Assembly (NCBI RefSeq): GCF_037392515.1
Contig: NC_090288.1
Span: 2,563,501 to 2,627,500 of the forward strand
DNA from: Haliotis asinina
Taxonomy: Eukaryota > Mollusca > Gastropoda > Lepetellida > Haliotidae
Direction of reading: 5' to 3'
DNA: 64,000 nucleotides
Under the pieces are notes generated by a model, which saw only the letters and a list, made by a program, of their open reading frames with translations, was not told the DNA's origin and ran no database searches. A program made the translations under genes and the position numbers. Positions 1-64,000 of this stretch are shown piece after piece (within the stretch, counting starts at the first letter, position 1; each line of letters starts with the position of its first letter).

Positions 1-120
1 GATATCATGCCCCCCTTGACGCAAGTGCTCCATCTTCTTGATGAGCTTCTCCTGTTGAGCCTTCTCCTGGGCCTCATCCATTGCCATCTTCAGCTCGTTG
101 ATCCGCCGCTGTCGGGCCTC
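1..120 (-). CDS. CCDC66: gene A exon 16 (continues past window edge)
   Basis: Open to base 1: EARQRRINELKMAMDEAQ...LIKKMEHLRQGGHDI. The QEKAQQEK / RQGGHD part resembles AQELAQRLKQEQ / AQKGHDTS of CCDC66. Acceptor GTTACAG. The rest of the gene lies left of the window. Confidence 0.8.
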
Positions 121-3100
121 CTGTAACACATGGCAACACTGGGTGACTGATTTGAATCCTTCAAACAATTGTTTCTGTAGTATAAATGTTTACTGCTGCA
201 ACTCATACCTCCTTCTGTCGTATCTTCTGCTGTTCATTATCGAATTGATTCTGCAAGTTGTCTCTCTCACTCTTCATCTTCATCTCTTCCTCCATCTCCT
301 CTCGCATCTTCCGTTCACGCTCCTCACGCTTCCGTCTCTCCTTCTCCTCGATTTGCAGACGCAGCGCCTCCTACACACAAACCGTGTCAGAAAGGTACAA
401 AGCAAGGGGAAACCAAAATGAAAAATGTCTGAATTACGGGTAATTCAACGCCCTTCTCTACACAAGTCTGTTTCTTTGCATGTAACTACAAACTCATTAA
501 AATACATCATTAAACATTTGGCTAAAAGACAACAAGACTAGAACATCAAGTCAAAGATACATTATCTAGTATTTTAAACACTTTCATAAAATGATTTTTG
601 GGACGTCACATTGTCAGACCAGTGATGTAACATAGCTACCTGGTGATGAATGTATTTCTGTTTTTTCAATTCCAGCTCCTTGCGAGTGATGGGGTCAATC
701 ATGACGTTCTGACCTCGCAAGTAACTCCTGGAACAGAGATAAATGAGCAAACCTTTGGCCTTTAGACTGTATTAGTAAACAATCTAGTGAGAAACTATTT
801 CCATCAGGTCAGGACAGCAAAACAAATGAACCATAAATCAACAGCAGACAAAAGCGAAACATTCATCACCTAACTCCTCAGACTTGTGATGCTGTTACTG
901 AGTCCCATACTCCTTGGCTCTCATTTTTACCCAAATTTTACACAGAAGCATGTAAACTATGAATGAAACCCCTTAAAATTTAAATACAAAATGGTTCCCC
1001 TTTCTGAGCTTTCAGCATAGTTTTATGTATATTCTATATGTACAATGGCACCCTGCCCAGCCCTCCTGAGATTAAAAAATGTGCCCCCAAAACCACCCCC
1101 CAGCACCACCAATCATCACCACTCACACCACAACCATTATTATGAACGGTTCCTAAGCATCTAGCTCATGGGTTGTCAACACGACTTGCCTCCACTTACA
1201 TGTCATTAGCATCCCTGGCAGAAACCTGTGGGGCGCTGCTGACACGTCCGCCGTTGTCCGGCAGATAACTGGCTTGTCCTACAGTATTCTGCACATCACT
1301 GTTGTCCAATGCTGATTGGTTGATGTTCTGGGTGAAGCGGTCCGCCCATGTCTCAGCTTCAGCATCCCGCTCCTTGTCGCGCAACTTCCTCGCTTTGTTC
1401 TCCTCCATCTGCTTCTCTGTAACAAACAGTGCAGTCATCATGGGTAAAATCCATTTTCATGACTGAATAACCTGTGAACATCCACATAAGAATCGGTCTT
1501 CAGCAATCCATGATTGTTGCAAGAGTGGACTGACAGGAATAGGTGTTCCGACTCGGTGGTCAGACAGACTCATACTATTAACACTGTCCTATTTCTTTAT
1601 CAGAAACACACCATCACTGTCATGGATAAGCGTTGTCATTGACACAACCACACTGGCCACCACCACCATCACATCATCATCATCAAGGTATAGCTGCCAA
1701 CCATGTTTAAGTTGGGAGTCTCCATTTGTAGCAAAGTCTGTGAAGGCAATGGGGAGACTTCCAGGCATTATGGCATCAATACCATTCTATCTGTCAGCAG
1801 TCTTGCTGATTCCAATCACTTACCAACTGACTTTATACTGCATCTTTCCTCTGACTGCACCGTTTAAACCCCTCACTCAAATGATAGCATGCATAACTGG
1901 ACCTCACTATTAATGAGGTGTAATAGGGCAGACTAGTGGCTATACAGTGGGATTTCCGACATGGGTACAACGTGTGAAACCATTCCAGGTGTCACCTTGC
2001 TGTGATAAAATCAAAAACGTAAACTCATTCATTCAATAGCTCACTCAATCACTCTACATGTGATACCTGTACTCAATAAGCATACATACCCAGGTCTTGA
2101 AGCCACCGGCGCTTCTCCTCTTGTTTATCTTTGAGAATTTTTTCATCACTTGGTGCAGCATGCTTAAAAACAAGTTAATCTGCATTTTGAAAAGAGCCCA
2201 GCCTCACATGCTACAGCTAACACAATCAAACATTGGGAGCAGACTTGCTAAAATACCTGCTTGCTGAGTCAGCACAGTGCATATACCATATGTCAGTATA
2301 GGTTATATCAGGTTAGGAGAATAAAAAGCTGTATTTCAACCCATTTGAGATATGATGACATGCATCATACAAGTCAGCAAACCCAGACACTCAAACCTGT
2401 ATTGGTAATGCTCTAGTGCGTTACATCTTTTAATTGGCTGCTTTTCATTGGCTGTGTAAAAACTACTGTTTGGGATAGGTCAGTTTTTTTATTAGCTAAT
2501 TAATCTACAACACTGTCACTATGCTATCACTGGCCAAATGTGAAGAACAGACAATTCAAGACCTTGATCGATGAGATGTAGTGGCTTGTATTTTCCACTT
2601 GCTTTAAAAAGAATACTAAAAAGACAAGAAATTCTACCTTTGGTAATAGTTAAGAAAATATCATATTGTCCATGCCATGATTACCAAAGCATAACTTACA
2701 CCAACTTTAAATGAGCTCCTTACAGCAGCATGTTGTGAGTCAGCAATGTCAGGAGCACTTGAAGATTCCAGATGAGATGATCTGCACAAAGGGAGATAAT
2801 CATGTGTCATAACAACAGTATTTACAATTCACTTCACAGGTTCAATCACAATGACCAATGATATAGTCGGAGTTACCTCTTATCGATGACAAGAACGACA
2901 GTCTCTTGTTCTGGCAGGGGTGCAGGTTTGTACGAGCCAAACCGATCAGCCCAGGTGTCATCCAGACCGCCCTTGTCTCGCTCCTTGCTTTTCTGTTTCT
3001 TCAGCCGCTGTTCCTCTCTCTGTCTCTCTGGAACAGAGCGAGTGAGGCAATGAGTTGCTTTACTCATAAGATCTTTGTTCAGGAAACAATCCTTTAAAAG

Positions 3101-6100
3101 CCTATGTTTTGAAAAACTGACTACTGATAAAGCCTGTACTTCCGAAGTGAGCTTAAGGAATCAAGTGTGCATAGTCCACCTTTCAAAACATACTCACCAA
3201 GTTCTTCCAACCACTTTTTCTTTTCATTCTGCTTTGCAGTTAGAACCTTGTCCTCATCAATAACAAAACCCTGGAACCAAATCTTGAATTATACATCACA
3301 TATATAAAATCATTTACTATATCATCTTCGCTTGCCTCACAAATAATGCTGTAAACTGGTGGGAGATACCACACAGACACACAAACAGTGTTACCCATTA
3401 AGACATAACTACCATCCTTGGAAATCTGGGTATACAATCAGATAAATCTTCTCTGGTGTCATGGATGCATCTATGGCTCTGTCCGATAACTATTACCTCC
3501 CTTTCCTTGCTCTTAATTCAGTCAGGTGTCTACAAGGGACGTTGTGTGTTCGATTCACAAAGCTACTATGATCACTCACTTCCGGTTCTTTTATCTAAGC
3601 AATTAATTTGGTAAGACAACTATTGCTGAGGTACCCGGACAGTAGGTAAATTTAATTAATTTGTGTTAATTTGGGTGCTTGATTTTTTTCCCTAAATCTA
3701 AATCACACAGCGAGTAAACATTCATGGAGGCGGCGGTGATTCTTTTTTCACACTAGCAAGCTTGGTTGTAAACGGCTTATCTGCTTTATCAGAATGTATA
3801 CCCACGAGATTATCAACCTTGCCTAACCAAGACAGAGTAACAGCTGCTATTCATTAAGACATATTACATGGAGTGACCGATGATATCTAATAAGACACAT
3901 CACACAGTGCAATGGATGTCATCCAGCGAGACACATCACACAGGGCAATGGATGTCATCCAGTAAGACACATCACTCAGGGCAATGGATGTCATCCTGCG
4001 AGACACATCACACAGGGCAATGGATGTCATCCAGCGAGACACATCACACAGGGCAATGGATGTCATCCAACGAGACACATCACACAGGGCAATGGATGTC
4101 ATCCTGGGAGACACATCACACAGGGCAATGGATGTCATCCAGCGAGACACATCACACAGAAAAAGTCAATAGAGGATGTTATGCAAAGTAACATATCACT
4201 CAGACACAGCAAGGGATGTTATCAAATAGATACATCACAAAGGCCAATCAATACCATCAAGTGAGACACATCACTCAGACACAGACACACATGTTATTCA
4301 ATGAGTCAATAATCACATAGACACACGTTATTCAATGAGTCAATAATCACATAGACACACATTATTCAATGAGTCATATCACACAGACAGAAATGGCTGT
4401 TATTACAACACTGTTAGGTCAGAGGTTTTCAGACACTTCTACTGAGGTTTCAATCAACAAACAATTCCTCATAAGAGAAGCACATCTGTTGGCCTCCGTT
4501 AGATTCAGGTTTGGAGTTTCTAGTTAATCTCAACACTGATCAATTAGTCTTGGTCTAACAAGTTTTCTTGACCACTAAGTAAGGTACGCCAAGATGCACT
4601 GGGTTCAACAAAGAATGCAAATGAGTTTAAGCAAACTTCCCAACCTATGTACTTCAGAATATTCCTATACTTGTTTACACCAGGACACATATATTTTGGT
4701 CACTTACAATAAAATGATGAAAAAAATACTCAATAATAAACAAAAAACCTAAACAAAATTACTGTAGTTTCCAGCAACAAATCATACCAGTGTTCAGTAA
4801 TAATCCTCCATATGAAACCTGACTGAAAGCAACAGACATGCCTGAATGTGGTCCCGAGATACACATGAGAAGGTGGAAGTGTGTGAAAACCCATGACGGA
4901 CCCATCACGAGAAGCAGAGAGTGAACCCAGGAGGAAGCCACCATACAACATGGGGTACTCACTGCCAGGACAACCTTGCCCTCCAGAACAGAGTGCACAC
5001 CACCTCTGTCCTGCCCCACCTTATCTTTGCTTTTGTCTGCAGTCGGCGTCTGTTTGCTGTCTGCCACTGTCTGATGTGTATCTGGTGCTGGTGCTGGTGC
5101 TGCTGCTGCTGTCTGTTTCTTTTCTGGCAAATTTTCCACAGACTGGTTTAGCTCATCCTGTAACAGATATGACCATTACACATCAGTAATCTAGCTGTTG
5201 GATTATTCGATAATGAAACCAGTTTTCAAGATGACTTGTGTTGGTGCTTGATGCATGTTACATCTCAGTTCACTTCCAGTTACCATACTTAATGTGTATT
5301 GGCAGTTTGAAAATAATCCTATGCCACATATGAGTGATAACAGATGTGTGACTTGATTATAATAGACTACCTACATGAAAGAAAAACCCAATCCTGTCAT
5401 TTTACTAACGTTAATAATTCATGGCTAGGGGTGATGATGAGTTTAAATGGGGGCTCATTAATTTGTACACATGTACTGGGGGTGGTACACTGTGGGTAGT
5501 GGGTGGTGGTGGTGTCATTAATTTTGTACATGGTATGTTGGAGGTGGGGGATTACTTTGTACATAAAATTTAGAGGGGGTCATTCACGCTTCACAGAGCT
5601 GCCAGCTGTCCAAAAGTGTTCTCAAATAAATTGGTCCTACAAAATTTATCAGTGTAATTGTAACCTTGACATTTTGCCAGCCAAAGATCTTCAGCTAAAA
5701 GGCTACAAGGAGACTGATTTCTTGGCAACAAAACATACATTCAGTATGATTACACGCATAATGTGCCAACTAGTGACGCTGTGTACCTTTCTTGTATTGA
5801 AGTCAGCTAGCACATCCCCTCCACTGGTCCTAAGAGGGGCACCTGCTCCTGGTCGGCCCCAGGGATCATAGTTCTGAACCAGCTCAGCTACAAGTAAAGA
5901 TATGTCATCAGTTACTCACAGTCACAGTGCATCTACACTATGTTTACAACATTTCTAGTTCAACCTTAACTCAAATTATCTGATGTCTTCTATGTACATG
6001 CATGGTTGCTACGGGAGTGAATAAATGAAGATATTACATGCATCATGTTCCTTGACATAATGGCCAATCACAAAAGGTAGAACTGACATTCCTAGTAAAA

Positions 6101-9100
6101 AGAATAACACTATTAAAATAGTACAGAGAGTTTAAGTGAAATGACCACTTTACTAAATATTATTATTCATGTAAAAGGAGACACTACCTCTCTCCCGAGC
6201 CCATTGCAGCCTCTTCTTCTCCGCAACTGTCATATGTTTCCATGGTACCCGTGGACTCTCATAGAAAAGCACATGGTCACCACCATCCTGCTTGTCTTCC
6301 TGATTACCTCCCTTGGCCTCCTGATTATCTCCCTTGGCCTCATCGGACTTGGTGACATCTGACTTCTCCTTTCCCTGAGAGTCCTCTGACCCAGACTTGA
6401 CAGACTCGACAACTTTCTTGCCTGACTTGTCAGACTTTCCCCCTTGACTTTTTCTGCCTTTTTCTTTGACAGATAACACAGACTCTGATGTGTCATTGTC
6501 CTGTCTGGAAAGATCACTTCCGTTGTAAAACGTGTACTAGATAAAACATAATCAACCCCTAACACAATTACATGATGAACATATTTACTTCAAATGGATC
6601 ACTTCACACAACTGTTTTCATATAATGTACTCAGGACAACAATGTTTGAAGTAAAACTGAAATTTTATGATTCCAAAGTCCAGACATTTTTAATGTTCCA
6701 AACTGCTCATAATGACACAATATTCATTAATCATAGTATCTGAGGTCCAAAACCTCACCTATATTCTTTATACAAGTAAGACTTTTTGGGCTGTTTTCTC
6801 GAAACATGTTCCAAGCCAAGATACTTAATTCGTGTACACATAGTTTCAATGACATTCTTGACAGCACATGTCTTCATACCATTCCTTGAAAGACTATATA
6901 TTTGGAAAAAATGTCATGATAATTTCCAAAGAAATCCAGACACCAATGTCTCCAAAAACTATTCTAAAGTTGAAGTGAAGGGTGACACCCTCACACTGAA
7001 AATCTTTCTAAAATTGCTGATGATGTGTTAACATAAGGATGAAACAGTACACTCTCACCATGGTTAGGTATGAATTGGAATACAAGGCCTTCGGTTTGGT
7101 CCGTTTCAGTTCGGTATATGCGATATGATCATGATGCCGAAAATAGACAAGGGCCAAACTAAACTTTTTGACAGTATGGAAAAACTTAACCATAATTTTT
7201 TGCTAGTTTGAATGAACATAAGTGTTATTATATAAATTATACTAAATAAATGAAATAAATTAACACACGACATAAGAACTGGATAATAAATGGTGATCCT
7301 TCACACAATCAATGGTATTGTTCATAACAGCATGCATTCCAGATCTTACACAAGATCACTCTGTTTAACAACAGTTTTGCAGAATAATCACATGTCTATA
7401 AATAATACCTAATTCAAGTCATCACATTCCTAATTAACCAGTTGTTGAAACAGATCGAGTATCAAGTAGATCATACATGCCGCTGTGTTTTTAATTGATT
7501 GGATTGAACAAAAAAGAAGAAGAAGAAAATGACACTGATACCAGCTGCAAAACTAAACACTCATTATTTAGTACATATCAAATTGTAACTACATCTGCAT
7601 CAGACATAGAACTAATTCGATCTTATTTCCAAAGAGCTTATCTGTTCAACATTGACTCAAGAAAAAAAGTATGAAGACTCAGACATGGATAAATTTGGAA
7701 TATCTGCGATACTAATTTCAAGATTCTAAGACAGATTTACTGAGAACATAAGAGGTAAGTTCTGACACACCAAGTGACAAAATTTCACTGTCGATATAAT
7801 AAGCTCTCAGTAAATCCAATGTTCATGTTCTACTTAAAACTTATTCATAAAATGTGTGTGGCTGTAAGAAAACTGGGGGTTTTTTTTAATGTATGAGATA
7901 ATATTTTTGCGTCTATACTAATGTCTAATGCATTCTACCAGTCATATCTGGATAAACCTAGACGGAATTGTACACTTATGATATGTAATAACTTGTCCTT
8001 ACTGCAGATGACACATTTTCACAATGTATGCAGTTACAGAAGGTATAGAACCATTGGACAAATATTTTCTTTGGAAATAACTGAAAAAGGAAGCCAGGTA
8101 CTGACGTCTTGCTGACTTGTAGATCGAAGTAGATGACATTCAAGGCAATTCAAAACTTACTTCCAAGAAAATGGCAGTTATCTAGGAATGCACAGATTTG
8201 GTTAACATGATTTGATTTCTAGACATTTTAGAAGTGGTATGAAAAGGTTTATTAAATCATATCAACACAAGTTGCAAAGTAGACACTTGGGTGAGATTCT
8301 CTATATCTTCATCAACAAGTTCCCTATGTTTAGAATGGTACCACACAGATTACGGACAACAAACTAACTTTGACCTATCTGACAAGGCACAAAGCACATG
8401 CTACAATGCTCAATCTATGTAATGCAACAGCTTCACTACTGGACTCCTAAATAAAGGCTTCTAGAAAACTGACAAAATAACACACTGTGTGTTACAGTGA
8501 AACAAGATGCCCATGAGGCAGTGACCATGCTGTTAGTGGCACCTATAATTCAGTCATACCACAAGCAAATACTGCAGGAGAAAAGAGCAAATGAAGAAAA
8601 CAAATTGAACAAATTGTGTAAATAAAGAAATCTCATATTTCTTCAGTGGTATATTAGTCAGTTGAACATATTTTTAATAGGACTCTAAATATAACTGTGA
8701 TCAGTATTTCAGATGAAGGTTGTGTGTCAGGAAGAAAAATGAAGCAAGAGAGGTTGACATCTTTGGTGTAACCCACAAGCACAGGATGGTGCTGAGACAC
8801 CAAGAGTTACGATCAATATGAGACTCAAACACAAGATAGCAAGGACCATGCTCAATGGACACCTCTGAATAATTGAAATGATAATTGAAATGATAATGAC
8901 ATACTTGACTGACATGTGACATGAAGGCCAAACAAAACTGTACTGAACTCGTATAAAAAACTTTGCTATCCAAATAATTGTGCAGATGATCATCAACTAT
9001 AACATTGTAAGCGCAAACGGAAAACAACAAAATCAAACTATTCTAAACAGGAACATCTAAACAAAGGAATCAACGGAAAATGCAGTTAGTTGCCAAAGAG

Positions 9101-12100
9101 AGACTGCAAGGCATGCTACAGCCTCTATGGAGAAGAGACTAATGCTAGTTCTAGCAATCACCTCCTGTGTTGGCGTCTACCATCTCTCCTTCGAGGAGAC
9201 ACATGTCCTGCTCTTAGTTTGCGACTTGAAACTTGCCTTACAAAATAGAACATGTTCACAAATAAAGTATCAGTGTGGTTTGGCATACGATATACTGTCC
9301 TACAGACACAAGCATCAGGATAATCCCCAACTGGTAATATTCAGAATTCAAAATACATACTGACAAAGAACTTGAATACAATCATGTACACTTTGGTTTG
9401 CGGTCTGAAGCCCTAGTTCAGGATGTTTGTAAAATGTCCTCTTGAGGGAACAGCTAAGCAAAGTCCAAAAGTCAAGATTTAAAAGCAAAACAAGTAGACT
9501 GTTTCTTTATTTGTTTGCTTGTTCAAACACTATATCAAGATATATTCCAGCTGTACATTGGCAGTTTATAAAGAATAATGTCTAGATCAACCAATCCTAT
9601 AACAGATGTCATGAGATTTGATATAAACAAGTGAGAGATGATGGCATGCATCAGCCAAGTCAGCAAACCCAACCAATCGAACCTGTTTGCCACCTCTGTT
9701 CAACAGCATCTTGGCACAGAGAGTCACTATCAAGTATTGAAACTGAATACTATATGACATTTAACACCATAAACATTCCTATATGTCAAACTTTTACCAC
9801 AGTTACACTCAAAACATATTCAAGCTCATGTTCACTGTTCAACGATTAAAGATATACATGTGGGAATGTCTGGTACAACTTGTCAGAGGCCAGACAATCT
9901 TACCCATCATCAGTGTCTTTCTTGGAAGCATTGAGAAGTGAGGAGATAGTTCCTTCTTCCACCTTCTCCTTGTCTTCTTCTCGAGGAGATGCCTTCTGTT
10001 GGTCGGTTTTCTCTGTTTCAGCATCAGCGATAGAGATCTCATTGTTCTCCTTATCTGAAGAAGACCCCATGACCCAATGACCAGATTGTATCGCCTGTCT
10101 AACCAAATTGATTATGGACAGGCGAACATGCTATGTGACTTAGTTAATATGAAAAACATTTTTTTCAGACTTGAGACCCTCCATAACCCACCAATACAAA
10201 CATCATGAATTACTCTGAAGTGTAATATGCAAGGTCAGGGCAACCATTTTACCCAGTTATGTAAGTTGAATTACAGAACTAACTGTTCTTACATTTGGGG
10301 TACAGAACATAATGGAACCATTACACAGGGTTTTCCTCAATATCAGAGCAGTCCCTTATCCCATAGTTTGCTTAATATATTCAACAACTGCACTGTCGGC
10401 ATTAATGATTAACACAGCTTATACACAGGTGTCCAACTTCATCTGGTCTGTCATACAGACCCTAAAGGAAATATATCCAAGAAAGCCCATGCAAATCTAG
10501 AAAATGTAGCAAATCTAGTTGAAGAAAGTCTAAAGGTTCCTTTCTTTATGCTTCAGTTTTGTTTACGATGAATTTTTTTCTGTAAAATATGTTCATTTGA
10601 GAGATTAGTTGTTAGTCTAAACTTAATCTTACTGAAAGTTTCAAAGAATGTATCCACTAAGTCATAACAATAAATACAACAACAACACCTAGTGCCATGA
10701 CAATACGTTACCTGCCTAAGTGGTCAATAGTTTCAAATAGGCTGTTAGCATTTATATTCAAACATTTTCTGTAGAAATACTGAAGATGAAAGTAAAGTAA
10801 CTTAAGATATAACATTGGGGCAATCTGATTTTATCTTTGAGTGCTTCCTACCTATGCTAATTCTCAGTGCATTCTCCTTGCCCGACGCCAGCTTCCCCAC
10901 AGAGGCTAAGATGGCATTCAGCTGGTCCTGTGTTAGAGTGACAGTGTTTGCCATTGGGTGGTCAGCCTTCATATCATTTGCTTGTTTCTTCTTCTTTTCT
11001 ACGTAGCGTTCTCGGTTCCGTCGAATAAAATCTTTTTCTGGTCGTGGTGGATTTGGTGGCTTCTTGTCTGTAGCATTGACCTTATCTGGCTTAGACGTGG
11101 TATTATTGTCATGGCGATAAACATACACCTCTTCCTCCGATGGAGCACCACCATTTGGGTTAGACCGTATTGGGTGGCGCAGGTCCTTGCTCTTGTAGCC
11201 AAACTTTGGACAAGAAAACATGTATAAGATAACTGCAACATGTTTTCATTTTCTGTTGCTAATAGTAACTTGCCAATCTGATGTATATCATGAGTGAGAG
11301 AGTGATTTTTGGATAACACCCCTATAAACCATATATCATTTCATTTCACTTCATCAGCTTCAGGTCGGAGGAAACTCACAGGGTGGAAGCACTGTCACAC
11401 ACAAAATGTGGAGTTGACCCAAAAGCAACTCCATTTCCCCAATGGACAGTGAAAGAAGAACAAATGACACAAGAGAAAATGTATGTTTTCCCTCACATTT
11501 TCATCATTTTGCAAGTATATCAGGTTTTGTCATTTGGCAGCAGGGTCTAGAACTCTACAGATCTTTCTGTAATAGCCTGACACCCTCTACATAGCTGCAA
11601 TTGCTCATTAAGCAAGGGCAGCATCTTGCGTGTCGGAAAAAGATCACAGAAACCATCATTTCACAATGAAATATGACATCCTCATCAGTAGATGTGAAGG
11701 TTTTAGCTGTCAGTTCTTAGATATAGTTATTTAAGATCTTCATTCACAGTGTAGGATTTATGGCGTCAGTATTTATTCAATTATCGTTGAAAAATCAAAG
11801 TGCACATTTTATATGGAGTTGGTCACATTTAAGCAAAAAGACTGTCCATTGCAATGTGATTTTACTGTCCAAGGAGTTGACAGTTTGTAGTTTGAACCAC
11901 CATGTCTTGTGTCATGTGGTCTTCTTTCAATATCCTTTAAGGAAATGGAGTTATTTTGGGGGCAACTCCACATTTCATGTGGACAGCACTTCCACCCTGT
12001 GAAAACTTGCTTTATATATTTACTATATTTGACAGTGAGTTTAGTTTTACACCACACTCAGCAACATCAAAGCTATATGGGGCCAGTCTGTAAATAATCA

Positions 12101-15100
12101 AGTCTGGATCAGACAATCCAGAGATCAACAGCATGAGAAGCAATCTCCGCAAATTGAGAACAGATGACAATTGACATGTGTCAACTAAGTCAGCAAGCCT
12201 GACTTTCTGATCTCATTAGTCACATCCAACGACAAGCATTGTCAGTTTTTATGCCAAGCATGGATTTATGATGACCTATTCTACCCCTGATCTTCACAGA
12301 TCACATTTGTGAAACCTCATATACTTGCCTACCATACAAACGATGAACAAATCATCAGCTCAAAATGACACTTACATGTGCAATTCACAGAGAGTTAACA
12401 ACACTTTATACCACTAACATATATTAACATTGAATGAGATGCAATGAATTCTTTATTTACAAAACTGAAGTGAAACAGTAGCACAACACCTTGTCGACAT
12501 CAAAGTACAAAACATGTTCAGTTGAATGAAGGACCAAATTGTGCAGAATCGCAAGCCTGACACTGAGAAGTATGAACATAGGTTTGAAGCTTAATACAAT
12601 AGGGATGTACATCCTGATATCAAATTTTCAAGATTAGACTCATGGTGACGAAAAACGTTGCTGACCAAAGCCTGTTCGTCTCCCCTCGCCACCATCATTG
12701 ATGATATTTATTATATATTATGTGAGCTGAGTTTTGATGATTTGTTCACATTTGCATGGTAGGCCTGATATATAAGCTGTATAGTATGTAGCTTACAATC
12801 CCATAAACAAGTTGAACTGGGATTCATAGTCATGAAACAATTCCATGTTCACCTCAGAACCTTCAAGTTCATGTCTATGTCATACTTACCTTCCTTGTCT
12901 TTTTGGGCTTCTTGCCTGAAAATCAAACAAACTTCATCACCAAGTTGAACATCAGGAGAATCACTAATCAGGGTAACCCTATCACTTTAGTGTCAATCAC
13001 ATATCCGTACTTCTTCCACACATACCTTTGGGAACTTCTAATCAGGGTGACCCGATCACTTTAGTGTCAGTCACATATCCCTACTTCTTCCACACATACC
13101 TTTGGGAACTTCTAATCAGGGTGACCCGATTACTTTAGTGTCGGTCACATATCCCTACTTCTTCCATACATACCTTTGGGAACTTCTAATCAGGGTGACC
13201 CTATCACTTCAGTGTCAGTCACATATCCCTACTTCTTCCACACATACCTTTGGGAACTTCTAATCAGGGTGACCCGATCACTTTAGTGTCGGTCACATAT
13301 CCCTACATCTTCCACACATACCTTTGGGAACTTCTAATCAGGATGACCCGATCACTTTAGTGTCAGTCACATATCCCTACTTTGCGACACACACTTTTGG
13401 GAACTTCTACATATATGCCATGCATACATAATATTTCATATTGTTTACTTGTATCTATGGACAATTTATTCAAATATTATGGAAACTCATGGAAATGAAC
13501 AATGACACTGGGAATGGCTCTGTCCAGAAGTAATCCTTTGCCTTGTCTCAGATTTACCAAAATATTCTTGCTAAAGTCCACAAAATGTGGTGCTAAAGAT
13601 ACTCACCCTGATCCCAGAATATTGCTGGCTTCCCACCCTGGCCTCCAACCTCGAACCTCATGGCCGACCTGTAATACATTAAAGACTGGTGTCAGTCTAC
13701 ACGCAGAGAGTAACTGATAACCAAGAATTAGCTCTTGTACAACCTCTCTAAAGTTACCATGGTTACTGCAAGAAGGTAGAGGAAATGGTGAAAGTGTTCA
13801 CAAACCAGTCCCAGCATCTATTCAGTGCATGGATGAATTAAAAGCCTACTTCATGTGTTCAAGATAGTATTGGATTACCCCTAAACAAGACCAAACCTTT
13901 TTTTTCAGAAGCTCACTGTGAGTGTAACATTCAGCGCCTATGTCAAAAATGGATTTTCTGATGTATTAACCTGATGAAAGGTAGCAAATCAATTAAATCA
14001 CACCTTGTTCTCATGGTATATGTAAAATTTGTGCATTCTTTCATTTTTTAAGCTGCAGTTTCAGTGAATGTGAATTGTTATCTTGACATTAGATTCTTTA
14101 TTCTTTAAATACAGCAATTTGGTACAGGAGCCAGTCTGTAAGTCTCATTAACATTGCCAAGAATGTCTGACACCTGTCAGTGAATCACCGAAAGAAAAAA
14201 AACATTCAAATCTGACAGTCAGCTTTTACCATGGATACTGATGAACACTTACTTCCAAGGACTGTCCTTTGAAACTGATGTACTCCACTTTTGCAGTAAA
14301 TCTTTTAGCCTCATGTTTACGCAGTCAACTATCCCACACAAAAGGTTGCCCTCAAGGACGTCAGAAGAAAAGTCTCACAAACAGGCAAAAGTGGAAACTC
14401 AACTCTATATCTATTAAATTATCTCTACTGAATACCACAAAACAAGGCGAAAAACACAAGTCAAGATATATGAACTGAACTGAAAGGACCTCTTGAGGAC
14501 AGAATGAACACCACTGGCCATGCAGTGTGAAGTGATAGCCACCAAGATGTTGTCAGTCACCTGTATTCACATATCCTCACACTGGCCAAGGAAGCAATTA
14601 TGATAGTATCAGTGTTCTTATTCTGCCACTGCACACATGTTATGTGTCAACCAGCCTGTACAATACATATACGATCTTTGTGATATGCCAGCCATGGAAT
14701 AGCTGTTGAAATCTAGATACAGCAATTTTGTGGCCTTGTTCTGAGTGTTTCAATCTGAACACATGATCTACAGTAGAGTTCTCTATAAGGTGACAGGACT
14801 TACCCCTATGTTGTTGGTATGTTACTACAGCTAACATGCCCTGAAAGGTATCTGAATTATGAATATAAATAACAATGTAGATTTAACCATTTGTTTTCAT
14901 TACATAGTTTACTAAGTTAAACAAGATCCTGTTACCATGGTTACTGATGTAAAAGTTTAGACTAAAGTCAATGGGTCCTAGTCATTATGTCAAGCCCTGT
15001 CGTGAAAAACGAGTTATTTGGATGTCTGCATTATAACAATATCCAACTGTCCCAGTGTTTGAAACACAGGGAGAACTTGAGCCACTGATATCTTCTTAGG

Positions 15101-18100
15101 TAGTATATGAATCTGGGACCACCCATATCTGCTAACATCTAACACTTAAGGTAACAATATGGGTCACCTCTCTTTCATGCTTTATTAGAACCACTGCTGG
15201 CAGAACATATATGGTACACTGGCAATCTGCCCACGACAACCCACTCAGCTGATGGTGTGGTGATAGTTCCATGCAGTAATGCTGCAGTATCAGATGTCAA
15301 CGTCGACAACATCTCCACTCTACCATGTCTACAGGCCTGACCGTAGAGCAGCAGTCAGCAGTATATGACCGCTACAATCTACAAAGCAGCAGAAGACTGA
15401 CACCAGGATATTCCACCATGATCTGTGGGTTTGTTTATTTACATTTATTTATTAGGTCTGCTTTAACATAATTCAGTTTCATATCATGAGATAGAGAGCT
15501 ATCATAAGTCTATATATCAGACATCTGTTTTCAGGTTAGACATACACTATCAGGCATACACCATAGTACTTGGTAATGATAAGTAAGCTTTGTTTTTCAA
15601 CAACAATCACATTTGGTGGATGGAGCCTTACCAATCGCAGTATTCTGGGAGATCATTGGAGTTATAAGCTTTATCAAGATTTCAATGTTCGAGGTTTGTC
15701 GTAAAGTTCGAAGAGGGTATGATTTTCTAAACTAGTATTGGAAAATCTTTGTCTTGAAATATCATAAGCTGGTCACACCGACATAAAATGTGCTATGTTT
15801 GTCTTGTATAATGTTCAATAATAACTGCAAAATCTCAGGTTTCTAGCAAAACTCTCTCTCACCATAATTTGTAAATCTTCATATTCGTGATCTCTTGAGA
15901 TATGTGTGTAAAGTGTGTGAATGAAATCACCATATGCAAATTAATTATAAACAGCTTGTGTACTAAAAACATTTGAAAATAGACAATAATATAATAATAA
16001 TGCATTTACAGTGCACCTAATATCCACCATAGAGATGCTCAGTGGCGCAGTGACAGTACTGGGGAAGGAAATAGTTCACACAGCTTTTACATAAAGGCAG
16101 CAGTGAACAGGTGAGTCTTTAGCAGACATTTGAAAGTTTCTTTTGAGGATGTGTTCCTAATTCCCTTTGGAAGAGAATTCCTCAGTTAAGGGATCCACAA
16201 GGGAAGCTCGACAAGACAATTGGTTTGGAGATTGGCATTGGGTGAGGAGAGGGTCAGAGGAGGATCGGAGACTATGGTGAAGTACATACATGGAGACAAG
16301 TCAGGAAAGTTATCACTGTAGAGACAGTCATGAGTCAGAATGACTATTTTGAAGGAAATTCTAGCCATGATGAGACGCCAGTGTAGAGACAAGTACTGGT
16401 GTGATATGGTCATGTTGAGGAGTGAGGATGGTACATCTGACAGCGGAATTTTGGATTCTTTGTAGTTTCTGTACTGATTTAGTGGGGAGGTTGGCATACA
16501 GTGCATTACAGTAGTCGAGTTTAGAAGTGACAAACATCAGAAGTATACAGGTGTCAGTATCGAGATTGTGGCAGACTTTGCTGATATTGTAGATGCTGTA
16601 GTAGCAAGCTCTACTGGTGGAGGTGGTGTGTGCATCAATGGACATGTTGGAATCAAGGATAACACCAAGATTCCTGGCACTTTCTCTGACATCTATATCA
16701 CCAATATGAAGAGAAAGCAATGGAGAAGCAGTCTTCAACTTCAAAAGTAGATGTTTGGAGTCAATAAGGAGGAACTCTGTCTTTTCCTCATTCAACATCA
16801 AATAGTTGGATATCATCCATGATTTGATTTCTTAAATGCAGAGATCAAGTTTGTTGATACTGAGTCATCAAATTCAATGGCAATGTAGAGCTAAGTTACA
16901 CTGCATATATATGGAAACCGATGAAATGCCTTCTGATAATGTCACCAATGGGGAGAATGTAGGCTGTGAACAGAAGGGGCCGAGAACTGATCCCTGGGGA
17001 ACTCCACATAACACTGGTGACTTTGATGACTGTACATCACCAATTTTTACAGACTGTGCGACCTTGCCAATATGAGGAAATGCACTTGAGGGCAGGTCTT
17101 GTTATTCCAATGCCATTTTTCATTTGATGCAATAGTATGGTATGATCTATGGTATCAAATGCACTGGACAGATCAATGAGAGCATGCGCTGTCACCTTTT
17201 TCTGGACAATATTGATAAGGATGTCACTGTGTATTCTCACTATAGCTGTCTCACTAAAGCTGGATAACCTGATAATACAACAAAACTATGACAAATTATC
17301 TAATGCATTCATTTCAAGTTGTGCAACTGTATTTGTGTATATCTTTATCTCCTTTTACTGATCAACTTAAGGCATCTCACATTCATTAGTCTTCTGCAGT
17401 GAATGAGCATGCTCTTTTAATTTCAGTCTTTAGACACGAGTATCACTTTCATTATGCCTATGTGGCATATGAAACAAGGTTGGTGAGTTTAAAAATACAC
17501 CACAGACTTTATCAAACTGAGTGATAATACACTGCATTCCAAAATAAATATACTAACATTGCTATATAAGGGCACAATCGGTACAGTTTACCTTCTTCTT
17601 ATAGCCTCAGATAATTGACAATACACCTAACCATTTCCTATTCTGTTCATTTCAGTTAGCTCTAGCAGATATCAGTGTAAGATCTACTTACTATCATTAG
17701 TGTCCATGTTGATATATTTCAACACAAAACAACACTACTGGAATAACTATGGTAGAATGTGTACTGATCTTCAAACAGGTGTTTGTATATATTGGTAGGT
17801 TCCTCATTTTGATCACATAGACTTTCTCTTGTAATGTCATACAAAACATGATCAGTTAATGTGTGAGATAAACGTGTAACTGGCTAAACTTCTAAGCTCA
17901 TAACATGATTCAGATTCTGTAAATTATCACCAGAATGAAAGGGGTTACCCGTTGAAGTAGTTGTGTCATTGTTTATAGGTCGAGAGTGTCGTTCAGTTGG
18001 TATTGTCATAAAATACTTTTAACACAAAATATGAGGAACGGATAAATTTGAAATCGAAAAGCATGACAACTGTCACTTGTTGAAAACATGCTCAGACTGG

Positions 18101-18202
18101 CCAACGCTTATTGCACCAAACCCACCTGAGTTGAATGTAACAGACTTGACACGACTGGAACTATGATTATGGAGTACACTTCTCCGCTTACCCGAAGCTC
18201 AT
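1..18202 (-). CDS. CCDC66: CCDC66-like gene A (3' end outside window)
   Basis: Sixteen exons join in one open frame of at least 727 codons: 18192-18202, 13607-13668, 12890-12915, 10852-11203, 9904-10054, 6188-6504, 5787-5887, 4963-5157, 3198-3270, 2877-3027, 2700-2781, 2090-2162, 1200-1416, 640-727, 209-370, 1-120. All junctions are GT-AG and every phase matches. The order of motifs follows vertebrate CCDC66 as I remember it: LTQDQLNAIL, an AEKKRLQWARE segment, a YDPWG box, a WLEELE/KQREEQ coiled coil, then a VMIDPITRKELE segment and a Glu/Arg-rich C-terminal coiled coil. CCDC66 is a microtubule-associated protein of centrosomes, centriolar satellites and cilia; that role is knowledge of the family, not seen here. 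Unlike the vertebrate protein, the WLxxLE-TWADRF module occurs twice. Family assignment is fairly sure; exact exon ends are read by eye. Confidence 0.8.
209..370 (-). CDS. CCDC66: gene A exon 15 (Glu/Arg coiled coil)
   Basis: 162 nt, 54 codons of unbroken Glu/Lys/Arg/Met coiled coil (EEKERRKREERERKMREEM), the CCDC66 C-terminal coiled-coil region. Acceptor GTGTAG, donor GTATGA. Confidence 0.8.
640..727 (-). CDS. CCDC66: gene A exon 14 (MIDPITRKELE)
   Basis: 88 nt; SYLRGQNVMIDPITRKELE corresponds to FLRSMTALLDPAQIEERD of vertebrate CCDC66, one of the best matches in the gene. Acceptor TTCCAG, donor GTAGCT. Confidence 0.8.
1200..1416 (-). CDS. CCDC66: gene A exon 13 (second TWADRF half-module)
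   Basis: 217 nt; KQMEENKARKLRDKERD then ETWADRF and a polar tail. Acceptor GTTACAG, donor GTAAGT. Looks like a duplicate of exon 10 with a longer tail. Confidence 0.75.
1915..2065 (+). repeat. SINE-like fragment
   Basis: Ends in a run like aaactcattcattc...ctcactcaatcactc, the tail of a common gastropod SINE; body diverged. Intron of gene A. Confidence 0.3.
2090..2162 (-). CDS. CCDC66: gene A exon 12 (second WLQDLE half-module)
   Basis: 73 nt; reads SDEKILKDKQEEKRRWLQDL. Acceptor TTTTTAAG, donor GTATGT. Looks like a duplicate of exon 9. Confidence 0.75.
2700..2781 (-). CDS. CCDC66: gene A exon 11
   Basis: 82 nt, Ser/Ala-rich linker (SSHLESSSAPDIADSQ). Acceptor TGTGCAG, donor GTAAGT. Phases match exons 10 and 12. 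Confidence 0.65.
2877..3027 (-). CDS. CCDC66: gene A exon 10 (first TWADRF half-module)
   Basis: 151 nt; ERQREEQRLKK coiled coil followed by DDTWADRFGSYKPAPLP. Aligns with EDDRQRK...RWAMHFDSLK of vertebrate CCDC66. Donor GTAACT. Confidence 0.8.
3198..3270 (-). CDS. CCDC66: gene A exon 9 (first WLEELE half-module)
   Basis: 73 nt; reads VIDEDKVLTAKQNEKKKWLEEL. Acceptor TTCCAG, donor GTGAGT. Same length and phase as exon 12, which codes a similar KQEEKRRWLQDL. Confidence 0.8.
3894..4160. repeat. 36-bp minisatellite, ~7.4 copies
   Basis: Copies begin at 3894, 3930, 3966, 4002, 4038, 4074, 4110 and 4146 (unit starts GACACATCACACAGGGCAAT). The period is a multiple of 3, which keeps several frames open on both strands; these ORFs are not genes. 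Intron 8 of gene A. Confidence 0.95.
4285..4385. repeat. 35-bp tandem repeat, ~3 copies
   Basis: Repeats of TTATTCAATGAGTCA...CACATAGACACAC, in the same intron as the 36-bp minisatellite. Confidence 0.8.
4963..5157 (-). CDS. CCDC66: gene A exon 8 (Ala/Pro-rich linker)
   Basis: 195 nt, exactly 65 codons. Ala/Pro repeats and polar linker with no known domain. GTTACAG acceptor, GTGAGT donor. No counterpart was found in gene B, where exon 7 can join directly to exon 8 in phase. Confidence 0.65.
5787..5887 (-). CDS. CCDC66: gene A exon 7 (YDPWG box)
   Basis: 101 nt. Reads AELVQNYDPWGRPGAG, which corresponds to the NDPW box of CCDC66. TTGTAG acceptor, GTACAC donor. Confidence 0.75.
6188..6504 (-). 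CDS. CCDC66: gene A exon 6 (charged linker, AEKKRLQWARE)
   Basis: 317 nt, residues 201-307. A Lys/Ser/Gly/Asp-rich linker with short internal repeats (GDNQEAKGGNQED) ends in AEKKRLQWARERA, matching the EAKKAQWRKEL box of vertebrate CCDC66. The acceptor that keeps the frame is TTTCCAG before ACAGGAC. Donor GTAGTG. Confidence 0.75.
6505..9903. other. gene A intron 5, no gene seen
   Basis: 3.4 kb AT-rich DNA without recognisable coding sequence; a SINE-like fragment lies at 9550-9725. Confidence 0.6.
9550..9725 (+). repeat. diverged SINE-body fragment
   Basis: Contains the order 'tctagatcaaccaatcc ... catgcatcagccaagtcagcaaacccaacc', a decayed version of the body seen at 12030-12310. Confidence 0.4.
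9904..10054 (-). CDS. CCDC66: gene A exon 5 (acidic linker)
   Basis: 151 nt after a TCTTCTTCAG acceptor; donor GTAAGA. Acidic, low-complexity residues 151-201 with no recognisable domain. Only half the length of the paralogue's exon 5 (33636-33933, 298 nt). Confidence 0.7.
10852..11203 (-). CDS. CCDC66: gene A exon 4 (LTQDQL motif exon)
   Basis: 352 nt, residues 34-151. Begins FGYKSKDLRHP, contains a proline/lysine-rich stretch and the motif LTQDQLNAILASVGK, which resembles the LTQDQLQQIL motif near the N terminus of vertebrate CCDC66. Donor GTAGGA. Confidence 0.8.
11204..12889. other. gene A intron 3, SINE only
   Basis: 1.7 kb with a SINE copy at 12030-12310; no exon candidate otherwise. 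Confidence 0.6.
12030..12310 (+). repeat. abalone-type SINE copy
   Basis: Runs from 'gtgagtttagttttacaccacactcagcaa' through 'tctggatcagacaatccagagatcaacagcatgag', 'gtgtcaactaagtcagcaagcctgac' to 'ttctacccctgatcttcaca' in the order of the abundant Haliotis repeat, as remembered. Confidence 0.65.
12890..12915 (-). CDS. CCDC66: gene A exon 3 (26-nt microexon)
   Basis: Basic microexon (KKPKKTRK) with TTTTCAG acceptor and GTAAGT donor. The paralogue has a 26-nt exon in the same phase at 36470-36495 (KEKKSSRK). Confidence 0.75.
12966..13409. repeat. 74-bp tandem repeat, 6 copies
   Basis: AATCAGGGTGACC recurs at 12966, 13040, 13114, 13188, 13262 and 13336. Each unit holds TTTAGTGTCAGTCACATATC and TTCCACACATACCTTTGGGA. 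Intron 2 of gene A, 50 bp beyond exon 3. Confidence 0.95.
13607..13668 (-). CDS. CCDC66: gene A exon 2 (residues 4-25)
   Basis: 62 nt between a TTACAG acceptor and a GTGAGT donor. Reads SAMRFEV...KPAIFW, which matches SAIRFEL...KPLVFW of the paralogous exon at 37684-37742. Confidence 0.75.
15985..17240 (-). mobile_element. degenerate non-LTR retrotransposon (L2/CR1/Jockey-like)
   Basis: Minus-strand reading gives reverse-transcriptase pieces: LIDLSSAFDTIDHTILL near 17130, a GVPQGSVLGP-type box near 16990, then LNEEKTEFLLI, LGVILDS and SKLDYCNALYANLP between 16820 and 16400. Pieces lie in different frames with stops, so the copy is dead and 5'-truncated. The 3' side ends in ATTATTATATTATT, typical of LINE tails. 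Not active by sequence. Confidence 0.75.
17692..17707 (-). CDS. possible alternative first exon of gene A
   Basis: ATG with A at -3 and G at +4, five codons (MDTND) and one base, then a perfect GTAAGT donor. The phase fits a splice to exon 3 (12890-12915), skipping exon 2. It has no counterpart that I found in gene B, so this may be chance. Confidence 0.2.
18192..18202 (-). CDS. CCDC66: gene A coding exon 1 (MSF, 11 nt)
   Basis: Codes MSF plus two bases of a Gly codon, followed by a GTAAGC donor. Chosen as the start because the paralogue's first exon (39087-39097) is the same apart from one synonymous base, and because phase and sequence continue into exon 2 at 13607-13668. Confidence 0.75.
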
Positions 18203-18304
18203 GATGTCACAATTATTCCGTATCCATCAGCAACAGCATCTCGATCAATAAAATAGACAAGATAAAGTTTACCGTCGTCAACAACTATTTTCTCGAACAT
18301 GCGT

Positions 18305-18325
18305 ACAGGCGCTTCCGGTTCCAAG
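18305..18325 (-). promoter_or_regulatory. ETS-type site upstream of gene A
   Basis: CCGGAAG on the minus strand at 18312-18318, about 110 bp upstream of the ATG. The paralogue has CCCGGAAGT at about the same distance (39196-39202). Such sites are common in TATA-less housekeeping promoters. Confidence 0.4.
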
Positions 18326-18859
18326 GGAGATAATCCAAATATCACGGTCTGTCATATTTAACAACAACAAACACTGAGTTCAAATCTCACCATCTCGATT
18401 GTCTATTATATTTATTGTAGTCTCTTTATAAACTCGGATAACATTATTGAAAGAGTATTTACATATAATCCTGTCATCATTAGTTTCAAACTTTTTTAAC
18501 CACAGTTAATAACTATTAAGTCAAATGTAACAAATAATTCTTGACATTGATTGTTGTTAATAATTCATTCATCCATATGTTAATTCAAAACTGGTTTTCA
18601 TCAGCTTCAAACTATCTTGTTTGTCACAAACCTAATCTGATTCATTTATAAGGTCTTCATTTGTTTTGCATGTGTCCCCAGCAGTCACAAAGAAAAAAGA
18701 CCTCAGTAACTTGCAGCCAATGTATATAAAATAATATTTATAAGTCTGCACCTTCAGTGTGAGGCTTGCTTACATTATATTATGCCTGGGTGCAGTGCAA
18801 TGTTATAGCTACACCAAAGATGTATATTCAAGTATATACGTCTTTGATTACACATATTC

Positions 18860-19110
18860 TACTGTGGCCTGTTCTTAGCTGTATCATAGCTACACATATA
18901 CCACAGTGGTCTGTCGTCAGCAATATATCATAGCTACACATATACCACAGTAGTCTGTCGTCAGCAATACCACAGCTACACATATACCACAGTGGTCTGT
19001 TGTAAGCAATACAATACCTACATATATACTACAGTTGTCTAATGTCAGCAATACAATAGTTACATATACACCACAGTGATTTATAGCTACACATATTCGA
19101 CAGTTGTCTG
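18860..19110. repeat. ~40-45-bp minisatellite
   Basis: Imperfect copies of ATAGCTACACATATACCACA followed by GTGGTCTGTCGTCAGCAATA, about six. Confidence 0.85.
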
Positions 19111-19669
19111 TTGTCAGCAAAATCAGAACAAAGTTATTCAAAATAGAATTTCATACAATGAGGTCCTTTTAAACTAAAACCATCAGTTTCAGAGAAGTGT
19201 TTCTGAGAGGCCTTCAAAGTCCAGGTGGTGCTCCATAAAAATTAATATCACCATCAAAAAGAACACAGGAAGAACAAAACACTTCACTATTTCAATAATA
19301 TCTTTAATGGGTCACATCTAGAATAACATGCCATAACATTTAATGAATATTGATGATGTGCATGCAATGCAGTCCAAATGATCTTCAAGAATTTGGTTCT
19401 CAGTTAATCGTCACCATTTTCAATTAACAGTCACCAAAACATAATATTACCATTCCACAAACTCACTAATAAAAATATTAAATCACATAATAATAACAAC
19501 ATGTATACAGTCACACATGAGGTTCAGTGAATGAAACACTTTCTCCAACAAACACCACTTATTCATTGAGCCATATATTGAAGAGAGACGTCCATGTCTT
19601 TGCACAAGAATCCTTGCATGTGTTTGTTGTTCAATGTAACAGTCAGCCATATTTCCAGCAAAATGAATT

Positions 19670-19760
19670 GAGGCCTGGACATAACCAATTTTGTATTGGA
19701 CAATCCAGTGATTGATACTTTAAGCAACGATCAACAACATGAGTTATGTTTTATCAGGAA
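19670..19760 (+). repeat. SINE-body fragment
   Basis: 'ttggacaatccagtgattga ... caacgatcaacaacatgag' matches the middle of the SINE body at 12030-12310; strongly decayed. Confidence 0.35.
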
Positions 19761-22700
19761 ACTCGCCTCCATTGACTGCTGGGGGTGTAGTAGCCTGGAC
19801 TTCCTGCAGGGTTTGATGTAAGGAGCCGTAACCAGAAGCTTTCCCAATGTGCAACAGGGAGTCTTTGACATGCAACTAAACAATCTTTTTATGTTTGTGA
19901 AAGCACTGAAATGGAACATGCATGTATCAGTTGTCTTCCACACTGTTCAAAAACTTAAGTCCATCAAACACTCAGCACTACATAACCAGCCAATCATAAT
20001 AGAGCACAATATAACCAACCAATCACAGAAGATTCTAATATGATATGGATATAATAAATATCTGATACAACAGGGATACTATAGACATGATACAGCAAAA
20101 AGAAATGAGATGCCATATCAAATCAAAATTTATCACCTCAAACATACAAGTACCAAAAAGTATCACAGAAATGAACATTTAATGCAATATGAAACACATC
20201 TAAGAAAAGAAATCATGTAAAATGATATTTCCCTTCACATCTCCCTGACTCGTGAAAGTATTTTGGTTGTAGCATGTAAGCATTTTTGTAGTATAAACGT
20301 TATCATTGCTTAAAATTGTCAGTGCGATGTATACTGGATGATCTACCTGTACATGAGATACCACATACCGAAGGAAAAAACAATGCCCTGAAAGTTGACC
20401 TGAATCATATCTATCCCGTTAATAAAAGAAAGACTTTTATTACCCATATGATGAAGCATAACCTGTGTCATATATGTATCATATGTGCACATATCACTTT
20501 TGCCTAGAAACCATTGTTTCCTTGTTTTGTCGTCTGTGATGTCATAAAACAGTTGAATTAGTGGGACATCTCAGCTGCTTACTGTGTTTTAGTGCTCAAA
20601 TGTAGATGAATAAAATGGATGGAAAGATATTGTTACACTCAAGCAACTGTGCACTGACTTGTACAAATCCATGCAAAATTCACACTCGTTTCATGCGAGT
20701 CGTATGAGACACTTGCTATTATACGAAATAGTCAGACAAAACGGCACCGTCAATAATACCTTATTGAGTTACGTAGCTTTTTCATTACAAAAGGACGATG
20801 TTGATGTTATACATGACGGAATGACACTTGAGCTGATTTTCGGTTGAGGTTGATCTTTCACAGACCCACCAAGCATTAGTGACTAAAGCTGACTAATCGT
20901 TAAACATACAATCAAGGGTTTCATCAGATACGGACTTAATACAAACTGTAGCAGAACCACATCAAAATATACACACACAAACTAAATAAAATGTAAAATT
21001 ATCAAACCCAAATATTAGTAAAACAATCAGCACCTAAAGAGTATCCTACTAAACAGATTGGTTAAATGTTTAAAGAAAAAATAACGAAGTAACATCTTGG
21101 AGTACATCTCCAGTGATTATATGTGAAACACCAAATGTTTATAATGTAGCCCTCAATCAAATCAGAAAACTATAACATTCAGTGCTATATATGTGATAAT
21201 CTGGATATGCAACACAACACAATTATAATTCCCGTCCATGACATACAGGAAGAATAGACATGCTAATGATAACCATCACAATATCATGAAATACATTCTG
21301 TGCAAATGGTCAGCATTTATTCGAAGGTCTTGACAGTATTTATTCGAAACATTTATTTGAAGGTGTGCTTCTGTCTAACTGCCACATCTCAACTGACCTT
21401 TCGTACCAACTCAGTTCTTTCCTTTTACACATACATTCTGTACTCTCTCAAATCCATAAATCACATTAAATTTTCTTTTTTATTTAAAAAAAGTAACGTT
21501 CTAGTTGGTAATTATAAAGGTTCTTGACTATCATTTTCAATTTGTTACACAATTCTGAAACTCCAAGCAATCCAAAAGCTGAAACAAGAAAGCACCTCTG
21601 TCGGAAAACTCATTATTTCTGGGACTGGATAACATCATTTGATCATTCTGTTTGACATGCACGTATGTGTGCAGGAACAAAATCATGACAGGCAACAGAT
21701 TTCCTAAGAAATTCTGTCTGTTGTTGATTACAGGAAAGAATATCATCATCACATATTTTGAGAGGAACATACAACAAAATATACTTGTAAATAATATCAT
21801 ATGTCAATATATGTTAAAGTTTATACTCCTCAACAAGAATGTTATGGCATTTGTGTAACATTTGGAAATCTAGCAATACTAGCAACAGACATACCAACAA
21901 GACAATGTAATAAGCATGTCACTCATCTTTTAAACATCAACACTCTTCCAGTGTACAATATCTGCATTACATCACAATAACTACTGTACCCTCATTCAAC
22001 CCACAGCACTGCTTTTAATTCAGCTTTGAGGATGTGATGCTTTAAATAATAGTCAAAACAAAACTTTGGTTTCTTGTTAATACTTCCTTCAGACTGAGAA
22101 AATGTGTAGCACAATATACACATCTAACCTGGACAAATCTGAATATGTAAAAATACCCTGCCATATATTATACTCAAATTCACACTGCTAGAATCAATCA
22201 ATACTTGTATGTTTATATGGTTTGTATCTTAGATACTTTAGACAGTAGCAGTTACCCCATCAGTCCTGGACAGGTTAAGAGGATTGGATTAAAAAATATC
22301 CAGAAGAAATAAAACTACTGCCCTAACCTTCACAAAAAAAGGAAAATATACTTTGTTTGTTCTTTGTTGTTCAATATCACACAAAGCAATAATTATGTCA
22401 CATGATGGTGGTCTGCACAAAATCAAGTGAGGACCAGATGATCCAGCAAATGAATAATAAAAACACTTGGTATCTGAATAACATTGTAATACACAGATGA
22501 TGTTATTAATCATCAATTTGAGATGATTAATAAATAATCACAGTCCTATTTGTGTTTCAGAAGGTTGACCTGAAATGTAAAGGTTGTTCATTCTCTTCTC
22601 ACAGAGGTTACTTGTCATATCCTACTTCTAACCTCTGTTATAATACAGCCGTATTACCCAGTTCTTATGAAATTCCCCAGTGACAAAAAATTCGCAGCAC

Positions 22701-23949
22701 AAGTTATCTCCCTTCTTTCTATTCAATCGGAACACATGTTACATCGACTTAGATTCAACTTGACTAACACAATCAAAAGTGGGGACACAAACATCCGTTA
22801 TCTGACGGGGTCTTGAGTTGATGTGACACATAAAACATTCAATGGCTAGCTTTTCCATTGTCAAAGAGGGCAATCTAGACGCCATTGCATGATTGAATTC
22901 TGTCTAGAGGACACATTTGCTCATCACGCTGGAGAAGACGTTCCAGTTTTCCTGAAGCATACCAAAATTACCAAAGCCCTACGAATGATCACTTGTGAAA
23001 TGTCGCTGATTGCACACCTGAATCTGATTGCAACCAATCAGGAATCCTGAACACTAGCACAATGAAAGAGACATATTAGAACAAAGGTTCAATGGAAGAT
23101 ATGACAAGTAACTTTTGTGGAAAGAAAATGAGGTCGTTCATGTTCAGAATTAAACATAAATGTAGCAGTTGCAATTATTACATTAAACAGTAAAAGTCCT
23201 CAAAAGTCAGTTGAAACATACAGACCTGTCAGACTTGCCTGTCACGATCATGTGATATCCTACATCACAATTCTCAAATCCTCCATGACACACTGTATCC
23301 AAGCAAACTCTTGCCCAACAATAACATGTATCCATGGCATCGAAAATGAGCAAAATGCTCGCGAAATGTAACTCTATTATACATGGAAGCAATGCAAAGG
23401 ATCGAGGCCTGTAAACTCGGAACACAACCACCTTCATTTTTGCCAAAATAATGCGACATGTTCGCACTTGATAAAATTGTTAAGGACATGTTGTTTAAGA
23501 AACATCACATGAATTACAGTTAATGAGGGTGAGATATCATATTGTATAGGGAAAATTCGGATTTCAAATTGTTCTGCTAAAAAGAAAATATCTGAAATAA
23601 AGTACTGAATCACATCTAAGAAATTTCAAAATGGCAAACCAAATGGTGAGTAAGTGGTATAATTTGAAAACTACAGGATTACAATGTTGAGCCCAACATA
23701 CATTTCAAATAGAAATAATCAGAACAGCCAAAGAAATACACCTGTTTTTTATTTTGTCACGTTCATAAATGGAAGACTGTTCAGTACATAATTTGTACAT
23801 GTTTCTTGATATGATTCTACACTTTATGCCTCTGTATCAAATAAGAATGTGCCCAATCCATTGATGTTTGACCAACAGATGTGCTGTTCATAGAGTTTCA
23901 ACTGGTACTTTCAGAAACTGGACATTTACATTTAACAAGAGTCATTAGA

Positions 23950-24700
23950 AAATGGCATATCCCCCTGGTCCCTACATGTTTGAAAGGACAAATAATCTAA
24001 GAGTTACTCATTGTGTTTTTAAACTAAGTTTGACTTGTTTCCATGGAATTCATGAAAATTATAAATGTCATACATCTGTAACCAGCAAAGTCACAATTTC
24101 ATATATCTGTCAAGATCTGTTGAAAGATATGAAACGGTTTTCGAGTTGTGCTCTGGGAACAAAGCCCACCCCTCCATTTTGAGACTAAGTCCAAAACGTT
24201 TCCATGGAAACCAAGAAAATAAAAAATCACAAAAACCTGTAGAGAGCAAAAGGCGCCACTTTGGGATCTGCCACACATATCTAGAAAGTTTTACTGACAG
24301 ATATTAAGAAGTTTTTGAGTTCTGCTCTGGAAATGAAACACACCTCTCACTTTTCAGACTAGGTCCCAAACATTTTCATGGAAACAGAGAAAATAATAAA
24401 TCACAAGATCCAGTACATAGCAAAAGGCACCACTATAGGTACAGATTGATATATCTACCAAGTTCTGCAGAAAAATATTGAACGGTTTTTGAGTTCTGCT
24501 CCGGAAACGAAGCCCAGACCACCATAAGACTAACACCAAAATGTTCCATGGAAAAACAAATAAAATATAAATGCCAAAAATCGCATTTTGTAAATAGCAA
24601 AAGGCACAACCATAGGCTGAGATTACTATATCCATCAAAGTTTGGTCTAAATATATTGAACAGTTTCTGAGTTATGCTCTGGAAACAAAATGATTACTGA
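23950..24700. repeat. ~170-bp complex tandem repeat, block 1
   Basis: Units are marked by TTCCATGGAAAC about every 165-172 bp (near 24039, 24200, 24373, 24543), with AGCAAAAGGCACCACT and GGTTTTCGAGTTCTGCTC between. Four decayed units behind a CCCCCTGGTCCCTACA start. Confidence 0.85.
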
Positions 24701-25254
24701 CGGATGAGGCGTCGACTATATCCCCATGCATTACATGCCAGGGGGATAACAATTTAATTTGGAGGCATAGAGTCCTGATTGAGTTGATTCCCTGTGGGGA
24801 ACACTCAGGAAACTTGTGATGGTATTCAAACCATTCACCTTCAGATCCAAGATCAAATGGTTTCATCATCGGGAACAAAGAAGTGATCAAGCTGAGAGTG
24901 ATGTTGGCTGTGAGGTGGCGCCAAGCTCCGCTACATGTGCTTGGCACCATGTTGGAGTCATCATGCATAGAATTGGGTCACCTTGGAAGTTTTCTGTTGA
25001 TGGGTCTTGCTGGCATAGTAGTTACAACAGATCTGAAACAAAAAACAAATGAGTTGACAGGTGTGTCAGTATATATGACATGATGGTTACCTGCTGCTAT
25101 ATATAGAGAGAGACAATTTTAGATTGTACTTTTAATTATTTCTTTTTTAAATTTTGGGGTTGAAATACAGGGAGTTATATTACATCTCAAGTCTTTTATC
25201 AGCCAAAGTTCCACACATGTCAACAATATATAACTGAAAAAAAATCATCAGAAG

Positions 25255-25800
25255 ATGACAGAGCCCCCGGCCACCACATATTTGCAAGGACAAATCATCT
25301 GACAGTTACATGATGTTTTCTTAGATTAAGTTTGAATCGTTTCCATGGAAGTCATGAAAAATATAAATGCCATACAGCAAAAGGCACCACTTCAAGATCT
25401 GTCTAATATATCTGCCAAGATCTGCTGAAAGATATGAAATGATTTTCGAGTTGTGCTCTGGAAACGATGCCTATCCCTCCATTTTGAGATTAATTCTGAA
25501 TTGTTTCCATGGAAACCAGGAAAAATAAAAAAGTCAAAACATTGTAAATAGCAAAAGACACCACTTTGTGGTCTGCCTCAAATATCTGCCAAGTTTGGCT
25601 GTAAGATATTGAATAGTTTTCGAGTAGTGCTCCGGAAACGAAGCCCATCCCTCCATTTTGACACTAAGTCAGAATCATTTCCATGGAAACTGGGAAAATG
25701 ATAAATCACAAAATCCTGCAAGTAACAAAAGGCACCACTTTAGGGTTTCCCTACATATCTGCCAAGTTTTGCAGTAAGATACTGAACGGCATTAGAAGTC
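25255..25800. repeat. ~170-bp complex tandem repeat, block 2
   Basis: Same units as block 1 (TTCCATGGAA near 25338, 25507, 25679), again preceded by a GAGCCCCCGGCCACCACA-type start. About three units, same orientation. Confidence 0.85.
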
Positions 25801-26038
25801 GGGGAAATAAAAATATGTATATACAAAGAGGTGTGTGTCATATAACCAAACCTGAACATGTTCGCACTGGCCATGCTCATATGGCAATAATCTTATGAAA
25901 AGATTTGTGTGATTCCAGCACCTTAAGGGATCTGACCCTCCACATTGAATCTGCAGCACTCAAAACAGTTGTCTCTGGGCATTAACCATACAAGTATGAA
26001 GAACTTGAAGCGGCATACTATCTGGGCTACACCAGGCT

Positions 26039-26195
26039 AAAGCATGAAAGATCTCCACAAGACCAAAGTATTAAAGAACCCCAAAAGGATAAAGCAGTAA
26101 AGTACTGCTCAGGGCCAAAGTATTAAAGAACTGCATAAGGTCAAAGCATTAAAGAACTGCACATGGTCAAAGTAATAAAGAAGTGCACAAGGTCA
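26039..26195. repeat. ~28-bp minisatellite
   Basis: Copies of CAAAGTATTAAAGAACTGCA followed by ..AAGGT, about six. Confidence 0.85.
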
Positions 26196-26479
26196 ATGCA
26201 CAAAGAAATACAACAAGAACACATGGAGCCTGCAAGGAACATGTTAGAACCCTTAGGATCAGGTTATGCTGAAACTAAACAGTCCCAATACCTTGTGTGT
26301 TTAACATGTTGACTGCCCCTCATGAGCATGTTTATAGTATCAATACTGGTTGAATCTGCTACTACAGGTTTTGTCACTGTGGCAACATTGGTATTTCAAA
26401 ACAAGTTTTACATTACATTATGATGTTGACAAATGAGCACAAGAAATAAACGGCTCCTGGCTTTACCACCAAAAGACAA

Positions 26480-26762
26480 TTGCTCGTACTCGTGGTGGCA
26501 AACTGGGCCAGACATGATACAAGCATACTCGTTGTGGCAAACTGAGCCAGACATGATACTACGAGCATACTCGTGGGTGGCAAACTGGGCCAGACTTCAT
26601 ACTACGAGCATACTCGTGGGTGGCAAACTGGGCCAGACATGATACTACGAGCATACTCATGTGGCAAACTGGGCCAGACATGATACTACGAGCATACTCA
26701 TGTGGCAAACAGGGCCAGACATGATACTACGAGCATACTCGTGGGTGGCAAACTCGTGGTGA
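26480..26762. repeat. ~43-bp minisatellite
   Basis: Copies of GCATACTCGTGGGTGGCAAA then CTGGGCCAGACATGATACTA, about six with small indels. Confidence 0.9.
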
Positions 26763-26936
26763 CATTCAACATTGTCTAAGATGAAGAAGTGGAGAAATCA
26801 GTACTCCTGCGTAAGTTCCTGCAAGTAGTCATGATCACACACCAGTTCAATGATATTAGTTTGTTTCTTGGAGGTTCACAAACCTGGTGCCCATCTACAC
26901 TTCACAAATCCACCACCAGATTCACACTGAACAGTC

Positions 26937-27109
26937 TCACTTACATTGGTTTTCAAACACCAACCTATCTTTCTGAATGTTAATCTGAGATGGTAGAGGG
27001 ACAGGCTTTCGGTCCTGAGAGAATTTGTCGATAAAGGAGTTCTGAACAGCTTTCCTGTCAGCTTGCAGTCGTTCAAACCTCTGAAGTCGCTGTTCTTCTC
27101 GCTGCTTCT
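26937..27109 (-). CDS. CCDC66: gene B exon 9 (probable terminal exon)
   Basis: Begins EKQREEQRLQRFERLQADR and contains FIDKFSQDRKPVPLPSQ, matching gene A exon 10 (ERQREEQ...WADRFGSYKPAPLPEQ). Reads to an in-frame TGA at 26937. A perfect GTAAGT donor lies 5 bases before the stop (exon end 26945) and would leave one base. Confidence 0.65.
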
Positions 27110-30100
27110 CTGTAATACAAAAAGGAAACTTGTCTGTAAAAATCACTTTAAATACTGCATTTACTAACCAATGTTGCACCAAACAAGAGAATCTGAATAA
27201 GAAACAGAGGTTGAAGCAACAGAGGTTAAAAAATCCCACTGTCCGATGCCCGAGACCAGTCAGTTTTCATTTTGGGCAATCAAATAATGGTATCTTACTT
27301 GTCCATGGACTACTAGATAATTTCTGCTAATAGCTTGAAAACAAAAAGCTAAAAGAAAACTTGGATTTGATGTCATATCTGATCAAAATGTAGCTATCAA
27401 ATTTCACATTCATAATTAAGCAGGGTTATCTTTCTTTGCTATTTATCACTTCTCAATGAACTAAACATTTAGAACACATACCATGTTAATGTATTCTTTC
27501 ATAATTACATCATTATGACTGAGTCATGATAATTAGGTAAAATGAAAAATTCGTCAGGATATGTTTCTCCTGACAGTCACTTGTCTTGTGTGGCAAGTGG
27601 CTTTTAAAAAGAATTTTGAACCCCTGAAGCAAAGCAAATACACTAAATTGAAACAACTTCATAAAACTGAACAATACTGGAAAAATGTCGGATAAAATAC
27701 TGTTATGAAATGTCTTTTTGCATTCATCTAACTCTGCTAAACTGGTGCTATGCCCAAGGCAGGTTCTCTGACAATGTCAAGAATAGCAGGAGAGATTTTA
27801 TTCCATTATTACTCTCCTTGCCATGCTTTAACAAAACAGCCTCAAATGAGGGTGAGTGAGTATAGTTTTGGGCCACTCTTAACACCAGCAATTGCATAGC
27901 TGGGACACCATAGAGAGATTTGAACTCAGACCGAAGGCATGATGTGTAAATGCTTTAACCACTACACTACCCCAATGCTTGGAAGCCAATCAAGACAAAA
28001 TAACTAACCAAGCTCTGCCAGCCACTTGGATCTCTCCTGTATCTTCTGCAGCAGCTTCTTCTCATCCTCCATCACCTGCAGGGAATAACTTAATTTATAT
28101 TAGGAATCAACTGCAGGGAATAACACAATTTATATCAGGAATCATCTGTGGGGAATACACAACTTATATAAGGAATCACCTGCAGGGAATAACACAATGT
28201 ATATCAGGAATCAACTGCAGGGAATAACACAACTTATATCAGGAACCACCTGTGGGGAATAACACAATTTATATCAGAAATCACATGTGGGGAATAACAC
28301 AACTTATATCAGAAATCACATGCAGGGAATAACACAGTTCATATCAGGAATCACATGTGGGACATAACACAATTCATATCAGGAATCACATGTGGGGAAT
28401 AACACAATTTATATCTGAAATCACACGTGGGGATTAACACAACTTATATCTGGAATCACATGTGGGGAATAACACAACTTATAGCATCCATACCTGTAAG
28501 AGAATAACACAACTTACAACATCAAAGGAAAAGGGAATAACACAACTTACAACATCCATAATCTGCAGCAAGTAATGCAACTCAAAACATGCATCAACTG
28601 CAGGCAACTCTCCGACACACACTTTCCTAAGGAAGATTTTCTCCAGATCAACTGTGGGGGGTTAACTTAAAGGTCACATGCAACCAATAAATCAAACATA
28701 ATTAAAACACAGTTATCACTTATTCGTGACATACGATATAAATTTCTGCTTGTAATAAAACAAATAAACAAAATTATAAGTGTACAATCGCGATTTAGAA
28801 GTGCAATAATTTGTACTTGGCCTTACTTCCCTCGAAACAAAGCCCTCGGGAGACTCACTCAAGTGTAACAATGACTTCTCATTGGCTGGTTCATTTGCTG
28901 ATACGCTGAGTGCTCATTGTGTGTACAGAAAGATGACATGTTTGATGGGCATTTTAGAAGTATGGCAAATAACAAGAAAGTAAGATTCTTCACGAATAAC
29001 AACTTCTTTTATTGTACTTGATGTTTCGTTTCACTATGGATTTATATGCTGTTGTCAAACAGAAAAAATATACACCAGAGGAAGTTGTTATCCATAAGGA
29101 ATGTATACAGAGATGTTGGGTTTTGTAAATACATGTTCTCTGAATTTGCGTTCAATCCAATCAAAAAACATCTCAGTAGAGATGGTGAACTACTGCTTGG
29201 TTGGAATCTGCCATTCGTCCAAGTACAAAGCAGGACTTGAAACCGACAAAAGTTTGCACCAGTTTCCGTCAGATTCAGTCATCCGAACAAAATGGATGTA
29301 GTTTGTTAGCAACCCACAGACATAAAAACATGCCATGTGTACAAGTATCACACCTGCCTAACTACATAATGTAGCAGAGACAGGACTTGGGTGCACGAGT
29401 CACAAATCAATACATTTTGTGTATGGCACATAGCCTGATAGGTGTTAAGTTCAAATTTCATGTGGTCAATGACTGAAGCTGTGTATTGAATATTGTCTTT
29501 AGTAGACAGGCAGGCAGACATATAGGTGTCAATAAACCAGACATAGAGCTTTCTCTGTGACAGAGGCTGCTTACCCCAATCAACAAGTTTTATTTATGTT
29601 ACAATTTATGAATCGTTTGAACTCAGATTTCACGGGCTTTTTTTTCATTGCATTTTTTTCAACTTTATAGGTTGAATTGGCAATTTTGATGATTTGTTTT
29701 GGTAAGTGCATACCGAAAGGTATCAGAATCTGCAAAGCTGTGTTTTATGTTGCATGTGACCTTAATGAAAGGTACAGAAAGAAACATTATTCACTCACTG
29801 GATAATCTGTCAAGATGCTGCCAGCTCGACTCATGGATTGTCTGGTCTTGCTTCTACTCCGCCGACCCCAGGGATCATAGCAGGAATCAAACTCCGCTGG
29901 TACAATAAACAGCAGTTACATTAAAGAAAAGTTCTTGAACCAACAAATACACATCACTGATCTGTTAAGAAAACCTTGCAAATGAAAAAGAAAAATGTGT
30001 TCATTAATTTCTTTTGAGTTGCACAACAAGAAGTTGTACCCTGTCACTTGAGTACTGATTGCTCCTGTTCTTCATCTTAGATGTCCTACTTGTCATGAAT

Positions 30101-33100
30101 GCATCATTCTAAAATATACTTCATGAAGCACTATGAGAGTTACTATGAGAGTTTTGATGTTAGAAGTACCCTGTCATTAATTCTTTTTGTTTAGTTTCAT
30201 GCAACCATGACAACCGAGTAAACTAACCTCTCTCGCGTGCCCACTGTGGTTTCTTCTTCTCGGCCAACGTGAGATGTTGTTGTGGTACAAGGGGAGGTAA
30301 GTCAATGCTGAAGGAGGGGTCACTCCAGTTGGACATGGAGACTGTTGCAGAAGGGATTGTAGCCATCTTGACTGATTCTGTTGGATGTGGAGCTGTGGAC
30401 TTGCTGTAAGTGTACAGAAACTGCTGCACCAACTGTGCATTGTACTTCAAGATGCATTCAATCGATAAATCTCCTGATAACAGTGTGATGGTAAGTTGTT
30501 CTCTAGACAAAAGAATTTTCCTTAACATCAATACCAGGGCCACGTCCCTAAAAGTGATCGCAGAGCTACAAAAGTCGTAAGTCTAAGTTAAAGTATGGTA
30601 GTTACGATCATCTTAGCGCTACGAACACTTTGAGGAAAGGGGCCCTGGGCATCAATGAAGAAGAGCACTGTTAATAATGCTTTCTAGACAAAAGAATTTT
30701 CCTTAACATCAATAACATCAACTATAATTTTGCATTAGAGTGAAAACTTGTCACTATAAGATATCTAAGCTGAGTTTAAAAGAAAAATTCAAATTGACAT
30801 GCAACAACAGTGACTTCATGGTATGTGAAAAGTTGAAAGTTCAACACAAAATCTTAAATCTGTTATTACAGTATGATACTTTTTGGAACATTTAGGCTAT
30901 AACAGGCACCAATAATGACGATAATCCTCGGAAAACCCATGTAGGGATTGAACCTGGTTCAGGGACAGACACTTCAATCACTTGGTTACCCTTCCTTCTC
31001 GAGCAGGCGTTCTAGATTAGCTGTCAAAGCAATTACCATTTCTCCATTGTAGCATTATCTTCATTTATTATGATAATGAAACAATGTCATTTTTTCTTTA
31101 CCTGTAGTAGGTACAGTTGTTACTGTCTTTAAACAGTTTTGTTGTGGTAGTTTTATTGGAGAAGGTTTTTATTTTAGTATGTATGGTATTTGTTTCCAGT
31201 TGGATTGCCCCTAGTTGGACCTGGACTCTGTAATATTATTGTAGGAGTGCAGGGTGTTAATGAAGTAAAATGTGAATAAGAACATTTCTCTCAAACCTTC
31301 TTGACATCTTGCACTGTAGTTGTTCAAACACAAAAATATTTTGAAGAGTCACTGAGACCCTGATCAGTGCATGAAACCCCTAAAATACACAGTCGCCTTG
31401 ACCTTGACCTAAAGGTCACCAAAATCAACTGGGCCCTGCACCTTCCCTAGAGAAAGCTTGCTGTTGAATATGAAGAAAATCCGGTGAATGGTTCTTGAGA
31501 TATCTCGCTGACAAGGTAAAAAGCAAATGTCCACTTGTGACCTTGAGACGAAGGTCCTGTTTACCAAACCTGATTGAAATCTTTGTTTTACTGTGATAAA
31601 CCAAGGTACCTTAAGACATCCCAATCCATACATATGTACATATGGATAGAAGGAACCTAGTACTATATGCCCCGGTTCACTCTAAACATGCAATGGGGGA
31701 TGTAGATGGCCACAAAACAATTATGGTCAACTAACTATGCTAAAGGAATTGTTTTCTCATTCCACAACACAAAAGTATTAACTTTCTTCAAAATTAGAGT
31801 ACAAACAATCATAAAACAAAAAACATTTGTAATAAAAACTATACAAGCGAGATCTATGAAAAAAATATTATTTACACACCAGTACCAGATTAACAACATC
31901 TAATAAAAACATATAGTACATATATTTCAATTGTAAAACGTGTGACACAAGATCTCAGTTCAAACATGATCATATATGACATTCAAGCTGAATCGTATAA
32001 TGAGTGCAGAGTAATGTCCTTTGGCACTTGCAGAAGGTTCATTCAACACTTAGGCTATCAATGTGAAGCATTCTGAAGTCATTCTTACATCAAAACACAC
32101 ATGCATAGTTTAAAAACCCCATGTTTTTTCTTCTGTTTAGTCACTCAGATTTTGCAACAAATGTCATAACACGTCATTAGTGAAAAACATCCTAATAAAG
32201 CTGCTTGCCTATCAAGCAATCTATGTACCAATAATATTTCTTAACTCTCAAGACATACACAAGTACAATATTTAACAGGGGCTGGGATTAGGGGATATTG
32301 GGTACCTGTGATGGCTGCTGGTCACATCGTCAGCTGTTTCTACAACAGCTACAGTAGTTCCTCATGGACCTGCTAGGTGGCACTGCTGTCGGAGGAAGAC
32401 ATGGATAAGCACATAACGATTGGCCACAAACAACACAAAACAATGCTACTGTCCTCTCTCATATTGCTTGCTTCAAAATGTTGCATTTTGACTGAATGGG
32501 AAGATGGTGTGAGATAATCAAAGGACATCATGTTGGAGATAATGTGTGGAATCAAACCTGTTTTCAGTGACAAGTGAGTGCCTGAATCACCACTGTCCTA
32601 CCCCACAACAGCCTACAGAAGCATGAACAAATCGTACACAATTCCCATTTAAATCTAGCATTCAAAGCACCTCTTTGGCACCTGATAGTCAAAGATGATG
32701 CATTAATCGATTTTCCTTGTACCAAAATATACCGTTATTAGCAAAATCGCGAAAACAGTTATTACTTTAACATTAATTAATGCCAATTTATGAAAGTCCT
32801 TTGTTACACAGATTTCATGAACAGTAAGTGCGCAATAATTAGAGATATTCAAAAGAGCATCATGATTAAATACCAATGGGTTTGTCAGTTCAAACTAAAC
32901 ATGAACATACCTGGAAAGGAAGATCTGGAAACTACATCTGGCATTGACTCATATGTCTTTAGTTATTGTGTACATGTTAGCCTGTGATCTGACTTTTATT
33001 GCAGAAAAAAACTGATGTACATTAAACAAGTAAGAGAGGACAAAAGCACAGATGTACACAAAACAACATGGTTAGAATAAACTCTATTACTCTATTTCAT

Positions 33101-36100
33101 ATCTGGGGACAAGAAAATAGCATAGAAATAAATTAGATGAAATAGATTACTTATGAGTATTGGTATTCAAAATAAAAAAAATAGTTACTGGCAGATGGAA
33201 GTGTGAAAGACTGCATATGACACAACAGATACAGGGAACTATGACTGTCTTGAATGTGCGGTAAAATAGCTTTTCTTAAACTAAAATAACTCATAAATTC
33301 AACCTGGAAAATTTCTATGCAGCTAAAAAGCTGACTGTATCCAAGCAAGCTCTTTTCTAGCACGAACACTTCAACAATGCCGAATAATTCACATCAGCAA
33401 GCAGTGTAAGTTTTGAATTTCTTGTAAACATCAACAAGTTACCTTGAACTTTCATCTCAAATCCACTAATTACAAATCATGAATAATATAACTATATGCA
33501 CTATTAATGCAATAAACACATCTATAAATGTTTTAAATATTAGATAATAAATTTAAAAAATCCTAGAACAAGAGATGAATATAAAATCTATCAATAAACC
33601 CACAGCCAAATGTTGAATATACATCATTATCTCACCTCTCATCTTGATCCGCGGTGCTACTTAAGCGCTTATCATCTGAAGAAGATTCAAGCTCATCCAC
33701 TATCGGAGACAGGCTTCCACCATCAAACATCCCACTTCGGTCTACCCCCCGAGGACGCTCAAGATCCAGGGGTCGCAGAACTGGTACAATCTCTTTACCC
33801 ATAGCAGCAGGGTCAAGGTCGTATGTCTTCTCAGAAACTGTGGCTTGACTCTGCTTGGTATTTGGGGATGATTCACCTTGTTGGGAGTCTTTGTCACTGT
33901 TTGAGTTAACTTGAATTTCATTCAGTTTTCCATCTGGAAATGGTAAAAATAAAATGATACATCACTGATGTAACCATGGTTACACACTTCTTTGCCTCAA
34001 CTGACTCATGGCTGACTGTTTGGTAAATGAATTATTTATTCTAATGAATAAAATATCTGATACACAAAAGAATACTTCCTGCAGAAGAGATTTCAAGTTT
34101 CCTGTTCAATTCTGCAGATACTAGTACAATTAATTCCTTGGAAAAAAACAAAGAACTCTTTCACAGAAATCAAGGTCAGTCCAATATTCAGACTCTGATA
34201 CCAAATATATGTACCATATGGAAGGTGGCACAACACAACACTGATCAATCATCAGTGTCAACAATGACTTGGTTCTAGTCTCAATTACAGCAACATTTGT
34301 ATGGTCAGGAGACTGGGAACGAGATTTAGGGCCAATAAAACTGAAGGTTGAAGGCATGAACAACCGTGCATGCAGTCAAATTGAAACCACTCAATACTCA
34401 TTTCAACATCTCTCAATACATGCAAAGGATACATGGAACCTTATCAAACATGAACTCCTCTTCTCTACAAACTTCAAACAAAAATCTATCAATGGCAAGT
34501 GCTCCCTGGACCCTGGACAACTCTCCCTGGCAAGTGCTCCCTGAACCCTGGACAACTCCCCTGGCAAGTGCTCCCTGGACCCTGGACAACTCTCCCTGGC
34601 AAGTGCTCCCTGGACCCTGGACAACTCCCTCTTGCAAATGCTCCCTGGACAACTCCCCCTGGCAAGTGCTCCCTGAACCCTGGACAACTCCCCTGGCAAG
34701 TGCTCCCTGGACCCTGGACAACTCTCCCTGGCAAGTGCTCCCTGGACCCTTGACAACTCCCCCTGGCAAATGCTCCCTGGACAACTCCCCCTGGCAAGTG
34801 CTCCCTGAACCCTGGACAACTCCCCTGGCAAGTGCTCCCTGGACCCTGGACAACTCCCCCTGGCAAGTGCTCCCTGGACAACTCCCCCTGGCAAGTGCTC
34901 CCTGGACAACCCCCCTGGCAAGTGCTCCCTGGACCCTGGACAACTCCCCCTAGCAAGTGCTCGCTGGACAACTCCCCCTAGCAAGTGCTCCCTGGACCCT
35001 GGACAACTCCTCCTCAGTCACTACCTGAGTCAATTCCCCTCCTCCACAGCCCCATCCAAGATCATTTCCTCTCTGGTTCTTTCCATGCTAAATCAATTCC
35101 CAACAACAACAACAACAACAACAACAAAACCCAACAACTTGTCATTTAACACCAGCAGACAACAGCAGGTAACAAAATGCTGGCATAAAAATTGGAGGGA
35201 TTGGGAATAGATGTCGACCTAAGAAACAATCAATTCGAAGACTGAGAAACTGGTGATTGACAGCAAGAGCAACAATCCACATCACTGGGTTGTAATTACA
35301 CACAATCACCCAGGCTCATCCATTATCTGTGCTCCTTATAGTCAGTGAAAAAGAGAATCCTTACCCCGATTTTAGAACTCAGGCCTTCAGTATGAGGGGT
35401 GAACGCTTTCACCACTTCGCTACCCCACCACCCCGTGGCCCTTACTGTCAGCATGGTTTACTGGGTCTCACTTGAAACACGTGGCCATTGAAGATTTATC
35501 AGACAACAGTAAAGTGAATCTCACCAAGCTTGAACCTAATGGTGCTTTGACTGCTAGGGGACATGTTCCGCACTGCATCCAACAACGTGTTCAGCTGTAA
35601 GTCTGTCAGTGTGATGGAGTTGGTGTTTCTCCTTTGAGGTGTGCAACGGTTGATCACATTGTTCACGAAAGGCTTCTCACTTCGGTCGTTGCAATTGCTG
35701 TGATATTTACTTCGGATGTCTGTAATGTTTTTCTTCACAAAGTTTGTTCTCGGATGATGTTTAGGGGAATGCCTGTGAGATGTATTGAAACGGCATTCTT
35801 CACAGTATTCCTCAAAGTGCATTCGCCTTGGTGGAAATCTTTGATTTCTGCTTTTATAATCAAACTGAAAAGAAAGTCATCAAAGTCAGTTCGTAACACC
35901 AAATATCAAGACAAGCAGATGAAGTATAACTTGTGACAACAACTCATGTATTATTCAGTCAAACTACTATCACTCATTACTATAGCACCAACTTAAAGGA
36001 GAATTATTTCATACATTTTTAAAGGGAAAGCCACTTCATTAACTCCATGAAATACTTTAGGAGAGGTATCCATACTTGCAATAATTTTTGGCTACAATAA

Positions 36101-39097
36101 TTCCATGATTAACGGTATTGCATCTCATAAAAAGAATACTGGTAGGTACAAGATAGGTTGGTTATTTACATCATATTATATTGTGACCACTTCAGTGTAA
36201 ATTTACACCTGATTTTTATTAGTGGTAACACCAAAAGGTTTGCATTAGAGGTTACATCAAAAAGTTTGCATTAAAAGGTTACATCAAAAAGTGGGTCATG
36301 ACAGAGTACTTTCAAATGTGTTCCTTGGAAATGAGAATACTACTAATTCTGAATTGGAACCAAAGTTAATATGCAAAACAAACCCTAACTTTTTAAGATT
36401 GGCAGAAGAGAGACAAATGTTTTGTGCACACTTATGCAAAATGCATACCCTAAATACCTGATACCTTACCTTCCTTGAGCTCTTTTTCTCCTTTGCTGCA
36501 ATAAAAAAATGTCTCCATTATTATGGTACAATAATATGAGAGATTATATTACTAATTGCAATGGTAACTAGCATTAATGACATTAACAGAGAGCAGTATA
36601 CTACTGGCAAACAAGGATAAGTTGGACCGGCATAGAGAATGCATGTAAGAGAAGTAGGCGGTGCATGACTATGAGCAAACCCATTTGGTTTGTGAACAGG
36701 AGAGCAGATGTAGGCTAGAACACGTGCAGTGCATAACAATAAAATTCATTCTTCGCAAAGCTGCACACGCCTTGCCATAAGACTCTCACATGGATGGTGT
36801 AGCACGTCGGTCAGTAATATTCTGACAACCTGGTGCCCCTTCACTCCAACTGAGTTGTAATACAGGAAGTCTATCTATAGCTCGTCGAGGGAGCAGTCGT
36901 TTTCTTCTTGTTCAGGTTGTGTAATCACAGTTATAGCACAGATAATTATATTATTTAGGGCACCATTTAATTATACGTTTGAATATGCAAGCATTGATGA
37001 AATATAGCATATTATGAAACCATGGTTCTAAAAACAACAAATACTCCTGAAACCATAACACGTGATCAAAATAAGCAATTTGATATTGGCTAGTCAGACT
37101 CGAAACAAAATGCCTGCTTCCCGCCATGGGGAACAGCTCAGTTTTCTTGAATTCACGAACAAGGTTGGAAATGAATAACTTTATTGATATTTGTCACATC
37201 TACTTTTAGATTTATAGCCATTCTATCCTGACTTCTGTATTGAATGGGACATGCAGGTCTTGAGTTCAATGTTTCTCAATTTTCGCACACACAACAACTA
37301 ATTGAAATACATATCTTTTAACTGTAAAAATAGTGATTTAAGTTCATACTAGTTGTTAAGTACTCCATGATTTTCAATATCCTTTTGTTAAAGTGTTTTT
37401 TAATCCATGTATTTAAGGTAAAATCGTATAATGTCCATAGTGTAATAGTCAGTATTGTCAAAATGTCTCGGAAAGCAAAACGAGGAAGATGTGAGCTGAC
37501 CCTCACCAAAAAACGTACTATACAACAGTGAACTTTCTGTGTGCGCTGGCAACATAACCAACCTGCCTTTCCTGGAACTCTGTCAAAACCAGCATTTTTA
37601 TGATGCTGGTGTTGACAGAGTACACTGTACTCAAGCAATGACAAAATGGAAAGAAATACATCAAAGACAATAGTGTCACATACCAAGCTGCCAAAAGACA
37701 AGAGGTTTGTCGCTTGCATCCAACTCAAAACGAATTGCAGAACTGAAAAAAAAACAACAACAGACAATGCAATTACCTCAAACACAAGTTCACAAATATT
37801 AGATTATTAAATCAGATGCACAGTCATTTTATCTGTCCAGTGCCACAGTCAGCTGGTTTTTATCTTGCCCCAAAGCAAAGAAAATCTTCAAGAAAACATA
37901 ACGCAGATATATAAGATGTGATATTTTGAGGACATAGTTTGGAATCCAAAGCAATCAAAGATCGGTTGATAAGAACAGCTTCACTGCTCTGGATGTTTGT
38001 TACAGTCTAGGTTTCAAGGTTTGCACAATCTGTGTCCATCCAAGCAAATGCTGACAAACCAGTTCTCAAATTACATCAGGAACCTTTCCTGTGCAACTAA
38101 AATAAAATTGTTCCCCAGCAATGGACTTTGCTTCAATCTCTAGCTTTGGTTCTAAGCTCATTGTGATTTATTCACTGACTTCTGTCATGCTCAAGTCTTC
38201 TTTCTGAAAGGGACTAAGATACTGATGTATGCTGCATTGCACATCGTTTACAATGTCAGCATTTACACTCACGCTACATTCCGCCTTTAGCAAATCAGAG
38301 TTAACATTATCACATTAAATTATCTAAAGACCATTGATACAAACAATATTAATTGGTCAAGTACATTGATGTGTTAGAATGATATAAGGTTTGAAATGGC
38401 AAATATCTAAACTTAGTAATTCTTTAACATATCCTAGTTCCTGCCTTGGCAGGAACACGACATTTAGCTAGCTGAACTATAATAATATTCATGCATGCAA
38501 CTTTCAAGATTTGTCTTCCTTAGCTAAATGTTGTGCTGTGTTCAATGATCCCAATACTGATGGACTGGGGCCTAATAAGACCATGATAAATTACCATGAT
38601 CATTCACATTCTTCCCTATACCATTATCATGTAGCTACAAAATATTCTGAAATGTAACCACCCATTCAAAGTCACTGCAGAGAGTATTGAATTAGACGTG
38701 ACCGGGCCTAGGCTTTTATGAATGACTAAGAACACATTTCCCTCCTCCATTTTTAATAACACAACAATTTCACTATGGTTTGGTGACATCTAGTCTACAA
38801 GTCTGGTCAGTCTTGTATTTAACTATTTTTCAAGTTCAGGATTATTGCCAAAGCGCCATGCTATTCTGAGTAAAACCACTGTTACAGTGTCGAAACAGGT
38901 AAATGAAGATATTGGGAAAAGCCAACCAACAGAACACGGAGATCTAACATGTGATAACAGCAGTGTTCCTCGAACATGAGCACCCTGCTTATCACGCCAT
39001 GATATAATTTAATTCAGTGTTAAAGGAAAAAAGCAAACGAAAGATATCATAAACAAATAACAAACACAAGGTTTTCCAAAGTTTACCCGAAACTCAT
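26937..39097 (-). CDS. CCDC66: CCDC66-like gene B, tandem 3'-truncated paralogue
   Basis: Nine exons join in frame: 39087-39097, 37684-37742, 36470-36495, 35525-35864, 33636-33933, 30228-30502, 29799-29896, 28009-28075, 26937-27109. They match exons 1-7, 9 and 10 of gene A in order, phase and motif. Read to the in-frame TGA at 26937-26939 the product is 448 residues. It keeps the N-terminal LTDLQL motif, the AEKKKPQWARE and YDPWG boxes and one WLAELE/EKQREEQ coiled coil, but lacks the second module and the C-terminal coiled coil. A strong GTAAGT donor sits inside the last exon (exon end 26945), so transcripts might continue to exons I could not find. Frames are open and splice sites intact, so it is probably expressed rather than a pseudogene. 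It lies upstream of gene A on the same strand. Confidence 0.75.
27842..27985 (-). repeat. tRNA-derived SINE
   Basis: On the minus strand: GGGGTAGTGTAGTGGTTAAA (A-box-like) and GTCTGAGTTCAAATCTC (B-box-like, GTTCAAATC), then a body ending in CTCACTCACCC. Lies in the last intron of gene B, 24 bp from exon 8. Confidence 0.65.
28009..28075 (-). CDS. CCDC66: gene B exon 8 (WLAELE half-module)
   Basis: 67 nt; VMEDEKKLLQKIQERSKWLAEL, counterpart of gene A exon 9. CCTGCAG acceptor, GTTAGT donor. The acceptor side abuts a minisatellite (28076-28560). Confidence 0.75.
28076..28560. repeat. ~36-bp minisatellite, ~13 copies
   Basis: Copies of GGAATAACACAACTTATATC followed by AGGAATCACCTGCAG. Begins exactly at the acceptor of gene B exon 8, whose CCTGCAG is part of the repeat motif. 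Confidence 0.95.
28667..29765. mobile_element. non-autonomous DNA transposon-like element
   Basis: Inverted ends TTAAAGGTCACATGCAACC (28667) and the complement of TTAAGGTCACATGCAACA (ending 29765), about 1.1 kb apart, each with TTAA at the outer edge. No transposase seen between them. Intron 7 of gene B. Confidence 0.6.
29799..29896 (-). CDS. CCDC66: gene B exon 7 (YDPWG box)
   Basis: 98 nt; AEFDSCYDPWGRRSRSK. TACCAG acceptor, GTGAGT donor. Ends in phase 0 like gene A exon 7. Confidence 0.75.
30228..30502 (-). CDS. CCDC66: gene B exon 6 (AEKKKPQWARE)
   Basis: 275 nt; ends HLTLAEKKKPQWARER, the counterpart of HMTVAEKKRLQWARER in gene A. TGTCTAG acceptor, GTTAGT donor. Confidence 0.75.
30885..31015 (-). 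repeat. possible tRNA-like SINE fragment
   Basis: Minus strand has GGGTAACCAAGTGATTGAAG (A-box-like) and AGGTTCAATCCCTAC (good B-box match). Confidence 0.35.
31380..31640. repeat. interspersed repeat with CCTTGACCTAAAGGTCACC
   Basis: Text of this type (TGACCTTGACCTAAAGGTCACC ... AATGGTTCTTGAGATATCTC) is familiar from many mollusc genomes. Class not determined. Confidence 0.35.
33636..33933 (-). CDS. CCDC66: gene B exon 5 (acidic linker)
   Basis: 298 nt, polar and acidic (SPIVDELESSSDDKRL). TTTCCAG acceptor, GTGAGA donor. Twice as long as gene A exon 5; no known domain. Confidence 0.7.
34490..35015. repeat. ~29-35-bp C-rich minisatellite, ~15 copies
   Basis: Units CTGGCAAGTGCTCCCTGGAC with or without CCTGGACAACTCCCC, alternating long and short forms. 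Open frames up to 195 codons on both strands are produced by the repeat and are not genes. Confidence 0.95.
35100..35130. repeat. (CAA)n microsatellite
   Basis: About nine CAA units. Confidence 0.9.
35355..35460 (-). repeat. tRNA-derived SINE head
   Basis: Minus strand: GGTGGGGTAGCGAAGTGGTG (A-box-like) then GGCCTGAGTTCTAAAATC (B-box-like). Related to the SINE at 27842-27985; sits just downstream of gene B exon 4. Confidence 0.5.
35525..35864 (-). CDS. CCDC66: gene B exon 4 (LTDLQL motif)
   Basis: 340 nt; starts FDYKSRNQRFP (gene A: FGYKSKDLRHP) and ends with LTDLQLNTLLDAVRN (gene A: LTQDQLNAILASVGK). The middle has diverged strongly and is Cys/His-richer. TTTTCAG acceptor, GTGAGA donor. 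Confidence 0.75.
36470..36495 (-). CDS. CCDC66: gene B exon 3 (26-nt microexon)
   Basis: KEKKSSRK; TTGCAG acceptor, GTAAGG donor; same length and phase as gene A exon 3. Confidence 0.75.
37684..37742 (-). CDS. CCDC66: gene B exon 2
   Basis: 59 nt between a T-rich TTTTTCAG acceptor and a GTATGT donor. SAIRFELDASDKPLVFWQL matches gene A exon 2. Confidence 0.75.
38452..38543. repeat. short inverted repeat
   Basis: GAACACGACATTTAGCTA (38452 onward) is complemented by TAGCTAAATGTTGTGCTGTGT (38521 onward), loop ~50 bp. Confidence 0.5.
39087..39097 (-). CDS. CCDC66: gene B coding exon 1 (MSF, 11 nt)
   Basis: ATGAGTTTCGG followed by a GTAAAC donor. Same length, phase and residues as gene A exon 1. 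Confidence 0.7.
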
Positions 39098-39189
39098 CTT
39101 GTCAGTTATCTGAAATCATCTCCAGTTGTGAAAGCTGTCAACCTGATAATTCTTGTAGTCAATCACAACTATCACGGGCACCTGCGCGA

Positions 39190-39208
39190 CAAAGACTTCC
39201 GGGTAAGG
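39190..39208 (-). promoter_or_regulatory. ETS-type site upstream of gene B
   Basis: CCCGGAAGT on the minus strand (core 39196-39202), about 100 bp upstream of the ATG. Shared with gene A, so the promoter was included in the duplication. Confidence 0.4.
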
Positions 39209-40179
39209 GGAGGTAAGTAATCGATTAGGGAACTAGTCAACTGGACAGAAGGACAAAGGGGCCGAGAAGTGTCAAGTCAAAGGGGTTGACGGAAATAGTC
39301 AAAAGGCCGAGGTGAAAATCAAATGGGCCGTAACAAAAAGTCAAAAGGATCGCATTCCTAGTCACTTGGGGCGAACAGAAAAATGTATAGAAAGGTGTTA
39401 CATTATTTACTGACACATATATATATCGCATTGAAACATACTATATTAATAGAAGTATTATGGCAATAGTCAGGCATGTAACCAAGTTTTCATATAACAC
39501 TAGACATGGTTCACAATTTACTTAATTAACACATGTTCTCGTGATTAACAAAAATAATTTACCCATGTTCATTCGTTCATGATTTACACATTAATTCTAG
39601 TTTATTAGTTTAGTATGTATCGGACATTTGATATTTTGAATGCCCCATCCACAAACCATGGTGGAGTCTACTAATGCCTACAGGGAATAATGCATGCAGT
39701 CCTAAATAAACAACTGTAGGCACCAGTGGTTAAAAAACACTCTTGTCTTGGTTGATATGATTGACGGCCGAGTTAAGAAAACAGTTGTCTTGTTGTCCCT
39801 TGACTCAGAAAGGCGACTTAAAACTGAAATCATTTTATGACTTAACAAAACATACAAAGACGGGAGAATAATATATACGGTTTCAAGTTCCGTTTCGCCG
39901 ATCAAATACTATGCAACAATAACACAATCAGTTAGATTCTCCCTTTCAAATAGTGATGACAAAGAATGTGTTGTTCAAAATAGTCAGTAGAACCCTACTG
40001 ATGTTTAAAGCAAGGCTGAACATACATGTACATATAATGGCTGTTTAAAGCCTATTTATGTCTTTGGTACATTTGTATACGTTTGGCACGAAGGTATTTA
40101 GTGTTGTGGATACAAACAGTTCCAGTGGATCATTAGTGGAAATATCTAGTGAATAGTTGTGTCTACTGTGAATTGGTTG

Positions 40180-40400
40180 GGTGGATGGTTGTTTAATGTC
40201 GCACTCTTCTATGAGTCTTGACCAAACAACCCTGTGATCAACAGTATGAGCTTCGATCTACGCAGTTGTGATTTATGATCACATGATTGTGTCAACGAAG
40301 TCAGCGAGTCTGACCACCCGATCCCGTTATAGTCCCTTTTTTGTGACAAGCACGGGTTGCTGAAATCAAGTTCTAACCTCGATCTTCGAATTCACGGTAC
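40180..40400 (+). repeat. abalone-type SINE copy
   Basis: 'tgatcaacagtatgagcttcgatctacgc', 'gtgtcaacgaagtcagcgag', 'accacccgatcccgtta', 'gacaagcacgggttgctgaa' in the expected order. Confidence 0.65.
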
Positions 40401-40674
40401 CATGAAGAGAGACAGACAATAAGGGTTCACAATATATACAGTTTATATACACAATGTAACGGGAGTAAAGCAACCCTCTGTGTCCTTTATAGAATTATGA
40501 GAGACTGTAGAAGACAATACAAACTACATGATAAACAATGTTCGTAAAAATTGTAAAATTACCGCAATAGAATTATAAATACAATCCTCTTTGAGCTAAA
40601 ATTAGACTGTATATTTTAGAACACATTCTGTTGCCAGTACAAAAAAGTCTTGTGTTTGATTGTCTTTAACGCTG

Positions 40675-40775
40675 CACTAGATCTAAAATTAGAATCCAGA
40701 GATCAACATCATGAGCATCGATCTACGCAACAGGAAGCATTTCATATGCATTGCATGGCAATTAAGCACGGTATG
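40675..40775 (+). repeat. SINE-body fragment
   Basis: 'aatccagagatcaacatcatgagcatcgatctacgcaa' matches the SINE body; short piece. Confidence 0.5.
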
Positions 40776-42309
40776 TATTAATGCTTGAAATGTACTTTTG
40801 TATACATGGAACGCTGCATCAATACATGTATTTCATCCTCAACAGTATTTATATTACATATCGGACGTGTCCTCTGATTTCTGTATCGACTCTACGTCGT
40901 ATTGACTTTTAGCAAGGGTTCCTTATTATGCTTGGGCATAGTGTTCGGCTCCGTGTGTGGCTGTAATAGTTTTCAGCAATTATGTCTAAGGCTGACATAA
41001 GCGTCTTTCATACCTGACTCCGTTAAAGATCACATATACTCTAGGGGGTGCAAATACGTAAATCAGTTATCGGCATCGTTATAAATGAAACCCCGTCATT
41101 AAAACTACACATTTCGATCTTTAATTACCTTAAATCGGTCTTTTTTCATAACAGTGCACAATTCTCAGCCGCCAACGAAAATTCAGATCGATGCGTCTCC
41201 GTGACGTAATATGAGTTATAAATATGAGGGCCTAAGCAGAATTCATCTGCATTTCAGGGGGTAACTTTTTCATTTACAGGTTTGTACAAACCTGAGATCG
41301 CGACAACTGTTGAGAAAAATGAAAGCGGTGTTCTCACAATCTGCTATCATATAGTTTTGTTTCCTGCTTTGCCTGGTTTCCGAGTTACAACCCTTGTTTT
41401 CACAGACGATTCTGTCAAAATTACTTGGTGTCACTAAATTGTAATCCGTGTCATGTGGTATAAACCTACTCGTTATTTGTCATCATTCAGTTGATGCTCA
41501 CTTAATGAATTTATAGCAGGTATAATTAGTGGTAACACCACTTAGATTACCCGACAAAGGTCCCGATAGGGCTTTTCTTGTGTCTGGATCTATCAAGGGA
41601 TTAACAATTAACACCCTGATTGATTAATTACTCTATGCGGATTTAAACGCGGATTTGTCAAAAGGTAGTGTTTTTGTATGTACGTTTACTAATCTATACT
41701 GAATACACTCTGTCGTGCCTGTGTCTGTGTAAAAACAACATCCAACAACTGATTATAAATCCAACTTCACCCAACCTAATCTGATTACAGGTCCAGTGAG
41801 TCGACAAAGATTCATACACATTTACAGGTGATTTTCCACAATGTTTAGACTGAGTTCAGACAAAATGATGACTGTTTGAGTTCAGTTGTATACGTCAGTA
41901 TGTGAATCTGGAAACTTGCCAGAAGTGGGGTTTAATGTATGTCGTATGCAATTGAGTCTCAATCCAGATCAAAAGCCTGCAATGTGTTCGTTAACCGGGT
42001 TAAAAAGAAGCATACAGATGTTCATTTCCATCAGAGGCATGTGTACCAGTGTGAATTATGGATGTGAAATTGAATGAACGAGTTCACTGTAAGTTCTCTA
42101 ACACTATTGTCTGTGTACAAGACGGGACTGACATGTAATGTGCATATGGTAGTTCAATATTCAGAGATAACTGAGTATGGTGTAATATTGGTTTATTGTA
42201 GAATCATCTAGTATTTTCAAGAAAATATCTGGTAAATGTTATAATATATTAATGTCATGTACCCATGGGTTCTATTTGCATATTTGCAAGGATTAAGAAC
42301 GGGGTTCCC

Positions 42310-42733
42310 CTTAGTTCTAGAGAGGCAACCATTCCAGCCTCTATGATTACTCCTGTTCCAATCTCTAGAAAGCAGATAAACTTTTATAGAACATCCCCCA
42401 ACATCTCCAACTAACCCAGACAATAAAGACAAAAAAAGACTACCGCTCCTCGTCACCAGGTGTCACGGGTGTTTTTTATTTGTTTAGTTCCCCCACAATG
42501 AATTATGGCCCGCCCAAGATACGTGGTTATTTATTCGTCCTTTACCAATATATTCCACTCCCAGGTTTGATGACGTTACTCTAAACAACTGCATTACTTG
42601 ATAGAGGAAGGTTCCTAATGGAGTGCTAAAGGGTCAAAACGCAGTTCCGTGAAAGTCAACTTTTGCACCCCCGGAAGGGTAATGGTGGATACATCATGGG
42701 TTGCAAATGCGCAAAAAGGTGAATCGGAGCTAC

Positions 42734-42771
<38 letters not shown>

Positions 42772-43321
42772 AGCTCAAATGATAGCGGAAAGTTCCTGAT
42801 GGAGTGCTAGAGGGTCAAAACACAGTTCCATGAAAATAAACTTTTGCATCCCCGGAAGGCTAACGGTGGATACATCATGGTTTGCAAATGCGCAAAAAGG
42901 TGATTCGGGGCTACTTTTTTTATAAAAAAAACAAAACAAAACAAAACAGCTCAAATGATAGCGGAAGGTTCCTGGTGGAGTGCTAGAGGGTCAAAACGCA
43001 GTTCCATAAAAGTCATCTTTTTCGTTTTCTATGCAAAAAGTTGAATAGGACAAATATACCAAAACAATTTCTCATTTTCTGAATGTTAGAACTAACTTCC
43101 CACCTTGCACATGTGCAGCAAGAGTCTTGAGCAGAAAAATGTTATAGATACTATAACTAGCACAACTGGCTATGGAAAGATCACAGCTGTGAAGACTGCT
43201 GTTGACAGAGCAGTGCAAGTCCAGATGGAAGATGGGTGGCTATGATGTAACAGAGGTAGAATATTCTCTCCAAGCACTGCATACAGAAACACATAGACAA
43301 CAAGGACTGAACTGCCGATGC
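42310..43321 (+). repeat. 1.01-kb direct repeat, left copy, flanking viral array
   Basis: Nearly identical to 58772-59783, from CTTAGTTCTAGAGAGGCAAC to GGACTGAACTGCCGATGC. Inside are three imperfect ~180-bp units (starting near 42609, 42790, 42967), each ending in an A-tract; the first is a 33-base poly-A. Viral capsid sequence begins at the next base. Could be a long duplication of the target site, a terminal repeat of an unknown element, or a product of the assembly. No gene recognised. Confidence 0.9.
42609..43015 (+). repeat. three ~180-bp A-tract units inside left direct repeat
   Basis: Each unit: GGTTCCTAATGGAGTGCTA..GGGTCAAAACGCAGTTCC..GCAAATGCGCAAAAAGGTGA..CTACTTTTTT-A(n)-CAGCTCAAATGATAGCGGAA. 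Repeated at 59069-59460 in the right copy. Confidence 0.85.
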
Positions 43322-45628
43322 AATGTCAAACATCAGATCAAAAAATTAGACCCAGTGGGTGCAGTCGAAAGAAGCTCATACGATACCTTAACAGAACAAG
43401 ATAAAAAGAACATAGAAATAGCTAAAAGAGTATTTGGCGTGCACAAAAGACCTAGAAAAGTAAGACCACGCAGACCAACATTAGTAGACATTGAAAAAGC
43501 AGAACAAGAAAAACGAAAACAACAACAAATACAACAACAACGCATACACGAACAACAACGTAGAAAACAAGAAAAAATACAACAACATAGAAATGCAGCA
43601 AATGCACAATTTCAAAGATACATGCAAAGACATAAACAAGGAAGCACCATAAAATCACTCCCATGGACAAAAAAAAAACAAAAAAAAAGAAAAGAACAAC
43701 CACCACAGAAAATTACAACTCACAATTCCGAAACACAAGCATGGGCCAACTACTTCGATCAAAGACTCAGAAAACTATACAAAATGCAACCCACAAAAAA
43801 AAACTTAAGACTACGGCAACAATTATTAAACTACAAACAAAGAACATTAACATACCAAACAGATGCCAAAAAACAACATTTATGGAATCAATACCACAGA
43901 TCGAACTTCAGAATAACATTGCAAAAATATCTTGCAGGAAACACCCAACAAGGAACACACAACATGTCACAACAAAGCAGCAGCACAGTAGCAGGATTAG
44001 GAACAGTACAAGATGACGTCATAGGAGATGACGTATCTGGGTCAGGGCCAGCAAGGCAAGAAACAACAATAAGAGACAGAACAGAACACTACGAAAGGTT
44101 CAACACCATCAACGAAACGTACGAAAAAAGTATGTGGATTATTCTACCAGTATACACTGAAAACACATGCGAATACTACTGCAACAATCTACCTAAAAAA
44201 GTCAAAATATCACGAGGAAACAACAAAGTAGAAACAACATTAAATGCAGAAAAAGGATGGGAAGATCCCAAAGCGGAATTCTACCAAGGAAATCCACAAG
44301 ACTACAAACCAGACAACTTAAACCAAATTAAAATAGAATGGTTCTCACCATTTTCCTTCATACCATACAACAGATGTGCAGCCAGCATGACTATCGCAGA
44401 AATGAAATATTTCGAACAAAGAGCAATCAAATACAGAGTCAAAAGATTCGGGTTCGAAATCAACGAAATGCAAGGACATTTCGATGCACCACCAGTAACA
44501 GAAAATCAACCAAGAGTATCCATACCACAAGACTTCAGAATACTGGCGAACGTAGACAGCGACCACAGTCTAACACCACTCAACATATCAACAAAAATGA
44601 AAGACATAAAAAAAGCACAAAGTGGATACGATGGAAGAGTCATGGAAAACGTATCAAACAGAGAATCGCACAACAAAAACTTCACACAACCACTACCAAC
44701 TGACCTCAATGAATGCGTACTACCCAGACTAGTGATTGGAGGAACATTCCCAAAACAATGGCTAGAGGAAAACACTGTAACAACAGACGAAGAAAACATA
44801 GACTGGAACAAAATAGGAAGAACAGAAATGGATCCAACCATTCTATACGACATCTACAACGACCACGAAACAACAACAGTACCATCAACTACAGGATTCT
44901 CATACGAGTTTTGGAACCCAAGCAAAGAATGGATCCTAAACACGGTAACGTACGAAAGAAGTCACAAACCATGCAAAACAGAAAACAACGTACCACTATC
45001 ACAAAAAACATGGGAACAACTAGGACTGCAAGCAGCATCAACGCAAGAACATTGGACAAACGACTGGGATCTGTCTAAAGTAAGAAAACAATACCGCACA
45101 GATAACTTCCACGCAACAACAGGGTTAAACTACCACTTCCCAGAACAAGCTCCACTAGCAGCACTTAGCATATATCCAATGTTCATCAACAATGGAAAAA
45201 GCATACAATTAGTTAACGGATTCGTACAAGCCAGAATCACTTATACAGCTGAAGTGGAATTAATGGTACAAAACTACATACCACTATTCCCCAACTTCAT
45301 GCCAAGAATACAATATCACCTGATGGAAAGCCACAACAACAGAGAAAAACTAATACACAGCAACAGACAAGAAGAAGAAGACGAAAGACAAATAACAATG
45401 GGACAACACTTCATACCAGGAGACTGGCCACTACAACCAGGAATAGAACCAAGTTCGCTGGACGCAAGCAGAAACATAGTATGTGATGCAACAGGAAGAC
45501 CAATAGGAGACCAAATAAAAATGCAAAGCAGAATAGAAAACCCACAAATACTAAAGGCAAAAGAAACAACTGAGCTAGAGAGTGAAAGTTCGGGAGATGA
45601 GCCAACAAGAAAAAAGATACGAATATAA
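43202..45628 (+). CDS. capsid-like VP, copy 1 (5'-truncated, fused to flanking repeat)
   Basis: An 808-codon open frame. The first ~40 codons come from the flanking direct repeat; viral sequence starts at 43322, about 47 codons into the full VP seen in copy 3. Order: DPVGAVERSSYDTLTEQDKK region, a Gln/Arg/Lys-rich coiled stretch, a basic KKKQKKRKE tract, an MSQQSSSTVAGLG start-like Met, then a ~550-residue domain ending in an acidic/basic tail. A second, divergent lineage (49528-50001) keeps the C-terminal third well, so this part is under constraint. No PLA2 motif is seen. Called capsid from size, position after NS1 and weak resemblance to parvoviral VP C-termini; not proven. The frame is intact through an A-tract where copy 3 is 2 nt shorter. 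Confidence 0.6.
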   Translation: MTEQCKSRWKMGGYDVTEVEYSLQALHTETHRQQGLNCRCNVKHQIKKLDPVGAVERSSYDTLTEQDKKNIEIAKRVFGVHKRPRKVRPRRPTLVDIEKAEQEKRKQQQIQQQRIHEQQRRKQEKIQQHRNAANAQFQRYMQRHKQGSTIKSLPWTKKKQKKRKEQPPQKITTHNSETQAWANYFDQRLRKLYKMQPTKKNLRLRQQLLNYKQRTLTYQTDAKKQHLWNQYHRSNFRITLQKYLAGNTQQGTHNMSQQSSSTVAGLGTVQDDVIGDDVSGSGPARQETTIRDRTEHYERFNTINETYEKSMWIILPVYTENTCEYYCNNLPKKVKISRGNNKVETTLNAEKGWEDPKAEFYQGNPQDYKPDNLNQIKIEWFSPFSFIPYNRCAASMTIAEMKYFEQRAIKYRVKRFGFEINEMQGHFDAPPVTENQPRVSIPQDFRILANVDSDHSLTPLNISTKMKDIKKAQSGYDGRVMENVSNRESHNKNFTQPLPTDLNECVLPRLVIGGTFPKQWLEENTVTTDEENIDWNKIGRTEMDPTILYDIYNDHETTTVPSTTGFSYEFWNPSKEWILNTVTYERSHKPCKTENNVPLSQKTWEQLGLQAASTQEHWTNDWDLSKVRKQYRTDNFHATTGLNYHFPEQAPLAALSIYPMFINNGKSIQLVNGFVQARITYTAEVELMVQNYIPLFPNFMPRIQYHLMESHNNREKLIHSNRQEEEDERQITMGQHFIPGDWPLQPGIEPSSLDASRNIVCDATGRPIGDQIKMQSRIENPQILKAKETTELESESSGDEPTRKKIRI

Positions 45629-45768
45629 AAGACATTCGCGTTCGAAAAAAAAAGCGAACAACTAAAAGAACATTCGCATTCAAGATATATATACAGTATA
45701 TATAAACCAATATTTTTATCGCGAGGTTCGATACGAGTCCTATGTTAAACACATCACTCGAACCTCGA
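45629..45768 (+). repeat. ITR, right type, partial (after VP copy 1)
   Basis: Starts just after the VP stop: AAGACATTCGCGTTCGAAAA, TATATATACAGTATATATAA, then one CGAGGTTCGATACGAGTCC unit. Breaks off at 45768 into an inverted VP fragment. Confidence 0.75.
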
Positions 45769-45769
45769 A

Positions 45770-45868
45770 CATATTTTAGACAGATCCCAGTCGTTTGTCC
45801 AGTGTTCTTGCGTTGCTGCTGCTTGCAGTCCTAGTTGTTCCCATGTTTTTTGTGATAGTGGTACGGTG
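45770..45868 (-). pseudogene. inverted VP fragment
   Basis: Reverse complement of 44994-45080 (middle of VP). A second inverted fragment with the same left edge variant lies at 58650-58768. Confidence 0.85.
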
Positions 45869-46595
45869 GATCCTAAACACCGAACACCGTTTTATTCTTG
45901 AACGCGGATAGTTCGGAAAGCGACGAACCAACAAGAAAAAAACAGAGAACGTAAAAGAACATTCGCGTTCAAGAATAAAAAACTAACAGGGAAAAGAACA
46001 TTCGCGTTCAAGGATAAAAAACTAAAAGGGAAAAGAACATTCGCGTTCAAGAATAAAAACTAACAACAAAAAGAACATTCAAGATTCGCATTACAAGTTA
46101 TAGTTAATACAGTATATATAGTATATATAGTATATATAGTATATATAGTATATATAGTATATACAGTATATATAGTATATATAGTATATATAGTATATAT
46201 AGTATATATAAACCAATATTTTTATTGCGAGGTTCGGTTCGAACCCTATGTTAAACACATCACTCGAACCCCGAACCTATAAAAATAGATTCGCATTCAA
46301 CCTCTGTCTTTCAACTGTTAATAAACCAATATTTTATCGTGAGATTCGATTCGAGTCCTATGTTAAACACATTACACGAACCTCGAACCTATACAAATAG
46401 GTTCGAAACGTCCATAAAACCACAAGCTCTAAAAACTACATACGCACGTACGAGACCGAACCCCACGTGTTCGAACCGCTACTTTGCTTATTCTATTATT
46501 CGTTTAAACTCCCGAACATTCCATCGAAAAATTTTGATTTTGCAACATTGTATCCTCGAACGATTTTGCAACATTGTATCCTCGAACAATCAACC
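45869..46595 (+). repeat. right-type ITR of a third lineage with VP C-terminal codons
   Basis: Near 45907-45954 there is a short reading ending SDEPTRKKQRT-stop, a diverged form of the VP C terminus (GDEPTRKKIRI-stop). Then three ~50-bp repeats with AAGAACATTCGCGTTCAAG (45955-46080), a TATATAGTA microsatellite (46108-46208), two TTCGA-rich units and an arm ending at the AACC of the palindrome centre. It is clearly less similar to the other ITRs than they are to each other, and has a 28-bp tandem duplication near 46534-46586. Confidence 0.7.
46108..46208. repeat. (TATATAG/TATAC) microsatellite
   Basis: About ten 10-bp units AGTATATATA. Confidence 0.95.
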
Positions 46596-46660
46596 GGTTG
46601 ATTGTTCGAGGATACAATGTTGCAAAATCAAAATTTTTCGATGGAATGTTCGGGAGTTTA
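46540..46660. repeat. palindromic tail-to-tail ITR junction
   Basis: Perfect centre CAATCAACCGGTTGATTG between 46595 and 46596; arms continue outward (TTTTGCAACATTGTATCC / GGATACAATGTTGCAAAA; CCATCGAAAAATTTTGAT / ATCAAAATTTTTCGATGG). Typical of two viral ends joined. Confidence 0.9.
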
Positions 46661-47394
46661 AATGAATAATAGAGTAAGCAAAGTAGCGGTTCGAATGCGT
46701 GAGGTTCGGTCTCGTATGTGCATATAGGTTTTCTTATAGCTTTTTTTTTTCGTACCTTTTTTATAGGTTCGAGGTTCGTGTAATGTGTTTACATAGGACT
46801 CGAATCGAATCTCATGATAAAATATTGGTTTATTAATAGTTGAAAGACAGAGCTTGAATGCGAACATATTTTTACATGTTCGAGGTTCGAGTGATGTGTT
46901 TAACATAGGACTCGTATCGAACCTCGCGATAAAAATATTGGTTTATATATACTGTATGTAATCTTAAATGCGAACAGAATTTTACATGTTCGAGGTTCGA
47001 GTGATGTGTTTAACATAGGACTCGTATCGCACCTCGCGATAAAAATATTGGTTTATATATACTGTATATATATCTTGAATGCGAATGTTCTTTTAGTTGT
47101 TCGCTTTTTTTTTTCGAACGCGAATGTCTTTTATATTCGTATCTTTTTTCTTGTTGGCTCATCTCCCGAACTTTCACTCTCTAGCTCAGTTGTTTCTTTT
47201 GCCTTTAGTATTTGTGGGTTTTCTATTCTGCTTTGCATTTTCATTTGGTCTCCTATTGGTCTTCCTGTTGTATCACATACTATGTTTCTGCTTGCGTCCA
47301 GCGAACTTGGTTCTATTCCTGGTTGTAGTGGCCAGTCTCCTGGTATGAAGTGTTGTCCCATTGTTATTTGTCTTTCGTCTTCTTCTTCTTGTCT
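46596..47394 (+). repeat. ITR, left type, complete (~799 nt)
   Basis: Reverse complement of 52057-52854. Includes two units of CGATAAAAATATTGGTTTAT, TTCGAGGTTCGA blocks and, at 47131-47394, the antisense of the last ~87 VP codons. The inner edge (…CTTCTTGTCT) is identical in the second array unit at 53352. Confidence 0.85.
47030..47072 (+). promoter_or_regulatory. candidate CCAAT/TATA element in left ITR
   Basis: CGCGATAAAAATATTGG followed by TTTATATATACTG, pointing towards NS1 (~360 bp upstream of its ATG). Repeated at 46925-46955. Function inferred only. Confidence 0.3.
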
Positions 47395-47433
47395 AAAAAT
47401 AATAATAAAATAAAACAAATCTACCCAAAACAA

Positions 47434-49116
47434 ATGTGGCCAAACACGCAAAAAATGAAGAATCCACACGGTTGGATAAAGTACGTACAAACCACACCCA
47501 GAAAGATAGTAGAATGCACTAGCAGGTTCCGTGAATTAGCGAAACAAAACAAACCAGACACCACAACGGAACCGGAACCGGAACCGGAAACACACACATC
47601 ACCAACAACAACAACAACAAAATGTGCAAACAGCCTAAAGTTTCTGATAGATCTAATAAAGCAACACAACCTCAAACATGCAGGACAAATTCTACAGCTA
47701 TACAACGATGACAAACTCAACGACAAACAAACAAAACACCTTTTTGACATTATTGCCCAAAGCAATTACAATACGCTCGTGCAAAAAGCACTCAGCCTAG
47801 AGCAGCAACGGAGTCAGAGTCTGACTTATGACCAACTCCTAAACGAATACACGAACACTCACTCGGAACACGAAAATGAACAGCAGTACGAATCAGTACA
47901 AAAATCGATAGACACATTCCATAAACTCATGGAACACAACGACATAAAAACATCAGATCTAGTAAGGGACTTGCATCAAGTCTTAAACAAAACACAAAGC
48001 AAGAAAAACACGTTCGTGTTTTACGGACCACCCAATGCAGGAAAAAGCATGGTGGCCAGATCGTTACTACCAATAGCACGCTTCTACGGGGAAGCAAAAT
48101 TGACTGGAAACACACAATTTATCTGGCAAGACTGTACAGATAGAAATGTCATTATCGTAGAAGAGCCATGCCTAATAGACGAGAACACAATGGAAGAGGC
48201 CAAACTTATTTTCGAAGGGGCCGACACAATGGTTAGACAGAAATGTAGACCAGATATACTCCTAAAACGAACACCACTCATTGTAACCACAAACAGCAGC
48301 TTAACAAAATACTATCCAAACCAAAATTCAGCCTTTAAGGCCAGAACTCACTTATACAAAATGAAGCCGGCACCGTTTCTAAAGAAAATAACAAAACCAT
48401 TGAATCCACTTATGTGGAATGCAATTTTTGCTGACGCTTACAAAGAATCAGACTCGGATTGCGTCTCCGATGACGATTCGGATTGCCAAATCCTTCACAT
48501 CGATGAAGCACCACCAAACACTCCGGTCTCCGACGAAATCGATAGCGACTTCGATTCCGAAGGAGACGCGGAAATATTACAATTGGTTGAGCCAGAAGTC
48601 AATATTAAAGATAACAAAAATGACCCTCCCCTTTCTATTCGCAGGACCCCAACTGCCGCCGATCCAGCCCAGATGGTGGCATCAGACATACGGCCGATTG
48701 CCGCCGAACATGGAACGGTGGCTCCACAGGTTCGATGCAGTGAACGGAGTGGCGAACGAAGCGTGGAAGAACATCTACCAGCTAATGGGGATCTTCTTCT
48801 GCATGGCAGTAGAATTCTACCCAGAGGAAGCGGCGGAACTGTACCACAAGACAGACATGGACAATTACTGGATAGCATCGGTCTACAATCCGAAAACGAA
48901 TCCCTTCATTCCGCAGCTGATACAATACAAGGGGGGGAACCTGTCCACAATCGCCCAACACATGGAATGGACCAAGAGGAAACAAGCACGCGAACACCTG
49001 ATGCTAGTGCGGCCCAAAACTCACAAGGGGATGAAGAAAACACTCCTTCAATAAAAGAAGAAATAAAACAGGTGAATATTTTAAACGATATTCATTGGTA
49101 TGAGTTTCATACTTAG
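47434..49116 (+). CDS. NS1-like SF3 helicase, copy 1
   Basis: 560 residues from the ATG at 47434, 40 nt inside the ITR edge. The frame is open 28 codons further upstream but that part is antisense VP/ITR. SF3 helicase motifs: Walker A GPPNAGKS at 198-205, Walker B VIIVEEP at 239-245, B' around KLIFEGADTMVRQKCR (257-272), motif C PLIVTTNSS at 281-289. This is the parvovirus NS1/Rep type (DNA unwinding and packaging in the nucleus). A TEPEPEPE repeat lies near 45-52; residues ~370-420 are Asp/Ser/Glu rich. No HUH nickase motif is visible in the first 197 residues, where parvoviral NS1 normally has one and is longer. The C-terminal third overlaps another ORF in a different frame. Confidence 0.85.
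   Translation: MWPNTQKMKNPHGWIKYVQTTPRKIVECTSRFRELAKQNKPDTTTEPEPEPETHTSPTTTTTKCANSLKFLIDLIKQHNLKHAGQILQLYNDDKLNDKQTKHLFDIIAQSNYNTLVQKALSLEQQRSQSLTYDQLLNEYTNTHSEHENEQQYESVQKSIDTFHKLMEHNDIKTSDLVRDLHQVLNKTQSKKNTFVFYGPPNAGKSMVARSLLPIARFYGEAKLTGNTQFIWQDCTDRNVIIVEEPCLIDENTMEEAKLIFEGADTMVRQKCRPDILLKRTPLIVTTNSSLTKYYPNQNSAFKARTHLYKMKPAPFLKKITKPLNPLMWNAIFADAYKESDSDCVSDDDSDCQILHIDEAPPNTPVSDEIDSDFDSEGDAEILQLVEPEVNIKDNKNDPPLSIRRTPTAADPAQMVASDIRPIAAEHGTVAPQVRCSERSGERSVEEHLPANGDLLLHGSRILPRGSGGTVPQDRHGQLLDSIGLQSENESLHSAADTIQGGEPVHNRPTHGMDQEETSTRTPDASAAQNSQGDEENTPSIKEEIKQVNILNDIHWYEFHT
48620..49054 (+). CDS. small overlapping ORF in NS1 (NP-like position), copy 1
   Basis: 144 codons from an ATG with A at -3, in the +1 frame relative to NS1 and inside its C-terminal third. 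Composition looks protein-like: Trp-rich start (PRWWHQTYG), then MERWLHRF, AWKNIYQLMGIFF, a hydrophobic/aromatic stretch and a basic end (RPKTHKGMKK). In several parvoviruses an NP ORF overlaps NS1 in this place; homology is not shown. The overlapped NS1 frame is low-complexity here, which suggests that this frame is the constrained one. A TTCTATTCGCAG acceptor-like site lies just after its start (48640s). Confidence 0.55.
   Translation: MTLPFLFAGPQLPPIQPRWWHQTYGRLPPNMERWLHRFDAVNGVANEAWKNIYQLMGIFFCMAVEFYPEEAAELYHKTDMDNYWIASVYNPKTNPFIPQLIQYKGGNLSTIAQHMEWTKRKQAREHLMLVRPKTHKGMKKTLLQ
49050..49069 (+). terminator. possible poly(A) signals
   Basis: Two AATAAA hexamers (TTCAATAAAAGAAGAAATAA) at the end of the overlapping ORF. 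Could end short NS transcripts. Confidence 0.35.
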
Positions 49117-49173
49117 CTAAAATTAGTATTGACCCATACTACCTTAACAAAAAAAAACTCTTATATTTTTCAG
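49072..49173 (+). other. candidate viral intron
   Basis: CAG|GTGAAT donor at 49071/49072 and a TTATATTTTTCAG acceptor at 49173; ~100 nt with a pyrimidine tract and a CTACCTTAAC branch-like site. The acceptor is followed directly by the ATG of the next ORF. Donor and acceptor are both phase 0, so splicing would join NS1 codons in frame to that ORF. Identical at 55030-55131. Confidence 0.4.
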
Positions 49174-49415
49174 ATGCTCACAAAATATGACCTTGGACTA
49201 CTGGACAAAAAGGATAAGAAAATTCTCAAACATCTGATGGTCAGCGACCTAGAAGATTGGGACATCAGAACGACGAAATCAACCATAGAAAGTCTCCGCT
49301 GCGTACGATGCACAGAAAACTCAAGAATGCTCTACCACGGATGCCATTCGGGACAAATACTATGCTGCGCGTGTGGCATACCAGAAATGGACCACAACGA
49401 CACCTGGGATTGCGA
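49174..49415 (+). pseudogene. Cys/His-rich small ORF, copy 1 (3' truncated)
   Basis: Same as copy 2 (55132-55458) up to codon 80, then broken at 49415/49416 by a fragment of a second viral lineage. Confidence 0.75.
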
Positions 49416-49527
49416 TACCGGTTCTGGGTTGAGATATACTAGATATATCTAGTACTAGTACTAGGAAATTTCAATAAATAAATAATGAGTACAGTAGAGA
49501 CAACGGACACAAGTACGATGCGACAAC

Positions 49528-50001
49528 ATGCATACCACAACCAATCTGACCTTCCAGTTCCCGGAATACGCACCCATATGCAGTCTCATGGTATACCCGA
49601 TGTACACCACCAGTGGAACAACCATGACACACACGACGGGATTCGTACAGGCCAGAATAACATACAGAGCGCAAGTAGAAATGCTGATACAAAACAGAAT
49701 ACCACTTTTCCCAAACTTCAATCCCAGAATGCAATTCTGGAACATCAACGCGCATCACAACAGAGCCAAATTCTCAACAGACAACGACAGAAAAACAGAA
49801 GACGACAGACAACAAAGTATGCAATCGAAGTTTGTACCAGGAGACTGGCCAGACCAACCAAGCATCAAACCAACCATCTTCCAGGCAGATCGACACATCA
49901 GCGTGGATGAACCAGGAATCAACACCGATGAAATGGCAGCAGCATCTTGGTCCTTACAAGAACCGAGATACGTGGCAGCTGACAATGACAATGTAGATTA
50001 A
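49528..50001 (+). CDS. VP C-terminal domain, second lineage (fragment)
   Basis: 157-codon reading. Aligns with VP copies over the part marked by FPEYAP (FPEQAP), GFVQARITYRAQVEML (GFVQARITYTAEVELM), IPLFPNFNPRMQF (IPLFPNFMPRIQY) and FVPGDWPDQPSIKP (FIPGDWPLQPGIEP). Well under full identity, so a different virus rather than a mutated copy. Its start is a deletion junction; an ATG (MSTVETTDTS) at 49485 is in another frame. Confidence 0.75.
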   Translation: MHTTTNLTFQFPEYAPICSLMVYPMYTTSGTTMTHTTGFVQARITYRAQVEMLIQNRIPLFPNFNPRMQFWNINAHHNRAKFSTDNDRKTEDDRQQSMQSKFVPGDWPDQPSIKPTIFQADRHISVDEPGINTDEMAAASWSLQEPRYVAADNDNVD

Positions 50002-50257
50002 ATAACGCGTTCGAGTTCGAGAGTGTAAAACTAGAAGAATAAAAAAACACGTTCGATACGTGAGTGATCGAACACGTATCAATAAAAAAAATGTTCGAGT
50101 TCTTATTCGAGAAAAAAAAGGAGAGCAAAAAAAACTCTAAGTACGACACGGGGGGACCCCCCGGTTCGACACAGGTTCGTCTACTGTACTCATTATTTAT
50201 TTATTGAAATTTCCTAGTACTAGTACTAGATATATCTAGTATATCTCAACCTTTCTG

Positions 50258-50519
50258 AGAAGATGGTTGGTTTGATGCTTGGTTGGTCTGGCCAGTCTCC
50301 TGGTACAAACTTCGATTGCATACTTTGTTGTCTGTCGTCTTCTGTTTTTCTGTCGTTGTCTGTTGAGAATTTGGCTCTGTTGTGATGCGCGTTGATGTTC
50401 CAGAATTGCATTCTGGGATTGAAGTTTGGGAAAAGTGGTATTCTGTTTTGTATCAGCATTTCTACTTGCGCTCTGTATGTTATTCTGGCCTGTACGAATC
50501 CCGTCGTGTGTGTCATGGT
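50258..50519 (-). pseudogene. second-lineage VP fragment, inverted copy
   Basis: Reverse complement of about 49618-49879; truncated on both sides. Confidence 0.85.
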
Positions 50520-50672
50520 TGTTCCGGTTGAGATATACTAGATATATCTAGTACTAGTACTAGGAAATTTCAATAAATAAATAATGAGTACAGTAGACGA
50601 ACCTGTGTCGAACCGGGGGGTCCCCCCGTGTCGTACTTAGAGTACGTTTTGGCCAGACCAACCGGTTGAGAT

Positions 50673-52320
50673 CAGCACAGTAGCAGGATTAGGAACAGTA
50701 CAAGATGACGTCACAGGAGATGACGTATCTGGGTCAGGGCCAGCAAGGCAAGAAACAACAATAAGAGACAGAACAGAACACTACGAAAGGTTCAACACCA
50801 TCAAGGAAACGTACGAAAAAAGTATGTGGATTATTCTACCAGTATACACTGAAAACACATGCGAATACTACTGCAACAATCTACCTAAAAAAGTCAAAAT
50901 ATCACGAGGAAACAACAAAGTAGAAACAACATTAAATGCAGAAAAAGGATGGGAAGATCCCAAAGCGGAATTCTACCAAGGAAATCCACAAGACTACAAA
51001 CCAGACAACTTAAACCAAATTAAAATAGAATGGTTCTCACCATTTTCCTTCATACCATACAACAGATGTGCAGCCAGCATGACTAACGCAGAAATGAAAT
51101 ATTTCGAACAAAGAGCAATCAAATACAGAGTCAAAAGATTCGGGTTCGAAATCAACGAAATGCAAGGACATTTCGATGCACCACCAGTAACAGAAAATCA
51201 ACCAAGAGTATCCATACCACAAGACTTCAGAATACTGGCGAACGTAGACAGCGACCACAGTCTAACACCACTCAACATATCAACAAAAATGAAAGACATA
51301 AAAAAAGCACAAAGTGGATACGATGGAAGAGTCATGGAAAACGTATCAAACAGAGAATCGCACAACAAAAACTTCACACAACCACTACCAACTGACCTCA
51401 ATGAATGCGTACTACCCAGACTAGTGATTGGAGGAACATTCCCAAAACAATGGCTAGAGGAAAACACTGTAACAACAGACGAAGAAAACATAGACTGGAA
51501 CAAAATAGGAAGAACAGAAATGGATCCAACCATTCTATACGACATCTACAACGACCACGAAACAACAACAGTACCATCAACTACAGGATTCTCATACGAG
51601 TTTTGGAACCCAAGCAAAGAATGGATCCTAAACACGGTAATGTACGAAAGAAGACACAAACCATGCAAAACAGAAAACAACGTACCACTATCACAAAAAA
51701 CATGGGAACAACTAGGACTGCAAGCAGCATCAACGCAAGAACATTGGACAAACGACTGGGATCTGTCTAAAGTAAGAAAACAATACCGCACAGATAACTT
51801 CCACGCAACAACAGGGTTAAACTACCACTTCCCAGAACAAGCTCCACTAGCAGCACTTAGCATATATCCAATGTTCATCAACAATGGAAAAAGCATACAA
51901 TTAGTTAACGGATTCGTACAAGCCAGAATCACTTATACAGCTGAAGTGGAATTAATGGTACAAAACTACATACCACTATTCCCCAACTTCATGCCAAGAA
52001 TACAATATCACCTGATGGAAAGCCACAACAACAGAGAAAAACTAATACACAGCAACAGACAAGAAGAAGAAGACGAAAGACAAATAACAATGGGACAACA
52101 CTTCATACCAGGAGACTGGCCACTACAACCAGGAATAGAACCAAGTTCGCTGGACGCAAGCAGAAACATAGTATGTGACACAACAGGAAGACCAATAGGA
52201 GACCAAATAAAAATGCAAAGCAGAATAGAAAACCCACAAATACTAAAGGCAAAAGAAACAACTGAGCTAGAGAGTGAAAGTTCGGGAGATGAGCCAACAA
52301 GAAAAAAGATACGAATATAA
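50673..52320 (+). pseudogene. capsid-like VP, copy 2 (5'-truncated)
   Basis: Joins VP at the STVAGLGTVQDD region and is open to the normal stop at 52320; first in-frame ATG is at 50824. Differs from copy 1 by a handful of residues (K for N near the start, N for I at MTNAEM, M and R at MYERRH) and is closer to copy 3. Lacks the N-terminal third. Confidence 0.8.
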
Positions 52321-52854
52321 AAGACATTCGCGTTCGAAAAAAAAAGCGAACAACTAAAAGAACATTCGCATTCAAGATATATATACAGTATATATAAACC
52401 AATATTTTTATCGCGAGGTTCGATACGAGTCCTATGTTAAACACATCACTCGAACCTCGAACATGTAAAATTGTGTTCGCATTTAAGATTACATACAGTA
52501 TATATAAACCAATATTTTTATCGCGAGGTTCGATACGAGTCCTATGTTAAACACATCACTCGAACCTCGAACATGTAAAAATATGTTCGCATTCAAGCTC
52601 TGTCTTTCAACTGTTAATAAACCAATATTTTATCGTGAGATTCGATTCGAGTCCTATGTTAAACACATTACACGAACCTCGAACCTATAGAAAAGGTACG
52701 AAAAAAAAAGCTATAAGAAAACCTATACGCACATACGAGACCGAACCTCACGCGTTCGAACCGCTACTTTGCTAACTCTATTATTCATTTAAACTCCCGA
52801 ACATTCCATCGAAAAATTTTGATTTTGCAACATTGTATCCTCGAACAATCAACC
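52057..52854 (+). repeat. ITR, right type, complete (~798 nt)
   Basis: Begins inside VP copy 2 (52057), passes its stop, then carries the trailer, three TTCGA units and ends CGAACAATCAACCC. Matches the reverse complement of 46596-47394 nearly base for base. Confidence 0.85.
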
Positions 52855-53352
52855 CGGTAGAACATAGGACTCGTATCGAACCTCGCGATAAAAATATTGG
52901 TTTATATATACTGTATGTAATCTTAAATGCGAACACAATTTTACATGTTCGAGGTTCGAGTGATGTGTTTAACATAGGACTCGTATCGAACCTCGCGATA
53001 AAAATATTGGTTTATATATACTGTATATATATCTTGAATGCGAATGTTCTTTTAGTTGTTCGCTTTTTTTTTCGAACGCGAATGTCTTTTATATTCGTAT
53101 CTTTTTTCTTGTTGGCTCATCTCCCGAACTTTCACTCTCTAGCTCAGTTGTTTCTTTTGCCTTTAGTATTTGTGGGTTTTCTATTCTGCTTTGCATTTTT
53201 ATTTGGTCTCCTATTGGTCTTCCTGTTGTGTCACATACTATGTTTCTGCTTGCGTCCAGCGAACTTGGTTCTATTCCTGGTTGTAGTGGCCAGTCTCCTG
53301 GTATGAAGTGTTGTCCCATTGTTATTTGTCTTTCGTCTTCTTCTTCTTGTCT
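52855..53352 (+). repeat. ITR, left type, outer part deleted (~498 nt)
   Basis: Starts at GGTAGAACATAGGACTCG and reaches the same inner edge (CTTCTTGTCT) as the left ITR of unit 1. Includes the antisense VP end (53089-53352). Confidence 0.85.
52992..53032 (+). promoter_or_regulatory. candidate CCAAT/TATA element, unit 2
   Basis: Same CGCGATAAAAATATTGG-TTTATATATA arrangement as at 47030-47072, ~360 bp before the NS1 ATG. Confidence 0.3.
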
Positions 53353-53391
53353 AAAAATAATAATAAAATAAAACAAATCTACCCAAAACAA

Positions 53392-55074
53392 ATGTGGCCA
53401 AACACGCAAAAAATGAGGAATCCACACGGTTGGATAAAGTACGTACAAACCACACCCAGAAAGATAGTAGAATGCACTAGCAGGTTCCGTGAATTAGCGA
53501 AACAAAACAAACCAGACACCACAACGGAACCGGAACCGGAACCGGAAACACACACATCACCAACAACAACAACAACAAAATGTGCAAACAGCCTAAAGTT
53601 TCTGATAGATCTAATAAAGCAACACAACCTCAAACATGCAGGACAAATTCTACAGCTATACAACGATGACAAACTCAACGACAAACAAACAAAACACCTT
53701 TTTGACATTATTGCCCAAAGCAATTACAATACGCTCGTGCAAAAAGCACTCAGCCTAGAGCAGCAACGGAGTCAGAGTCTGACTTATGACCAACTCCTAA
53801 ACGAATACACGAACACTCACTCGGAACACGAAAATGAACAGCAGTACGAATCAGTACAAAAATCGATAGACACATTCCATAAACTCATGGAACACAACGA
53901 CATAAAAACATCAGATCTAGTAAGGGACTTGCATCAAGTCTTAAACAAAACACAAAGCAAGAAAAACACGTTCGTGTTTTACGGACCACCCAATGCAGGA
54001 AAAAGCATGGTGGCCAGATCGTTACTACCAATAGCACGCTTCTACGGGGAAGCAAAATTGACTGGAAACACACAATTTATCTGGCAAGACTGTACAGATA
54101 GAAATGTCATTATCGTAGAAGAGCCATGCCTAATAGACGAGAACACAATGGAAGAGGCCAAACTTATTTTCGAAGGGGCCGACACAATGGTTAGACAGAA
54201 ATGTAGACCAGATATACTCCTAAAACGAACACCACTCATTGTAACCACAAACAGCAGCTTAACAAAATACTATCCAAACCAAAATTCAGCCTTTAAGGCC
54301 AGAACTCACTTATACAAAATGAAGCCGGCACCGTTTCTAAAGAAAATAACAAAACCATTGAATCCACTTATGTGGAATGCAATTTTTGCTGACGCTTACA
54401 AAGAATCAGACTCGGATTGCGTCTCCGATGACGATTCGGATTGCCAAATCCTTCACATCGATGAAGCACCACCAAACACTCCGGTCTCCGACGAAATCGA
54501 TAGCGACTTCGATTCCGAAGGAGACGCGGAAATATTACAATTGGTTGAGCCAGAAGTCAATATTAAAGATAACAAAAATGACCCTCCCCTTTCTATTCGC
54601 AGGACCCCAACTGCCGCCGATCCAGCCCAGATGGTGGCATCAGACATACGGCCGATTGCCGCCGAACATGGAACGGTGGCTCCACAGGTTCGATGCAGTG
54701 AACGGAGTGGCGAACGAAGCGTGGAAGAACATCTACCAGCTAATGGGGATCTTCTTCTGCATGGCAGTAGAATTCTACCCAGAGGAAGCGGCGGAACTGT
54801 ACCACAAGACAGACATGGACAATTACTGGATAGCATCGGTCTACAATCCGAAAACGAATCCCTTCATTCCGCAGCTGATACAATACAAGGGGGGGAACCT
54901 GTCCACAATCGCCCAACACATGGAATGGACCAAGAGGAAACAAGCACGCGAACACCTGATGCTAGTGCGGCCCAAAACTCACAAGGGGATGAAGAAAACA
55001 CTCCTTCAATAAAAGAAGAAATAAAACAGGTGAATATTTTAAACGATATTCATTGGTATGAGTTTCATACTTAG
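53392..55074 (+). CDS. NS1-like SF3 helicase, copy 2
   Basis: 560 residues, offset 5958 bp from copy 1 and almost identical (one visible difference near the start, R for K at residue 9). All SF3 motifs are intact (Walker A GPPNAGKS at 198-205). Upstream and downstream context is the same as copy 1, but here the following ORF and VP are also present in full, so 53352-57764 is the best record of the unit's unique region. Confidence 0.85.
   Translation: MWPNTQKMRNPHGWIKYVQTTPRKIVECTSRFRELAKQNKPDTTTEPEPEPETHTSPTTTTTKCANSLKFLIDLIKQHNLKHAGQILQLYNDDKLNDKQTKHLFDIIAQSNYNTLVQKALSLEQQRSQSLTYDQLLNEYTNTHSEHENEQQYESVQKSIDTFHKLMEHNDIKTSDLVRDLHQVLNKTQSKKNTFVFYGPPNAGKSMVARSLLPIARFYGEAKLTGNTQFIWQDCTDRNVIIVEEPCLIDENTMEEAKLIFEGADTMVRQKCRPDILLKRTPLIVTTNSSLTKYYPNQNSAFKARTHLYKMKPAPFLKKITKPLNPLMWNAIFADAYKESDSDCVSDDDSDCQILHIDEAPPNTPVSDEIDSDFDSEGDAEILQLVEPEVNIKDNKNDPPLSIRRTPTAADPAQMVASDIRPIAAEHGTVAPQVRCSERSGERSVEEHLPANGDLLLHGSRILPRGSGGTVPQDRHGQLLDSIGLQSENESLHSAADTIQGGEPVHNRPTHGMDQEETSTRTPDASAAQNSQGDEENTPSIKEEIKQVNILNDIHWYEFHT
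54578..55012 (+). CDS. small overlapping ORF in NS1, copy 2
   Basis: 144 codons, identical in frame and product to 48620-49054. The conservation is explained by recent duplication and is not independent evidence. Confidence 0.5.
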   Translation: MTLPFLFAGPQLPPIQPRWWHQTYGRLPPNMERWLHRFDAVNGVANEAWKNIYQLMGIFFCMAVEFYPEEAAELYHKTDMDNYWIASVYNPKTNPFIPQLIQYKGGNLSTIAQHMEWTKRKQAREHLMLVRPKTHKGMKKTLLQ

Positions 55075-55131
55075 CTAAAATTAGTATTGACCCATACTAC
55101 CTTAACAAAAAAAAACTCTTATATTTTTCAG

Positions 55132-55458
55132 ATGCTCACAAAATATGACCTTGGACTACTGGACAAAAAGGATAAGAAAATTCTCAAACATCTGATGGTC
55201 AGCGACCTAGAAGATTGGGACATCAGAACGACGAAATCAACCATAGAAAGTCTCCGCTGCGTACGATGCACAGAAAACTCAAGAATGCTCTACCACGGAT
55301 GCCATTCGGGACAAATACTATGCTGCGCGTGTGGCATACCAGAAATGGACCACAACGACACCTGGGATTGCGAAACGAGGGAATGCTCCATCGACCTACA
55401 CTGGGCAACCGACCGCTACAATATCAAATTCAAAACAACCGCGCACGAACTTCTGTGA
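55132..55458 (+). CDS. Cys/His-rich small protein (RING-like?), copy 2
   Basis: 108 codons; ATG directly behind a TTTTTCAG acceptor-like site. Cys/His pattern: C43-x2-C46, C57-H58, C64, C65, C67, H74, C80, C85. The CxxC...CxH...CxxC spacing resembles the RING finger of IAP-type ubiquitin ligases or another zinc-binding fold; which one cannot be told by eye. The acceptor phase allows an in-frame splice from NS1. Overlaps the upstream-extended VP frame. Confidence 0.55.
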   Translation: MLTKYDLGLLDKKDKKILKHLMVSDLEDWDIRTTKSTIESLRCVRCTENSRMLYHGCHSGQILCCACGIPEMDHNDTWDCETRECSIDLHWATDRYNIKFKTTAHELL

Positions 55459-55579
55459 TTGTATTTCAAACGTAAATAAACTTATGCATAGTGTCAATGC
55501 ATTAAACTGCACTTCCTGCCATGTGATACTTTCAGAACGAGGCAGAAAGCTTCGGACGACGCCATTTGCAAACACAGGT

Positions 55580-58028
55580 ATGGGACTCTTGAAACTTGGT
55601 AAAAGCATAGCTAGATTAATAGGAAAGGCATCCAAAACAAAACCTGCTAAAGCAGCGGGCAGGGGATTCAAGAAACTAGTTGACAAAAAATTGGGAAAAA
55701 ACACAAAAGGCATCATACACAGCAATGTCAAACATCACATCAAAAAATTAGACCCAGTGGGTGCAGTCGAAAGAAGCTCATACGATACCTTAACAGAACA
55801 AGATAAAAAGAACATAGAAATAGCTAAAAGAGTATTTGGCGTGCACAAAAGACCTAGAAAAGTAAGACCACGCAGACCAACATTAGTAGACATTGAAAAA
55901 GCAGAACAAGAAAAACGAAAACAACAACAAATACAACAACAACGCATACACGAACAACAACGTAGAAAACAAGAAAAAATACAACAACATAGAAATGCAG
56001 CAAATGCACAATTTCAAAGATACATGCAAAGACATAAACAAGGAAGCACCATAAAATCACTCCCATGGACAAAAAAAAACAAAAAAAAGAAAAGAACAAC
56101 CACCACAGAAAATTACAACTCACAATTCCGAAACACAAGCATGGGCCAACTACTTCGATCAAAGACTCAGAAAACTATACAAAATGCAACCCACCAAAAA
56201 AAACTTTAGACTACGGCAACAATTATTAAACTACAAACAAAGAACATTAACATACCAAACAGATGCCAAAAAACAACATTTATGGAATCAATACCACAGA
56301 TCGAACTTCAGAATAACATTGCAAAAATATCTTGCAGGAAACACCCAACAAGGAACACACAACATGTCACAACAAAGCAGCAGCACAGTAGCAGGATTAG
56401 GAACAGTACAAGATGACGTCACAGGAGATGACGTATCTGGGTCAGGGCCAGCAAGGCAAGAAACAACAATAAGAGACAGAACAGAACACTACGAAAGGTT
56501 CAACACCATCAAGGAAACGTACGAAAAAAGTATGTGGATTATTCTACCAGTATACACTGAAAACACATGCGAATACTACTGCAACAATCTACCTAAAAAA
56601 GTCAAAATATCACGAGGAAACAACAAAGTAGAAACAACATTAAATGCAGAAAAAGGATGGGAAGATCCCAAAGCGGAATTCTACCAAGGAAATCCACAAG
56701 ACTACAAACCAGACAACTTAAACCAAATTAAAATAGAATGGTTCTCACCATTTTCCTTCATACCATACAACAGATGTGCAGCCAGCATGACTAACGCAGA
56801 CATGAAATATTTCGAACAAAGAGCAATCAAATACAGAGTCAAAAGATTCGGGTTCGAACTCAGCGAAATGCAAGGACATTTCGATGCACCACCAGTAACA
56901 GAAAATCAACCAAGAGTAACCATACCACAAGACTTCAGAATACTAGCAAACGTAGACAGCGACCACAGTCTAACACCACTCAACATATCAACAAAAATGA
57001 AAGACATAAAAAAAGCACAAAGTGGATACGATGGAAGAGTCATGGAAAACGTATCAAACAGAGAATCGCACAACAAAAACTTCACACAACCACTACCAAC
57101 TGACCTCAATGAATGCGTACTACCCAGACTAGTGATTGGAGGAACATTCCCAAAACAATGGCTAGAGGAAAACACTGTAACAACAGACGAAGAAAACATA
57201 GACTGGAACAAAATAGGAAGAACAGAAATGGATCCAACCATTCTATACGACATCTACAACGACCACGAAACAACAACAGTACCATCAACTACAGGATTCT
57301 CATACGAGTTTTGGAACCCAAGCAAAGAATGGATCCTAAACACGGTAATGTACGAAAGAAGACACAAACCATGCAAAACAGAAAACAACGTACCACTATC
57401 ACAAAAAACATGGGAACAACTAGGACTGCAAGCAGCATCAACGCAAGAACATTGGACAAACGACTGGGATCTGTCTAAAGTAAGAAAACAATACCGCACA
57501 GATAACTTCCACGCAACAACAGGGTTAAACTACCACTTCCCAGAACAAGCTCCACTAGCAGCACTTAGCATATATCCAATGTTCATCAACAATGGAAAAA
57601 GCATACAATTAGTTAACGGATTCGTACAAGCCAGAATCACTTATACAGCTGAAGTGGAATTAATGGTACAAAACTACATACCACTATTCCCCAACTTCAT
57701 GCCAAGAATACAATATCACCTGATGGAAAGCCACAACAACAGAGAAAAACTAATACACAGCAACAGACAAGAAGAAGAAGACGAAAGACAAATAACAATG
57801 GGACAACACTTCATACCAGGAGACTGGCCACTACAACCAGGAATAGAACCAAGTTCGCTGGACGCAAGCAGAAACATAGTATGTGACACAACAGGAAGAC
57901 CAATAGGAGACCAAATAAAAATGCAAAGCAGAATAGAAAACCCACAAATACTAAAGGCAAAAGAAACAACTGAGCTAGAGAGTGAAAGTTCGGGAGATGA
58001 GCCAACAAGAAAAAAGATACGAATATAA
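55580..58028 (+). pseudogene. capsid-like VP, copy 3 (full length, frameshifted)
   Basis: Only copy with the N terminus: the ATG at 55580 begins an amphipathic, basic segment (GLLKLGKSIARLIGKA) with a GRGFKKLVDKKLG repeat, then follows copy 1. At 56070-56088 the A-tract pair is 9+8 bases against 10+9 in copy 1, a loss of 2 nt, and the frame breaks; the rest reads from 56184 to the stop at 58028. The frame is also open upstream of 55580 to 55331. No PLA2 domain. Long A-tracts are prone to polymerase and assembly errors, so the break needs confirming. Confidence 0.7.
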
Positions 58029-58260
58029 AAGACATTCGCGTTCGAAAAAAAAAAGCGAACAACTAAAAGAACATTCGCATTCAAGATATATATACAGTAT
58101 ATATAAACCAATATTTTTATCGCGAGGTTCGATACGAGTCCTATGTTAAACACATCACTCGAACCTCGAACATGTAAAATTGTGTTCGCATTTAAGATTA
58201 CATACAGTATATATAAACCAATATTTTTATCGCGAGGTTCGATACGAGTCCTATGTTCTA
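57765..58260 (+). repeat. ITR, right type, outer part deleted (~496 nt)
   Basis: VP end, trailer and two TTCGA units, ending ...CCTATGTTCTA. The junction CTATGTTCTACCGGGTTGA is the reverse complement of the junction at 52850-52870. Confidence 0.85.
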
Positions 58261-58652
58261 CCGGGTTGATTGTTCGAGGATACAATGTTGCAAAATCAAA
58301 ATTTTTCGATGGAACGTTCGGGAGTTTAAATGAATAATAGAGTAAGCAAAGTAGCGGTTCGAACGCGTGAGGTTCGGTCTCGTATGTGCGTATAGGTTTT
58401 CTTACAGCTTTTTTTTTCGTACCTTTTTATAGGTTCGAGGTTCGTGTAATGTGTTTAACATAGGACTCGAATCGAATCTCACGATAAAATATTGGTTTAT
58501 TAACAGTTGAAAGACAGAGCTTGAATGCGAACATATTTTTACATGTTCGAGGTTCGAGTGATGTGTTTAACATAGGACTCGTATCGAACCTCGCGATAAA
58601 AATATTGGTTTATATATACTGTATATATATCTTGAATGCGAATGTTCTTTTA
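58261..58652 (+). repeat. ITR, left type, inner part deleted (~392 nt)
   Basis: Starts CCGGGTTGATTGTTCGAGG, the outer end of the ITR, and runs to GAATGTTCTTTTAA before breaking into an inverted VP fragment. Confidence 0.85.
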
Positions 58653-58768
58653 ACCCTGTTGTTGCGTGGAAGTTATCTGTGCGGTATTGTTTTCTTATTT
58701 TAGACAGATCCCAGTCGTTTGTCCAATGTTCTTGGTTTGTGTCTTCTTTCGTACATTACCGTGTTTTC
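58650..58768 (-). pseudogene. inverted VP fragments at right edge
   Basis: Two pieces in antisense: 58652-58731 (matches 57455-57540 reversed) and 58732-58766 (matches ~57335-57368 reversed). Confidence 0.8.
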
Positions 58769-58771
58769 CCT

Positions 58772-59783
58772 CTTAGTTCTAGAGAGGCAACCATTCCAGC
58801 CTCTATGATTACTCCTGTTCCAATCTCTAGAAAGCAGATAAACTTTTATAGAACATCCCCCGACATCTCCAACTAACCCAGACAATAAAGACAAAAAAAG
58901 ACTACCGCTCCTCGTCACCAGGTGCCACGGGTGTTTTTTATTTGTTTAGTTCCCCCACAATGAATTACGGCCCGCCCAAGATACGTGGTTATTTATTCGT
59001 CCTTTACCAATATATTCCACTCCCAGGTTTGATGACGTTACTCTAAACAACTGCATTACTTGATAGAGGAAGGTTCCTAATGGAGTGCTAAAGGGTCAAA
59101 ACGCAGTTCCGTGAAAGTCAACTTTTGCACCCCCGGAAGGGTAATGGTGGATACATCATGGGTTGCAAATGCGCAAAAAGGTGAATCGGAGCTACTTTTT
59201 TACAAAAAAAAAAACAAAACAAAAAAAAAACAGCTCAAATGATAGCGGAAAGTTCCTGATGGAGTGCTAGAGGGTCAAAACACAGTTCCATGAAAATAAA
59301 CTTTTGCATCCCCGGAAGGCTAACGGTGGATACATCATGGTTTGCAAATGCGCAAAAAGGTGATTCGGGGCTACTTTTTTTTAAAAAAAAACAAAAAAAA
59401 AAACAAAACAGCTCAAATGATAGCGGAAGGTTCCTGGTGGAGTGCTAGAGGGTCAAAACGCAGTTCCGTAAAAGTCATCTTTTTCGTTTTCTATGCAAAA
59501 AGTTGAATAGGACAAATATACCAAAACAATTTCTCATTTTCTGAATGTTAGAACTAACTTCCCACCTTGCACATGTGCAGCAAGAGTCTTGAGCAGAAAA
59601 ATGTTATAGATACTATAACTAGCACAACTGGCTATGGAAAGATCACAGCTGTGAAGACTGCTGTTGACAGAGCAGTGCAAGTCCAGATGGAAGATGGGTG
59701 GCTATGATGTAACAGAGGTAGAATATTCTCTCCAAGCACTGCATACAGAAACACATAGACAACAAGGACTGAACTGCCGATGC
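58772..59783 (+). repeat. 1.01-kb direct repeat, right copy
   Basis: Matches 42310-43321 with a few substitutions and A-tract length changes (the 33-base A-run is interrupted here). After GCCGATGC it continues into unique host DNA, so this copy carries the original right flank. Confidence 0.9.
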
Positions 59784-60254
59784 CTGTAGCAATTCCTACT
59801 TCCACTAAATTTTGTATTCCCAAATTTCACTTTGATTACTGAAGGAGTGTGAGAGTTCTCATATTTCTTCCTCAACACGTGTAATCTTCTATCGGAGACC
59901 ATACAGTAGATTCTATTATATGGTCTCTGCTTCTGTTTTTTCACATGACCAAATAATCAATAATCCTGCATGATCATCCACTTTGATCATTTTTACAATG
60001 ACCGATTCTTTGAAGGGTCCCAGGAGGGCCTTACTCCTGGTTCCACTGGCAAGCTACAGTGCTGTACAAGGAAAAGAAGAACCTGCACGTGTAGGATTTC
60101 ATCATAAGGTGCCTGCCACAATCAAATTGCCAGTTATGCAGGAAGCGGCAGACCTTCATGGCCCTTGATAGCATTGGCCTCGTAATGACAGATGTTAAAG
60201 GGTACGCCGTCTCACAAGCATTGTCCTTTACTGTTTTCCAAGGTATCCTTCGCA
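59784..60254. other. intergenic, no gene seen
   Basis: No recognisable coding sequence or repeat. Confidence 0.5.
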
Positions 60255-61110
60255 ATCACCCATCAGGATCACCATTCCCTACCTAGACCCTGTCAGCCAT
60301 CAGATCTCCTGACTAGTGAAATACATAGATGTCACCTTCTCCACCAACAAGACCATCAAAACCCTGATACACACTAATGGCAAAGGCACCAGTAGCTCCA
60401 CACCCAATCCCAGAGGATGCATATATCAAATCCTCTGTGATTATAGTGACACATACATCAGCAAAACCTTTAGGCCCCTCAACACCAGACTGAAAAAACC
60501 TCAGGCATCCGTTAACAAACTTGACCTCAGATCTGCTGTTTCCGAACACATCAACAAGATCCAGGACCACACCATCATATAGGAAGCCACCAAAGCCCAA
60601 TCTATCAACAACAGCAACTGGCGGCAAAGAAAATTGCAAGAGGTCACAGACATCAGAAGAAGCCGACCAGCTATCAACAGTGACCAAGGAACACATCTCC
60701 CTAGCGCTTGTGACTCATTAACTTAGCTAGCTGACTTGGTTGACACATGTCATCGGTTCCCCATTGTGCAGATCGATGCTCATGTTGTTGATCACTGGAT
60801 TGTCTGGTCCAGACTCGATTATTTACAGACCGTCGCCATATAGCTGGAATATTGCTAAGTGCGACGTAAAACTAAACTCACTCACTCACTCTTACCAATC
60901 ATGCCTGGGTAAACAAACCCTGGCTTCCACTCCTGTCCATCTACCAATTAACTACTGGCTTCCTTTGTCATACTGTTGTTGTTTCTACATGTACATAAAT
61001 AGCTTGTTGTATTCCATTGTTTCATTCACCTGATGAAGAAGTAAGAATGTACTTCGAAACGTCGTGACTCTTCACAATAAGGAAGTTGTCATCCATAAAA
61101 AATGTGTGTC
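60255..61110 (+). mobile_element. Penelope-like element 3' remnant
   Basis: Frame 60316-60720 reads GCIYQILCDYSDTYISKT, RPLNTRLK, SAVSEHI and, after one in-frame stop (60580), NWRQRKLQE and RRSRPAINSDQG. This is the GIY-YIG endonuclease and tail of Penelope-like retroelements. Just upstream ITIPYLDP matches the conserved TIPY linker. The second Gly/Lys of the usual YIGKT is changed (YISKT). A SINE (60722-60900) interrupts it; text near 61022-61070 (CTGATGAAGAAGTAAGAATG...CGAAACGTCG) looks like the element's 3' UTR. Dead copy. Confidence 0.7.
60722..60900 (-). repeat. abalone-type SINE copy
   Basis: Includes 'gacacatgtcatcggttcccc', 'ttgatcactggattgtctggtccagactcg', 'gccatatagctggaatattgctaagtgcg' and the tail 'aaactcactcactcactc'. 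Best-preserved copy in the window. Confidence 0.8.
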
Positions 61111-61434
61111 TTTGTTGGTGAATAGTCATTATGTTTTCCATCACACTGCCATCATTATGGACAAGCTATATTACTGAACTATAAGGTTACAGTACATGGT
61201 TGGCAACTTGGCAAGAAAATCAGACATGCTCGCTCAAACGGTCCATTAACATTTTTACAAATAACAAGTTCAATGTTGTTCGGTTGACTATTCTTTATTT
61301 TCAATACAACACAACTCAATGTTTACAGTTTGATCATGATGCTTCACTCACGGAGCAATCCACACAGTGTTCTCTCTCTAATCATGCTAATATTTAATCT
61401 GGATTCTGACCCAGTAATTCAGCACTAATATAGG

Positions 61435-61576
61435 TTATCACGGGAGTGTGTTTTGGGATGGCTAATATCCTGCACTGGGAATAAACATTGTATTTAGCAA
61501 GCCTTGGCGAGCTAAATATATAGTGTTTATTCCTAATGCAGGATATTAACCATCCCAAAACACACAAGTGTGATAA
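61435..61576. mobile_element. foldback / MITE-like element
   Basis: Two ~70-bp arms, TTATCACGGGAGTGTGTTTT... and its near-complement ...CACACAAGTGTGATAA, joined by a loop of about 10 bp. No coding capacity. Confidence 0.75.
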
Positions 61577-62350
61577 ATAAATTTATCATACAATGTCATG
61601 ATTGCAAGACGCCTGCGTAATCAGTCCCGTCTATCATTACGAGACAACAATTTTCTCTCAAGGCACTCACAGTACCATAACCACGGTCATCAATCTGGAC
61701 ACGACCGCCGATAGATGGGTGTGACACCATGTTTGTTTACAGTGTGAAAGCATTCCCTAAAATTTGCATATGACCTCTCTAATTTGCATTGGTGTCTGTA
61801 AGTGACCCCAACGTATACCGAAAGTATCCTTTGGCTTTATCCTGTCAGGAACGCTACCCATTGTGTGAGAAATACTTTTTTCTTTCACACTAATTCTTCT
61901 GATTGTTGCATCTCAACATTGAACATGAACAAAGTTACAATATGAAAGAAAGATGATCATTCAAATGTAAATGTTTACAGTTCACTAATTCTACAAGGAT
62001 GATCCATAAATGCATGATGCATCTTCCACAAATTTATCCTATTATAAAAACTGTCAAACATTCACCCATTTTTGAGTGTCATAATCTCATAATCTTAGAT
62101 TATCAGGCTAGTCTTAAAGAAAATTGCCACTATTTCTTGTTATGTCTGATGGTTTTCTCCAACCAACAAATACATACAAATGTACACAAAGTGTTGAACG
62201 AAGGAGTGTTCCTCCAAGCTGACCAAATGTATTCTTTTTTTTTATTCTGATCAGTCATGGAATCCTGGATCTTAGATTTGAGAACCACATATAGTAAACC
62301 TCCATGTGGCCTCCAGTGAGCTCAAAGACACACAAACACAACTGACACAT
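61577..62350. other. no gene seen (3' flank of the MRPL46-like exon)
   Basis: AT-rich; probably includes the 3' UTR of the minus-strand gene on its right side. Confidence 0.45.
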
Positions 62351-62503
62351 TCATATCTCAAGTATAAAAGACTTAACACTGCTGTAGTATGATGGATGCA
62401 AGTAATCTCTCAGTTCTCTCTTTGTCACCCATAGAAAGTCTTCAGCACTGTCATGATCAACGTTCACACTTCCTGTCTTGTATGCAGCCTTGAAGAAAAA
62501 CAG
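62351..62503 (-). CDS. MRPL46: last coding exon of an MRPL46-like gene
   Basis: TTTTCTTGCAG acceptor, 50 codons and TGA. Reads LFFFKAAYKTG, then EDFLWVTKREL, DYLHPSYYSSVKSFI. Human mitochondrial ribosomal protein L46 ends VFFFKA...VWVTKDELGDYL...YLAQVRRFVSDL as I remember it, so the match is good over the whole exon. MRPL46 is a Nudix-fold protein of the mitoribosomal large subunit. Upstream exons should lie at higher coordinates; none was found before the window ends. Confidence 0.75.
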   Translation of the reverse strand: MFFFKAAYKTGSVNVDHDSAEDFLWVTKRELRDYLHPSYYSSVKSFILEI

Positions 62504-62506
62504 CTG

Positions 62507-64000
62507 CAAGAAAACACATTGCACACACATAACAATGCAGAATTATTATGCACAAAGCACTACAACTGTATCAAATTAGTCATATTAAGTAGATTGAAAT
62601 TCAAGATTAACATGCCAAATCACGTTCATTTTGTACTCTAATTTATGTACTGCTGGATTAAAGTCATATGAAGCCTCATACTTAATGTTCAGTTCTCAAT
62701 TCATTTGTTCAGCTTAATCTACAGATAACCTGGTTTCACATCATAAACCACTGTAGATGGGTCTTTCTCAAAAGATGCCGCTTTTTCACGTATCAGGATT
62801 CAAACTTCAATATAACCGTCAAATTTTATCAATATCAATCTTATTTCTCCTTCATTAGCAATATCTAATCTATCTTGTGAATTTTTTATGACAAACAAAA
62901 TGACCAAATACGTTTTATTTTATTCCTTTTTGTAAAGGACAAGTTTACTGCAAAGACAATTCAATACAAATTTGAAAATACCCAATATATCTAGAAGGTC
63001 TTTGTTCATCTATATTTGCTATGTCCTTACATTAGGACCATTAAGTTTATATTTGAAGTAACAATTGGTATTCTCCTTAACAATTTGTAAGTTTCACACT
63101 TTTCAAAAATACCTGTTATTTAAAGGACTTGTGTTGTTAGTTTAATATAAATGATCTTTCATTTTTGTTTTTCTTTCCTGATTTATTCAGATGTGCATTA
63201 AGATATGAGACAAAATTACCTTATGCTTAACACAGAAGTCTGTTCTTGAAACTTTGCATACTTATATCCATTTTAAAGAATGTTATTTGAAAGAGTGTGT
63301 GACTGATCATACTAATTATGACACTGTAATATTCAGTCTGCAAAAACAATCAAAATGTTGAACATCCAGTTTCCCTAAATAAAGTCAATTTGTGATAATC
63401 TAAAACAAAAAATCAGTGAAACATTCATTTCTGTATGTTTTTAAAAACTGGCAAAATGGGTATGACAAATACAGAGATTAATTTTGTTGACTTATTTGTT
63501 ACTTTGACAGCTTGAGACAGATGTTCAAAACTTTGATACTTTATTAGTAGCAAGCCTGTTTAACAGTTTGAGGCAGATGATCAAAAGTTTGGATTCTTTT
63601 GTTAGTTGTAAACCTGTTTGACAGTTTCAGGATGGTGATCCAAACTTTGATACATTTGTTACTTGTAAACCTGTTGGACAGTTTCAGAAATTCATGACAA
63701 ATACCGTAAAACTTTTTTTACGTTTTGAGATCCTAAAAGAAACAAAAATGAAGATGGTAACTGCTACTTTAATTGTTGTTTATTTAAAGCACGAAGTCTA
63801 TAGTTTTTCAATTCTTCTTTGTCTTCCATTAACTTGTTCTGAAATGTCTTTCCAGTAACGCTGACATGCCTTTAGGGTAACAAATAGGCAAAGTTCTAAA
63901 ATATAGACTATAAATTTTGGTCTACAAGTATGGTAAAAACAATACTTTTAGAAACTGATTGATATGAACCTAGCTTGTCATCAGTTATCCTAACTAAATA
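62507..64000. other. probable intron or flank of the MRPL46-like gene
   Basis: 1.5 kb AT-rich DNA with one minisatellite-like stretch (63506-63690). No further exon recognised. Confidence 0.45.
63506..63690. repeat. ~58-bp tandem repeat, 3 copies
   Basis: CTGTTTGACAGTTT..AGG..GATGATC-AAA-CTTTGATAC-TTTGTTA repeats at roughly 58-bp spacing. Confidence 0.8.

What the first reader, a model, noticed from the sequence alone, without database searches (positions are those of the whole stretch)
42310..59783. Recent concatemer of parvovirus-like genomes in a mollusc chromosome
About 16.5 kb holds two NS1 copies, three VP copies and seven ITR segments, with the ~6-kb monomer (ITR 0.8 + unique 4.4 + ITR 0.8) readable from 53352 to 57764 plus ends. 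NS1 copies are offset by 5958 bp and almost identical. The virus-like unit (SF3 helicase, overlapping ORF, Cys/His ORF, VP) does not match any genome I know gene for gene. It could be an undescribed lineage related to Parvoviridae or Bidnaviridae.
Basis: partly seen in the sequence, partly recalled or inferred. Interest (0 to 1): 0.9.

Follow-up and report, generated by a model that had tools for sequence, protein, structure and literature searches.

The report
Integrated concatemer of parvovirus-like genomes
A stretch of host DNA carries about three linked copies of a small hairpin-ended DNA virus, related to parvoviruses but with an unrecognised capsid gene and no detectable DNA-nicking domain, set between two copies of the same 1-kb host sequence; the locus keeps unusually clear marks of how such a virus replicated and entered a genome.

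Summary
Between two 1-kb host direct repeats (42305-43321, 58766-59783) lies a 15.4-kb array: one truncated, one rearranged and one full copy (unique part 53353-57764) of a parvovirus-like genome, joined through palindromic terminal repeats. NS1 matches Pfam Parvo_NS1 (5e-23). (1) The ITR centre is inverted in ITR1 and ITR3 relative to ITR2 (96.5-98.4% as reverse complement, 47-48% otherwise), and ITR2 has both flanking arms: AAV-type flip/flop and double-flank junction. (2) The ITR includes the last 264 bp of the VP candidate; NS1 begins at the ITR edge without a detectable HUH nickase. (3) Copy 2 holds a piece of a second virus (VP tail 43% identical over 150 aa). (4) The 1-kb repeats abut both viral ends and differ by 4 substitutions in 944 columns outside A-tracts: probably a target duplication, as reported for AAV. 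Best reading: a probably defective, hairpin-ended parvovirus derivative, amplified with related viruses and integrated recently. The VP has no significant relative in the searches made. Mollusc host, further copies and read support could not be tested.

The parts
42305..43321 (+). left copy of a 1-kb host direct repeat (contains 2.3 copies of a ~180-bp tandem repeat); its 3' end abuts the virus with a 2-bp overlap
   Evidence: 4 substitutions and 1 gap in 944 columns against 58766-59783 outside two A-rich tracts; 10 differences inside the tracts
43320..45772 (+). viral copy 1, 5'-truncated: later part of ORF3, VP, part of the right ITR; ORF3 and VP lie in one continuous frame here (ORF 43202-45628, whose start lies in host DNA)
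   Evidence: 99.2% identical to 55722-58173 over 2454 columns
45365..47394 (.). ITR1, rearranged: copy-1 arm 45365-45772, inverted VP fragment 45772-45868, short tandem repeats, divergent (89%) ITR copy 46190-46561, then ITR1 centre and right arm 46590-47394
47395..49415 (+). viral copy 2, NS region (NS1 ORF 47350-49116)
   Evidence: 1 substitution in 2021 bp against copy 3
49416..50672 (+). foreign insert from a second, related virus: VP C-terminus (ORF 49528-50001) with short inverted repeats of its own (49427-49498 / 50180-50251 / 50526-50597; 50134-50251 / 50526-50643)
   Evidence: 65 of 150 aa identical, E 7e-43
50673..52056 (+). viral copy 2, VP region, lacking its 5' part
   Evidence: 6 of 1384 differences against copy 3
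52057..53352 (.). ITR2, shared by copies 2 and 3: two 492-bp arms, 100% inverted identity, around a 312-bp asymmetric centre (AAV-type double-flank junction)
53353..57764 (+). viral copy 3, full unique region (NS, mid region, VP up to the ITR)
53308..55074 (+). NS1: SF3 helicase, first in-frame ATG at 53392 (residue 29 of the 588); Walker A at residue 226; no HUH motif found
54377..55012 (+). overlapping ORF in the +1 frame of NS1 (211 aa; 216-codon open run)
   Evidence: 0 of 5000 codon-preserving shuffles reach 216 codons (maximum 213); the other frame is ordinary (1604 of 5000). Only a sub-cut-off Pfam match (0.007)
55087..55458 (+). 123-aa Cys/His-rich ORF
   Evidence: no Pfam family above cut-off
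55331..56209 (+). ORF3, 292 aa, lysine-rich; separate frame from VP in copy 3, continuous with VP in copy 1
   Evidence: no Pfam family above cut-off
56184..58028 (+). VP candidate, 614 aa; its last 264 bp lie inside the ITR
   Evidence: no significant relative outside the window
57765..58652 (.). ITR3: 299-bp inner part with the VP tail, then terminal hairpin 58064-58652
   Evidence: 58029-58652 folded as DNA, z = -27.09, 0 of 20 shuffles as stable
58649..58766 (-). two short inverted VP pieces (57529-57440 and 57371-57338), perhaps the remnant of a tail-to-tail neighbour
58766..59783 (+). right copy of the 1-kb host direct repeat; its 5' end abuts the virus with a 1-bp overlap

Best explanation
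A linear, hairpin-ended, parvovirus-like DNA genome, together with pieces of a related virus, was amplified into multimers through its palindromic ends and integrated into a host chromosome in an event that duplicated about 1 kb of target. The inserted units look like defective (copy-back) genomes: the left end, with the nickase part of NS1, was replaced by an inverted copy of the right end including the VP tail, so replication needed a nickase supplied in trans by a related virus. Shown from sequence, as assembled: multimer, hairpin, both centre orientations, double-flank ITR2, two-virus mosaic, helicase without detectable HUH, 1-kb direct repeats abutting both viral ends. Inferred: that the repeats are a target duplication (about 0.8), defectiveness (about 0.5), nickase in trans (about 0.5), AAV-like integration route (about 0.5).
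For: Parvo_NS1 at 5e-23; AAV Rep40/68 are the best solved relatives. ITR2 has two 492-bp arms at 100% around a 312-bp centre; the centres of ITR1 and ITR3 match the reverse complement of the ITR2 centre at 96.5% and 98.4% but only 47-48% in the same sense. In AAV, joints between concatemer units are ITRs with a second flanking D, and mixed orientations occur in alternating repeats (PMC11575299, section 8). The terminal 624 nt fold with z = -27.09, 0 of 20 shuffles as stable. VP coding runs 264 bp into the ITR; AT skew flips sign in the left copy (-0.62 against +0.62). No HUH motif in 8 ORFs, no HUH or PolB family in 9 ORF translations, only weak motif hits in six frames; the relative P0002 has 168 residues upstream of the first aligned residue. 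Second-virus VP tail. Host repeats (4 substitutions in 944 columns) and viral gene copies (1 of 2021; 5, 6 and 11 of 1384) diverge to a similar degree. Viral unique DNA is not CpG-depleted (0.81) although the host is (0.36-0.38). [quoted passage not shown]
Against: No reads were examined, so the joins rest on the assembly. NS1 has a start codon 40 bp inside the ITR edge after an A/T-rich leader, which would also suit a native helicase-only gene. Inverted centres can also arise by recombination between inverted arms after integration. Divergence is uneven: 1 of 2021 bp in NS against 6 of 1384 in VP for copies 2 and 3 (Fisher p = 0.02), and ITR centres differ by 1.6% (ITR3) and 3.5% (ITR1) from that of ITR2, counting gaps, more than the genes; one clock does not explain this. 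AAV2 was reported to integrate mostly as single copies (PMC3918229, passages), although other sources describe concatemers. In head-to-tail AAV concatemers attributed to rolling circle, ITRs in a read share one orientation, unlike here. ITR part 58029-58652 and the host repeat share no more words than shuffles do, so there is no sign of site-directed integration.
Confidence: 0.62

Rival explanations
1. The unit is the complete genome, or one segment, of an undescribed lineage that naturally has a helicase-only NS1 (as in bidnaviruses) and long ITRs containing the VP end; the nickase or polymerase is absent or sits on another segment. It would still be integrated as a concatemer.
For: NS1 has no detectable HUH and an ATG just inside the ITR; the bidnavirus S3H is a stand-alone protein without the nuclease domain (PMC4061559, passages); segmented parvoviruses and bidna-class viruses with several segments exist (PMC10267136 and PMC11071296, passages); both NS copies carry the same edge; the second virus also shows an inverted copy of part of its VP tail.
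Against: No PolB family in the ORFs scanned; bidnavirus ITRs are said not to form parvovirus-type hairpins whereas these fold strongly. Both NS copies probably come from one founder, so the shared edge is not independent evidence.
Confidence: 0.3
2. Assembly artefact: free viral DNA or a multimeric episome was joined to a host contig through repeats.
For: Long perfect palindromes and 1-kb repeats are typical places for misassembly; no reads were available.
Against: No N in the window; the host repeat ends at both viral ends with overlaps of only 1-2 bp; the four substitutions between the repeats and the private VP changes of copies 1 and 3 (5 and 6) show that the copies are distinct sequences.
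Confidence: 0.12
3. The virus inserted between two copies of an existing tandem host duplication rather than creating a target duplication.
For: The repeat contains a ~180-bp tandem array, so the region is duplication-prone.
Against: Both viral junctions fall at the repeat ends, and repeat divergence resembles that of the viral gene copies.
Confidence: 0.15

Closest known systems
Integrated or episomal AAV concatemers (Parvoviridae, Dependoparvovirus)
   Same: ITR junctions with a flanking arm on both sides and flip/flop centres (PMC11575299), rearranged concatemers (PMC2900306), reported target duplication, SF3 helicase closest to AAV Rep among solved structures
   Different: ITR far longer (888 against 145 bp) and containing VP coding sequence; NS1 without detectable HUH; VP without detectable sequence relation; two viruses in one array
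Bidnaviridae (Bombyx mori bidensovirus)
   Same: SF3 helicase without the nuclease domain; genome segment of about 6 kb (PMC4061559, passages)
   Different: no PolB found; hairpin ends; capsid relation not shown
AAV snapback / defective-interfering genomes
   Same: end-copying that duplicates one genome end in inverted form and loses other sequence; replication with Rep in trans (PMC8235507, passages)
   Different: here only about 300 bp inside the hairpin are copied to the other end, leaving a nearly full-length unit
Endogenous parvovirus-related sequences of invertebrates (PMC5013282, passages)
   Same: parvovirus-like sequences in animal data sets, also from marine molluscs branching outside known genera
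   Different: a multi-copy array with ITR ends and an apparent target duplication

Membership tests
Parvoviridae | NS1 with SF3 helicase domain | tested here: met
   PF01057 E 5e-23, 81.9 bits against a cut-off of 20; AAV Rep40/68 5e-13 to 2e-12
Parvoviridae | HUH nickase domain N-terminal to the helicase | tested here: not met
   no HUH motif in 8 ORFs; six-frame scan of copy 3 with ITRs gave one weak HNHY in a 40-codon run; NS1 begins at the ITR edge. A motif scan could miss a very divergent domain
Parvoviridae | hairpin telomeres with flip/flop | tested here: met
Parvoviridae | jelly-roll capsid protein homologous to parvovirus VP | tested here: inconclusive
   no significant match in Pfam, PDB sequences or the protein search (best PDB E-values 0.39 and 1.2, both antibodies); fold model unusable, pLDDT 29.9
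Parvoviridae | linear genome of about 4-6 kb | tested here: inconclusive
   unit of about 6.2 kb if the left end equals ITR3 (888 + 4412 + 888, from the coordinates); only the integrated form is seen
Bidnaviridae | stand-alone SF3 helicase without nuclease domain | tested here: met
[quoted passage not shown]
   no PolB family at E <= 1 in 9 ORF translations of the array; a loose DxD motif hit three acidic stretches, two of them in NS1; a second segment cannot be excluded
Bidnaviridae | ITRs that do not form parvovirus-type hairpins | tested here: not met
   strong hairpin, z -27.09
Endogenous viral element | viral DNA joined to host DNA on both sides | tested here: inconclusive
   met in the assembly; no reads available
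[quoted passage not shown]
   1-kb direct repeats abut both ends with divergence like that of the viral genes; empty allele not seen
Mollusc host | host genome of a mollusc | not tested
   The genome search did not complete; 30 of 70 host ORFs of 80 aa or more (list) scanned with Pfam gave no family above its cut-off

The most novel reading that the evidence does not exclude
A parvovirus-derived lineage that has permanently lost its nickase but kept hairpin, flip/flop telomeres, with the capsid gene running into the ITR and a capsid of an undescribed sequence family; it lives as a satellite or segment of related viruses that nick its ends in trans, and it enters chromosomes by a replicative route that duplicates about 1 kb of target.
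Probability: 0.22. Interest if true: 0.82.

Novelty: new variant of a known kind. Interest (0 to 1): 0.62.

Why it matters
Endogenous parvoviruses are, as I recall, mostly single decayed fragments. This locus keeps both hairpin orientations, a double-flank ITR joint, pieces of a second virus and an apparent target duplication, so replication and integration steps known mainly from AAV (recalled) can be read from one locus of an as yet unidentified host. If the missing nickase is a lineage trait, it would be an intermediate between parvoviruses and bidnaviruses; if it is a defective genome, it shows that such genomes can become part of a host chromosome.

Tried and rejected
LTR element: the 1-kb repeats enclose parvovirus-like genes and no reverse transcriptase appeared in the ORFs scanned; the repeat ends (read) do not look like LTR ends (comparison recalled). 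Site-directed integration through shared Rep-type motifs: 58029-58652 and the left host repeat share no more words than 200 shuffles at k = 8 to 11. Selection on the copies: 9 of 11 VP changes between copies 1 and 3 are replacements against 0.80 expected without selection, so no sign of constraint. Relatives: IMG/VR scans with NS1, A1, P0002 and A2 confirmed none of 6, 73, 2 and 40 pattern matches; tblastn of NS1 in the phage collection found nothing; the protein search gave 2 of 6599 candidates for NS1 and for VP none of 5184 at E <= 0.001 and none of 6687 at E <= 10 with a two-sequence alignment. PHROGs gave only weak NS1 matches (best 0.0031). Structure models of VP (pLDDT 29.9) and NS1 (33.6) were too poor to search with, so no fold search was run. 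Rfam at gathering thresholds: 0 matches. No SF3 tree was built: only two unnamed relatives and solved structures were at hand.
Full report
What is there. The window is gap-free. Self-comparison shows a 15.4-kb array, 43320-58766, between two direct repeats of about 1 kb, 42305-43321 and 58766-59783. Mapping of pieces of the full copy gives the order: host repeat; copy 1 without its NS half; rearranged ITR1; copy 2 (NS, a foreign insert, VP without its 5' part); ITR2; copy 3 complete; ITR3; two short inverted VP pieces; host repeat. NS copies differ at 1 of 2021 bp and VP copies at 5, 6 and 11 of 1384 bp.

Genes. NS1 (588 aa by the mechanical ORF; first ATG at residue 29) matches Parvo_NS1 at 5e-23 and papillomavirus helicase at 1.3e-11; the best solved relatives are AAV Rep40/68. 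The aligned stretch carries the helicase motifs (motif names recalled). Upstream of the helicase NS1 is about 109 residues shorter than Rep68 (residue 212 against 321). No HUH motif was found in 8 ORFs; a six-frame scan gave one weak HNHY in a 40-codon run. The relative P0002 aligns only from its residue 169. An overlapping ORF in the +1 frame is open for 216 codons; 0 of 5000 codon-preserving shuffles reach this, while the other frame is ordinary (1604 of 5000), so it is probably a real viral gene. ORF3 (292 aa) and VP (614 aa) are separate frames in copy 3 and one continuous frame in copy 1; one of the two states is presumably a mutation. VP has no significant relative in Pfam, the PDB sequences or the protein collection; a usable model was not obtained. 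That it is a capsid gene is an inference from its position.

Ends. ITR2 is a palindrome: 492-bp arms at 100% around a 312-bp centre that is not self-complementary (47.4% to its own reverse complement). The centres of ITR1 and ITR3 are the reverse complement of the ITR2 centre (96.5% and 98.4%; 47-48% in the same sense). The right end, 58029-58652, folds with z = -27.09 (0 of 20 shuffles); the pairing arms run from 58064 to 58652, and there the ITR match ends. AAV concatemers have such double-flank ITRs; in head-to-tail products attributed to rolling circle the ITRs of a read share one orientation, in alternating repeats they are mixed (PMC11575299, section 8). Mixed orientation here speaks for hairpin transfer or for joining of separate monomers rather than a single rolling circle; recombination between arms is not excluded.

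The ITR contains VP. The inner 264 bp of the right ITR encode the end of VP. The left ITR is the inverted copy: its AT skew is -0.62 against +0.62 on the right and +0.34 to +0.48 in the genes. So the repeat probably spread from right to left, and NS1 starts at its edge. The simplest reading is a copy-back genome in which the original left end with the nickase domain was replaced. Asymmetric snapback genomes are known for AAV (PMC8235507, passages). The rival is a native helicase-only lineage, as in bidnaviruses (PMC4061559, passages); no PolB family was found in 9 ORF translations and the ends are hairpins, so a bidnavirus assignment fails two tested features.

A second virus. The insert 49416-50672 encodes a VP C-terminus identical at 65 of 150 aa (E 7e-43), with short inverted repeats of its own. 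A divergent ITR copy (89%) sits at 46190-46561. At least one, perhaps two, related viruses were present when the array formed. They are candidates for the helper; this is inference.

Integration. The host repeats end at the viral ends with overlaps of 2 bp on the left and 1 bp on the right and differ by 4 substitutions, all transitions, and 1 gap in 944 columns outside two A-rich tracts, with 10 more differences inside the tracts. The viral gene copies differ by 0.05 to 0.8%. The unique viral part is not CpG-depleted (0.81; hairpin 2.19; host repeat 0.51) in a depleted host (0.36-0.38). This fits a recent event with a target duplication of about 1 kb. Partial target duplication is reported for AAV (Henckaerts 2009: title seen in reference lists; paper not held), and a review describes a template-switch model for integration (PMC5714925, passages). 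Densovirus DNA integrated in insect cells was scrambled (PMC5978394, passages), as in part here.

Results against this reading. NS and VP of copies 2 and 3 diverge unevenly (1 of 2021 against 6 of 1384, p = 0.02), and ITR centres differ by 1.6 to 3.5%, more than the genes; gene conversion, or founders that already differed, would be needed. AAV2 was found to integrate mainly as single copies (PMC3918229, passages). No motif shared between ITR and target was found. The ATG just inside the ITR edge suits a native short NS1 as well.

Known context. Parvovirus-related sequences from marine molluscs outside known genera were reported in 2016 (PMC5013282, passages). A 2024 preprint describes unusual parvovirus-like and bidna-class genomes (PMC11071296, passages). 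Searches for endogenous parvovirus arrays with target duplication or for mollusc examples (listing 3 of 3, 15 of 15, 15 of 83, 7 of 8 and 10 of 16 papers) showed no title on such a structure; I read passages of only some, so this is not a claim that none is in print.

What could not be done. The host genome was never reachable (20 tries), so host identity, copy number and relatives with a nickase domain remain open. No reads were available. No tree with named references could be built.

Verdict. A real, recent, multi-copy parvovirus-like integration in the assembly, with unusually well-kept replication and integration marks and an unplaced capsid candidate; possibly a new lineage, possibly a defective genome. 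Not filed as a member of Parvoviridae or Bidnaviridae, since a defining feature of each was tested and not met.

Noticed in passing
window 12034-12169 and 60748-60882: A dispersed inverted repeat, 82% identical over 136 columns, on both sides of the array; probably a host repeat family.
   Followed up: no
window 34493-35014: GC-rich minisatellite array (about 35-bp unit, 16 copies) with strong C bias.
   Followed up: no
window 46099-46210: Nine-base TATAGTATA array (12.4 copies) inside the rearranged ITR1, next to 39-bp repeats (45953-46080) that resemble the ITR at 80-86%.
   Followed up: partly
window 49427-50643: A second-virus VP piece in inverted orientation between perfect 118-bp inverted repeats (50134-50643), next to a unit 49427-50251 with perfect 72-bp inverted ends; might be two small defective genomes sharing one end.
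   Followed up: partly
window 1-42300 and 59784-64000: Host flanks: no Pfam family above its cut-off in 30 of 70 ORFs of 80 aa or more, CpG o/e 0.36-0.38 and many tandem repeats.
   Followed up: partly
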